Shown in pieces: positions 1 through 64,000 of a stretch of DNA of 64,000 nt. The position numbers were made by a program, and so were the translations under genes. Position 1 is the first letter of the stretch; each line of letters begins with the position of its first letter. The notes beneath the pieces are model-generated. The model had not been told where the DNA came from. It worked only from the letters and a program-made list of their open reading frames with translations, and searched no databases. This DNA comes from Prostheceraeus crozeri (taxonomy: Eukaryota; Platyhelminthes; Polycladida; Euryleptidae), in NCBI GenBank assembly GCA_907163375.1, contig CAJQUW010003455.1, positions 186,001 through 250,000 of the forward strand, read 5' to 3'.

Positions 1-163
1 TCTTTCGACAATTTCTACGGGTTGATAGTTGAAATTTGCTGCTTGATAATTTACTAATATATTACTCAGTAGAAATATATATTTCTGAAAATATAAATTC
101 CGTTCATTGCAGTTGTATACTTAGTGCATGCCACCACAAAAATACATGTCCTCGAAAATATAT

Positions 164-595
164 GTCCCTTAACCGACGCCTTTTTTGTCCCTTAACCGAC
201 GCTATTAAACAATGAAAGAAAAATGATATTTTGAAGTATTTTGGAATGATACAGTAGTCTATATAAGTTATGAAAACATAATAAAATATGAATGCCGAAA
301 CTATAAAGGAAATTTCCCTATTTTGAAGATTTTGTCATTTGTCGTTCTGATTTTGACCACAAAATGTCCCTTAACCGACGCCGATGTTAAATCATTTTTA
401 GAGTTGACTGCTAAGTTTGTAATTGATATACACTTATTATGTGATTGAGATAAAATATGTGTTCGAAATGAGACAAAAAGAATAGCAATTAAACAATTAA
501 AAAATTACTTGCAGTCAACAATATCGCAAAACATTCACAAAACGTCCATTAACCGACGCCGTCGGTTAAGGGATAAATGGCGTCGGTTAAGGGAC
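164..595. repeat. Left cluster of 17-bp GTCCCTTAACCGACGCC repeats
   Basis: Plus-strand copies of GTCCCTTAACCGACGCC lie at 164-180, 187-202 (last base differs) and 366-382, with a one-mismatch copy at 544-560. Inverted copies follow at 561-573 (partial) and 579-595. Positions 549-569 form a perfect 9-bp inverted repeat (TTAACCGAC / GTCGGTTAA) around a 3-bp spacer. The same unit recurs at 6093-6215. Multiple short copies near the ends of an element that carries a transposase-like gene look like transposase-binding sites; that role is inferred. Confidence 0.85.
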
Positions 596-2370
596 ATGTT
601 ATACGATAGAAATCTCTAGATTCGTTAATTGAATCTTATGTTAACTAATCTTCTAGATTCGTTAACTGAATCATTTGAAGTTTTCTGTCAGAATGTTTTG
701 AAAATACAGAGCAAGTCAAGTCGGTCATGGACTCGTAGACATGGGGTATACTATCTAGGAATTCATGAGTCTCCATAAACGTAAGACGTGATGACGTAAC
801 ATTCAGATTTCCGACAAGTTGGTTCGTCGAATTGTAGCTCAACTTATCAGAGTCAATCAGTGTTGCATAGAGAGTCAATCAGTGCTTCTTTTTTTCCGCC
901 TCCGACGCCCACTATCTGCAACAGTCACAAAATATCTTTGACATGGTGATGATATTGATGTGCGCGCGCACATTTTCTCAGCTCCTTAGGACATAATCAT
1001 GAGTCACTGTCGAGTTTGGGGAAACATCAATATAAAGATATCTTAAGATTCAAGCGTCACAAATCGACGGTCTGCTCTCGATTGCATTGTGAAGCTCACA
1101 AGCAGGCGTAAGTAAATGACTATCATCACTTTTCATTTTGCTTTGATATTCCTTTGATGATGCAAACTCAGTATTAATCCTAAGAGTTTAAGGCTCATCT
1201 TTATAGTGAAACAAAGATTCATAACCAATTAACCTTATGGAATATGATGATCCTCCTTTCGGTGTTGCAAATTTCATAAGGTAGATGAATAAAATCGATC
1301 CTTCTTTTTCTTACCAAAGTTGAAGCTATTCATAGACAAAGAAACATATAGTCTTGCATCATCAAAAGGTACTTTTGAGACCATTGTCTGTTGTCTCTTT
1401 CTTTTCGATGTAATTCCTTAACCCGGTTCTTGGGGGTAGGAACTTCTCCACACCTTCTTTAAGTTGGCTGACTTGAATGATTATCAGCTAGATGAATTGA
1501 TGTTTAAATTTCTTTGCTATTAAGGCTTTAAATAGGTTGATAGTTCACCTATCAGAATTTTAAGACTGAATTTAAGTAAGATTTAAGTCATTTTTCATTG
1601 AAATTGCTTAAGTTGATAAATAATCCATTGTGTAACTTAAAGCATCGTCAAATCGTCGTAAAGTAGGCTTACGTCTCTATTCTTATACGTTGGAAATGAG
1701 TAAAATTTCAGTACGCGATTTTCTAAGTAGCCTATAAAGATACTGCCTGAATTAACGATACATAGGCCTAACCTCCTTTTATCACTTAGTAGGTCATTAT
1801 CAGCTTCAAATTATCTATGCATAATCCAAGAATTTGAATTTAACCCTAACAGAGGTTAATCATAGAAAGTCTACAGCCATAGAAGGAGGTTATGCCACAT
1901 ATTGCAATCATTGACATCTTTGACGTCTCGCGCCAAGGACATTCCGTGCCATTAATTCCAATATTCGTACTACATGTATATCTATCACATAAAACGCATG
2001 ACATAAGACATAGCCTAAAACTCAGCTGTAAGTATCTTTGTTATTAACTGATAATTGGATATATTTTGGAAGTTAAGTTAAGTAAAATTTATGTAAATAT
2101 TAGAACATAACGTTGATGTATCTCAGGTATTCATTGCGAAGACTACTTTTTATCTCTTTGATGTCTTATTATTGATAGGCTTGTCTACATAATGTCGTAA
2201 TGTCGCAAGTTTCTAGTTCGTGTCATAATGAATCATCATGTCTACTAATGATACGTAAATTAAAATGTCTAATTAATAAGTACCTACATACTGTAAGCGA
2301 TGAGTATATTTACAACCTTTCTATGAAAGTAGTAGTAACTGAACATTTACTAGACTTCCTTTTCTTACAG
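596..2370. other. Non-coding leader of the putative transposon
   Basis: No credible coding region is visible. The stretch ends in a polypyrimidine tract and TTACAG immediately before the ATG at 2371, so its distal part probably contains a 5' UTR intron. A TAGGCCTA octamer lies at 1763-1770. I could not place a promoter. Confidence 0.4.
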
Positions 2371-5300
2371 ATGCCGCAAAATATCGAATTGAAACGCGCT
2401 AGGGATCGTAGATATCGGGAAAGAAAAAGAAATGATCCGGAATACAGAGCCCGCAGATCAGAGGCAGTGAAGCGTAGTCATAAGAGAAAACTTGAGACCG
2501 AAACTCCTCGGGAAAATAGAATAAGGAAAAGAAAAGACAGAATAAGAAAACAGCAATATAGAAAAAAGAAAAACGAGGTTCTCCTTCCTCTTCATGTAAA
2601 TCAGGAACAGGAAGAAATTCCCTTCCTAAATTTAAGCTGTTCTTCAGCCAAGTCAGATGCGGCAAAAGACAGAGAAAAGCGGAAAATGAAGCAATCGCTA
2701 GTAAATCTAAAGCGAGAGAATATACAGCTACAACGAAGGGTTTGGAAGTTTTCGAAAAAAATAATTCGCAGTCGTAGAAAGATTGAGGCCCAAGACATAC
2801 CGAGAGCAACACATAACTCGCCTAGAAAACTAGCGTTAGACGACATGCAGTCATGTAAACGTACTCGAAGAAGACTCGTCGCTCACTACAGATTGACAAG
2901 ATATTTGAGATGCAACCCTCAAACAAGAAAAGTTCTCCTTTGGGCTGCTAGGAACATTGTTCGAAAATATCAAGGAATGAAAGGCACATTCAAAAAGGTC
3001 CTCTATTGACTACAAGTCTATGAAGAACGTTGATTCAAAGCCTCGTCCGAAGAAAATGCCACCAAACGTCATAACCGAACTTTATTGCCGCGATGACAAC
3101 AGTCGTTTAACGGCTGGTAAAAAGGAAACCATTACGCGGAATAGACAGAAAGTCCAAAAGAGATATCTGAATTTTTCTATTGACTTCTTATACGAAAAGT
3201 TTACAAGCGAGCAAGGAGATGTTGGCAGGACCACATTCTACCTCAACAGACCTTTCTTTGTTGTTAAACCGAAGATCAACGACAGAGAACAATGTCTATG
3301 TCTACAATGTGCCAATGTTCAGGTTAGTTCTATAAAGTTTTAAGCCGTAAAATGTATAAAATCAAATACTCTATTGTGCAAGAAGGTGTGACAATACATT
3401 TATTAGAAATATTATCATATCATAAGACAGAAATGTTGAAATAGCCATTTCGTGAAATCCATTGTACATTGTATTCACTTAACTTATGTAACCAAAATCT
3501 AAGTTCTTAATCTTATACGGAAGACTACTCTATCTATCATAGAATTTCACAGAAATTTAGTGCATAATGCATACCAGCTTACCAGATATCAATTACGAAA
3601 TTTAAATAAAATTTAATTTAAATTTGCCAGTGGCTTATTTAAATTTCATAAGAAATTTATTTGACCTGAACAGTACAACTTAAGTTATTCAGTATAAATT
3701 GATGCATCATGTAAAAGCATGCAATTGATTCATGGTTAAGGAAAACGTAAATACGTTTAAATATAATTCTGAGTTTTTTCATACAGTACGATTATAAACT
3801 GAAATGGAAAAGTAGTATATCACGAGCTGCTGATACAAATAAAGTTCTTCGCGAATATGCCGGCATTCAATTTACACGATGTGCATGTACGCGTATAGAT
3901 TAACATATTTATCTTCACGCCTTTATTGGAATCTAAATATCGCTACGGATTCTTCCGAGATATTTTATAAAGTGATTGAGGTCATTGCTCTGATGAAAGT
4001 TCTGAACGTATAACAGCGCTTTAAATTTTCATCTACTATAAATAGGCAAATTCGATAGCTGGTAACTTGCTTAAATTCCCTTTTTTCAGCTGATGGTGGA
4101 TGCTCTGTACGGTCACAATATCCTCAATAATCGAGATCTTCCGACCCTCATCAACAGAATCGTGTGCTCAACCGATTCCATAAAGTGCGTGGAACGTAAA
4201 TGTGAAACATGTGCTACGCTGAATGCTTCTCAAATGAGTAATGTTACCGCAACCTTTATCACGTACTATCGGTGGGAACGCAATCAAGATGAGGCAACAC
4301 ATTTCATCAGTACGAAATGTATGCAGGTAAGGTTGACTTATGAAAAATGATCAGAATTTTATCAACGTTTTGATTTGTTAGTTGATAAACAGCTAATTCA
4401 GAGTTTTTAGGCCTATTCTAGAAACTTATTTACAAATTATCAATTAAATAACGTAAAACAAAAAAATAACATAAAAAAGCGTAAATAACTTCACATTGAT
4501 AGGACGGGCGTGGAAAATTATAGTAATAGCTATAAGTATCGTCAACAACAAATTGGATCTCAGAATCAGCTCGTAATAAATAATATCGCAACATTGATAC
4601 TTAATTCGTAGCGAGGAATTTACCATGTGCGTATAAGTGATTATTTGAATTATCTACATATATTTTCTGTTATATTTCAGAAAATCGAAAGTGCTGTTGG
4701 ACTCGTACGACAATTTGAGGAAAATTTGGCTAAATATGCGATTCATCCCTTCAGTCGTTAATCAGTTCCGGCAAATTCGATTTGTGAAGTCTAATTTATC
4801 CGAAGATGAGATGATAATTCATATTGATTTTTCCGAGAATTACACAACGAAAAATAGTATGGAAGTACAAGCCGCCCACTTCGGAAATCACCATCAGATA
4901 ACTATCCATCAAGGTGTTTGCTACACTAAAAACAAGCCTCCACAATGCTTCGTGACCTTATCCGATGATAATCGCAAAACTGCAGAGGCGATTGCAGCTC
5001 ACGTCAATGCATTCCTCCTCGACAATCATTCGATGATGAAAAAGGTACGGAAATCAAATATCTAGGCTATATGATGCTAAATACACTACGAAAAGTTTGT
5101 ATCCGAGAAAAAGTACTTAAATTCGTATCACCTTATAAATTGATTTAATATATTTTAGATTTTAATTTTTTTTAATTTTAATAATTTTGTTATAGATATG
5201 ATTTCCTATTCGCAAAGAATTTGGTTGAAGATATTTGTTGCTTTGCCTATCAACAACATGTTTCCATTCAATCATGCTTCGTTTTCTTATGCAACAAATT

Positions 5301-5977
5301 ATAGATAACTTATAAAGTGAGTATTAAACATACGTGCACTAATTAGTTGAGCTCATTTTTGTTTCAGATAACGATTGTGTCGGACTCCCCTCTGAGTCAA
5401 TATGGAAATCGCTCGATGTTATATTTGATGATGAAAGTGTGTATCGCTCATGGTATGGAGGAGTATGAATGGATATACACGGAAACGGGTCACGGGAAAG
5501 GCGCACCGGATGGGGTTGGTGCTATAGTAAAGCGGATGGCCGATAACCATGTGTCCCATGAAAGACATTCTATCCAGTCTGCAAGAGACATCATTCCTCT
5601 TCTATCTGAAACTAAGATAGATAGATGCAAAAGTGGTAGGTTTTTCTATTATTTCATTTTGTTGTGAATAAGTTAATTTTGATCAACTGATTTTCGAGTA
5701 ATCTAAAGGAATAAAAAACAAAATAAGCTTACATTGTTTTATTCCATATTTTCCTTTAATTTATAACTTTGTATGTTTCTTTCAGGTGAGCAGTAGAGAA
5801 ATCGATGTAATGAAGAATATGCTCAATAATATCCGACTACGGCCTATGATTGGTATCGCCAAATGCCATCACGTGGTTTTTCAGAAGGAAAAAATCATTT
5901 TCCGGGATTTGGCTTGCAACTGCAGTAGACCTATTGGATGCAAATGCTTTAATTCAAAACATTGGCAATATCTGTAG
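2371..5977 (+). pseudogene. Spliced transposase-like gene, unnamed invertebrate family (decayed)
   Basis: Five coding blocks are joined by GT/AG introns: 2371-3322, 4090-4326, 4681-5044, 5368-about 5635 and 5786-5977. The ATG at 2371 directly follows an acceptor. The product starts with a long Lys/Arg-rich basic region (RARDRRYRERKR), continues through a Cys pair (CLCLQCANVQ), and has motifs that look like an RNase H-fold transposase core: IIHIDFSENY, IVSDSPLSQYGNRS and GHGKGAPDGVG. It ends with a Cys-rich tail (LACNCSRPIGCKC). I know these motifs from many uncharacterised proteins in arthropods, cnidarians and fish; the transposase role is inferred. Two frameshifts break the frame, near 3000-3005 and 4755-4765, and the last junction (5635/5786) does not keep frame, so this copy is probably dead unless the assembly has errors. 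The subterminal repeats on both sides support a mobile origin. Confidence 0.75.
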
Positions 5978-6092
5978 TGACACTGACTAGAGGCAGACTT
6001 TTGTGATTGGTTGCATATTTCTGAAGAAATACTTTCATGAAAACTTTGAGTATTTCAATTGCCTTTTAATTCCCCCAGCTGGCACAGTCTGT

Positions 6093-6215
6093 AGTCCCTT
6101 AAATAGCGCTTGATGTCGCTTAATCGAATCATGTTGTCCCTTAACCGACGCCTAATGTCCATTAACCGACGCCTGATGTCCCTTAACCGACGCCTGATGT
6201 CCCTTAACCGACGCC
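6093..6215 (+). repeat. Right array of the 17-bp unit at 21-bp spacing
   Basis: Six direct copies start at 6093, 6115, 6136, 6157, 6178 and 6199, giving spacings of 22, 21, 21, 21 and 21 bp. The first two are degenerate; the last four match GTCCCTTAACCGACGCC with at most one difference. About two helical turns per step would put the sites on one face of the DNA. The array closes the putative transposon. Confidence 0.9.
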
Positions 6216-6356
6216 TTATTTCTTAAAAATCACGTCTATAATCAAAACTCGTAAAGTGGTGTGGTTTTCATTGCTTTTTCTGCAATCTACAGCAAATTTC
6301 GATTCAGATATGCGTTTTATTTGTAAAAATTGAGTTACAAAATCTGAAAGACAATT

Positions 6357-7278
6357 TTGACCCAAAAATTAGGAGTTGTGGCTGAATTCACCCATGTATA
6401 TCATTATGTAACGCAAAACAACAAGAGACATCAATTCTCGGAAAGAAAACAGATTGCCGGACGTTCTTGGGTTGATGGCTTTCTTGAAAGACACCCGGAA
6501 ATCTCGACTAGGAGAGCCCAAACACTAAATCAGGTTCAGCTTCTGAGCTCGAGCTGGATTTAGTGAATGACCATTTCGCCAAATTGAAAGCTTTTATGGA
6601 TGAACACGAATTACACAACAAACCGAATCGCATTTTCAATTTGGAAGAAAAGGCTTGCCGCTTGTCAATTCACAAGCAACAGAAAGTTCTCGCAAAGAAA
6701 GGAGCGAAGAGGGTTCATCTGATGGGTCAAGAACATGGTGAAAACGTAACGATCGTGGCTTGTCGGTACATCGTACATCGGTACATTGTGTTGGTACATC
6801 GCTGCAGGATCTGTACCGCCGCCGATGATTATCTTCAAGGGAAAAAGGTCCAACCCAACGTTTGGAGACGATCTTCCACCGATGTCTATATTCGCCATGT
6901 CTGAAAAAGGTTGCATGACCAATGATATATTCATCAGGTGGTTGGAACACTTCAATGAGCACAAGCCTAAAGGAAGAGTTCTCTTGATATTTGACGGAGC
7001 TGCATGTCACTTAAGTCCGAAGATCGTCGACGTCGCTGACCTGTATGAAATCAGCTTGTATTGCTTGCCATCAAACACAACTCATGAGTTGCAGCCGATG
7101 GATCGATCCGTATTCAGATCCTTTGAATACCACTGGGATGAGGAAGTCTTGAAATTCTGGAGAACATTCCCTGGACGAAACATTACCAAGGAGCGATTCA
7201 GAAAACTGTTCACACCTTGCTGGAATCGGTCGCTTACACTTGAAAACATCATGAGCGGGTTTCGCGTCACTGGGATTT
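6357..7278 (+). pseudogene. pogo/Tigger (jerky-like) transposase, N-terminal and DDE part
   Basis: The reading frame begins open at 6357 without an ATG; the upstream part, including an N-terminal psq-type helix-turn-helix, is missing or on a lost exon. The first block carries a CENP-B/Tc5-type DNA-binding segment (RSWVDGFLERHPEISTRRAQ). The DDE_1-type core follows: FNLEEKA, where the family normally has Asp in NxDE; LLIFDGAACHL with the second Asp; and SNTTHELQPMDRSVF with the third. The frame changes near 6555 and again near 6775, where an expanded GGTACATC repeat splits the conserved VAC..AAGSVPP segment. The frame is cut at 7278 by the CAGGGTG element and resumes at 9124. Frameshifts, an altered first catalytic residue and an insertion make this a dead copy. 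Confidence 0.85.
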
Positions 7279-7279
7279 C

Positions 7280-9123
7280 CAGGGTGTCCGCGACTTTCCT
7301 GGAGTGTTTTTCCAGGTTTTTTCCAGGTTTTCCAGGATCTATCAAATGAGACAGATTAGTTTGATTTTCGAAATACGCATAGACGACAACAGGAATATAC
7401 ATGGGAAGTCCTATATATTCCAATAAACAACACAAAACAATTGTTCTTCTAATATCATTTCTTTAAATATAACAAACTATTTCTATAATATAACAACCTC
7501 ATAATATTTCAATAACAACTTTGATAAGAATGTAAAAAAGAAAAATAGAAATGCGAATAGCAAAAGGACATGGAAAATGTTTCTGACTAGCGGATTGTGT
7601 CATATGTCATTCGAAGATAGTAAAAAAACAAAAACTGCACGGTAGCGGTCAATTTGCCAATGAAGTCAACACTAAAAGGAGGAAATGTTGGCAGGAGGAA
7701 AATGATGAGGTGTTTATATTACTGTAAATTCTTGATCTCATCATTGACTGATATGATGTTGTCCTGTACTTCCTGTACTTCTTTTCTCTTCCCACATGCC
7801 GCTGTCAGAGGAGCGAAAACTACTTTTAGACATGATCATGTTCAAAATCCAAATTATTTCTGCTTCAGAGACTTCTTTATCAATTACAAAGTCGGAAACA
7901 TCGTGACATTGTACAGTAGGATCAGTTGCATATTTATCAGAACGTTGTTCACCTTTCGAACCTGATCCTAAAGAACTCGTCTGCTTTATAATCTTGCACA
8001 AATCTAAATGCTTCTTTCCGCCAGCATGGCTTCTTACGGCTTGAAAACTCATATTCGAGACATCAAAGTCTTTCTGACAAACTACAAAATGCATTGAACA
8101 GAGTTTTACCGCGCTGGAGCCATTCTGAGCACTCAGACCGGTGGCACCAGAGTGGGTTGAAGGAAGTCTTGGATTGTCCTTTCGGCATTAATCTTTCTGA
8201 AAGGATGGTCAAATTATGCACAATTAAGGAAAAACATATTAAAAATGATTAAATAATCCAAAAATCAACTTTCTCTTCTTCTTGGATGCATAGTTGTAAT
8301 CAGTGAAATATATTAGGTTCAAGTGTAGCCCTAGCATATTTCTTCCCTAAGACTTTTATTTGTGGCACTCTCCAACAAAACTAGCTCACCAGGAGTCATT
8401 AGGTTTAGTAGGTGATACCAATCTTTGCTTTAATCATACGCGTTGCGTTGTATGTAAGAAGACTACGTTCGGCTTTTTTTAAGCGTAGGGAAAGTTTACA
8501 ATTGACAGTGTCCATTATCATGAAACTATCATAATCACATTGGCAAATACAAGTCAAACGATGGTCTAGCTAGAATACTTAATGCAAACAATTAAGCTCT
8601 GAACGTAATTCAAGCAATTCAATTGTTAAAAATACAGGATAGTGTTTTTTGTCTGTGATCATATTCATAACTGAATTATAATAGATTTATGCATGTAGAA
8701 GGGATTTAGCTAGTGTACATAATCACAGATATGGAGTAAACACTGATATTTAACATAATAATAATACACATGCAAACATACAATTTAATTAAAGATAATG
8801 CGGCATGAAGACCCACTCTTTCAGTACATTGTCATTAAATAAAAACAAATTGTGATAATTGAATACTTTATTGAAGATACGTCAGGATATAACAAAATAT
8901 TAAAAAGATTTCACTCTATAAAATTTATAAAGATAAAATCACTCATAACAAATCACATCTTTAAAATGTTGAGTGCATTAGCAGTTAGTGGAATTTCACT
9001 AGGTAACTTAACTTCACACTATCCAGGATCAATCAATTTCCAGGTTTTTCCAGGTTCCTTTAATTTCCAGGTTTTTTCCAGGATCAATCATATTCCAGGT
9101 TTTCCAGGGGCGCGGACACCCTG
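7280..9123. mobile_element. 1.84-kb DNA element with CAGGGTGTCCGCG termini
   Basis: A perfect 13-bp terminal inverted repeat, CAGGGTGTCCGCG at 7280-7292 and CGCGGACACCCTG at 9111-9123, bounds the element. It sits inside the Tigger reading frame: left flank GGGATTT (plus one extra C), right flank TTTATCC. Removing the element and one TTT gives a continuous GI-YPFDKSVIP reading frame, so TTT is probably a 3-bp target duplication. Both ends carry tandem TTCCAGG-TTTT runs in the same orientation. Inside is a minus-strand coding scrap (7741-8188). A second member lies at 43288-44686. Confidence 0.8.
7741..8188 (-). pseudogene. Zinc-finger-type transposase N-terminal fragment
   Basis: The minus strand opens at the ATG ending at 8188 (MPKGQSKTSFNPLW) and, after a frameshift near 8095, reads VVCQKDFDVSNMSFQAVRSH followed by GGKKH. 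This is a BED/U1-like zinc-finger pattern with one of the expected cysteines not clear. Further on, AEIIWILNMIMSKSSFRS precedes a stop. I recognise this block from multi-copy transposon proteins of marine animals and insects but cannot assign a superfamily. The catalytic part is absent, so the 7280-9123 element is probably non-autonomous. Confidence 0.5.
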
Positions 9124-9765
9124 TTTATCCATTCGACAAGTCGGTTATTCCCATTGAGGCATGAAGTGACCAGGATCACAGACTTGACTTCAGTCACTGC
9201 GATGGAAATTCCTCCAGAGATAAGATCACAGACAGTCACTGATACTCTGATGGATTGCGATCAGATCGAGCATCAGCCGACAACATCCCGAGAACCTACA
9301 GTGAATGAAGTGCCCCTCCATGAGGACGAACCAACGACATCAAGTGATCAGCACGCGCCATTAAGGACATCACTAGAATCTCCCAACACGAGCTTCAAAG
9401 AACTGTTGAGCTCTCCGAGACTTGAGAAGCGGAAGACTACACCAAGGCGAAAGAGTGTAAATTACAAAGCTCAGCTATTGACTCAGTCACTGTTTCAAGA
9501 GAAATGCGATGACACCTCTGACAAGCCATTGAAAATGAAAAAGAAAGTCGAGATCAAACGCAAAAGGAAAGAATCAGCGAGACCGGCACCGATCAATCAG
9601 TCAAACACAGGATGGTATTGTTCGATTTGTGACGAGGACTGTGTAAAAGACATGCGGATGTGCATGTCTTGCGAAGAATATTTTCACGACGAATGTATTG
9701 GCTTCACAAAATCCGACAATGAGACATTCATCTGCTGCGACTGTGATCCTACCTTTCACCAATAA
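9124..9765 (+). pseudogene. pogo/Tigger transposase, C-terminal part with PHD-like finger
   Basis: This continues the gene split at 7278. YPFDKSVIPIEA follows directly at 9126, then hits a stop near 9161; the rest is open in another frame (about 9154-9765). It contains the linker typical of insect and invertebrate pogo-type proteins (SFKELLSSP and NYKAQLLTQSLF), a Lys-rich stretch, and a C-terminal PHD-like Cys/His cluster (CSICDEDC, CMSCEEYFHDEC, CCDC). The terminal TAA is at 9763. The frameshift just after the junction means the protein would be broken even without the insertion. Confidence 0.8.
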
Positions 9766-10893
9766 GCTATTGTGACAGATTTTATGAGTAATATTTTTAC
9801 GTAATTTTTATTGCTTGTTTATGTGTCAATTTAGACCATAAGCACTGTTTCGGCACATTTTAGTTGTTTTTATACCTCCTGACGTTTATGTAAACAGAGA
9901 ATGTTTTATAATGTCGTAGTTTTTCATTTAATTCAAATTTGGAAAGGGTGGCCATGTTGCCAGCACTTTTTTTCGGTGTATTTTTTTAGCTTTTACTAAA
10001 ATCACTCCAGAGGAAAAACTAGGATGTCTGAAAAAAAATTACGAGAAAGATGTGAAACTATGGGTATTTTCTGATATTTTAGCAAAAGACCGAAGAAAAA
10101 ATATTCAATATTTTCGTCACAATATTGTTTTACATTAACTATGGCCATCTTGTACACAGTTACCTTACTAGCGTTCTAAGCAAGATCAAAAACCTACATG
10201 TTCCTGTCGATATTTTATCCATAAAATAGTTGTTTATGACATACAGGCTTCTTTCGGACATATATGTATAGCCTCCTCATGTTTCAAAAATAATACATAT
10301 ATACTCGTTCTCATATTTACTATATTTTCTATTTTTTGTTCAATTCCCTTACTTGGGTGTACTTTATGATTTGTTTTCCTATCATGAAGAAAATCAGCCA
10401 TGCACATCTTTCCAAGAATGTTTGAGTAGCAATAATAATAGACTTGGCTGTCTCACTGTTTTATTAACACAGTTCCAAGTGGTTGAGATCTCGACCATTT
10501 AACATCATGTCATTCATGTCTTTAAAATCCTAATCTGTAGATTTGATTTTATTGTTCGTCGATGTCAAAATGTTTCCCATCGATGCTTAGTCTTCATTTG
10601 GCACGTTACTTAGTGCACCGAAGCTGTACTTTTCATTTAAGTGACACTTGCAGTCAGCAATGGTACATGTGTATGTTTATATCATGCATTTCACGTGAAG
10701 CCTACATATGCGCACATGTACATGTATGTGTACATGTACGAGTAGGTGCTACATAGATTTTATAGATCGATTGGTATAGCAATTTGTTATTCGGAAATTT
10801 TTGAAACTATAATTATCAGTTTTCTTATTAATATGTGCTTGAGGGACAATGCATCAGACACAGAAAAGGTATAGGCTACATCCTTGTTCCTAT

Positions 10894-10999
10894 AGTTTTC
10901 AACGATGATTTCAACCGTACGTTTATCAGGAACGTTTATTCAACGTTGGTCACACCAAGTTGATTTTTGGTTAGTTTTCAACGATGATTTCAACCGTTG
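10894..10999 (+). repeat. Spaced 25-bp direct repeat
   Basis: A 25-bp block, TAGTTTTCAACGATGATTTC followed by AACCG, occurs near 10894-10918 and again near 10975-10999. Shared CAACGTT/CAACGG words lie between the copies. Function unknown. Confidence 0.7.
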
Positions 11000-11290
11000 A
11001 AAAAACGTCATTTTTTACTTGGGATGTTATGACACATGTAAATACTCACAGTATGTACCACCGCACGTGTGATGGTTATAATATGAGATTCGTGCAGATT
11101 GGGCGATATCGAGTTTAACGGTCGCAACCATCAAACCATTATTTACAGCACAATTGTTTCATTGCTTGCATAAGCTTGACTTACAGATTTATAGTAGGCC
11201 TATATAGCGCTTTAATTTATATGCGACAATGTTTTCTAGTTGCTTGCAATCGGTTATGTACAGTAGCTTGTAGGTCTATCTATCGGAATG

Positions 11291-11405
11291 TAGCTTCATT
11301 TGTTGTATCGATAGATTTGTAGCGATTCGTTGATCATTGACTACCGAATTTTAGTTTCATAAATTGTATCGATAAATCTGTGGCGATTCGTTGACGATTG
11401 ACTAA
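11291..11405 (+). repeat. Two tandem imperfect 61-bp units
   Basis: Units at 11291-11344 and 11352-11405 (offset 61 bp) share TAGYTTCAT, TTGTATCGAT, GCGATTCGTTGA and GATTGACTA with a few substitutions. Confidence 0.7.
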
Positions 11406-11521
11406 CTAATTTTACTCTTTTTGTTTAAATTAATTTTTTTGCTTTGGAAACACAATAATATCAGTTATACCAGCATACCCATTGAATGATTCTATGTTTT
11501 ACAAGTCGTTCAAAAAATTCG

Positions 11522-11967
11522 CCAGTGGGTCGATATTCGGTTGCCATTCAATAACTATTCGCTACAATTTTCCCCACTGGGTTTTTCTTAATTTGGAAAG
11601 CATTTCTACTTCCTCGATTTCAATCGTGTCCTTCAAGTACATGACGTCTCGGCACTAATGGTGCGAGAACACGCTATTTTTTTGCGAGATTTATAATGTC
11701 AATTTATGGCATCATCATTGGAGCATAGTGGCATCAATTCCATGTCAATACATGTGCCATGAAAAAGCTTCGGCATCTCCATGCCCTGAAAATGCCACCC
11801 CTCTGCCATCCACGATTTGTCTCATAACATATGTAGGAGATGGTCTCAACATGATTGTACTTTCGGGATCTCAAATTTTGCTTTTTTCGTCTTATTTTGA
11901 GTAAATGCTCATTTATGCCAAGATGCCGATATAATGCCGGCATAATATTGGCATTTTTCCCACTGGG
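11522..11967. repeat. Possible MITE bounded by CCAGTGGG / CCCACTGG
   Basis: CCAGTGGG at 11522-11529 is inverted relative to CCCACTGGG at 11573-11581 and again at 11959-11967. Either the short 60-bp pair or the outer 446-bp pair could be an element. The inner sequence is rich in GGCAT/ATGCC words. No target duplication was established. Confidence 0.35.
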
Positions 11968-12159
11968 TAGTATAGTCACCCTAGTAACTATGATAGTGCG
12001 AAAAAGTATTGATATATTTGTTCTATACTACCCCTCGTAAGACCATAAATCAAATATAATTATGATTTAAAAACTTTGAGAAATTCAAGAACTAATGGTT
12101 TAATTGCTTTGACTGAGAAACACGTGGATATATTGTTATCAATTACATGTACATTTCGA

Positions 12160-12168
12160 GAGTAATTG
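12160..12168. repeat. 9-bp target-site duplication, left copy
   Basis: GAGTAATTG lies immediately before the foldback element and is repeated exactly at 17156-17164 immediately after it. Confidence 0.9.
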
Positions 12169-13026
12169 ATGTCGTTGAAATTAGCACCAACTTCAACACC
12201 AACTTTTTGAAGAGAGTTTGTACATAATAGAAAACCACATGTATAAGTACTACTGATGACGCACAGTTTGTACAGACAAAATTTTTTCCAAAATTCGAAC
12301 TCCTTCACCTTCAAAATTCAAATTTAAATTCGAAAAATTGGTGCAAGTATTGGTGCTACCTAGATAGCGAGTTTGTACAGCAATCCGACTGAAAAATTTA
12401 GATACAAGAACAAGAAACTGAGTTTGTACAGCAACTTCCAGCACTTCCCTTATACGAACAACCGGTAAAAACCGACTTTTTCAGAAAATGATAAGATTTT
12501 CCAGAAAAGTTCTTGGTGCTACATGGAAAATGAGTTTGTACGGTGCTCTAACCGGTGGAAGAGTGTTCTACTAATCGAGTCTGAGTTTGAACACACACTT
12601 CTCCGACACTCCAGCACTCCTACGACCGGTAAATACCGGTTATTGTACAGTAACTACAAGAATACTGCCCATTTATGAACAAATCAATTGGTGCCACATG
12701 GAAAATGAGTTTGTACAGTGCTCTAACCGGTGGAAGAGTGCTCTACTAATCAAGTCTGAGTTTGAACACACACTTCTCCGACACTCCAGCACTCCTACGA
12801 CCGGTAAATACCGGTTATTGTACAGTAACTACAAGAATATTGCCCATTTATGAACAAATCAATTGGTGCTACATGGAAAATGAGTTTGTACAGTGCTCTA
12901 ACCGGTGGAAGGTGTTCTACTAATCGAGTCTGAGTTTGAACACACACTTCTCCGACACTACAGCACTCCTACGACCGGTAAATACCGGTTATTGTACAGT
13001 AACTACAAGAATACTGCCCATTTATG
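12169..13026 (+). repeat. Left arm of the foldback element
   Basis: The outer about 360 bp is unique sequence containing repeated GAGTTTGTACAG words. The inner part is tandem 175-bp units anchored by GAGTTTGTAC at 12532, 12707 and 12882, the last cut short. Each unit contains two CCGGT-type palindromic words (ACCGGTGG; CCGGTAAATACCGG). Confidence 0.9.
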
Positions 13027-13517
13027 AACATGGAATGATAAGTTTCTCTTAGTTGGCCGTCAAAGTAAGCGAATTCAAAGTCTCTTTTACCTCGTGATTG
13101 GGATAAATATGACATGGTCTTGGTGTTATTGCAACTAAGTACGTTTTCATATAGTGTTGCGAATTAAATTCCGATAATAGGTTGGGAATGTAGTATGAAT
13201 TGACGGTGATGTATTTCGCTCCTATCTTTGTGATAGAACAACTGATGTTTACAAGAAATTCTTAAGTCCTCAATCGCTACCTAGAATAGACATTTTCACA
13301 TATAGAAGTGGATCTTGGTCTATTTGTGGTTGCAGAATTGATGTAGTTCATTATTTCGATAGATTTATGTTTATGTGAGATAAAAATGGGAAGTTTTTAT
13401 ATGGTCAGTTGATATATTTATCACGTTATTCCGCTTTGAGGCTACTTCCAAGCGGACGTGTCTACCGCTTACACGAAACAATGGTATCACATCTACTTTG
13501 GCCATGACTAAAAGTGC

Positions 13518-13584
13518 TTGAGCGCGACAAATTGTTTTTCTGCAGTTCGACCGGAATTGCAGAAAAAAAATTTGTCGCGCTCAA
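13518..13584. repeat. 31-bp-arm hairpin
   Basis: The arm at 13518-13548 (TTGAGCGCGACAAATT start) pairs with 13554-13584 at 29 of 31 positions around a 5-bp loop. Confidence 0.85.
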
Positions 13585-14625
13585 AATAATTCTATCTTGG
13601 TGGCAAATTTTTGCGACAGATCTCCAACGAGTAATGTTTTCAATTCAACACATGCGTTAATTAATTCGCTATTAATAAGAATCTATGCTATTCAATTTTT
13701 TTGGTTGCTCTAGGCCTACCTATTAGCCTTTTGATGCATGAATTATTTTCAAAATTAAAGTTTTTTTGCTGAAGATGAAAAAGCAATTCAATCTCTTGAC
13801 AGCCTTGTACTTTTTACTTAGTCTAACTGGTTCCCAATTTTGATTGTATTACTTCATTTTCATTTCTATGGAATATAAGTATTTAGTTATTCACTAATGA
13901 ATTATTCAAAGTTGTTCTTTATAATTCAATGAAATCAAGAACACATTGCCATTGTATTTGTTACACAGATCACTGCAGGATCAATTATATCCAAATATGT
14001 GATGACTTCTTCACGACAAGAATATGATGTACATCGAAAGAGCTGATTCAATAAGATGTCCATTTGCTGTTGCTAAAAATAAAGTATTGACACTGTTCAA
14101 CATTGCCTCGGTTCCTTCGAATATCAGGTGACCTGCTCTTCACACAATCTATCTGTCGATGCGCGTATTGGATGTGACGTGCTTTATATTAATTGCTAGC
14201 AGCGGCTGTGAAGAAATCTGTTCGTTAAATGAAAGGACAAATGAAAGCTGCTTGCGTCACTATGGAGGCTAAGTGCCAGATGGACGAGCCCATAGAAATA
14301 AACTGTTTATCTATAGGCCTAACTTCTTACTAGAAGAGACTTTTAGCTTCATAACTGAATACCAGAGTTCCATAAGTGGACAGGTAGTATAATCAAACTG
14401 ATATTCAGTTACAATTCTCATGTGAAACTTAGCGATATCATATAGGCGAGTTGTAACTGATTGCAGGAGATAAATATATCACCTGACCACTGACAGTAAT
14501 TTGTCAGACAAGGAGCTGACTAAGGTGAACTAGTGAGCTCTCGAAAATCTCTCTCCAAACTTCATCTCAGCTTATGGTCGAACTATAGAAAATGTTGTGC
14601 ACAAAAGCACTTTTAATCATCACTA

Positions 14626-15064
14626 CACTAGGTGACATGCCACGCTCAATCACGCGTAATTACACATGACCCCAAACATCCGTGGCTATGCGGGATATTG
14701 CTGCAATATAAGTTAGTATAGTTGGCAGTCCTGTTATATAGACTTTGCGTCTCATGTGTCTGCATGTATCAGAGGCTAAACAATGTGATAGGACCTCAAT
14801 TTCATGCTCAGGGACGACAGAACATGTTTAGCGGTTCATCCGTGATTCAAGCGGCAACGCAGACAACCGTAGACGACGCGCAAACTATAAACGCTCGCCC
14901 GCGCATATTCATAAACATTTCCCATGTTTTAACAGCATCAGATCAAGTGATTTCTGACTCTTAGTGCAGCGCGTATGTACGCGGGTAGAAGAATAGAATG
15001 TCCTTAACCACGGATGTTTGGGGTGTTCCGTAATTACGCGTGAATCACCTAGTGTCACCTAGTG
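14626..15064. mobile_element. 439-bp MITE with CACTAGGTGAC ends, TA-flanked
   Basis: Ends CACTAGGTGAC and GTCACCTAGTG are exact inverted complements, each bordered by TA (14624-14625 and 15065-15066). The inverted repeat extends imperfectly for about 60 bp, including CACGCGTAATTAC and CCCCAAACATCCGTGG with their inverted partners at 15008-15052. The TA flank suggests Tc1/mariner-type mobilisation. It is nested inside the foldback element, so it inserted later or was carried with it. Confidence 0.8.
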
Positions 15065-15825
15065 TATCCCGACCATTTATTTTTGTATTTTAAAAACTTT
15101 ATCGCTTGGTCACATTGTTGGTCATTTACGGTTCATCGTATAGGCTATACGCAAGCCTGTACAATTCTTTCTTTTATACCTTTGATTGTTTTCCGGATTT
15201 TACTAATACCTTAAATTCACATATGTAGACAAACTTTTTTCCTTTTGTATTCTACGGATTCCATTGTTTCGTCCTATCAGCTAGACTATGGGCAAGTATA
15301 TGCAGTTTTTACATTTATTATACCTTCGATTGCTTTCCAGATATTAGTGATGAAATGCAAGCAACACTTACTATCAAGATTGTTGTTTTTTGCCGTGATT
15401 TTTAAGTGCACTTGTAGTTGCTTTATTAACTACAATTTCTTGACACAACTTAGTACAGGCATTTTCAGCGATGTTCCTCTTTTCTATGACTTGTAGTTGT
15501 TATCCTATCTGACCTTTCTATGCTGTGTTTCCCACTGCAATAGAGTATGTAAAAATTGAGAACTCGATATTCATCTGTCGTCCTTCTCCCATGTCAGCAT
15601 TTGGATTTGGTGCAGCTATTCATTTTTGGAGTACCGCCTCAATTAAGCTTTTCACCCGTGACCTTCATGGCGTACACGCCTTTTTCCAGAGTTTTGTGCA
15701 CCATTCTCAGTAGATTTCATATTTTGATGAATATCAACAATTCTTGAAACAAAACATTGTTTTAATTGTCGTTTCACTGGTCAAAACTAGCGATTCAACC
15801 GACAATTCAATTTTGAAACAAGTGA

Positions 15826-17155
15826 ATTTTGAGAAGTGTGTGTTCAAACTCAGACTCGATTAGTAGAACACTCTTCCACCGGTTAGAGCACTGTACAAAC
15901 TCATTTTCCATGTAGCACCAATTGATTTGTTCATAAATGGTCAGTATTCTTGTAGTTACTGTACAATAGCCGGTATTCGCCGGTCGTAGGAGTGCTGGGG
16001 TGTCGGAGACGTGTGTGTTCAAACTCAGACTCGATTAGTAGAGCACTCTTCCATCAGTTAGACAACTGTACAAACTTATTTTCCATGTAGCACCAATTGA
16101 TTTGTTCATAAATGGGCAGTATTCTTGTAGTTACTAGATAATAACCGGTATTCGCCGGTCGAAGGAGTGCTGGAGTGTCGGAGAAGTGTGTGTTCAAACT
16201 CAGACTCGATTAGTAGAACACTCTTCCATCGGTTAGAGCACTGTACAAACTCATTTTCCATGTAGCACCAATTGATTTGTTCATAAATGGGCAGTATTCT
16301 TGTAGTTACTGTACAATAACCGGTATTTACCGGTCGCAGGAGTGCTGGAGTGTCGGAGAAGTGTGTGTTCAAACTCAGACTCGATTAGTAGAACACTCTT
16401 CCACCGGTTAGAGCACTGTACAAACTCATTTTCCATGTAGCACCAATTGATTTGTTCATAAATGGGCAGTATTCTTGTAGTTAGCCTACTGTACAATAAC
16501 CGGTATTTACCGGTCGTAGGAGTGCTGGAGTGTCGGAGAAGTGTGTGTTCAAACTCAGACTCGATTAGTAGAGCACTCTTCCATCGGTTAGAGCACTGTA
16601 CAAACTCATTTTCCATGTAGCACCAATTGATTTGTTCATAAATGGGCAGTATTCTTGTAGTTATTGTACAATAACCGGTATTTACCGGTCGTAGGAGTGC
16701 TGGAGTGTCGGAGAAGTGTGCGTTCAAACTCAGACTCGATTAGTAGAGCACTCTTCCACCGGTTAGAGCACCGTACAAACTCATTTTCCATGTAGCACCA
16801 AGAACTTTTCTGGAAAATCTTATCATTTTTTGAAAAAATTGGTTTTTGGCGGTTTTTTCCGGTTGTTCGTGTAAGGAAAGTGCTGGAAGTTGCTGTACAA
16901 ACTCAGGTTTTTGCTCTTGTATCTAAATTTTTCCATCGGAATGCTGTACAAACTCGCTAACTAGGTAGCACCAATACTTGCACCAATTTTTCGAATTTAA
17001 ATTTGAATTTTGAAGGTGAAGGAGTTCGAATTTTGGAAAAAATTTTGTCTGTACAAACTGTGCGTCATCAGTAGTACTTATACATTTGGTTTTCTATTCT
17101 GTACAAACTCTATTCAAAAAGTTGGTGTTGAAGTTGGTGCTAACTTCAACGACAT
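15826..17155 (-). repeat. Right arm of the foldback element (six units)
   Basis: Inverted relative to the left arm. The TGTACAAAC anchor recurs at 15892, 16067, 16242, 16417, 16597 and 16772 (the last with C for T), giving spacings of 175, 175, 175, 180 and 175 bp. The 180-bp step results from a short insertion (GCCTAC region) near 16485. The outer part mirrors the left outer sequence and ends TTCAACGACAT. Confidence 0.9.
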
Positions 17156-17164
17156 GAGTAATTG
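17156..17164. repeat. 9-bp target-site duplication, right copy
   Basis: GAGTAATTG, identical to 12160-12168. Confidence 0.9.
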
Positions 17165-17231
17165 ACCCATATCTGATATGTACATGTATATACATAAATA
17201 GTACTGTATATACAGTTGTTGTTCTTTGCAG

Positions 17232-19367
17232 GTGGGTCGATGTGCGCAGACCAGCAAGGATCAGCGGAATCCGAAAGGAAACGAAGAAGAATATCAGCTT
17301 TCAAGAGTACGAGCATCATCAGTGAGGCATCCGTTGCTGAAGAACGAACAGGAGGACTGATTGCTTCAGCCTCAGAACTCATTGTGACTGACCCAGTGTT
17401 TGCAGATATATCATCTTCCACCATCTTTGATCGACCTCCAGTGTCTAATACTGCATCTTAAATAAACAAGAACCCAGGGCCATCGCTTGAGAATTTTGAG
17501 ATTCAAACATGTTCACTCTTGGCACTACTGCAGCCAGACGATGAACCATCGTCGGAATATCAATTAACTGTCGATGATAATCATCATGATATCACTCCAG
17601 AAGAATTTCAAGTAGACGACCTTTCAATTGAAAATATTGAGAGCACTTCAGACGATCAGACGAGAAAATCGAAACGTAAAGGTTCTTTGATCAAACAAAG
17701 TCGCAATGCTGGAAACAGTTAACGATCCGAAAAATTGAATGAAATGAAACACGCTGCAAAATTAGGAGACCGTTGTTCGGTAACTAGTCGATGTAAGAAC
17801 AGAGGACTTCATTGTAAAATTATTACGGAGGAGCAGCGAGTTACCATATTCAGCGCGTACTATGCACTACCTGATTTGACATCAAAGCGTACTTATCTGA
17901 ATTTACATGTCCAACAAGAAGACTGTAGTAAAGCAATTGGTAAATTGAGACAATACACCAATCATTATTTTTTAACAGTTGATGGAAAGCGAGTAGAAGT
18001 TTGCAAAAATGATGTTTCTCAATACTATGGGCATATCCGAGCGACAAGTTATAACAATGCATCAGAAGAGAGGTTCTGAAGGTGTATTTTCTCCAGAAAA
18101 ACGTGGGGGTTATTTCGGTCAAAGAGCAATCGATTCCGAGAAAGAAACGGCAGATATTCTTCAGCATATCAATCGATTTCCTAAGGTAGAAGCCCACTAT
18201 GTCAGAAAAGATAGCTCTAAACACTATTTGTCATCGGATCTCACAGTTCCAATAATGTATAATATGTACAAGCAAAATTGCGATACGTCTGATACTGCGT
18301 CATATAGCAAATATTACAAGATTTTCAAGATACAGAATCTCAGTTTCTTTCGCCCGAAAAAGGATCAGTGTGGACTTTGCACTTCAGTTAGAGATAGAGA
18401 ATCAAATGATAATACGGTTGAAGGAAAACAGAAATATGACGATCACGTTGCACAAAAGCAGAAGACAAGGATGGACAAGGCTTCTAGCAAAGCAAAGGCC
18501 GAAGAGAATTTTCAGCATGTCAGTTTTGCATTTGATCTTGAGCAAGTGATTCTACTTCCTCAGTCAAAACGTTCCGAGATTTTTTACAAAAGACGCTTGA
18601 GTAATTATAACTTGACATTATACAGTTTGGAATCATTACATTACATTACAGTTCAGGAATCATGGGCGTTTTTGTGGCATGAATACCTTGCGGGTCGCGG
18701 AGCGATCGAAATTGCATCTTGCATTCACCGATACTTAAGACATATTGATTCAAAGAAAACAGAAAGTGTAGATATGTTCTGTGATGGCTGTTCAGGCCAG
18801 AACAAGAATTCTATCATTCCAGCGATGATGCTTCACATGGTAGAAAATTCAATGCACATCAAGCGAATTCGTCTTATAATTTTGGTGCCACATCATGGCC
18901 AAAATGAAAATGACACCATTCACGCATGTGTTGAACGTGCTATGAAAAGAGCAGGTGATATTTTCGTTCCATCACAACTGGTACCGTTGATCCGATGTTC
19001 ACGGAAGAAACCAATTGAAGTTATTGAAACGACGACTGAAATGATATTAGACTGGCAAAAACTAGCTCAAGATCTTCGAATTTTGCGTATCCGGACCAGT
19101 AATTCAGGAGAGCAAATTAGATGGCCCAAGATGGCTCAAATAGAAGTAACACACTTAGCCGAAACCTTTGATCATATAGATCTCCGACAAAATCGTCGAA
19201 CTGCTTCCAATGATTTTCAAATGAATGAATTGCCTGATCCGTCTAGATTGCAATCACCATCTCTATCATCTGAGAAATATGCAGATCTGGTTTCCTTGTG
19301 TACCGGACCTACACCTATCAATCATCCGGACTATCGGAGATTTTATACCCAACTTCAGCATCAGTGA
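17232..19367 (+). pseudogene. DDE-like transposon protein with D-G-C-x-GQNKN motif (decayed)
   Basis: The open stretch follows a good acceptor (TTCTTTGCAG, ending 17231). One frame runs from 17232 to about 18007, interrupted by in-frame TAA codons at 17459 and 17720; a one-base shift near 18008 moves it to the frame that ends at the TGA before 19368. N-terminal features are acidic/Ser-rich. A Cys cluster (GDRCSVTSRCKNRGLHC) comes next, then VCKN/MFLNTMG, SFFRPKKDQCGLC, FAFDLEQVILLPQ, GRGAIEIASC, MFCDGCSGQNKN and PHHGQNENDTIHACVERA. I recognise this motif series from a very large, uncharacterised invertebrate family (probably the one catalogued as DUF7869, unverified). The acidic residues fit an RNase H-fold transposase triad, which is inference. 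Any upstream exon would lie beyond the foldback element. Confidence 0.75.
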
Positions 19368-19993
19368 CGATTGACTCTTCTTATCATTCTTGTAAATGAA
19401 ATATTGAAATATTCAACGGTTGAAATATTCTGATACGATATATCGTATGCCACCATGTCATGTTTAATAAGAGTTTTGCTTATGATGTTGATGTATAACA
19501 AAGTAAAACACCCGATGTATTCTATCGAAGTGTCGCATAAGTGTCGTATGCAACGGTTAGTCTAATATAATATCTACCGAACTGTCGTATGACTTTTGGT
19601 GCTTTTTTCGTTTTAAAATGTAGTGAAATTTTAAATCGCTTGGGTGAATATGGATAGGAGTGGTCATTAGCTGCATCCAAAAGATGCGGTTTTTTAGAAA
19701 TGAGAGATAGAAAAAGACAACATTTTCAAACGTCAATCCCCAAAAATCACACATTTTCTCATACGACGGTTCGACAAAAGACCATCGATTTGCTTGGCCG
19801 CCTAGCATGCGTAGATCTTAGTCGTTAATAGGAACGGGTGAATTGAAATGTAATAGCTTCTCAGCTCACAACTGAAAGTTTGATACGTAAACCATATATC
19901 CTCTTATAGACCAATTATGAACTTTAGAGGAAATGCGGAAGAAGCGAATGACATCGTACTACATCAAGTTAGGAAATCACAAATTTCTTTCAG
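19368..19993. other. Non-coding stretch
   Basis: No supported gene. Short TCGTATG/CATACGA words recur between about 19440 and 19770, with no clear element boundary. Confidence 0.4.
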
Positions 19994-20260
19994 GATTCGT
20001 TGGATTGTTTCGAAGTGGAGGAGCAGTGGTGGCGGAGCAGGAGAAATGCGTCGAAACCTCCGAAACATCATGACCGTGACAACTGGAATAAATATGCCAA
20101 GGTACCCCTTCTTCCCAACATCAGTTCATCTACAATTGATGGAAAGGTTGTCAAGTTGAAAAATGCATGTCAAATAGATGGCTTTCTGACGATGATGGAA
20201 CTCGAATCAAAATTCAACACTGACTTCATCAAGAAATGTTCAGGGAAGAGTAAAGCCATC
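19994..20260 (+). CDS. Unidentified exon-like open stretch
   Basis: A TTCTTTCAG acceptor ends at 19993 and an open frame follows (DSLDCFEVEEQWWRSRRNAS, then a basic KPPKHHDRDNWNKY segment and GKVVKLKNACQIDGF). It stays open until it runs into the CCTGTGCAAACG repeat at 20261, where the sense probably ends. I do not recognise the product. It could be a host or a transposon exon; the downstream part may have been displaced by the repeat. Confidence 0.3.
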
Positions 20261-20520
20261 CCTGTGCAAACGTAAATGTCGGACCGTGTCCGGGCCGAAA
20301 ACAGCAAAGTGCGACTCTTCGGCCATCTTAAGCAATTTCAATTCAAATGAAGTTTCTATCGTAATTCACATTGTCTGTCTTATGATATCAACTGCTAAAT
20401 ATTTTTTTGATATGGAATAAATAGAAATGTTTTGATAATCACGCATTTTTATGAATGTCGGCAGAAGTGCGTCATAATTCGGTCAATCGACTTTCGGCAG
20501 AACTTCGGCAACACGAAAAA
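20261..20520. mobile_element. GGCCGA/TTCGGC-rich repeat with CCTGTGCAAACG end
   Basis: The left end CCTGTGCAAACG (20261-20272) is the exact complement of the end of a related repeat at 56554-56565. Words of the type GGCCGAA and CTTCGGC recur to about 20515. The right boundary is not clear. Confidence 0.5.
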
Positions 20521-22583
20521 CGTAGCTGACTTCGGAACATAGCGATTAATCGCACTTGATCCGAATACAGCTCATTACAAGATTTGTCATTATTTGACTC
20601 CACTTTTCCAAACACCAAACTAAATAACACGCTGAATATAAGCTTCATTTGAAGAATATAACCTAGTGCTAACACAGCGAAAGAGACGTTATACATTGAG
20701 ATAGTTTTTTCTTATTGTATTTTTCTAGTGACAATTTTTATTTTGATGAGAGCAGTTTTTATGAGAGCATGAAAATTATAATGGCTATAAAATTTTGTCG
20801 TAACAAAACTGTCAGAAAACGTATTTTTTCACTTTAGTCACATTGTTAGTTTTCGCTAATATAACGAAAGATTTGTAGGCCTATTTCAATTTGCATGTGT
20901 CAATAAGTAAAGGGTACCTATGCAGATTAACACTTTTATTGCGCACATATGGACAGTGTACCATGCTTGTATTTTGTCTTCTAGTAAGTCTAACTATTGC
21001 ACCTGAATTGCTCCAGCATGATAATAGGGAAATATTTAAAACTTATTTTTTCAATATTAGAAGAGATGCTTACAAAAATAACATGTATATAGCCTATATA
21101 TTAATTGCTTATGAAGATTTTGCCACTTTGTATTGTCAACAGTCATCGTACACAGTTTGGGTTGATGAATGATTTTTACACATACGTGACACGCACTGCA
21201 TTTTTGACTCAATCGAGAACGCTCAGTACAAAGAGAATTCCTGTCTCAATCTCCTGTTTCCGAGGTTTGTGAGACAAATTGGGGTTGTTACACTCCAGCC
21301 GCATAGCTCTGCGAGCGCTACCACGAAGTTGGGGGTATTTTGGCTCTTTGCTAAAAAAAGGATCACATTTTACCGATCAAGCACACGCCTGAGCCGCTGT
21401 AATAGCCACTGCCGATTGATATATACTTCAATATGAGCATTCCGCAAAAAAGCAAAACACTTGGTATTTTGAAAGACGAAAACGCTGCTCAAAGTCTCCA
21501 CTTAATTCATGAAGCAACTGGATATATTCAAGCGCAAAATTTCGATGAAACTTCCATGTAATTAGCGGAAACTAGAAATATGATGCGAACTTTGATAGTT
21601 GTTTGTGCGTTACTTAGATACGGGTTGCATTTAAGAGACATCACTTTAAAACAAAAATCTAATTAATTATAACAATTTTCATTCATAAGATATCTGATGT
21701 GCTCAATATTGAATATTGTGATAGGGCATCGATCGGCAATTGTTTGATTGTTGTCCTTAAAACAATTCAAGCATGAGCGTACAAAGAACTCAACGGTGTG
21801 ATAATGCTTGGAATGTTTGTTTTTCATGAAAACTGTATTGGGATTTTGCATTTCTGTTTAACAATTTGAGTATAAAATCTCATGAGACTTATTCCACGGC
21901 TGAGGTGCGGATTGATAAATGTGAATATAACAAAATAGTACTTACAATCTAAAAATGAAATGAGTGTCAAACATAGAGTTCGGACTGAACTCTCAGGGAT
22001 GGATTCGGCTGTCGCCGTGACTCTAGAGGTGACGTGATTCCATCCTTGCCATTGTTGGCAATGGTGGAGAGTGGCATAGAGAGAACTGTCTCCCTTTGTC
22101 TTGTGAGTTCGGAACACACTTCGATGTGACGAGCTGTCGATGTTGTTAGGGCTGTTGTCACAATGAAGACTGAACAACTGACAAGTCAATCGTACCTACC
22201 TTTGACTCACTGTTTCTCCATGAAAAATTCGTCAAATAAAAATATTATTCACATAGTTCGACTCCTCACGATCTAAATTTACTGACTGTGTACGTTCAAT
22301 GGGGTGTCAATGATCTGGTTTGTCAGAATACAGACTTGAATTAGCATTGTATTGAATGTGAAACGGATCTTTCTGCCCCTCGGGACTAGCACTCGGCGTG
22401 CCCATCAGTCTTAAAAGATTTCATCTCCAGAACAAACAACGCAGACAAAGCAAAGATCTCTGCAATTATCACAGAAAATTATTAACCACATCACTTTTAT
22501 CCAAGACTAAAATATCATTGCACTTTAAATTTTGTTTAAAGTTGTTGTACATTTAGATATTTGGGTACTTTCAATATGCCAAT
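20521..22583. other. Non-coding stretch
   Basis: No supported gene. A 42-codon frame at 21432-21560 and minus-strand frames near 21967-22189 have no recognisable motif. TAGGCCTA at 20876-20883. Confidence 0.4.
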
Positions 22584-22905
22584 ATACTATATGGAGGGCA
22601 TTACATAAACAAAGTCACCGAAATGAGAGGAGGGCCAATTCAAATTTTGGCGCGAAACTTTTTTAATGTTTTGTCATTATTATCTAAAATTACATGCTTG
22701 TCAGGGAAATGGATGAATTATCACAACTATGTTGTGGTTGATTCTTGTAAATTATTTTTTTTTATCTAAAATAAAAATAATGCCGAACGAGTATTGTTTT
22801 AGTGCACGCGAATTGGCCTGCGCTAATATGATTAGAGAGGTCACCTCTCTCGGTTATCTCTGCGAACTGTAGTAAATCTCGTGAGTTACTTCTATAGAAA
22901 ACTGC
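22584..22905 (+). mobile_element. 5'-truncated mariner remnant
   Basis: The stretch is a close match, in opposite orientation, to about 46400-46705. It begins exactly in the C-terminal codons of the mariner at 46.6-47.7 kb (reading NTIWRALHKQSHRNERRA to a stop) and continues through the same 3' region, including the AGAGAGGT / ACCTCTCT palindrome at about 22831-22848. Everything upstream of the last about 30 codons is missing. Confidence 0.8.
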
Positions 22906-24284
22906 AGAGCTGTATTGTGTTACGTGAATCTTGCAAGAACGTGCTCTCAGCCAGAGCATAACTAATGAATTATTTATGTTGAAGAAGTGTATCAGATACT
23001 TATGATTGTCCTATAACACGTCCTGTCGATTTCCGATTTTTGCGCGTGTCTGGATGGAGTGTCGATATAAATAGGGAAATTTAATGCAAGCTTCAGGGAG
23101 GATATAATCAGTTTCAGTGGCTGTAAGAAATCTTTAATATTAAAGGTCTAGGGGGAAGGTAAATTTCTTGCATCTGTTGGAGGACAGCGCCGCTAATGGG
23201 GAATGTGAATTGAAATTCAATTTGAAAAATTAATGAAATAATACAGGGATCTCTAGTGCCATGAAATTTTAACTTGTATACCATAATATCATATCCCACA
23301 ATGATCAATCGCTCAGAACCGGTTTGAAAGTGGTAGTTTAGGTGCAATGCTCAGAATTCTGATGTCTGAGGTCCATGAATGTTAAAATAATAGGGCTTGC
23401 TCTCACAGCGACCAGTGCACATAGCACTTCATAACTGAAAAATTACGTTATTGTATGTATTTTCACGTTATTACATAATCTACCTTCAAGGTAAAATACA
23501 TTTTGTGCAATGCTGAAACAAAAGGTTTTAAATAATTGATGACTAAAGCAAAACATTGCATGCATAGAATCCCTCCTCTACTCGACTCGAGGTTGAGAAA
23601 AGCCCGACTCTCAGGGTCCAGGTTTCTTCCCTTTTTTTATTTTGTGTACGGATTCTACGGGATTGCAAAATGCATGTGAATCAGTAGTAAGGAAATGCTT
23701 TCCGCTGCTGTTATGTGAACAAACTAATTGATCAGGCGAGTTAACTCATTAGAAGCTTATGCTCGATCATTCATTTAGTAAAAGCTGTTATTCCTCCACG
23801 CTGTTGTTTGGCAATATGCGTCCAGCAACACATTTACATTTTTGGTTTCTCCTTAACAATCTCTCCATCGGATATTAGTAATGTACTCAATGGTGAATTG
23901 CTAATTTTTAGGTCCATTTGCTGCTTTTGCTTTAACGACATACTTGTCTTATGGTTCGCGGTGATAACGACACTTCAGTTATCAGGAAATTCCAAATGTT
24001 TTGCATTTAATGCATTCCCATTGATACTTACATGTTCATCTTGATTTCCTGACTTGTTTAACCCGCTACATATATATATATATATATCTGAGTCGACTAT
24101 AATCGACCATACATCATTCTGGCTGATAGTGGCTAAACAATAATTTTCGGAGTCAATGAAGATGATTTTCATCAATAACTCATCTCTGACATCGCTATCA
24201 TCACTGATTCGCTATGATGATCAGAACAAATCACACCACTTAATATTTCATTAATTACTGATGGTAGAACTATCAGTTGCTTAA
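22906..24284. other. Non-coding stretch with TA microsatellite
   Basis: No supported gene. A (TA)n run lies at about 24069-24087. Confidence 0.45.
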
Positions 24285-24286
24285 TA

Positions 24287-25030
24287 GTCCGGGACCAAGC
24301 GCGAAGTTGTGCAGGGAACGAGGTAATACATAAAACTTTCACATAGCATAGTACACCTCTAACCTACTGCAAAACTTCGCGTCTGCCGGATCAGATCATT
24401 TGTTTTTCAGAAATAGAGAGGATAACACAATTCTATGTATTTCCAGTGGTAAAATTGTGACATTTAAGGTGTTGACTCCATTTTTTCGAATTTTTGCTCA
24501 TAAAAGTTACACAAATTGGTATTTTGTTGAACTGGTTATTATAGAAATCATCTACAGATCATGATCTTTCAAATGAGCTGTCATTTTGTGACAGAGGATG
24601 AAGCAAAGTGTACAAACAGACACTTTTCGTTTAAGTATATCAACAATTTTCCTGAAATTTCTATGTTAAAATTTGCAGTTACACCAACGAAAAGTGTCTG
24701 TTTGTACACTTTACTTCATCCTCTGTCAATGAATGATAACTCATTTGAAAGATCATGATCTGTAGATGATTTCTATCATAACCAGTTCAACAAAATACCA
24801 ATTTGTGTAACTTTTATGAGCAAAAATTCGAAAAAATGGAGTCAACACCTTAAATGTCACAATTTTACCACTGGAAATACATAGGATTGTGTTATCCTCT
24901 CTATTTCTGAAAAACAAATGATCTGATCCGGCAGACGCGAAGTGTTGCAGTAGGTTAGAGGTGTACTATGCTATGTGAAAGTTTTATGTATTACCTCGTT
25001 CCCTGCACAACTTCGCGCTAGCTCCCGGAC
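24287..25030. mobile_element. 744-bp hairpin MITE, near-perfect 345-bp arms
   Basis: Arms at 24287-24631 and 24686-25030 are both 345 bp and match almost completely as inverted complements, around a 54-bp loop. Termini are GTCCGGGA and TCCCGGAC, each bordered by TA (24285-24286 and 25031-25032). No gene lies inside; open frames in the arms are by-products. The TA flanks suggest Tc1/mariner-type transposition; the small number of arm differences suggests recent origin or gene conversion between arms. Confidence 0.9.
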
Positions 25031-25032
25031 TA

Positions 25033-28000
25033 TGATTATGATAGCGATATTGAATCTTCGAGTTTATCTCGAATCTCAAGTACTCTATTCATTTGATTTG
25101 TGTTTTGCATTGTCAAATTCCAAACAGTTTTTGTATCAATCGGTGACTTGAAAAAGATAAATCAATTAGTACAAGATATCATTGAACAAGCTTTACGTCG
25201 AGTATGGTAGATATACCTCATTTTTGACACAATTAATGAAAATTAAAAATCATCAGCGGTCTGTTCGATTGATTGGAAACGCAGATGTAGCACTGATGAC
25301 CTAAGATGACATTGCCAGCGTTCATGCTTAACGTATTGCATGCGACGAAGAAAGTGAAGATGCCTCTTGCTGTCCAGTCAAATACGTTCCCAGGCAATCC
25401 AGTGGTCCTCATCGCAGACCGAACACATAACATACCGGCATTCATCAGCTGACCACCATTTCCTTATTTGAACAATTGTTAAGCAACAAGATGTAATTTT
25501 CATAGGAAGCAGTTACATCGACAAGGCAGGCCTACTCTTTGCAATGTGGACTTGTGCTTTGACTATTTTCCGACTTTTCATCAGCAAAGGATTCCAATGA
25601 TCTGTATTGCTCTATATGATACAGCCGTATGTCAATTTTAAAGTAACTACCTGGGTCGACATTAAATTTGAATTTTGAATAAATTGAATTTTGTGGAAAT
25701 CGGATTTCTATACGTTCTTCAAAGATTGAGAAGGTTATTTGATTAAGAAAAATTACGAAAATCAATGAATAAAAAATCTGAGAAATGACGGGTTAATCTC
25801 ATTACACACCGTGAATTTTACCAATTATTCTTGATTTCCTAAATTACAGATATTTATTCGGTAAGTACTGATAGGGTCCTCATATACGGCTGCCTCCTTC
25901 CAGTTCCTTGCGGTGGCAACCTATGATGTTCTCATTAATTATTGACATAATCTACATCCGTCACATCTCCCTGTATCTATTATAATGATTCCATGTCATG
26001 TTCACTTTCGAATCTTAATGGGCGTCCCATCTCTCTTTCCCGTTAGATCGCCCACCCGCGTAACGAATTCGTAACGAAGCTGGGTAGCGGGAAAACTTCG
26101 TGAAGCATGAAATGACTTGAGACGCATTCTGTGCTCACTAGGGCTACTTCCTTCGAAAGCAGGTTGACACTGAAGTGGTTTTAGACCATTTTAAAACAAA
26201 AAAATTGGTCGGGCAGAGGTCGGAATTATAATGGGATAACGGTGGTCGCCGGAAGATATATGTATTTAGTTCGGGCACCCGGCTATTGCTGTACACACGA
26301 AGCATTCCCGTCCACATAAAATTTTCTGTTATTATTTGAATACCAACTGAAAATTTTGAGAAAATATGCATTTCTCTCTACAATTTGTACATTTTCAGGA
26401 ATATGCTGCAAGCGGTAATTTGATTAGCCGTGGCTTGTACCCATTGTCGTTGCTAAATGATTGAAATGCTGCAATTAAATCAAGAATTACTATTACAAAA
26501 TTTCCGCTGTTTTTCAGTCCTTTTACATCATGTCACAGATAAATGGCATCTCACATTGTGGTCTCATCACAGTGGTGCGACAGACGCTTTGTAGAGCTGC
26601 AAAAGGATGCGGTTCATATGAATTTTTGGTGTTAATTCTTCGCATAATTTGTAGCCGAACCTAAAATTTTCCGCAATTCTGAATCATTGCCAATTTAGGC
26701 AATATAACCGCTGACCGAAGCACTTCTTGGCTAGGACACTCAATCTTATCAAGGAGTTGCATTGACTTGAACTGGAATTGCATAATCATCTATGGGAACA
26801 TCAACCTTCCACATTGTGGAAATCAATGCCTTCAACTACAAATGATTTTTGTCGTGCTTGAGTAATCAAAATCCGAGATATTATGCCGTCATAACTTATT
26901 TTTTAGTGCCGGCAAATGTTTTCTCGATCAATTCCAAGCTCTAAAGTCGTGTGAAAATTGTCAAAATAGATTTCTTTCGTGTAATACAATTAAATCAGCT
27001 GTGACAGTTCGAATTCAATTACTTTGGTCATTAAAAGAAAAGCAGATAAATAATATAATTGATAAAAGTGGCAATTTTTGTCAAAAAATTGATGTTTTTT
27101 GATACAACGCAAAACATCTAAATAATTGAAAACTTCGTAGATCTGTTTTGCTCTCATTCATCAAAAATTATTCAAAATTGTAGCATAGTTTGTTACACAG
27201 CCTTTCTCTGCGGCATCTGCTCAAGTACACTTGTTCGTTTCCTGGAATCTTCTAATTCTTTTGCCTCCGAGGTTGAATTCCCGTGGCGAGGTAGAATTTG
27301 ATCATGAATATTGATGAACCTCTTCTCAATAGTCTTGCTCACAGAAAAGGTACTTACTCTATAGTCTTGCTTTTCTCTCTAACCCTCAGTTCAACAAAGT
27401 AATACCCAAAGATAGAATTACCCTTCTACAAAATATAATGTTCTAGTGATGTAGGTGAATATACTTGCATCGTTGCATCTCAACACTGCTGAAGCATTGC
27501 CTAAATGCTAATTCATTCATGAGTGGGCTATCGAGGAAAAGCCTACATGATAAAACCAGAATAAAACTCTATCTGGTTATTTAAAATAATTTTGTTTAAA
27601 CATATTCGGTTCCTCGGAGATACGAATTTAGGCAGACCACCGTTTTGTCGAGAGCAAGCATGCAGACCTGGAATCAAGTATTATTCGACTGAGATTTATT
27701 GCTGTATTTTCATCAATTGTCCGCTGTCACTTACTCCTTCGCGAATGTGAATGAATGCAAGTCATAAGTGGAAAGCAGATTTTTTCAATTCGGTGAGATT
27801 GATTCCTATATTGTCATGCACTATCTGCTGTCACTTACTCCTTGATAAATGTGTGACAGCATCAGTAAGTTACCTGTATGTCAAGTGTACAAAGTAACAC
27901 TCAGTATGGTTTGTGCTTGAGGTAGGCTATAGCATCTAATCAAGTGAGCTTTGTCTGTGCAAATTGTTGATAGCCGGTTCTAGATGAATAAGTGTTCTCC

Positions 28001-29739
28001 ATTTCGTTCTAAACTTCCCACTTATTGCATGGAACTAGTTAGTGAGACTAATAGGAACCGCCTGAAAATGATTGTCTTCCAAAAGAGTGTTTTCATCAGG
28101 AGAATGAGTGTTTCTCCTATTATTTTTCCTAGTTCATCAGTCTAGTCCAAACGCGCTCTACAATTTTATTTTAATAGTCATTGTGTGATCCTTTAGTGGT
28201 GATACTTACGTATTTTCACACAAGGTGAATATTCATAATTGCTGAGTTTTCATGCTCTTCTCTCAAGCAGCTGCTTGAGTGGATAATATAGGCCTTACTA
28301 GCTGTAGCTCTGCATAAATCTTGACTATTGATTGTGATCACGCTTTGAACTGTCACGATGACATTCAGAATAGTTGCAAGTGTGATTGAGTAGGCCAACA
28401 GTATTAGTAGTCATCTTTGTAATATCTTTGGAAATAAAAAATTGTAAGTGGACACATAAGTAACTTGCGGTACCCACGCCTAATGCAAATTAGCATAGAA
28501 TCTGCAACTATTAAGGCCTATCTTTTATTTAGCCTAATCGAAGTCTATAGGTTTATCACTCGTTACTCATCTGGCATGTACATGATTGCAATTTCCATTT
28601 TATAAAATAATAGCGTGCAACCGAGATAGTAAAAAGGATGGAACTTAAAAGCCGGTTATCGAGAATTTTTCGGGATCTGACCGGTGTGGTAATTCCAACC
28701 AAAAAAATTACATGGAAATAGACAGTTACCCACAGTGAGGTTATCCGCACGCAACGTTGCGTGGAAATAAGTTGTAGACGCGTTTGTTCCGACGCCAAAT
28801 TGGTTGGAAAGACCTTAACGAAATACTGATAATTAAGATATATGGTCAATTATGCATATTTTCACGTTTTTGTGATTACATATTCATTGATAATGGGACT
28901 TCAGACTTTTCTATTAAATTTATCTACAGTGTAGTATAAATTGAGTGCTTTGTTAAAGAAAACGATCGTTATTCCAACGTAGCGTGCAAATTCCCTCACT
29001 ATTGGTAATTGGCTATTCATACTTCATTTAGCGTCGGAAAACACCTGGACGAATCCAATTGTAAAAGTTCATCATAAAGCCATCTGTTTCTTCGAAATAT
29101 CTGAAAATGAAAAGTCGCTGACATAAGTCATCCGTGTAAGGGTGTTTCCTTAATTTCATAGCAAATTTGGAAGTCCATCGCTGCAAGATTCGACAGGTTG
29201 ACTTTTTTTGACGAAAATCTCGCACGTTTTGAATTTTAGGATCATGGCTCACACAAAAATTTGAATAATAAATAAGAACTGACTGGACAGTGATATTTTC
29301 GGTTTGACTTAAGTGCATGCAATTTCAGTAAATTTAGTTTTCAGTAAATTTGGTATAATAGATCACAATTTTCATTGATACTTAGTTCTGAACAAAATAC
29401 TTTTTTCTGGTTGTTTAATATTTAAAAGGTGTTTTCTTTCAATGGCCATCTTTTGCAGCACATTAATAATCTGGTAGCTTAACTTTCTCAGTGTCTAGCG
29501 ATGTAGGTTTAGTTGGCTAAGAAATTCATAAATTGAAAGAATGATGTAGGCCTGCGTAGGTTCTCGGTTATTGGATTCCATTTTCAATTAAAGGATGCCA
29601 TCAAATCACATCATTTAGTACCATCAGGATTATTTCGCAGTCGCCTCTTATTAATTCTTTGAGCCATTATTGCTAGCTGAGCTCGAAGATTCTGGCCTAT
29701 CTTCTAGTAAATATTCTATACCTAGGTTCATGATTCACC
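25033..29739. other. Non-coding stretch
   Basis: No supported gene. Local features: a GC-rich patch with GTTAGATCGCCCACC at about 26040-26100 that resembles one near 35500, and a 19-bp direct repeat CTGCTGTCACTTACTCCTT-like at about 27720 and 27827. Confidence 0.45.
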
Positions 29740-31450
29740 AAAAACTAATTGAAATAGTTGGATGACAGCAATCAATTAACTGTAATCATCTGATGTCAGC
29801 TATCAATTAATTGGAATTTTTTAATCACAATTTGATTAGATTAATTCTTGATTTTAATTTTCAACTTAGATAAAAACTTGTGCTACACCTATTTAGGCTG
29901 CATACATCGGCAGATTGTGCAAGTCGTAAACTGGCTTATTATCAATTTGGGCGGTGACTTTCTGCATGAAATACATGTTGCTAAATTCTTAGTCGGAGTG
30001 ACTATTCAAACTAGAGGACAAGAAGTCGCGTGCCTAGATTGACATAAATTTAAGATTTAATGACATAATATAAGATAGGTAGACTAATAATCTTAATCAC
30101 TGAATGTGTTATGCTTTTCCTATGATGGTGAATGTAGGCGGTATTGCAAGTTGGCATTCAACGAAATAACTTCATTACAAATCAATCAATGGATAACAAT
30201 TATTGACAAGACTGCAATCAATCAATCGCAATTTTTCTGTAACAGCAATTAATTGGAATATTTGGGTTACAGTAATCATTGTGACCAATAAATTGCAATG
30301 CAATTAATTTTTGGTTTCCAGGCTGTACTTCAATTTTTTATAATTAGATAGGGCAATGATGCTAAACCGAACAGATTCATAGCATAGTTGTAATTGATAG
30401 TTGCACTTCTATCTTATATTTTAACATGAAAGTGTTCAGATGATGCTTGAAGTATATATTTGTGAATTTATTTGAATCAATTGATAAAATGCTTGTAATA
30501 CAGTGCACGGTTATGAAGCCCATAATCATGTGGCTACATTGCGATGCAAGATAGCGCGAGTATGATCTTAAAATATCAATTGATTAAAGGGTACATTTTC
30601 TGTAGGAAACTATCGAAGTACTGTTGAAATTTATATCACATGTCGCAAGACGAAGGATAATTGAGATGGAGTTCATACGGTACTGGAACACAAACTAGGG
30701 TTGGAAAAAATTATTGGCAATTTAATTGGTCTCATTTTTTTGCTGAAAATCAATTGACTGAATTGGATCACATGAGCAATCAATTAGTTGACAATAATTG
30801 CAATTATTTTTTATCATTGCCAAATCTAGGTAGATCTTTCCGCTGTTGACGGACAATTGATTGATTAACACTTAGAACGTTAGTTCCACAGCACACAGGT
30901 CTACGAAAGTGCATCAAAACACTTGCAGAAATAGAATTTGCAATCACAAGCATGCATTTTCTGCACTACTGCTCGTTGAACTAATTTGCATGATAAACAT
31001 GAAAATGTTCTGATAGCAATATCAAGCAATGACTGATAATTAATATTCATTATATTTTTATAATATATATGCGCAATATTTTTCGGTTCAAACACTGTCA
31101 CTGACCATCGTGACCTTAATTTGACTTTTATCTAAGAGAAAATACGAAGTATTTATATTTACTAGTTAGAGACTTTTAAATTAAAGTTTAAATGAATGGT
31201 GTAGATTATTAACATCAAGCTTCGCATTAGGCTAACAACAAACATTTCTTCGTTTCAAAAACGAGTATACCTACAGAGTATCACATCATCGACTGTGTAG
31301 ACCTATTAATTGTACATTATAACTTGCAGTAGTCGTTCAATAAATCGCTTTTTTTGCTTGTGAATAATTGCAATTAATTGGAATAGTTGGCAGCTGATCC
31401 AATCCATTAATTGAATTGAAGATGGTTCATCAATCAATTAATTTCAAATA
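29740..31450. repeat. Scattered AATTAATTG / TGGCAAT-type repeats
   Basis: Blocks rich in CAATTAATTGGAAT and CAATCAATTA words occur at about 29740-29840, 30170-30310, 30695-30805 and 31365-31450. A similar TGGCAATA-rich block lies at 37988-38097 and a weaker one at 41697-41775. They look like degraded copies of one AT-rich family; no boundaries were defined. Confidence 0.4.
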
Positions 31451-31799
31451 AATTAATTTTCTCCTTCCCCTGCAGTGGACTACTTTTTGCATTGTTATAT
31501 TATATTAAAATATTTCAGAAAAACAGGATAGGGGTCGCAGCTGCAGACTGATGATCAACTAAACTGTAATGTCGGACATATTATATGTATTGTTTCATCT
31601 CTGAAGCTTCTAGTGTTCTGATTGTATCCTTGATCGTTGTAGGCTTATGTATGCACGATTAATGTTAAGCATAGCCTATGATGCATTACGTAATAATGAT
31701 GACGTGATATAAGTTCATTTCAGTCTGATAATTCATGCAATATTATGTTTTTTAATTAGTTGAAGTGAATTGTGGACTCTAAGGTCAACGTCTACTCTA

Positions 31800-31965
31800 C
31801 CTTACTTGGGGCTTGACTGTGTTGACACAGAGTCAGACTTTATTCTGGCTGTGACCATTTGGTCCGGAAGCCCTTCCTGACGACTTCCTATGACACTTTG
31901 GCTCGACCTCTGTACCGAAAGATCGCTAGCCAAGCACTTAGCCACCGTGCCACGTAGACCACCAA
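31800..31965 (-). mobile_element. tRNA-derived SINE
   Basis: On the minus strand, TGGCTAAGTGCTTGG (complement of 31930-31944) resembles a Pol III A box, and AGGTCGAGCC (complement of 31900-31909) a degenerate B box about 30 bp later. A tRNA-unrelated tail (CAGGAAGGGCTTCCGG) follows. The order and spacing fit a tRNA-derived SINE. The tRNA part is too degenerate to be a functional tRNA. Confidence 0.6.
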
Positions 31966-33177
31966 TATTTAATTTCCAATAATAATCCCTGTACTAGTAG
32001 AGAGGATTCTCTTTTAACGACAACATGAGAGTTATTTTGACTTAGGAAAGATAAAAGTAAAAAGCACAATTATCATTCAATAAGTGGACATAGACCGTGC
32101 AGTTGCAAACTGCGTGAATATCTAAAGTGTTAATTTATGTACGGTATCCCAAAATACTTCCCACCTGCTTAGTAAATCCTGATTATTGATGTGTCCCTAA
32201 CATGTTTTTATTAGCCATCTTGAGTATTTCATAGCATAATGCATGCAATTTCGAAGCAACAAATGTTAGTCAGAATCTTACCTGCAGTGGAGCATAACAT
32301 GCACATATTATTTTGAGATGGAGGGGCACATTTTCTATCGAGCCATGCACTGCAATCTCATACAATGTCTTCAGCTGACTTCAGTGACTTGACTGATTTC
32401 TCTGGTGCAATGATTCATGCTTTAGAACACCTGAACAACATTCATGTTTTCACTGTTCACTAATTCAGCAATGCATTAGTTCTATCTTCATTCGCTATTT
32501 TGATAAACATGCTTAATTTCTCAACACTTCCTGCAACATATCGATTTTATGCAGCATTCCATCGAGGTGTTTTGCTTTGTGACATCAATAAGGTATAGAC
32601 CTCTATGGGCATAGTGTGGTCTCATCTGTCAGATTTTGTGATGACTAATCGGCCTCGTGGCTTGTTGTCACTTCCACACGCATGTCAGATACACTAATTA
32701 GAGCCTATCTTTTGAGTGCGGTCGGGGCACAGAGTTCGGATTGATAGATATCTGTGTCATCTTGAGCTGACATGAGACATTTCCAGCATGTATTCGTAAC
32801 GAATACAAATTAGCAGTCATCTGTGAATGTGTCACACAGTGTTGTTGTGTAGTTTACAAATCTAACTCTATGGACTCATCAGAAGGAAAGCGTTCAATAA
32901 GCCTATTCAATATTTAATTACATTGGACGTGCGCTGTACCGACATGAAACAACATCTCTCATTAACGTTACATCATCGTAGCAATGAATTGTAATTGAAT
33001 TGTGGACGATTAGTCATGAAATGCCCAACGAGCAGTACAGAAAATTCTTGATAAGCTGGTGAGCAACTGGGTTTTTTATAGCATGAGCCTTAGTGTCTTG
33101 TCTGAACCTGAAAGATAATTCATTCACAACGATTAGAACAATTTCATAAATAACGCACGAACGTTCTGAAACATTAT
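31966..33177. other. Non-coding stretch
   Basis: I see no gene or clear element here. Confidence 0.4.
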
Positions 33178-33262
33178 AGTAGTCCCTTCAATATAATTAG
33201 TAAAAACAATTTAATTAATTAATTAATGGCAGTCCCTCTTTCGACGCTAGAGGGACTACTGT
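33178..33262. repeat. Short 85-bp inverted-repeat element
   Basis: AGTAGTCCCT near 33178 is inverted at 33250-33260 (AGGGACTACT), with ATTAATTAATTAAT in between. A small MITE is possible; no target duplication was established. Confidence 0.45.
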
Positions 33263-34450
33263 TGAATATTTGAAAAGTGATAAATATTTCATACTATTTT
33301 GGCATGGTATGGTGCAATTTTCATGGATAGAATCGCATTGCTTCATGATGAGAAATGAAGATTGTGTGTCAGAACGTACGTGCGTTATTTACGGAATTGC
33401 CCATTATCAATTTATGAAGATCAATGACATGTCCAATCATAAAGATGAAATCACAAAATCACCTGTAGAATCGTTCATAGGCATGCTGGAATATCACTCT
33501 GCTCAAGATCGTTTGCAATTGATTATGATGATCAATCATGGAAAAAAACAAGAATCATAAGTCTGCAGTCATCTTGAGATTGATTTACTTTCAATATTCA
33601 AATTTCTTCATTGATATGGATATTATTCTATGGAGGGAAAGTAAACTGCATTCTCCTGAAATGCTTCATGCCTAAAATTTTAGCTGGAGTCTAGCTATCT
33701 GGCTGACGTTAGGTGTACAAACCCTGATTAACCGGCGGTTTTGGGGAGATACTGTAAGGTGCTGATGCAGATGTAAACAAAATCAATTTGTCTAGTTTTC
33801 AGGGAAGGCAGCAGCATCCTCGTGAGTTTATTCCTATTCCCTATAGAAGTTCGGAGGAGAGCCAAGTGATATGATGTATTGTAGTTAAAAAAACTATCTT
33901 TGTCACAGCGAGTGACTAATGCAAGTGCACTATAAACAACAAATATTCGTTAAAATCAGCAGCTAAAATTACTTTCACTGCTATTTTTACACTCCGAACA
34001 GAAAATATCCGTAGAGACGCTCTATCTGATATTAGCGGATTTTAATTGATGTCATCAATCATCCAATTGTAACGTCATCATTTTCATGTTTCTTGCGAAT
34101 ATTTTCTGTTAAGTTTAGCGGATATATTACTGTAACTGCTGTTTAGTGGTGTGCAGTTTACAATGAGACCTGCATCAGTAAGGCTGTACGGTGCAAACCT
34201 CCCGTATTTAGTAGATACAAATAATTCATCGCATTATTATTTATTGATATAAGATGATTTGATAGGGACTGTAGTGCTTTTCACATTAATTTCGCTTTTA
34301 TCATGGCTTGTATTAAGTTCTTAAAATGTGTTAATGATCCGATTGAAACAAGCTTAATGTGAAAGGTATTATGCAGGCGTCACGGGGATGTTGCTTCTTC
34401 TACTGCTAACTGGTTAGTTTATATAATTGTATTTCATCATCGACATCATC
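33263..34450. other. Non-coding stretch
   Basis: A 97-codon frame at 33270-33560 has no recognisable motif. A short inverted pair TTTCACATTAA / TTAATGTGAAA lies at about 34279 and 34354. Confidence 0.35.
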
Positions 34451-34469
34451 AATGATCAAGCGTTGGTTC

Positions 34470-34773
34470 GCAAAGCATCTGCACGCATACTTTTGCTACT
34501 TATAGTTTCAAAGTGAAGTTTTAACCTAAATCACACTTGTCTACAGTTCGTTCAGAAAACAGAAACCAAGTTCATTGGAAAGCAAACTGTAGACAAGTGT
34601 GATTTAGGTTACAACTTCATTTTGAAACTGTCTTATGTAAGAACTAGTGAATTGAGGTAAGAGGCGCATATAAAGACATAAGTAATAATCTCTCCTACAA
34701 TGTTAGATGCCAAAATTTAAACAAACGTGATAAGATCTATCTAGGCCTAAAGTATGCTTGCAGATGCTTTGCG
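34470..34773. mobile_element. Nested inverted-repeat element
   Basis: The outer imperfect inverted repeat is GCAAAGCATCTGCACGCATACTT near 34470 and its partner near 34750-34772. An inner one has 45-bp arms at 34504-34548 and 34585-34629, containing ACCTAAATCACACTTGTC and its complement, around a 36-bp loop. The right side has extra sequence between the arms. Confidence 0.65.
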
Positions 34774-35312
34774 ACATGATTGACGCATTGCTTGTTATTT
34801 TAGGTCTACAGAAGCTCTGTTTAATTCATACATTGACTTAAATGTTAATCTCATTATAATTTTGCATGCTATTTATAATTGATGCTGGCATAGTAAATAC
34901 TGCTTAATTTAATTTACAAATTTTGTTTCATTTGTGCTTTTATATATAACTCATCATGTAATTCTTGCATAGATGCATCCTATACATATCCTTGCTTTTT
35001 GCGATCGTATGAATCCAGCCTGAAATGTCATTGAAAAATATTTCCTTTTTCAGAGACAATGATTCTCTTATTTCCGGATAAGATTGGGATATCAAACCAA
35101 GTAGGCCTATACATGGATTCTACGTGGAACTGTTTGCAAGTGTGAAGGCAATTACTGCACAAGGAATTGTTTAAGTGTTGCCGAACTGCAGTCAAACTTC
35201 CCAGGTACTGATATTTTAGTCAACTATCCCAGGCAGTGTTACTGTGGTACGTGACTATAATTTCATGAAGAATAAACCTATTATTTGACATGTTTGACTT
35301 TTCTCTTTAGTT
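34774..35312. other. Non-coding stretch
   Basis: No gene seen. TAGGCCTA octamers lie nearby at 34742 (just upstream, inside the neighbouring element) and 35102. Confidence 0.4.
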
Positions 35313-35315
35313 AGG

Positions 35316-35419
35316 ATCCGCCCTGTTGCTTGTAAAAACGGGCTTTCATTTAATCTCCAGCTAAAATACAGAGCACTGGAGATTAAATGAAAGCCCGTAT
35401 ATCAAGCAGCAGGGCGGAT
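35316..35419. repeat. 45-bp-arm hairpin
   Basis: The arm at 35316-35360 (ATCCGCCCTG start) pairs with 35376-35419 around a 15-bp loop, with few mismatches. The core CTTTCATTTAATCTCCAG is perfect. Confidence 0.85.
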
Positions 35420-35545
35420 TTTTTTTTGGAACCTCCTTCGGGTACACGAGCTCGTACCGGTTACGTGACGGTAGGAACGACCCGTTTACCGGGCCGAGTT
35501 CGTGTAACGAACACGTACCGGAGGCGGGCGATCTAACGGGTTTCA
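35420..35545. other. GC-rich patch with repeated ACG/CGT words
   Basis: This sequence next to the hairpin is far more GC-rich than its surroundings and contains overlapping near-palindromes (GAGCTCGTACCGG, GAGTTCGTGTAACGAACACG). It ends GCGGGCGATCTAACGGG, whose complement resembles 26039-26057. It may form one element with the hairpin. Confidence 0.4.
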
Positions 35546-37987
35546 GATGCATTTCAGTAAGTGCTATTTATAACGAGTTGAAGGGTGGATCTTACGATGA
35601 GCTAAGTCATAGGTAAGTGAACCTGTTTCTATTACGATAAGATGCCGGTATCGCATGACATGGGACCACATTGAAACACAAGGAGTTACATACCGACACT
35701 TAGCGTACAGCCACCAATCGGCTTTTAAAGAAGTCCTGATGGTAGTCCTGATTAGCAGGTGCTCCCGTACTTATTCAGTTGGTACTATCTCAATTGCACC
35801 CTTCGGAAGCTACCATAATTACACTATTTCACAATAATCAGAGGTTTGAAGCGGGCTTCCAGAAGAATGCAATACATTAATGCAGATGCCTTTTATCCGT
35901 TTTGGCATTGTGATTACAAATATTGTTGCAGATTCACCGCTCATTGTGATCTGAATGAAAATACTTCATTTCTTTCTTTCTTCATCGACACCATTGTCCG
36001 ATTCCAGAGGGCATTCATCTTCAACTGGTGTCTGTTAATCACTCGCACAGGGCATGCATCGCACTGTATTGAGGACTAAACCACACCTTGAAATAATCTA
36101 AAATCCCTAAACAAAGAGTTGAATTCCTAGTTCTTTTGCGCTCAGCTGGTATTTGGAATTAATACATAAAGATGAATCACTTAATTTATGTGTGAAAATG
36201 ATGCGTTTTGGCACTGAAACAACTGCTACATGTAGGCCATTTATTCATTTTTGCTATACTTGCATGTTAACAATTGTGCTACTTTTTGGACAGGAAATGT
36301 ACTACTAGGTACTACTTTGTACTACTTTTTGGGCTTGCACATTTGTTAGACATCCTGTATTAAGCATAATCCCGATTTCTTTCAACTGCTATATTTCGGA
36401 GCATTTCTAAATATGCTCCTGTCTCACGAGTTTTCCTTGAAACATGAAAGAAAAATTGCACTCTTATTGAGTGACGGATAGCATTTTGTTCACGTAGTAG
36501 ACGCGCACAACAACAATATGAATTTAAAAATCCGTGTACAAAGCATTGCTGTTGCATAATTTGAATGCAGAGCTATCAGATAGTTTAATTCATGCAATTT
36601 TGTCTGAAAGTGCCCGGATAGTTTCCCTTAAATATAGACTCCAACATGAATGCATCAGCAATTTTTTTAATTAATGCTGCATGACTTGCTGGAAAAATGA
36701 TTACTTATACTGCAACTATGTATGGTTTCAAGTTGACTTGTGCGATATCATAGCTTAGATTGTTGCAGTCATTCCTGGTGGTCTCGATACGAAGCTGAAC
36801 TCCTTCATCCGTGTCAAATGGTACCGTGACGCGGTTAGTTTAGCGCAGGTGGTCAGTATATCACAGATATCATCGCTATATATTTCGCTGTTCATCTTTC
36901 AGAGGAGGTCAGAGTGTTTTGACTAAATTTTTAAGTATCTACAGACTTACATATAACTGATTGTAGGTATCAAGGTCGAACATGTACAATTTATAAACGT
37001 AAGATTGTTGAAGGTGGTCGAAGAACAATGTAACTGGAAGTAGGTATTTGGTAAAAATGCATGAAACTTTAATAGAAATCTCAACCAATTAAAAACATCC
37101 AATTTGCATGAGCAGCAGCGCTTTCATTACAAACTTTTCAGGTGCTTAGATCTACAAAATTGACAGCTGTGTCATTCAAAGTTAAAAAGATAAAAATATA
37201 GCAAAAGCATACAGACATAGCAATATTGTCATAGAACTTGAGCTTGTGTTTAAGTCATTGACTCCTAGATATATAACACTTATGTTTCATATCTAGGAGT
37301 CCATGTTTTAAGCATATACTTCTAAATTTCTCTGGACAGATAGGTTGAAATTGGCTTATACATGATCAGGCATGGACTCCTAAATATTGATTACCTTACA
37401 AATAGACTCAATAAGCATAATCAACATTTTGGGGAACAGGTTGCCTGCCAGCACAGCATGTATGTATATTTATGTACATTAGGAGTTAGGACGCATGAGC
37501 CTAAACATTCTTATGCGCTAAACGCATGTGCTACACCTCCGCGTTATTTGCTAATTTTGCGACTTTTCTTCTAACAACTTCCTCAGAACTGAGGCATTTG
37601 AGATTTCATGAACAAATATCTTGCACATGCTGTTGAAAAATTTTACGAAGTAATCGGAAATGTGATGATATTCAGCGATAGTCTGAGCATCGTCCTTTCA
37701 TTTTTAAAAGAAAGATACTATTTTCTTAGACAATTATTCGGTTTCAATTATAACGTGTATAACCTGGAAAGATGGTTTTTCTTCGCTATTCTCACAAATA
37801 AAGTCTTTATATGAACATTAATAAACTATTCAGTTTGATCTCATACAATACCCTCCAGCAAGGAATGTATAGTTGAAGCACAGATACGTTTGGTGGAAAA
37901 GACTTCCCATGATAAATTTGGTCAAAATGTATAGAGCTTCAGGATGTGGAACATCGCCAACTCACTATCTGTGACATTACACTCACG
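35546..37987. other. Non-coding stretch
   Basis: No supported gene. A 13-bp-arm hairpin (GACTCCTAGATAT) lies at 37260-37301. Confidence 0.4.
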
Positions 37988-38340
37988 ACCAGTGTTGCCA
38001 CTCGTGGCAATAATTATTGCTTGGCAATATATTCACAATTTGTGGCAATATGCAATAATTATCTGATAGTTAATTGTAGTTGGCAATATTTTTCAGATTT
38101 AAAACGATGATGATACTGTGAAAAGAAATTTTTGATTTGATGGGCATGTTTTTGGGATAATTAGATAGGTCTATTGAAAAGAATTACGCGAGTCACTGTT
38201 ATATCGAATGTAAAACCTATTATTCACAATACTTGATCGCTGGTCTCTGAGACTGTACCACATCAATACGAGACATCATTATACTCGAGTCCAATATTCC
38301 CACATTCTGGCTGTTAGAATAGCTAGATATGAGAGGAAGA

Positions 38341-38431
38341 AATATCGATATATCGGCCGATATTTGATTTTTTGCCGATAAATTATCGGTATCGGTTATC
38401 GGCGAAATTTCTCATATCGGTACATCCCTAG
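38341..38431 (-). mobile_element. hAT-type terminal repeat
   Basis: Repeated ATATCGG/CCGATA words end in TACATCCCTAG. The complement, CTAGGGATGTACCGATATG, matches the terminal style of widespread hAT-type MITEs in aquatic animals. Only this end is clear. Confidence 0.55.
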
Positions 38432-38432
38432 T

Positions 38433-38716
38433 GTCGACAACGCTATTTACCTTGGTTGTTTGTTGACGGAGTTGTACAAAGATATTTACAAAAAAATGAA
38501 ATCCCTGTGGTGATCTACACTGACAATAAATCGGTTTGTGAAAATCTGAAGTCAACCAAGCAAGTGCATGAGAAGAGATTTCGTGTCACTATGACGGAGT
38601 TACAAGGAATGATAGCTAATGAACAAATTCACGAAGTGAAATGGATTCCTTCTCAATTTCTGTTCGCCGATCTTCCCACTAAAAGTGGTGTGTGTAGTGA
38701 TTTTGTGTTGGAGTGA
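38433..38716 (+). pseudogene. Copia-type retrotransposon RNase H fragment
   Basis: It opens directly at the hAT-type end with VDNAIYLGCLLTELYK, then shifts frame near 38500 and continues IPVVIYTDNKSVCENLKSTK, KRFRVTMTELQ, EVKWIPSQ and ADLPTKSG to a stop at 38714. The order (D-N-x-IYL, TDNKS, R-x-x-V, ADxxTK) is that of the RNase H domain at the end of Copia-type Pol. Gag, integrase and reverse transcriptase are absent upstream. The following region has an AATAAA near 39040 and could hold LTR remains, not proven. Confidence 0.7.
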
Positions 38717-39275
38717 TTTAATCAAGGCAAAATACTCAGGGAGTAGTTTGATTCGCATCTTATAGTTCTTTCGCACTCCCCTTAGTGGACTTTTTTCATG
38801 AGCATTTTAAGATTTTGATTGTGCATTTATTTATTTTTCTGGTAACCAAATTTTTTATATTTCTTTGATACCAGATCTAAATTTTGATAAGAAATAGAAA
38901 ATCCGGGAGATTTGTTAACTCATGAAGTACAATTTTATATTCTTTTTATGCATGTTTTCATAAGTAGCGTGGACATGATCCAATTGTATCGTCCGTTTTC
39001 TATTCCCTTCCAGATTGGTGGGGCCTTTTCTTGTACATCAATAAACCTGCTGTTCTGGTACTAGACATCATTCCCTCTCTCATTCGATGTACCTACGTGT
39101 GAACTTTTCAAAGCTCGCAATTTTCAATTACATCATTAGAGGCTGCATAATGCACCAATTTGCCATATTACGAGTCTGATACGAAATTGAATGTAAACTC
39201 GTCAAGAAACAAAAAAACGATTTTTGTGAGTTTATGCTTGCATATCGTCGTCGTCATGCAAAAATGTCATACTTC
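38717..39275. other. Non-coding stretch, possible LTR remnant
   Basis: No gene. The position just after the RNase H stop and an AATAAA near 39040 would fit a 3' UTR or LTR, but I see no paired copy in the window. Confidence 0.25.
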
Positions 39276-39450
39276 AACAGGTTTCACTCTTCTGCCACAA
39301 AGAAATCGAAAGAGCATCTCTCAATTACAAGATCTATATTCCGGTTTGATCCCCATCTCCCGAAGAAAATTAAAAGACTTGCAAGAAATAAATAAAGTTA
39401 TTAATCCAGATTATCATTCTTTCTATGACAACCTTCCCTACAGTGCATAA
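39276..39450 (+). pseudogene. C-terminal scrap of the DGCxGQNKN family
   Basis: The frame reads TGFTLLPQRNRKSISQLQDLY and ends VINPDYHSFYDNLPYSA before a stop at 39448. The arrangement (Lys/Arg-rich, then Leu-rich, then NPDYHxFY near the stop) matches the end of the gene at 17232-19367 (NHPDYRRFYTQLQHQ). Only the last about 55 codons are recognisable. Confidence 0.45.
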
Positions 39451-41050
39451 CAAATATCATGCTGTGTGTTCCATTTTGCTGAATACTCTGATACATGTAA
39501 GTAATGACATTTCAATCTTTTCATCATTGAATACTGCACTCCTGTTCTGGTTCTTTTTAAGTTAGTGAATTTTTACTCATTGTTCCGTGTAAGTTGCTTT
39601 GTATATGAAACATCAACATTTTCTGATGAATCATACATGTGCATGTACACAATTCCGCTAAAATAATCGCTTTTATTCATTGCGATAATTTATAGGCTTC
39701 GTGTATCGTATAGGTAGGTTGAAACTACAGTAAATTATGGCCAAAGGTATTATCTACGAGCAGAAGAAAGTAGCGTAATCAATAAGCAACAATTGAGCTG
39801 TGAGACTACAGGTACTGCAACTCTACCCATATCATACCTGTAGAATTCAGGATAATGACAAACTACGAACCATGCATTCTGGATTAGTTGACTTCTGATA
39901 ATTACCTCCTAAGGAATCATTATTCCATGGTTTTCAAGTTTTCAATAAACTTTCATGTACCTTTCAGATTAATGACTTACTAATTTTTTAATTAAGTCAA
40001 CTTATTTCTTAGGCCTAATAGTGATAATGCGGTCCATGTAAAATAAATTATGCGTCTATTTTCACCAAGCTATGGCAAAAATGCCTGCAAAGTAACAGAA
40101 AACTCAATAAAATGCTAATAAGAAAATGGCGTAACATACCATTGACGACGATTTTTTCAGAATGAAAATGGCGTATCTCATTTTTGCAACTTTTTTGTCA
40201 GAACAGATGCTTTTATTGGGAATAAAAGTTATATATTCGAAGTTGTGATGTTGTCCTCTATACAATGGTATTTGATTTGTCTTGATTATATAGATTTTTT
40301 CAGAGAAAAACGGTTTTTCGTGATTTTCTCGAATCATGCTTTTTTGAGTTACGCCATTTTTGCACGATGACGACGATATACGAATTAGTTTATAGTCAAC
40401 CCATCGACTTCGATGTGAATAGCCAAACGTTCATTTTGTAAGTTGCAACATTACTTATTTGCAAAGCTTCATCATTAGCGAAGCTACGACATAACCATCG
40501 CCTCAGAAATATCATGTAGAATCACATGAAAAAGAAACAAATTCATGTACTCATTACGTGTTTTATCCAGATGTGCAATCATGAGGGCTGCCACTCTTAT
40601 CAAAAATAAAAACCGGATTGTCAAATCGGAATGGGCCCCCCTTAAAGTAAAAAAGATTACGATCATTCGATATCCCACAATCCGATTAGTTTTGAAAGCT
40701 TACATGCAGAAGTTGGGTCTGTTGCAATAAAGAAGCCAATGAATCCTCAGTCAGCAAAGTAAATAAATGGCATAATATTGCACTGATGCTTTTTTAATCA
40801 TCAGTTTTTGCCAGGTGCGCTAAAATGCATGTATCGAAAAACTACTATTTTCAAAAGAGCTGCTTTTGAAGGCTAGATAGAATGTATTACTGAGACTCTC
40901 CCCCCCTCCCATAACAAAAAAATCAGCACGAATAATCAGCACATGTTTCAAAAATAAACTTCATTTCGTTCATAAATTTTACATTCTAAATTAAAAGGCA
41001 TTATTCTCGTGCAGCTCTCATTTTCTATTAATCATACCAAGACGTCACAC
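39451..41050. other. Non-coding stretch with a GGCGTAAC inverted pair
   Basis: No gene. AAAATGGCGTAAC at 40123-40135 is a perfect complement of GTTACGCCATTTT at 40348-40360, with a partial copy at about 40166, so a roughly 240-bp MITE is possible. TAGGCCTA at 40010. Confidence 0.45.
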
Positions 41051-41092
41051 GATACAAGATCTCGTCTTTAATGTGAAGATTTTTCATGAAGC

Positions 41093-41629
41093 CACTGGGA
41101 ATTGCGGTTCAGCTGTTCAATGTTTGGAAGACTGCTTCTGCGGAGCGGTCTGGTCACAAGAAATACCTTAACACAAAATCCATGGATCAACGCAGTCTAA
41201 AAGCTTGGGCTGGTATTTCCTTATGAAGCGCAATTGAGCCATTTTTCTTTCCAGAAACTGACAATGAATGGTAAAAGCTTCCTTTCCATGCTGTATAAAG
41301 TGATACCGAATGTCACTGAGGATAGGAGCATATTCATGCAGGATGGAGTGGCAGCGCACTACTGCCGACCGATCATAAATTATTTCAACAATCATTTTCC
41401 TAAATCATGGATTGACCGTCATGACAGCCTATGGAATGGCTTCCGATATTACCACATTCAATGCCTTGTGACAGTTTCTTCGCTTCAGCACGGTAAGGAA
41501 ATTGTGCATTGGAGTCATTCATGTCAATCAGTTCATCCTATGCATTTGGATGAACTAGAAAACAAAATTTGCACCGTTTTTCAACAGATTGACGAGCGAT
41601 TGTGTAGAGACATGCTCTTGCGCTGCTGA
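41093..41629 (+). pseudogene. Decayed mariner/Tc1-like transposase
   Basis: The first third (about 41093-41270) reads in broken frame FNVWKTASAERSG, QRSLKAWAGIS and IEPFFFPETDNEW with in-frame stops. The frame that follows gives LTMNGKSFLSMLYKVIPNV, IFMQDGVAAHYCRP (second catalytic Asp), YFNNHFPKSWIDRHDSLWNG and FQQIDERL. The position of the third acidic residue (PRSPDLTPLD in relatives) is scrambled. Similar to the Tc1/mariner-like family with IGPFFFE and MQDGAPPHY motifs. Confidence 0.7.
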
Positions 41630-42904
41630 CCGAAGAATTACATTGTGTTCGGGCAGATGGTGAGCAAGTAGAAGATTAACTGTCATAGAGGTACTAGTGT
41701 TGCCAGTGTTCACAACTGCTTTCTTTTTGAATCTAAACTAATTGCCACTAACTAACGCTAATTGCCATTTCAAAAAACTTTGAAATGATCAGTGAGAGAA
41801 TAATTGATAGGAAAGTGACGTTGGGGCTCACTGTGGGATATCCTCTATATTAACAGGAAAGAAAATTATATTATAAACAAAGTTCAAAAGTAAAGCATCA
41901 TCCACCACGCTACACAAAAAAATTAATCCATGCCACACAGCATGAATTGACGACTAAAAACTATCGCACATTACAGACACCATGCTATTTAGTCTAAAAT
42001 GATGCCCAGACCACGGAAGGATAAAGGCAAGAGATGAGAGAGATATTTGATTTAAGCCAATACGAGAAGTAGTGCACTGGAATTTAAGCCGTGCAGTCAG
42101 TATGCTTGTAAATAGTCAGCAACTCACATGCAGATAAATCTTCATCCGAAATACAGAAATCTACAATTGATTAAATGCATGTAGTTGAAATCTCATTGTC
42201 TAGAGCTCGTTTTCAAAAATTGATATTTGCAAACAGAAATGCAAATAGCACAAATGTGAGCTGACGAATTTCCAAGCACATCCACATACTGATGGTTAGA
42301 GCGGTGAGATGCTGATTCCTTACAATAGGGCACATTGCAATGATGACGGCTAAGAAGCCAAAAACGTTTACAGTTCCGACTGAAAAGTGCTTGTAGGTCC
42401 GGCAATGATTCAAATAAAAACATTCTCTCATCTCTTGTTTTTCAAACATAAGAAATGAAAAAACAATGACACTTAAAAAAATTTTAAACAAGATTGTTAA
42501 AGCTACTTGATTAAAGCTCAGACGCCATGGCATAAGTAAACATGGCATCAATACGAAAGGTAATGCTAATCACTTATGCAGTTCATAGCAAGATCTCAAA
42601 TTTCGTTGGTGTCTTAGTCGAAATTTAACCGCTTTTGCAGCAGTTAATCGCATATTCATTCGTCACTTTCTTGTATTTCCGAAACTTATGGTAGATTTCT
42701 CTTTCATACTTTTCTTTTTCTAGCACGCCTCTTGAAAGGCGCATTTTGTAGAAATCAAAGGAATCAAAACTCCATACGAACGTAGTACAACTTTTTCGTC
42801 ACGCATTCCAACCTAAAATTATTTCTTGGAACTGTAGAATGATCTTCTGATCAAGTGCTTCGCCGATTTTTAAAAAGCACCTGCTTTGAAATTCATTATT
42901 GTTT
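41630..42904. other. Non-coding stretch
   Basis: A 112-codon minus-strand frame at 42213-42551 is hydrophobic enough for membrane segments but has no family motif I recognise; I do not call it a gene. Confidence 0.35.
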
Positions 42905-43287
42905 AAAATTGAAGGGCCACTTCACGAGCTTCACAATCTATAAGAAACCATCGCGATCCTAAAGGGCCCCACGATCTCAAAGGGTCCCCTCTCGATTTCA
43001 AAATGGCCCTATCACAATATATAAGAACACCTCACGATCTCAAAAGGGCCCCTCCACAATCTAGAAGAAACTCTTACGATCTCAAGAGGTCCCCTCACGA
43101 TCTTACAGGGCCCCTCTCTATCTAAAAAGGGCCCTTTCACAATCTAAAAGGTCCCTCACGATCTCAAAAGGGCCCTTCACAATCTCAAAAGGTCCCCCCT
43201 CACGATCTCTAAAGAGCCCTTCACCATGTCAAAAGTGTCCTTCACAATCTTAAAGGGCCCCCTTCACAATCCCAAAAGGACCCCCTC
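42905..43287. repeat. Minisatellite of CACGATCTCAAAAGGGCCCC-type units, left part
   Basis: Imperfect units of roughly 22-28 bp with the core CACGATCTCAAAAGGGCCCC repeat across the stretch. It stops at the CAGGGTG element and resumes at 44687. Confidence 0.85.
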
Positions 43288-44686
43288 CAGGGTGTCCGCG
43301 CAAATTTAAATGAAAATTTCCAGGTGTTTTCCAGGATTTCCACGGTAAAATTCATGTTCCAGGTTTTCCAGGGAAATTTACCAAAAAAGGGGGTCAAATT
43401 TGAACGAAAATTTCCAGGCTTTCTGCAAGGAAATTTTGCTCAAATGCACGCGTCAAATTTAAAAGAAAAATTCCACGAAAAATCTACCCAAAGGAGCTTG
43501 CACACCATAAAATTAACATTGACGAAAAAATTTGAAAAGTGGCGTGAAATTGGTTGAATTTTTATGGCGCAGGTGATTCTAAATATAAAATACCAATATA
43601 TGCATCAGAGGCTACATTATAATTATAAAAAAAGAATATATAATCGATCGTAACAAATTTAAAGCTTGCGGATTGAGGAGAACAAAATAGAGAAAGAGTT
43701 TAACAATAAATAGCGAAAAATTAACGACTTAACAATAAAATGTAACATTAACGGAATATCTGTAGTCACATTTCATTGCAAAGTCTTATATCTTTCGTTA
43801 TTTGTTGTTATACTCTTTCTCTATTTTGTTCTCCTATTTGAACTGAAGCATTGCTGCGTGAATACATGGAAGGTGGAAGACCAAGAGCCAGAAAGATGAA
43901 CATAATGGTTGATGTGCTACATATGCATGAGAGTAATCACAATCAGTTTAAGAGAATGACAAAGAGAAGAATTGACCGAGGAAAGCTCATTGGCACACGA
44001 CGTGCCGGAAAGAAAATATCGACATATTTAAAACCTACTTGAAATGTGTTTGAAAATATTCGATATTAGCCTAGGATCAGTCGGAACAAGCCTGGTGGCT
44101 AATTAGTTATATGTTCAGTACCATTTTGCGTCAGTAGATTCTGCCACACGGCAATCAAGTGTGTAATAGCATTAATCCTAGATTACGGCTCCTAGTTCCC
44201 CATACCACACGCTCAGAGTCCACCATTCCACACGACGTTAATGAGGGAGTTCACAGCTCATAGTTTGCCATTCCGCGCGTTAATAAAGGAGTTTACGGCT
44301 CCTAGTTCCTCATACCACATGACGTTAATGAGGGAATTTACAATTTCTAGTACAACATACCGCGCAGCGTATGTGAGGGAATTCACAGCTACTAATTCAC
44401 CATACTGTACGATTAGGAGTTCGCCAACAGTTCATTGTTTACCATAACACGCAGTTCAGTCTCATTCATGTTGTATACGTTATGATAGGACATTACAATC
44501 ACTGAAATATTCTAAAAACAAAAAATTGTATGCGAATGAAGGCTATAATTGCAACAAATAAGCACAGATATGAAGAATAAAATCTGGAAAAATAGAACAC
44601 ACTTCAACAACTTGCAATTAATTAGTCTCAAAATTTCCAGGATAAAATTCATTTTCTAGGTGTTTTCCAGGGGCACAGACACCCTG
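43288..44686. mobile_element. Second CAGGGTG-terminus element (1.4 kb)
   Basis: Left end CAGGGTGTCCGCG (43288-43300) and right end GGCACAGACACCCTG (ending 44686) match the element at 7280-9123, as do the TTCCAGG-TTTT runs near both ends. It splits the minisatellite. Inside are an inverted pair (AGGAGAACAAAATAGAGAAAG near 43676 and its complement near 43813-43834) and a 45-50-bp minisatellite at 44180-44460. The open frame at 43851-44042 is Lys/Arg-rich (GGRPRARKMN, KRRIDRGKL) but unidentified. The low-complexity target hides the duplication. Confidence 0.75.
44180..44460 (+). repeat. 45-50-bp minisatellite inside the second CAGGGTG element
   Basis: About six imperfect units contain GTTAATGAGGGAGTTCACAG, then CTCCTAGTTC and CATACCACACG. 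Confidence 0.75.
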
Positions 44687-44815
44687 CCCCTTACAATCCT
44701 ACAGGGCCCCTCACGATATCAAAAGGTCCCCTCACAATCTCAAAGGGCCTAGCGATCTCAAGAGGGGCCCCTCTCAAAATCGTCAAGGGCCTCTCACCAT
44801 CTCGAAATGGCCCCT
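44687..44815. repeat. Minisatellite, right part
   Basis: Continuation of the 42905-43287 array after the inserted element, with the same CACGATCTCAAAAGG core. Confidence 0.8.
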
Positions 44816-46399
44816 GAAATGCTATAGGAAGCGAATTATTTGTTCCTTGGGAGCATTTTCCCACTACTTGGTTGAGTTTTTTTAAAAAAGCCGGAATTCC
44901 GGTTAAAACCGGGTGGCAGGCCTGAATCATATTGGTTACTTCAATTAATATTCGAAGAAATTAATATAAATGGTGGGCTCAAAAAAAGTCATAATAGTAG
45001 CAGTTGAAATAAAGACATTATGCTCGTTTAACATACTAGCAAAAAAATCACAAACTGGCATTTCCTGGGCTCGCCGCCACCGTTATACTCCGAAGTGAAG
45101 TGCTACTGAATCATTGTACGTACAAAACGGTAACCATATTCCTCACCTCAGGTTGTCCATCAAAATGCAATCCACAGAATAATGTTTAGCCGTCCATTCA
45201 TTGGTTGGCCACAGTCATCGTACCTTCGGAACCTCGCTTCGCAACCGTTGCTAGGAGATACCGGGTCGTGATTTTCTGTCCGAGGTCTCACTGTAAGATA
45301 GAGGAATTCGAAACACATAGCTGGATTTTATGAACTGCACCATGAGTAATTTTCTTGCTTGTTCAATAACAGTTCATTTAATGAAATCGAAACTGCATCC
45401 ACATTCCAGATTCATTTCATACCTACTTCTTAATCTACAATATATACGTTGTCCATGGCGGGTAGTCATCCCCACAGAAATTTTCAGCAATATTTTATCT
45501 ACCACATTTGATTAATTTCAATGAGAGGTTTCAATTCAAACCCAGGAAGTTGTACGCATCAGGTCAACTACCATGCTACATTCAATCAGTTTCGGAAGTC
45601 CTTCGTTTGTAGAGTTCGATATCCTGGTCTGTGAAATTGCAAGTGCTGTTGTGAATTCAATATCATTTTATATACAATGTTATCTCATTTCCCAAACCAC
45701 ACATTCTTTTCGTGGTCATCAACAAATGAAAGCCTACAGCATACAGAAATTGTTGGAGGCCATGTAGATACTGGAAACGATGCAAAAATTTTGGTGTCCT
45801 TTCATTATTTTCAGAGATCGGCCACCTGTCCGGAGAAATATCACTCTAAATGCTTACAAATTAATGAGACGCCTAGCATCTGTAAAAGCAAATGCATATC
45901 AGTGTGTTACGGAACTATTCTCTGAAAATTTCATGCTGGTGAGCTATAGAATGGCCAAAATCCAGACCAGACAGAACCATCTGTTTCTACGCGTGCATCA
46001 TCTCTTGAGTCCACTTATTTCTGTATTGCTCAAATATCAAATTCGTAGCCCATCACATTTTATCAACCGTTATGGGTTTACATAGGTTACATGGGTTGCA
46101 TACTTCTCGTATTTAGATGAAACTAAGACAATTTCGACTCACCGCATATACCTCTTCTTTCAAACAACCGACAGTGGGATAACGCGGCATTAAATGCACA
46201 ACTCAGATTTACATTTGGAAGACCGAGCGTTGCTAAATTCATCACCATTGCAAATCAATCTTCAACTCTGAAAAACAAACTGTGTTGAGGAAAGCGGAAA
46301 TATTTCCTAAAAATCTGATGTATAAACGCTCCCACTACAATCCCAAGTGATCTAAATGTCTAATTATCAAAGCCGTATGCCTGTCAAATGATCCAAGTT
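44816..46399. other. Non-coding stretch
   Basis: No supported gene. Overlapping frames at 45573-46085 have no motif I recognise. Confidence 0.35.
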
Positions 46400-47880
46400 T
46401 TTATAAAAGCTCACGAGTTTCTGTTCGTTGTCATAGAGATAACCGAGAGAGGTGACCTCTCTAATCATATTCGCGCCGGCCAATTCGCGTGCACTAAAAC
46501 AATGCTCGTTCGGCATTATTTTTATTTTAAATAAAAAAAATAATTTACAAGAATCAACCACAACATAGTTGTGATAATTCATCAATTTCCCTGACAAGCA
46601 TGTAATTTTAGATAACAATGACAAAACATTAAAATAGTTTCGCGCCTAAATTTGAATCGGCCCTCCTCTCATTTCGGTGACTTTGTTTATGTAATGCCCT
46701 CCATATAGTATTGCCGTTCGCGGCCAAACACTTTTCCCAGCGAACTGGGAGTGCCTTGAAAGCATCAAGGAAAAAAGCGGGAGGTAATAGGCCAAAACAG
46801 TTTCTTACAGTCTCTTCCAAAGCTGCGGCACTTTCAAAATGAGTCCCGCGGAGATGGCGTTTCAACTCGTTGAAAAGGCAATAGTCTGATGGAGCCAAAT
46901 CCGGGCTATAAGGTGGATGCTTCACAAGTTCGAAGCCCGCGCTGCCGATCTTCTCCAAGGCAGCTCGACAAGTGTGCACTGGAGCGTTGTCCTGAAGGAA
47001 CCAATGAGGCAGACCTCTTGGCTAGCGAACCTTGCTGCGGACCTGCTGAATCAGCTCGCCGTAATATTCACCGGTCACTGTCTCCTGTCTTTGTAGGAAA
47101 TCCAGGAAGATGATTCCTCCTGCATTCCAGAACGCAGTCAGCATCATTTCTCTTCGGATCGCTCCAGATCGTTGCTTCCAGACTTTGCCTTCATCAGGCC
47201 TCTGCCATTCCAGAGATTCTCGCCTGGATTCAGGTGCGTACAGGCTGTGGCGTTTCATCAACAGTGATGATGTTCCTCAAGAAATTATCGCCATGGCGGC
47301 GATAAATTTCAAGATTCACTAGGCAGGCTTCACGGCGTCAGGTGCACATCTCGGTGGTCAAGAAGCGCGGAACAAAGCGAGACGAAACCTTGTTGAAGCG
47401 CATTTCGTGCAGCATCTCGCCAACAGATCATTTCGACAGTTTCAGAGACTCAGCAAGCTGTCTTGTTGTCACCTTCCTGTCTTCAAGGCGCGGTTTTCTT
47501 CGTTGTCAGAAGTCTTTGGACGGCCTTCTCTTTCTTCGTCAGCCACAAGTTGACGTCCTCTCCTGAACTCGGCAATCCAAAACTTGATCGTCGATTCTGA
47601 CGGACACTTGTCTGCGTAAGCAAGAAGCAAGTTCGCTTTAATGTCTGCACTTGACTGACCAAGCAGAAGACAAAAACGAATCGAGCTTCGATACTCCACT
47701 TTATCCAAGTGATCAAGTCGCAATGAAGTCATCCTTTCAGTGCGCTTTCACGAGTGAAAATGATTTTTGACTAAGTGCGTTCGCTGGTTGAAATTAGATG
47801 TCTATGAACAGATGTCAGATCAGATATCTATGATCCTGACCGTTTCTAGCTCTCAAAGAACCAATGTATTGATTTCAGAT
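46400..47880 (-). mobile_element. mariner element, minus strand, decayed
   Basis: The element spans the transposase at 46629-47732 plus flanking sequence. Its 3' side (46400-46628) is shared with the truncated copy at 22584-22905. Outer ends are approximate; I could not identify matching terminal inverted repeats or TA duplications. Confidence 0.7.
46629..47732 (-). pseudogene. mariner transposase (DD34D), frameshifted
   Basis: The minus-strand ATG ends at 47732. The N-terminal helix-turn-helix part is readable (FCLLLGQSSADIKANL, CPSESTIKFWIAEFRRG). A frame change near 47480 leads to VTTRQLAESLKLS, a stop, and then IITVDETP with the first Asp. Further on come MLTAFWNAGGIIFLDFL and TVTGEYYGELI. 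The last block reads HWFLQDNAPVHT, then HPPYSPDLAPSDYCLF, with exactly 34 residues between the last two Asp, the mariner spacing. Several frameshifts and stops make this copy inactive, but all three catalytic positions remain. Confidence 0.9.
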
Positions 47881-47937
47881 GTTTACTTTAGAAATTGAAA
47901 GGAATTTCTGTCATTGGCCGGAAACTTTTTGGGCGCA

Positions 47938-48046
47938 CCACGTACCTATCCATGTTCCTATCGATAACTAAATTATACATGTACCTATCCATGTACCTAT
48001 TGATAACACTAAATTTTACATGTACCTATCCATGTACCTATCCGTC
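47938..48046 (+). repeat. Short tandem repeat, ACATGTACCTATCC units
   Basis: About three units combine CATGTACCTATCCATGTACC with GATAACTAAATTT spacers. Confidence 0.75.
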
Positions 48047-49368
48047 GCAAGTAGGGCACAGTTTTCACTACTATAGGGAATTAATGAAATAAAATAATTT
48101 TTGCGCTATTGAAATTACAATTTACAAGATAAGTGAGCAGACTTTAAATGAATGAAACATATCCGACCACTTGCACTGCTGTACTAAGGAATATTTTGAA
48201 AATATTATTCTTGTTTTTTTATGCTGGACATGCAATCCTAGCGTCCAACAGAATTAACACTAGCACAGTATTATTTTCTCATTTTCTTCATATTTCGTAA
48301 GGTAGAATTGACTACCTTCAAAATATGTCTATTGGACTGATTTGGTACGAGCTATCTTATCAGTGTAAATTGAGAGCTATCTATTTATTCATTGCGATTA
48401 TATGAACAATGACTGCGCGTACCTGGAAAAGAGCTAAGCGTGATAATTTTCAGGCTTTTGGATCCGTTTAGGTTAGGTATTCAGATTCGTACAAATATGT
48501 CATAAAAATCATGGGAAGTTAAGGGATATTATTTAGTGCATATTTACCTTTAAAAACTTCCGGACTTATTGGGAAGTATCGATATCTAAGATGGAAAAGA
48601 ATTTGAGGTTGTCAACCACCAGAAGCGGTTGAGCATTTTGAAAAAAAACACGTTCAAAATATGCATCAACATCACTACTGTGCTGCGTTAAAATTTCCGT
48701 CTAGTATTTGCGCCGATTATAAGCTACGCTATCGGGTAACAATATGTGATTAAAATGTTTAGATTCCAAAGATTTTCTAGCTTTTTCTCTCGCCGAATTC
48801 TTCTGACGGGGAGATCAAGATCTTCCGAGTTAGGAACATGAGTTACCGTTAATTGTCATGCAGAAATCGTAGAATGGTGAATAATCTAACAGCGGACAAT
48901 CATAATAGGTCGCTAACAGTCATTCTCGGATGAATAGCTAACATTTTGATCAATTTTATGACATTTTGCAAATCATTAGTGCTGTATAGAAATTTGTCAA
49001 ATTAACGATCACACTTTTGCAAGATAAATTGGATGAAGCTTATACAATCTAATCGGTGTTTTATTGTAAATACTAGTACTTTGCGCTCGTTACATTCCAT
49101 GAAATGTCATGTATGTCAGTTATGGTTTGATTGTAATATGATTTGTACTTTTAGGATGATTGGCTTCGAGCAGAAGGAGGTTCTACTATCGAGGATTGCA
49201 TTTATAGAATGCTACATGCACTCTTGCATCCAGAAATACAAAGAAAAATTACCAGGACGGGCAGCGGGAAAGATAAAGTGAAGCTCCACTCTGAACAGCT
49301 GGATTCTATCGAAAGTAAGAGGGTTTAAAATATTAAGGGCAGGGTTGGTATGGTTTAAATCGTTTGAT
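48047..49368. other. Non-coding stretch
   Basis: No gene or clear element seen. Confidence 0.4.
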
Positions 49369-50252
49369 TTTCTTTTTAAAAACATTTAAATCAACCTTAA
49401 GGATTGGCATACTTTAGTTAGGCACGCAATAACGATGGAACGATTAAGTGGTTAGGGGGGGGGGCTAAATGATTGCGTGCAGCAAAACAAATTTGCATGG
49501 GGGTAAATGAGGCATGTTTTTTTTTGCAGTTTTTTTTTTTTATCGCTAACTACCCTAGTGTGATGAATGGACTGTGTCGGTTACTGGTCTCCATGGGGTT
49601 GACATGGTGATTACTAAGTGTCTATTTATATATAAGTTCCTAATCAATCGAGCCTGAAACTTTGACCAAGGAGATCACTTGTTAAGCGGCCTTGTACGAT
49701 CTCGTACACTTAAGGGTGAAGTCCAGCCCGTATAGCGCTATGTTATGGACCCCCGGGTAGGTCCGCCCGGCACGCAATCAGATCCGTCAAGTCTTTGTGC
49801 TTAAAGACCTTCATGCATTCATGCATTTGTCGAGGATCACAAGTCAGAGGACCATTAGGGGTAAGGTCCAGCCCCGCTTTAGAAGCGCTGAGTGAAAAAT
49901 GGACTAGTGGGAAGGTCCTCCACACCGATCTCGTCAAGTTTGGCTCTAAAATGTAGTCCTAGGATAGTCAAAAGTTTGACGCGCCTTGAACGTTTAATGT
50001 CTGCCGGTGGGAACGCACCACCTGTCCTCTTAAGGACAAACCTTAAGTCTTATTAACTATAAGTTTATTAAAATTATGAAACATGTAGACATCGTTATGG
50101 GAATGTCCCAGCTTCAATGGTCTAAGCACTGATTCTCTTTTTAAACATTTAAATCAACTTTCAGGATTGGCATTCTTAAGTTAGGCACGCGATAACGATG
50201 GGGTAACTGATTGCGTATAGCAGAACAAATTTGCATGCGGTAAATGAGGCAT
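49369..50252 (+). repeat. Spaced direct duplication around a GC-richer core
   Basis: About 145 bp at 49369-49515 recurs in slightly shorter form at 50131-50252. Shared landmarks are CATTTAAATCAAC, GGATTGGCAT, TTAGGCACGC and ACAAATTTGCATG, and TAAATGAGGCAT. Between them is a GC-richer stretch (49680-50040) containing AAGGTCCAGCCCCGC-like words and no gene. It could be a tandem duplication or a small LTR-type element; no integrase or terminal TG...CA was established. Confidence 0.6.
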
Positions 50253-52258
50253 AGCCTAAGTACAAGTCATATCCTGACGGAAACTGCAGTTGTCTTAGAT
50301 GAAACTGAATTTGTTTTTACATCGTGAAGGGCATCAAATGACGCTCTATTACAGATTATAATGAAGGATAAAAAGGGAGAATGCACCAAAGATATCCTTC
50401 AACAGAAAATGAAAATGGTACTTAGACATTTTTAACTGCTGTATTGGAAAATGTAAAACCTTAAGTAGAATGAAATAAATGTCTTACTTCTAATTGCAGA
50501 TTATTGGTTCAATTAAGATGTTCCTATTCATATTAAAGTTCGAAACACTGGGAATTTTCAAAATATCAGTTGAGCAGATTGAATGAATCTTTAGCGGAAA
50601 GGTGCCAAATGCTCAGGAAGACTGTATTATCGCGCTTTATTGAAATCTAGAAATTTACAATCAACATAAATGCTAAGTGTTCGACTAACCTTGAGAGAAA
50701 ACTGTTCAGGAAAGAAAAATAATTTGTGTGGAAATGTATGTATAACGTACGTTCCAGGATAATTGTTAGGTCTATTGCCCAGTCCTTCTGACCGAGATAA
50801 ACAAACCTTTCAAGGCAGCTCATAAATATACTGAAATCCTTTGTTACCAGGTAAGCCTAATCTAATTGAATTAAAAACACGACACGGTATAAAAATTCGA
50901 AGGATCTAGGAAACGGAAGATACCAAAGTCAAACAACTACCCCAGTGGAGAATCGTGTAAATCATTAGTAACTTAAAGTCAAGAACGAATTAAGATAAAT
51001 TAATACTAACTAGATAGAGTAACCTACCCCAGTACAGAGTAGAACTGTATTACGAATAAAGGCCACCGACCCAACTTGAGGTGAGAAGGGAAATAAATCA
51101 AAACTTATCAATTTTTATTTTACAATCTAAGAACAAAAATGAGAGCTCATCATGGACTTGACGAGAAGCTAACTGAAAATTAACAAATGTTGAAAATTAA
51201 GAAACCCATGAAACTAAAATAAGTTTGCTATGTATGGAGTCATCAGGGAGGAACCATGTGGCTGCATGAAGCAAGGTTTCGATCCCTAACCTCCAGCCTA
51301 TACCACATGGCGGGGCCAGGCCAACCATATCGAATGCACGATAAGGAAGGTCTCTCCAAGACTGAAGAGATATAGCAAAAACCTAACCGAAAACAAAATT
51401 TTGGAATTTTTGAGGACAAAAGGAAGCAAAAGAATGTGGAAGAGGTTTTTAGTCTAACATACCAATAACGGAAGGTATCTGGCGGAGTGAAAAACAAACA
51501 AGCTTATAAACGAGGTACCTATTCCTCGGGAAGGACTTTATGCAAGAATTAGCTAGCGGATTAACCTTATAACCTCGACCTTTGACGATATTGAAAATAC
51601 CCTTAGCTCTTAATGTGAAATCGGAAGCATCAGATGAAATCCTAGCGAACCTGACGAGTTGGGCAGCAAAGATATGCCAGTGTTCAAAGGCATATTTCTC
51701 CCGGGGAAAGTGTATAGCACCACTTGGAAGTTGAACTCATCAACCTTATGGTATAAACCTCTGCAGTGTATAGGCCACCGGTAATCTAATAAATTTGTAT
51801 AAGATACGGTAGATAGACTATAGATTTGTATTTGCGGATACGAAGAGTTCCTGAAATTTATTAAAAACTCCCTAAAAGCTTTGATATAGTCGAACTATAC
51901 CTACGACGGATCATCAAAAGTTGATTGATTGTGAAAATCATGATCGATTGATCATTAATTCATGTCAACTATTATACAGAACCATAAATTTTGTTATGTT
52001 ATAAGGATATTAAATTTGATCTTACTAAAATCAATTTTAAATTTTATACTTATCTAAAATGATATTACTATCCTAAGAGACATTGTCATCATATTCATCA
52101 TCAATTAATTGAATCTCGCAAATTTCAATAGTTGAGTAGTAATGACACATACTACAAAAATACACATAGTAATTGTGTTGATAAAGCTTGTGTTTTCGAC
52201 ATGTCTAGGAAGTTAATATTATGTAACTAAGCATCCACATAGCTTACATTTTTTTCAG
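50253..52258. other. Non-coding stretch
   Basis: No supported gene. Confidence 0.4.
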
Positions 52259-52413
52259 ATGCCGCGTTAGTCAATTTTCCTGATACCACAAGGAAAGTTG
52301 TCGATCAAACAGTATCAACTTTTTTTAAGAATGCCTCCGACAGAGATGGAGGGAGAGACAAAAGAAGAAAAACAAAGAAAGAATTAGAAGAAGCCACCAT
52401 CCATCCATTTTGA
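52259..52413 (+). CDS. Possible terminal exon, product unknown
   Basis: A polypyrimidine tract and TTTTTCAG end at 52258. A frame then reads AALVNFPDTTRKVVDQTVST, FFKNASDRDGGRDKRRK and ELEEATIHPF before TGA at 52411-52413. The acceptor, the basic/acidic tail and the immediate stop look like a last exon of about 50 codons. I do not recognise the protein, and no upstream exon was found. Confidence 0.3.
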
Positions 52414-55400
52414 CTCCAATTTAGTCAAACTATTGTATTTTTAGAAATACATTTTGAACATTTGATTTGGAAATTAAGTAATTTTCTGTTAAAAAGTACG
52501 TGTACTTCTGGGTACAAAAGCAAACGCTCAGTCCAGTAATACGATAAAGAGACAACATGGGGATTTCCAAATTTCGATTGATGACATTGTCGGGATTGAA
52601 GATACCATTACCTTTTCGAAATATTCGCCTTGTGGTGCTCATTCTTTTGAACACTAATGATGAATCCTAACCCGTATGTATTCTACTGGTGTTCGGGCCC
52701 TAGAACTTCTGCTTTTAAAAAAACAGTAGAACACGGATAACTGGAACTCATTTTGCTCGTGTTGTTCGTGACTCGAGTTGAGAATATGTGATCAGCCACA
52801 TACGAATGCTTTCTGAAAGATTCGATACAAGCCTAGCGTCATGTACATAGATGTTTCGGTTAATGTATCCATGGAATGTTAAGTAGTCAGTCTATCTATG
52901 TATAACGAATTTGAGGGATAAGTGACAATAGCCATAGGAATAGCATATAGAATATTAAAAGGTGTATGTGCGTGAGATATGCGTGGCGATTCTCTTTCAC
53001 TAAAAGTGAAATAAAAAAAATGAATTGTCAAACGTCAGCTTGTGCATTCATGTTGACACATGACTTAATTCGACAAAACATTTTGAATTCAGTTCAAAAA
53101 TAATGATGTTTGAAAACTGCAGCTTTCTGTGTAAACTTGTAGCATTTTCTATATTTGTGTCACTTCTCTTTATCTAACTTTTCAGTCTCCAAGGATAAAA
53201 GAATAAATCTACTGATGTGAAGAAATGGATTCACAACTTGAATTGTGTAAGTAAATCTAATTAACTTGTTTGTTGAAAAATACGCTTCCGCTCTGTCTCT
53301 AAAATTCCAAAATCTTTCGCAATTGCAAAAATTGTGTACATTTGAGTATGCAACCAAAAGTTTTGGATGCGATTTTTCCCTTCTGTATTTTGTTTTGAAA
53401 GTTAATGGCATTTTTTTGCAACGTAAGATAAATGTAGATGATGACATAATTACATCAATATATTTAAATCTTCTGGTAAATAATACTTTACATGTTATTT
53501 TTCTTCTGGAAATTGATCAGAATTATTAAAGAGATTAGGCACCTGTAGCTAGGGTGTTATTTCGCTACCGGACTCGCGCAATACCCGTATTACCGGTCTG
53601 GACGAAGCTAGTTATTAACAACACAGTTCATGGCATTTATCCACGGTATTGAGGACATTTCAACTGCTTGACCATCAATCATCCACTGTTCAATACATAG
53701 ACGATAATTACCTACAGGAATCAAATATAAATCATCCCAACGTTCAAAAATTTCTATAGCAAGAGCGAAATGGACCATGCAATCGAAATACGAAGTGATA
53801 ATAAAGCGAAAGATGTATTTTGTAATGGAGTAGCTGATAACAAATAATACTAATGAAACAAACTAATAAATATGAAAATTTATGCTTCTGTATCACCTAC
53901 AATAATCTAGAACAAGAGGAAAAAATCCATTTCATACAATGTACGTATTAATAAATTTAATTCTTGGTTGAAAGCCATTTCAGGATGCATAACACATTTA
54001 AGGTGTGATGGTTACGACTGTTGCGTATTGTCGTACATAAATTTTCGTTTAAGTAGGGTGGCGGCCGAGCCCGGGCAGCCCAGGAATCGCCCTTAAATTT
54101 TAGCGAAATAGTCAATTAGCCCTTAAATACCCCGGGAATGTCATTTCGTCTCTAGGTTCAATGAACATGATTTCTTAACTTCAACCACTGTGACTATTAT
54201 TAAACCCACTATTTCTATTAAATGTCTTCGAATCCTGATTGATATGATAAAGTAAATATGCGTAACATCTGGATGGAATGTTCAAGACTTCATAAATTTG
54301 TTTCATTTCCTCATTATTGTCAATGATATCTGTGAAGTGATGGTTATGTCGCTGACGCATCGCTTATAGTGAATTCGCTAAAAGTTTTCCAAATAAGGAA
54401 TCGTTGCATTCTATATTCTAAATAGTCGTTTGCGCAATTGGGTTGACTATTATTCGTACATACAAGTATAAAGTCGCAATTAATCGACAAGGGTCGAAAA
54501 AATCGCTTTGATTTTTGTGTTTTATAATGTGCTTCCATGCAATTACGCAACAGACTCGTTATATGGCAAATTGTGCAGTCTCTAAATACATAATAAAAAA
54601 GTCAGATCTAAGTGATCGTCTATCTAACTCTATAAATTTCATCAGTTGAAAGATTTTTTTACAAAAGCACAACTTTTTGAGCAATAAATAATCTAAGTAA
54701 ATATATCACAATTCAACACTGAAGGTTGCTTATACACCTTCATCCACACTAAGTTGAGGATGATATCAGTCCAAAATCATGCCAACATAATTCTACCAGC
54801 GCTGCCACAGAGAAAAGACAGTCAATGGGTAAGCTAGGTGAGAGGTTGATGAATTTCGACAACCTCATAGTAAGCAATGACAGGAAGGCAACCCAAACCA
54901 AAGGGACTTATGTATAGACCATTGCTTCACCTTACTTTGTCTTGACTCGTCTTCTAGGCTTTTTTTTAGAAATTCAGTAATTTCTTGAGAGACACACACT
55001 TATTTCTAGCTATAAGACAATTCCGTTGAATGATATCACACTTTTCAACTAATGACTGAATGCAGCTTGGTGATTGAGAAATCATCAGCTCGAGTAGGGC
55101 AGAAAATGTTGGAGCTAGACACTACTGTAATCCCAAAAAGTTAGTGTACTTTGTCGTTTCAACAGGCACATTATCGTGCTTGAACGCTTCACATTCTACT
55201 ATAAAGCGAATCGGTATTTTAATTGTAACTGACTGATGTGATCGATAGTATTTTGTAATGTGTAAATATGTTGTAGGGCTATTCTTGTCACTGCCTCCGA
55301 ATGTTTTGATTTTACCAGCATTGGGTTATTCCCGTGATCAAGTCAGCATGCAGGACGTCGGCTGCCATTACAAGAAGCTTTATTTAAAATATGAGGTCGT

Positions 55401-55482
55401 GAATCGGGATTGAAATTTTTTTTCTAATATTTAAGGGGTGAGAATTTTCTACGGATTTGTATTAGTAATAGTTCGGCTTTAA
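52414..55482. other. Non-coding stretch
   Basis: No supported gene or element seen. Confidence 0.4.
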
Positions 55483-55486
55483 TTAA

Positions 55487-55644
55487 CCCTTTCGCGACTA
55501 AAGTGAAATTACTTCCATTGTCCGAAGTCACCATGACGTGCTATGCACGCACAATTTAAATGGTCTCTATTGAGGTCTTCCCAATCATGGTGACTTTGAA
55601 CAATTCATGTATGACGTGCTCTGCACGCATTGGTCGCGAAAGGG
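55487..55644. mobile_element. 158-bp piggyBac-type MITE
   Basis: Ends CCCTTTCGCGAC (55487-55498) and GTCGCGAAAGGG (55633-55644) are exact complements. The left flank is TTAA (55483-55486) and the right flank TAAG (55645-55648), a decayed TTAA. Within it ATGACGTGCTATGCACGCA is repeated with one change, and CACCATGA has an inverted partner. TTAA flanks with CCC...GGG ends are the piggyBac signature. Confidence 0.85.
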
Positions 55645-55648
55645 TAAG

Positions 55649-56389
55649 TATTATTTTGTTGGCCTTTTTGGGCCTCCTTGAAATGTGAATTTCCGCCGGA
55701 AACACGTTCTTCCCTTCTCAACCCTGTTTGGCAACAAGTCGCAAACTTTGAAGATAAGTCACAGGTTCGAATGTTTCACTACATGGTTGTTTTGGATGTG
55801 TAAGTAAACCATCTTGCGGTACGTTGTTATTTATTTCAGCTAAAGTAGAAATCATTTTAAATTAAATATCAAATTCATCGGACTTTCTGCTTTAACGGTA
55901 TGTTGTCCACCCTGGGAAAATGTGTTGTCGATTAACTTGTTGCTGTTGTAAAATGTTGGAATGATAAAATATAAAAATAGTTTCGATTAATTATCACCTT
56001 CTTTCATCTTACAATAAATTAATTCTCATTTCTGTGTCATTTCTCTATTATGTGTCGTTAGAGCTCTACATGATGTATGTTTTACATCATTGTTCACAGT
56101 TTGTCTGCGTTTTTCTATCTTAATTCGCTTATAATGTATTTTTGTTGGTTTCAGACATCAAAATTTAGGAGCAGAATATAATGAACCTCATCTACGATAG
56201 TTTTGAATACCACTGGATATGATTGTTATTATCCATTGTATTCAAGATTTAAACTTGTTTGAGGTACAATCAACCTGAATCCCGATGTCTACGTTTACAA
56301 AATTGACTCAATCTAGGTAAGTTTTCATCATCTGAGTAGTTGTTATTGCTTATTACATGTGGTTCGGTAAAGGCAAGCAAACGCAGATC
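55649..56389. other. Non-coding stretch
   Basis: No gene or clear element seen. Confidence 0.4.
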
Positions 56390-56565
56390 TCGCGGACTGG
56401 ATTCGGTCACCACAAATCGACCCGCTACATACGGTCAATACACTACGGGCCGAAATCGACCAGCCGAACCCGGGCCGACTTAAGGGCGTCCGGAAACGTC
56501 GCGTTTGGGCCGAAATTGTTTGCCGACTTCGGCCCAGACTTTGGCCGACTTTCCGTTTGCACAGG
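56390..56565. mobile_element. GGCCGA/TTCGGC-rich MITE with CGTTTGCACAGG end
   Basis: A GC-rich block of GGCCGAAAT/CTTCGGCC words ends CGTTTGCACAGG at 56554-56565, the complement of 20261-20272. A degenerate version of the same terminus is near 56383. The open frame read through it is a by-product of composition. Confidence 0.6.
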
Positions 56566-56585
56566 GATTGACTCACTTGTTTCAG

Positions 56586-56842
56586 GATTTTCCGACTCAA
56601 CCACTTCCAATGATTTACAAAATGCCCGAATGCAATTTCCTGTTTCATCCGCGGAAAGAATTGCTGGTTATGTTAATGAAGAATCTGACACAGCAATGGA
56701 AATCAACATGTACGGAAATGATCTCGATGTTATTACGGCACTATTCCGTGACCTGATGGAAACCGAGATCCATTCCAAATGTAACAGTTGTGGCACGTCT
56801 ATATACATCATACGATGCACCGTTATCAATCATAAATTTGAA
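56586..56842 (+). CDS. Exon-like stretch with CxxC motif, product unknown
   Basis: A TTGTTTCAG acceptor ends at 56585 and a GTAAGT donor starts at 56843, bounding 257 bp open in one frame. It reads FSDSTTSNDLQNARMQFPVS, then ITALFRDLMETEIHSKCNSC and GTSIYIIRC. The Cys pairs (CNSC...C) suggest a zinc ribbon, as seen in some host and transposon proteins. No neighbouring exon was recognised; the GC-rich MITE ends 20 bp upstream of the exon and may have landed in its intron. Confidence 0.4.
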
Positions 56843-59800
56843 GTAAGTGACTTTTCACATGATTAGTTATCGTTCTAGCCTTTTGACTGATATAGCAAGA
56901 ATTACAATTACAGATATTTGCGCATGCATCTGAAACTGTCAGGCTTCAGGCGAAAAACAGATTGGATAAAATGGTTACCAGAGCATGTTCATATGCCGCT
57001 TGTTCATGTGTTCGTCAGTTGAGTATGCATTCATTACACTGTAATTGAAAGCATATCACGGGAACCTGCTGAAATTGCTGCTATCTTAACGGTAAAAAAT
57101 ACGTCTGGGGTCTCGGAGACCCTATTTGAAATTTCAATTGCGAATGTGACAGCTCATACTATTGCACGTTTGATCTAGGCTACAGTGGTCATCAAAACTT
57201 CGAAAAGATGAAGATAAGTTTCAGATGTAATTGTAAAATGTTTTATCATTTATTTGATGTCCAACACATCGTCGGACCATGGATAGCTGAAACAGCACTT
57301 TCACCATTTTAATTGAAGGTCTTGCTTGTCTCTGATGAAACGGAATCGTTTGTTTGATGTTTTTACACGAAAAATCAACAATAAATGTACTTTAATTAAT
57401 TGGTATTTTCCCACGAACTAATACATAAAAAAACCAGCAAGCCCAATATGTCGAGTCATAAAATTAAGTACATTTGGTAAACAAATTGAAAATATGTTCA
57501 TCGGTGAATCCTTTGAAGATGATATGTGGGAACTTATTGATAAAGAAAAACGGTTTTATGTAGATTTAGTTGGAAATCTGTCATGCCTAGTCAATGTCAT
57601 GTCATTGAGGCTGGTGCAGCATTTGTGTTCATTAAAGTATAGGAGTCAATGAGCAGAGAGAAATGTAATATCAGAATTAAATCTACAGAATTGCAGATTT
57701 AGAGAGTTGGAGATGATTTTTTGTTCGCATAAACACTTAACCAGACTGTTTAATAAGATGTTCCATCAAGAGATCTTAAATGACAGTACACATTACATTT
57801 AAAATTACATCATCATTGCAACTGTGTGAAAATGGACGTGTTATTGAGCGAGGTCTAACATACAAGGAATTTTTTGACATCTACAAAAAGTGAATTCCCA
57901 TGAGGAATAAAATTTCAAGCATATAAATTGACCATCAGTCAGTTGCCAATAAGAACTCACAAAGACTTCAGTAAATAATAGAACATTGATGCGATATGCG
58001 GCTACTTATATTTACGTTACATTGGCAGTTGTCCTGACAGAAACTGAAGTCATATTTTACTAATACATGCATGTATTTCTATTACTATAGAAAATGTAAA
58101 ATAATTAATTATGTGATGTAGGCACTCATGTGGAAATGCATGAAATGTGCTGCATGTTTTACGATTTCATTAGTAATGCGGTCTCGGTAGAACTTGAAAT
58201 GAGAACCTCACTGATATGAGATTTCTACGCTTCATTGATGAATTAATTCTTACAATAATATTCAACTTGCGTTCTGGTAATTGGAAGAGGTAATATTTAA
58301 TTGCTATAAGAAAATGAGTGAATGGCGCCATGGTTATTGGCATCCAAACTTCAGCTTTGGCATTCACTCAAAGGCGTAATGAACTATTGTTGCGAAGAAG
58401 AAAATAACTAGAGCCATGCTATCGACCTCGGGAGGCGCAGGACGCCGAAGGCCCGTCGTGGTTTTTGTAATAAATTTTAACGAATAGACCGAAATTTTTC
58501 TGTTTTCCCGGTTGTGTTCAATCAATATGACTTCCATTGAAAAACGTGCAGTGTCCCGGAGACTGGTCAATTGTGTGTACGGTAACTAGAGATAAAAAGT
58601 CTTTTTTTTCATTGTGGTATGATCTACTTTTGCTCGATTATTATGGACGCTGACGTTCACACGATCAAAACTGATACTTTGATCTAAATAATACTAGATC
58701 CGATTCTTAGCTGTGAACTTCTATTCAGGAAGAGTTCAACTTATCATGAACATCCGAAGTGTATCTTTCCTTTCCATGATAGAAGGGTAGTGGAAATACA
58801 TAACACGTAACCCCTGAGGGTCAAATTGGGGTGATTACCAGCACCACACACAAACACACTCACACACGCGCAATCACCCACAGTTGACTGATTCCATATG
58901 AATTTAAGCAATTCAACGATTAGTTCGACAGTAAGACGGCGATCATGGATGCCGCGATGTGAAAAAAGATTAGAAACACTATTTTGCATGGTCATCAACC
59001 TTCCCGAGACTATCTGAGACTATAAATTTATTAAATATTTATAAACTCTTGTTAATTTAGGTTTTATTTATAAGCGCTTATTTTGATAGATAGGAATTTA
59101 ATAAACTTTTTAAATTGTTATGTCACTTAACAAAATTTATGAGGACTTTATAAATTACTTGTAAAGTATAGCTTTTAGATTTATTAAATTGTTTACATTT
59201 TTTTCTTGATTTTGATAAGTGCTTGCTTTAGTTTATAAATTAAACCTCATGCCAGCAGCCGAAAATATAATCTGATAATATTGAAACCCTCTAATAAGAT
59301 TTATTGCTTTTGAAACCATCTAGACATATTTACTTTAGACCACCGTTATAATCAGATTTTAAATATTAAAATGTAATATAAATACATACGGTACTATGTG
59401 ACACAAGAAACAGATTGGAGGATATTGTCCGAGAAAAAATAACTTAGTTAACTTAGTAGCAGTCCAAATAATGCAGATTATACTTAGGAATAACTTGATA
59501 CTATTGATGAAACTAACTAAGCGCTATAATAAGCGCATGTTACATAGATTTAAATTTAATTATACTGTAATTTTCAATTAGCTCTATCAACTTTTTCCTT
59601 TGAAGTATCCGTACCACTTGCATGTCATCTTATCGTACTGAAACTGTTTGTGTCTTATGGGCTTCCTGTGCCTGTTAATGATACATATAGTACTAAATAT
59701 ACAAAGGAAATGTGAGCAGAAGGTGTTAACCATAGACATCAGATTTAACAATATTTGTTAAACATTAAATAATTTCTTTGCCTTTACAAATTAAGAACAT

Positions 59801-60775
59801 CAGAAACGGCGGCAATTTCAATTTCCACATTGTTGTTAACTGTGGAGGACGTACATGTATCTGCGGGAATTCATCAAAATCGTGAGGTGAGACCTTACCT
59901 TGCGAAGCTATGGCCCTGTTTGTTAGCTAAAGTGAAGCCGATTTAATTTTTCAACCGGTATGATCTTTTCGAGCAATTGATTGCTTTAGGACAGAAATCT
60001 ATTGTTAAGACAGCATTAATCAAATTGGTTGAAAAACTAAATCGGCATAATTTGGGTTAATGAACGGGATCTATGAATACAGTGTATAAATAACTATACA
60101 TGAAATTCGATGCTTAAAAAATTATGTTGTTTGAATTCATTTCATTTTAATTAATAACGAATATTAAGTGGACAAATGTCCATATTATGGCGGATTATAT
60201 TTCCATTGAATTATTAGTGAATCAATCACTGTTTTACATATGCTTTGAATCGCCAACAAAATACATATCATATGCTATCTTATGATATCACTTACTTACT
60301 TTTACTATCTCCTTTTCGCCTTATATCTTTCATTTATTGATTCAAATTCTCATCAATCAACTGATTTAATAAAACTTTTCTTAGTTCAGAGAACATTAAA
60401 TCACCTGTTCAATTTAATATAAGAACATTATATTATATATAATATAGGCCCTATATTATAAAATTTACGGGACTGTACGATAGTGATGCGACGTGTAGCA
60501 TTGATTTTTTCATACTGATAGAAAACGTTATTAATACGTGATATTTACGGTATTATATTGGTAGAATTTACCAGTTTATTTGTTTGTTCTTGTTCGGAGT
60601 ATCTAACTTGAGTGACAGGAAATGCCAATGAGCGCGCGAAATCTCACTCTAACTGGGGCGTCATATGTCGGCCTATACTCGAGTAATCTAACTTGAAGAC
60701 GTTTATTTAAGGTCTGATTCGTAGAGGGATGAAGAGCTATCTCGGTTTAACGACGAAGTTGGACAATTCAACCCA
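56843..60775. other. Non-coding stretch
   Basis: No supported gene. A (CA)-rich microsatellite lies at 58843-58871 and an AT palindrome (ATATTATATATAATAT) near 60430. Confidence 0.4.
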
Positions 60776-61191
60776 TTAATGACGGTTGGCAGGATTTCCT
60801 GCCAAATTGTTTTTCACATGTGGTTCACATAAAAAGCTATTTGTAAAGACAAAATTTATATACTTTTGTATGGTTTATGTCTACTAATGCATCGAAACTA
60901 TTTCAATGGGTATTTGGCATTTTTTCTAAGAAGGTATAAATTTTAAGCAAAATCACAAAATCTAAAAATCTCAAGACCATGAATTCGAAATGCATCTCTA
61001 TGTTAGCAAGATGTACTATATGCAAACGAAAAACAGCGCAACGCATGACTCATAATCTGTCCTCATCACAGATAGTGATGAAGGTCACCAAAGATATCTA
61101 ACAATTAGTCACATGCTACTTTTTCAAAGTGGCAGCTTTTCCTGCCAATCAATCGTCACTTGAGTGAACGTGCGGTGCTGTACGCGGTGAA
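60776..61191. other. Upstream region of piggyBac remnant with TTGGCAGGA palindrome
   Basis: CCCATTAATGACGG at about 60773 is followed by a 9-bp-arm inverted repeat, TTGGCAGGA and TCCTGCCAA, around TT. A related GGCAGCTTTTCCTGCCAA lies at about 61132. The CCC start and the position upstream of the gene fit a piggyBac terminus, but no clear TTAA or right end was found. Confidence 0.35.
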
Positions 61192-62081
61192 ATGCCTCTA
61201 AAACAAAAACTAAGTATTGACGGCGCCTTGGATATTATACTCAACAGCGATATTGATAGTGATGATGACTCAAGTCCCGAAATTATTATTGAGCTTGAAC
61301 AACCTATTGAGCGACCAGACGCGATTTCTGATGAAGACATTGACCAATCCGATGACGAATTTGCAGGCGACGTCGAACATCTACCTGGTCGTATCTTGAG
61401 GAGCGCAGGCAATATAAGCAATATTGATACTAATCCAACTTGCTCCGGAGATACTACTGCCCCTATTTTGATCAAGAAAAAGAAATCATCTGAGTATAAT
61501 TGGTCAAAGGATCCTGCCAAGCAATCAATTACGCTGCAAGACACTTTGTCGACGAGTGCAGGACTTGACGCCCACAATCACCCTATCATACCTTTCAGGA
61601 GTTTTTTGATGTTGAGATGGTGGAGCTTATTACAAGGGAGTCAAACAGGTATGCGAGAATGCGAGTATGGAATTATCCTGATCTACAGATGGATGACATA
61701 TTATTATATTCAGGAGTAATCATATTCCCCGGATACCAACTTCCGAGACGTCGAATGTATTGGGAGCAAAAGGAGGACTGTGACGTTTCTTTTATCGTGA
61801 AAAATATTCGACGTGATAGCTACGAGAGGATTCACAAATCCTTACATTTCTCAAACAATTCGGAAATGGATGATGACCGTTTATTCAAAGTAAGACCCAT
61901 ATTTGATATCGCAAACAAAAATTTCAAGAAACTCCCAGTAAACAATGTCTTATCCATTGACGAGCAGATGCTGAAATCTTCGGCCGTCATTCCGCAAAGC
62001 AATTCATAAGAGGGAAGCCAGTTCAATATGGATTCAAAAATTGGTCGATCTGTTCTCCTGAAGCACTTACATTCACTCTGT
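61192..62081 (+). pseudogene. piggyBac transposase, truncated
   Basis: ATG at 61192. The acidic N-terminus (SDIDSDDDSSPEIIIELEQP) leads into EYNWSKDPAKQS. The frame shifts near 61590-61617 and continues EMVELITRESNRYARM, SGVIIFPGYQLPRRRMYW, DSYERIHKSLHFSNN, FKVRPIFDIANKNFKKLP and VLSIDEQM, which holds the first catalytic Asp of the DDE_Tnp_1_7 fold. A further shift near 61995 gives FIRGKPVQYGFKNWSICSPE, then a stop at about 62080. The rest of the core (second and third Asp) and the C-terminal Cys-rich domain are missing, so it is inactive. Confidence 0.9.
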
Positions 62082-62373
62082 AATACTCCATTCCCTACGT
62101 AACATTTATTTTACTCTTGACATTCATACTTTTTTTCAATAGTTAAGACTCTCGTCACAATGAAGATAAAATCAAGTAGCGACTCAATTCCATTGATCCG
62201 AGTGCATCTATCCATATTGTGAAAATGATCTTTAAAGTATAATGTTGCATACACGTAAATAATTGTGCTGCATTTATATTTTGTATTAGATGGTGATTCT
62301 GCAAATTTTCAAATAGGCCTATATGTGTCTCATGCCTTTGTATATGATCGTAGATGATGTATACTGCCGTGTT

Positions 62374-62560
62374 AAGGTAAAAAGCCGTAACTGCATTTTT
62401 GTCAAAATTGAGTTATTATTACAGATGATGTTCTCAGGTAATTCTACATCTTATACTCAATTGAAATAGTCGTATGTCTTTTAGTTTTGAAAAAAAGGCA
62501 ACATTCTGTTAGCCGTATCTGCTTGACCAGCAAGTCTGACAAGGTAAAAAGCCGTAACTG
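62374..62560 (+). repeat. 20-bp direct repeat AAGGTAAAAAGCCGTAACTG
   Basis: Exact copies at 62374-62393 and 62541-62560. They lie upstream of the next transposase-like gene, similar in layout to the subterminal repeats at 164-595. Confidence 0.8.
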
Positions 62561-62930
62561 TAAATTATTGCAGCATGCTATTGCAAACAAACGCTGTTTG
62601 TTATACATGAATCCACATGTACATTGACGGCAAGTCTACATATAGTTCACGTGCTTCCATTCCAATTGCTATGTCACGACGAGTGGGTCATTGTTCGATA
62701 TCTACAATGAGGACAAGTTTCTGATGTCTAATGATAACGCATTGTGATATGGAAGATCTGTCAGTCATTATCTATGGCATGTCTGAAATCCCGCATTGCA
62801 ATGGGGAGCTTATCGAACGACTGTTGACATTGTTTTCTGCACACTGATTGGTTGGTGGTTGATCATGATGATGTTGTATACTTTAATATCTTTCTGTGTT
62901 GTTCACATACCTAGAGGAGACGTCGACGGT

Positions 62931-64000
62931 ATGAAGCGAGTGTTCGATGAACATGGCCAGCAAAGGCCAAAGCGACGAGCTGCTCTTGCAGCAATTAGTG
63001 GCTTAAATGCGATGGCCAGTTTCGAAAACCAGGACCATGCGGGTCCTGATCAGCACTGCGAGCTACAGACTGCAGATACTGCAGTTAATGACAGCGAAAA
63101 CGGTGTTCACCTTCACGTCGACCACGGTGCTGAGAATGGCCACTTAGAAACTGATATGGAAAGATGCAGAATACGTGCTCCGAAGGGCCAACCTAAAAAG
63201 CCACGAATGTTAACCGTTAAGGACAGACAAATGCGTGACGCTGAGCGACATCCTCAAATCCTGCCTCCATGTTCTGCTGTCTGCAAACGCAAGTGTACCG
63301 AAAATATTTCTGACGATCTTCGTGAAACTATTCACCGTACCTATTGCTGGACTATGCTGCCTGATGAACGGCAGTTATGGATTCGAACATCGGTTATCTC
63401 TAAACCTAGACTTCATACCTGTGAAGGAGAGTCTCGTCGTGGGCAAACATTGGAATATAAATTGCAGGAGATTCAGGTGTGTAAAACGTTTTTTCTGACA
63501 ACCCTCGGGTACAAACCTAACAACGACAAGCCAATAACAACTGCATTCATTTCTTTAGACGAAGATGGTCGGACTGTTAGTCGTATGCCTCTTGATATGT
63601 ACGTGATATTATTCTTCAACCGGCTCCAGATCGTCGTGGACGACATCCTCCGCCAAACAAGCTGGACGTCAGTGTCATACGAAATCACATAGAGAGTTTC
63701 CGACCCTGTGCGCCTCATTATCGCAGGTTACATGCTCCTCTCCGCCGCTATTTCCCTTGTGACATTACACCGACCATCATGCACAAAGATTTTGAAGAGA
63801 ATTCTTTCAAATGTAGCATTCATATCTATCGTCGAACCATTCGCCAAATGAAGCTTCCGCGAATGGAAGGCTACAAAACTTGTATGTTTAGGCAAAGATT
63901 GGTAGTATTTCACGAAACTTTCGCACCATTGCGAGGCAGAGGTAAAGCATTCTCTGTTGTGTGGCATGAAGGCATTGCTGGACGCGATGCAGGTGATGTT
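62931..64000 (+). pseudogene. DGCxGQNKN-family relative, internally deleted, runs off window
   Basis: A CATACCTAG acceptor ends at 62914, and the first ATG after it is 62931 (MKRVFDEHGQQRPKRRAAL). The frame includes basic KGQPKKPRM and the Cys cluster PPCSAVCKRKC, then RRGQTLEYKLQEIQVCKTFF and LTTLGYKP, paralleling VCKNMFLNTMG in the 17.2-kb gene. A frameshift near 63600 moves to RRGRHPPPNKLD, IESFRPCAPHYRRLHAPLRR and YRRTIRQMK. The next residues, LPRMEGYKTCMFRQR and SVVWHEGIAGRDAGDV, belong about 100 residues later in the family, so the Cys-rich and first-Asp part is deleted near 63853. The rest lies beyond the window. Confidence 0.7.

Follow-up and report, generated by a model that had tools for sequence, protein, structure and literature searches.

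A foldback transposon family with arms of 175-bp tandem units in the genome of Prostheceraeus crozeri

Introduction

Foldback elements are recognised by long inverted repeats that consist of internal direct repeats, by a middle of variable size, and by target duplications at dispersed insertion sites. The FB and FB-NOF elements of Drosophila have foldback arms of internal repeats and a 9-bp duplication; both traits recur in the element reported here, which is likened to them by description rather than by sequence comparison. Galileo belongs to the P superfamily, which has 7- to 8-bp duplications and a THAP transposase, and therefore differs from the present element in duplication length.

In architecture, as given in their descriptions rather than by sequence comparison, the closest known systems appear to be Tetris, Tm1, and Galileo. 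Tetris, a foldback element of Drosophila virilis, is described as having an outer flanking domain, variable tandem repeats, and an apparently non-coding middle, as in the present family, together with 8- to 10-bp duplications (PMC4079207). Its repeats also form kilobase-size satellite-like arrays, its autonomous partner was likewise not found in that report, and a 37-bp stretch common to its flanking domain and repeat resembles the unit-related outer domain described below (PMC4079207). On the other hand, the Tetris arms also have an inner domain, the repeat is about 220 bp instead of 175 bp, and three structurally complete copies were reported, compared with 882 exact tips here (PMC4079207). 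Tm1, a Mutator/Foldback family of Meloidogyne, is reported to have composite inverted repeats, unequal unit numbers at the two ends, and 9-bp duplications, features also seen in the present family, and to comprise non-coding members alongside transposase-bearing ones (PMC3169594). In contrast, its repeats are mostly 13 to 15 bp, its two outermost motifs usually differ, and a Phantom-like transposase is known for it, whereas none was found for the 175-bp-unit family (PMC3169594). In the Drosophila element Galileo, too, the inverted repeats are long and enclose tandem repeats that carry additional sites; according to the report, the first of these was shown to bind the transposase THAP domain by footprinting and two more by gel shift, whereas binding in the 175-bp-unit family is only predicted (PMC3688188).

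Results

Structure of the element

The window, i.e., the whole 64,000-bp stretch of P. crozeri DNA analysed, was found by sequence inspection to contain a 4,987-bp element at 12169-17155. It terminates in ATGTCGTTGAA / TTCAACGACAT and has 11-bp mirror ends, and its two GAGTAATTG flanks form a perfect 9-bp duplication. The features are as follows.

12160-12168, no strand: left copy of the target site duplication, GAGTAATTG (sequence)
12169-17155, no strand: whole element, 4,987 bp (sequence; other copies with the same ends)
12169-12512, + strand: left outer arm domain (arm comparison; diverged 175-bp units within)
12513-13030, + strand: left array of three 175-bp units, the third incomplete at its inner end (Tandem Repeats Finder, unit-start anchoring)
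13031-15830, no strand: type A interior, in the orientation opposite to that of copy L042, no protein recognised (comparison with other copies; Pfam searches and coding tests of A copies)
14624-15066, no strand: nested miniature inverted-repeat element within the interior, with TACACTAGGTGAC ends and TA on each side (sequence, inverted-repeat comparison)
15831-16801, - strand: right array of about 5.5 to 6 units of 175 bp (Tandem Repeats Finder, unit-start anchoring)
16802-17155, - strand: right outer arm domain, the inverted counterpart of 12169-12512 (306 nt with 95% complementarity)
17156-17164, no strand: right copy of the target site duplication, GAGTAATTG (sequence)

Tandem Repeats Finder gave 3.0 copies of 175 bp with 96% matches for 12513-13030 and 5.5 copies with 94% matches for 15831-16801. 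When anchored on the unit start, three units were counted on the left and six on the right, and one unit spacing in the right array was 180 bp. The exact ends, exact 9-bp duplication, and three versus six 175-bp units claimed in the initial annotation were thus borne out. The longest inverted pairing between the two arms was 399 nt (95% complementary), and the outer arm domains differed by 4.8%.

Copies and target duplications in the host genome

The 23-bp family tip, searched in its commoner form, from which the window tip differs at one base, was present in 882 exact copies (437 + 445) in the 2.05-Gb host genome, and the unit core in 7,805 (4,407 + 3,398); the reversed-pattern tip control and the unit-core control both gave 0. 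At 175 bp each, the unit cores amount to at least about 1.4 Mb of the genome. Among 23 copies scored at both ends, the 9-bp flanks were identical in 13 and matched at 8/9 positions in 2 further copies (≥8/9 in 15/23); the match was ≥7/9 in 17 and <7/9 in 6. Mismatched flank pairs reached at best 7/9 (2/506), and none of the 506 reached ≥8/9. The pattern in the window is therefore not due to chance, since 882 tips were found against none in the control and 13/23 flank pairs were exact against a control maximum of 7/9. Hits with other ends, or flanks lacking 9-bp duplications, had been named beforehand as evidence that would speak against the element; the genome tip search and the comparison of copies showed that the other copies do have its ends, and most flanks agreed as above.

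Some arms are satellite-like (49 units in L032, 43 in L038, and 38 in M10446), as would be expected if the locus were a local inverted duplication or a satellite array rather than a transposon. This reading is refuted for the family by its tips, which are identical at hundreds of sites, and by the site-specific 9-bp duplications, and its probability is close to nil. Seven of 11 aligned A interiors diverged by 0.3-0.75% from the majority consensus, and the outer arm domains were identical in 4/22 elements, which indicates recent activity. The family is a real, recently active transposon family with hundreds of copies in the host.

A search allowing other bases at position 12 of the tip gave nine places, mostly mutated copies of the family tip, the window tip included. 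One of the nine (C684) matched the outer domain at 80% of 266 positions, and two of its four outer-domain motif sites were mutated.

Arm motif and outer arm domain

The motif AGTTTGTAC occurs 7 times in the left arm and 10 times in the right arm of the window copy, always directed inward, and is absent from the interior and, on both strands, from the window outside 12101-17200. Across 22 elements, the arm sites of this type (191 + and 199 -) share one orientation within an arm, their usual spacing in a unit is 51 bp, and no + site lies beyond the first - site. Within an array, tandem repetition by itself produces a uniform orientation, which does not count as independent evidence. The outer domain carries four additional sites of this type, starting at 12215, 12265, 12370, and 12421 on the left of the window copy. 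In the outer-domain consensus, GAGTTTGTACAG occurs 4 times; in 2,000 dinucleotide shuffles, at least 4 occurrences were seen for a 12-mer in 0, for an 11-mer in 3, and for a 9-mer in 17. Motif conservation in young units (0.987 and 0.995) was not clearly higher than that overall (0.987).

Alignments on the family consensus, compared with 1,000 mononucleotide shuffles, gave a score of 120 for the inner part of the outer domain against the 175-bp unit (shuffles, 66.7 +/- 6.4; maximum, 90). The score was marginal for the outer part against the unit (93.5; shuffles, 68.4 +/- 6.5; maximum, 92.5) and not significant between the two parts (82.5; shuffles, 70.8 +/- 6.9; maximum, 100). By these alignments, the outer 344 bp is not a wholly separate module and holds two diverged units, one with a clear and one with a weak relation to the 175-bp unit.

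Arm length and unit evolution

The number of units per arm ranged from 1 to 49 across elements, and the two ends of one element differed. Unit length was exactly 175 bp in 274/282 extracted units; arms thus lengthen or shorten by entire 175-bp units. The nearest relative of a unit, with ties counted, lay within the same arm for 204/282 units, compared with 42% with shuffled labels, a control in which every third unit was tested. The earlier suggestion that arms grow and shrink by unequal exchange is supported by these steps and same-arm relatives; the clustering is what would be expected from local tandem exchange, and slippage or other local amplification may also be its cause. Adjacent units were no closer than the arm average (1.8% and 1.6% apart, respectively), and units from opposite arms of an element were no closer than those in different elements (2.5% and 2.3%, respectively). 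The outer arm domains were mutual closest relatives in 14/22 elements and not in 8/22, the window copy included. Continuous homogenisation of the two arms was rejected as a general rule, because these eight pairs were not closest and units did not cluster by element across arms. M10446, which has exact 9-bp flanks, has arms of 38 and 2 units but outer domains only 0.3% apart, indicating that arm growth can be fast.

Interiors and coding capacity

Two interior types, A and B, have common flanks and different middles; L036 and L025 have middles of 7 and 27 bp, respectively. No Pfam family reached the curated cut-off in six frames of interior A (L042) or B (L037), one copy each. In the six-frame reading, with stops read as X, weak matches to PPP2R1A-like HEAT (2.9e-4; 21.7 bits, cut-off 27), TxDE (0.021), and CoiA_C (0.021) were taken as chance, and a transposase in these two interior copies was rejected. 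Frame length and periodicity were tested in interior A: the longest consensus frame was 122 aa, compared with a mean of 95 and a 95th percentile of 130 in mononucleotide shuffles, and the variable sites among 11 copies, the window copy included, showed no 3-base periodicity. The long interiors of L016, L019, L023, and M2723 contain nested sequence, with frames that by eye, without a family search, are reverse-transcriptase-like in L016 and M2723 and mariner-like in L023; in L022, the interior is extended by about 2.4 kb that lacks any long frame. The proposal that the element is non-autonomous agrees with the lack of a recognisable gene in the copies examined.

A DUF7869 gene (17997-19364) is found about 0.8 kb outside the window copy, on its right side, and copy L030 contains a diverged DUF7869 frame about 3 kb from its left end; such a gene might thus belong to or drive the element. 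However, the window gene sits outside the target duplication, and L030 was the only match among 28 other places whose DNA was read. Its 29.8% identity to the window gene fits chance nesting of another repeat, and involvement of the gene is very improbable.

Search for a transposase and related arms

Partial searches of the genome found no transposase bearing the family ends. PF10551 gave 559 candidates, of which 150 were scored, and PF20700 gave 2 matches among 16 candidates. The 150 scored PF10551 candidates and the first 100 of the 882 tip places had no contig in common, i.e., no Mutator-like element (MULE) was found between family ends; with 40 arm places, three contigs were common, at a separation of at least 36 kb by eye. 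Two MULE loci inspected (L044 and L045) had other ends and no arm motif. The midpoints of 20 tip-paired elements comprised 16 of interior B, 1 Tc1/mariner-like frame (by eye), and 3 unmatched, and no MULE transposase was recognised at these midpoints or in one copy each of interiors A and B.

Viral contigs gave no match to the tip or unit core. The paired-motif pattern found five viral loci with 2-3 motifs each, which were rejected as arm relatives: their best matches to the arm or interiors were 24-31 bp (E 0.001-0.004), and two of them, L005 and L002, consist of unrelated tandem repeats. When the longest frame of the arm was searched as protein, it gave one unnamed 133-aa match, 77% identical, on a 608-bp contig, indicating that a relative of the arm exists elsewhere.

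Discussion

The family has the foldback architecture and the 9-bp duplication. It is probably a non-autonomous cut-and-paste foldback element moved in trans by a Mutator-like transposase, for which binding to the arm motif is predicted. We infer Mutator membership from the duplication and the architecture; the transposase would be made elsewhere in the genome, the MULE superfamily being the most likely source because of the 9-bp duplication. It would recognise the tip, with the uniformly oriented, repeated GAGTTTGTACAG arm sites serving as a landing array, then pair the two arms, excise the element, and insert it with a 9-bp stagger. Unequal exchange between units would lengthen or shorten the arms, and long arrays would become satellite-like DNA. 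Observations that weigh against this reading are the search for a MULE between family ends, negative in the parts compared, the conservation of the motif, not clearly above that of the remaining sequence of young units, the two mutated outer sites of C684, the six copies with <7/9 flank matches, and the unit distances within and between arms given above.

The same foldback element might instead be moved by a transposase of a different superfamily (P/Galileo-like, Merlin-like, or undescribed) whose insertions create 9-bp duplications, as the failure to find a MULE between family ends in the parts searched would allow. P-superfamily duplications are 7-8 bp, compared with 9 bp here, which argues against that candidate. 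As described, Galileo is a case of foldback-like arms with internal binding sites outside Mutator (PMC3688188), whereas the modal duplication of exactly 9 bp (13/23) falls in the 8-11 bp range reported for this feature in MULEs (PMC6446971). Movement by another superfamily is accordingly the less likely explanation, though one with an appreciable chance.

A broader and rather doubtful reading is that the arms are predicted transposase-loading arrays whose length is itself under selection. A single tandem array, with its oldest part at the tip, would then make up the full length of each arm and repeat its sites at a fixed spacing. While still transposing, the family would be turning some 1.4 Mb or more of the 2-Gb genome into satellite DNA, possibly driven by an undescribed transposase.

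Arms that are tandem arrays of hugely varying length also occur in a few foldback transposons known from flies and nematodes. The family would provide an independent, high-copy, and recent case of foldback arms turning into satellite-like arrays, as proposed in the report on Tetris (PMC4079207). A 2013 paper states that binding of transposase by arm repeats had yet to be tested in Foldback and Phantom elements (PMC3688188). The 882 exact tips and the arms of 1 to 49 units make it testable whether arm repeats bind transposase, and whether arm growth precedes or follows insertion.

Structure of the element in the window

The element studied was a foldback-type transposon with two mirror-image arms, each formed by an outer domain on the tip side followed by 175-bp tandem units; the tip is the outermost 23 bp. 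The exact ends and 9-bp duplication claimed in the initial annotation were confirmed, the ends being 11-bp mirror sequences, as was its count of three versus six units in the left and right arms, which measured 862 and 1,325 bp, respectively. The outer domain occupied approximately 344-354 bp of both arms. The arms enclosed an interior of 2,800 bp, in which the open frames were short.

Features of the element and of the window (positions in the window)
12169-17155: whole element, 4,987 bp, 11-bp mirror ends
12160-12168 and 17156-17164: target duplication GAGTAATTG, flanking the element on both sides
13518-13584: hairpin, 31-bp arms, 5-bp loop (TTGAGCGCGACAAA...), 94% complementary
14624-15066: miniature inverted-repeat element nested in the interior, TACACTAGGTGAC ends, TA at both edges
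6750-7349: frame with a DDE_1 transposase domain
9064-9765: later frame, weak PHD-finger match
17997-19364: DUF7869 match, 24.2 bits, just below the cut-off of 26

The DDE_1 frame is presumably pogo/jerky-like. Open frames starting just past the right end (17158-19367) ran into the DUF7869 protein, which had 116 relatives; those with names were from molluscs and arthropods, which would point to no more than an invertebrate host, and the best (61% identical) was unnamed. Because many of these relatives lie on short contigs, they may be a repeat family of their own. Interspersed repeats at 22584-22903 and 46396-46711 formed an inverted pair (92% identical over 321 bp). At 42929-43284 lay a degenerate tandem array of 21-bp units, in which longer periodicities of 62 and 125 bp were also present; related copies lay near 44686-44814.

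Copies and target duplications in the host genome

As the initial annotation had proposed, the host genome (2.05 Gb, 14,165 contigs) was searched with the start of an arm. With the outer 361 bp as query, 1,448 candidates were obtained; the best 40 were scored and showed 91-100% identity. The exact tip in the family's common form was found 437 times forward and 445 times in reverse (backward control, 0), and an exact 25-bp unit core 4,407 and 3,398 times on the two strands (control, 0), or approximately 8.8 exact cores per exact tip. The element belongs to a family with many copies in this genome.

For a comparison of the flanks of other copies, a further check proposed there, 28 further genomic places containing the remainder of the 40 scored matches were taken. 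Since the 40 places were ranked by similarity to the window's own arm, this sample is biased toward relatives of the window copy. Scoring covered 23 copies: the window copy, 21 with both outer domains located, and L027, whose left bound is merely where arm-like sequence begins; L029, L030, L031, L032, L035 and L038, with one end only in the stretch, were omitted. The flanking 9-mers were identical in 13 of the 23 copies, matched at 8/9 in two and at 7/9 in two, and fell below 7/9 in six. Among the last, the left tip was damaged in L016 and L034 and out of view in L027, and L041 had an 8-bp repeat offset by 3 bases. The flanks of L015 agreed at 5/9; those of L028 agreed at 3/9 at the true right tip, 12 bases inside the scored end (by eye). 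Mismatched flank pairs reached 7/9 in 2 of 506 cases and never exceeded it. A 98.9% identical repeat was shared by window 49858-50118 and the left flank of copy L024.

Arm length variation and the repeated motif

Units were counted by anchors in 49 arms and numbered 1 to 49 in 48 of these; the right arm of L028, scored as 0 although almost 3 kb of arm is present, was a counting miss. The numbers at the two ends were unequal in 19 of the 21 elements counted at both and equal in 2. The arms of M10446 measured 6,975 and 696 bp, and L036 and L025 were near-pure palindromes with arms separated by 7 and 27 bp, respectively. The length was exactly 175 bp in 274 of 282 extracted units. The closest relative of a unit lay in the same arm in 204 of 282 cases (ties counted), compared with 42% under shuffled labels (every third unit, 200 shuffles). 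Units differed on average by 1.6% when they came from one arm, by 1.8% when adjacent, by 2.5% when taken from opposite arms of one element and by 2.3% when taken from different elements; this comparison gave no unit-level sign of exchange between the two arms. Local unequal exchange inside one arm would give such a pattern. The earlier suggestion that arms change by unequal exchange fits as exchange within an arm, and slippage may also be a source of the local similarity.

The left arm of the window copy contained 7 occurrences of AGTTTGTAC and the right arm 10, every one directed inward; this motif was absent from the interior and from the window outside 12101-17200 on both strands. The most frequent spacings of GTTTGWAC in 22 elements were 51 bp (225) and 124 bp (147), which sum to one unit. 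The outer-domain consensus contained four GAGTTTGTACAG sites as two pairs, with 50-51 bp between the sites of a pair. Four occurrences of one 12-mer were reached in 0 of 2,000 shuffles (11-mer, 3; 9-mer, 17). Within the outer domain, the inner part aligned with the 175-bp unit well above shuffles and the outer part only marginally; the alignment between the two parts was not significant. From the unit alignments and the paired sites, the arm seems to form one continuous array between tip and interior, with divergence greatest at the tip, its proposed outermost unit being supported mainly by the motif pair. The motif is read as a predicted transposase binding site. Counting against this reading, young units showed no clearly higher conservation of the motif than of the sequence around it, and a copy with 80% identity over 266 outer-domain positions had changes at two of the four outer sites.

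Two types of interior

Interiors were of types A, to which the window copy belongs, and B. They shared ends of approximately 0.9-1.0 kb (86-91% identical) and 0.36 kb (89-91%), and their middles were unrelated. In each type a 458-bp miniature element, seen in the window copy at 14624-15066, had inserted separately, at different sites and with TA edges, one edge in type A being CA instead; the empty site of the type B insertion was recognisable in A by eye. Type B was found at the midpoints of 16 of 20 further elements selected from the first 100 tip places. No Pfam family scored above the cut-off in one copy of each type, and no coding periodicity was seen in type A. Seven of 11 aligned A copies differed by 0.75% or less from the majority consensus, which is dominated by those same copies. 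The window copy and L015, at 5.0% and 4.4%, are either older or a separate lineage. Within copy L035, integrase-like, ATPase-like and other frames were nested at 600-5970, a stretch that we take to resemble Maverick/Polinton.

Search for a transposase source

Genes of the Mutator-like element (MULE) superfamily, the proposed source of a transposase acting in trans, were abundant in the host genome (559 candidates, 150 of them scored). By eye, no contig was common to these 150 and the first 100 tip places. When the 150 were compared with the 40 scored arm places, candidates on the three common contigs (C8453, C11284 and C2697) lay at least 36 kb from the arms (by eye). The ends of two MULE loci, whose open frames were 482 and 452 aa long, differed from those of the element. 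The comparison covered a part of either list; an autonomous partner is accordingly not found, as distinct from shown to be absent. One of these two loci, L044 (C7856:93600-97900), contained the 482-aa MULE frame, presumably of FLYWCH type, with a minisatellite of GACTATGCGAAATGA-like repeats past it; many 482-aa frames of equal score in the genome suggest that this family is young.

Comparison with known elements

No published account of the present family was found among titles and abstract openings, within incomplete literature coverage. The element appears closest in kind to Tetris, Tm1 and Galileo, as far as excerpts of the published accounts describe them. Tetris, with repeats of approximately 220 bp and 8-10 bp duplications (PMC4079207), has a similar domain order and satellite-like expansion, and its transposase is likewise not known in that excerpt. 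Tm1 shares composite arms of unequal size and 9-bp duplications, and a Phantom-like transposase is known for it (PMC3169594). In Galileo, sites in the arm repeats were demonstrated to bind the transposase THAP domain (PMC3688188), whereas in the present element such binding is predicted from sequence.
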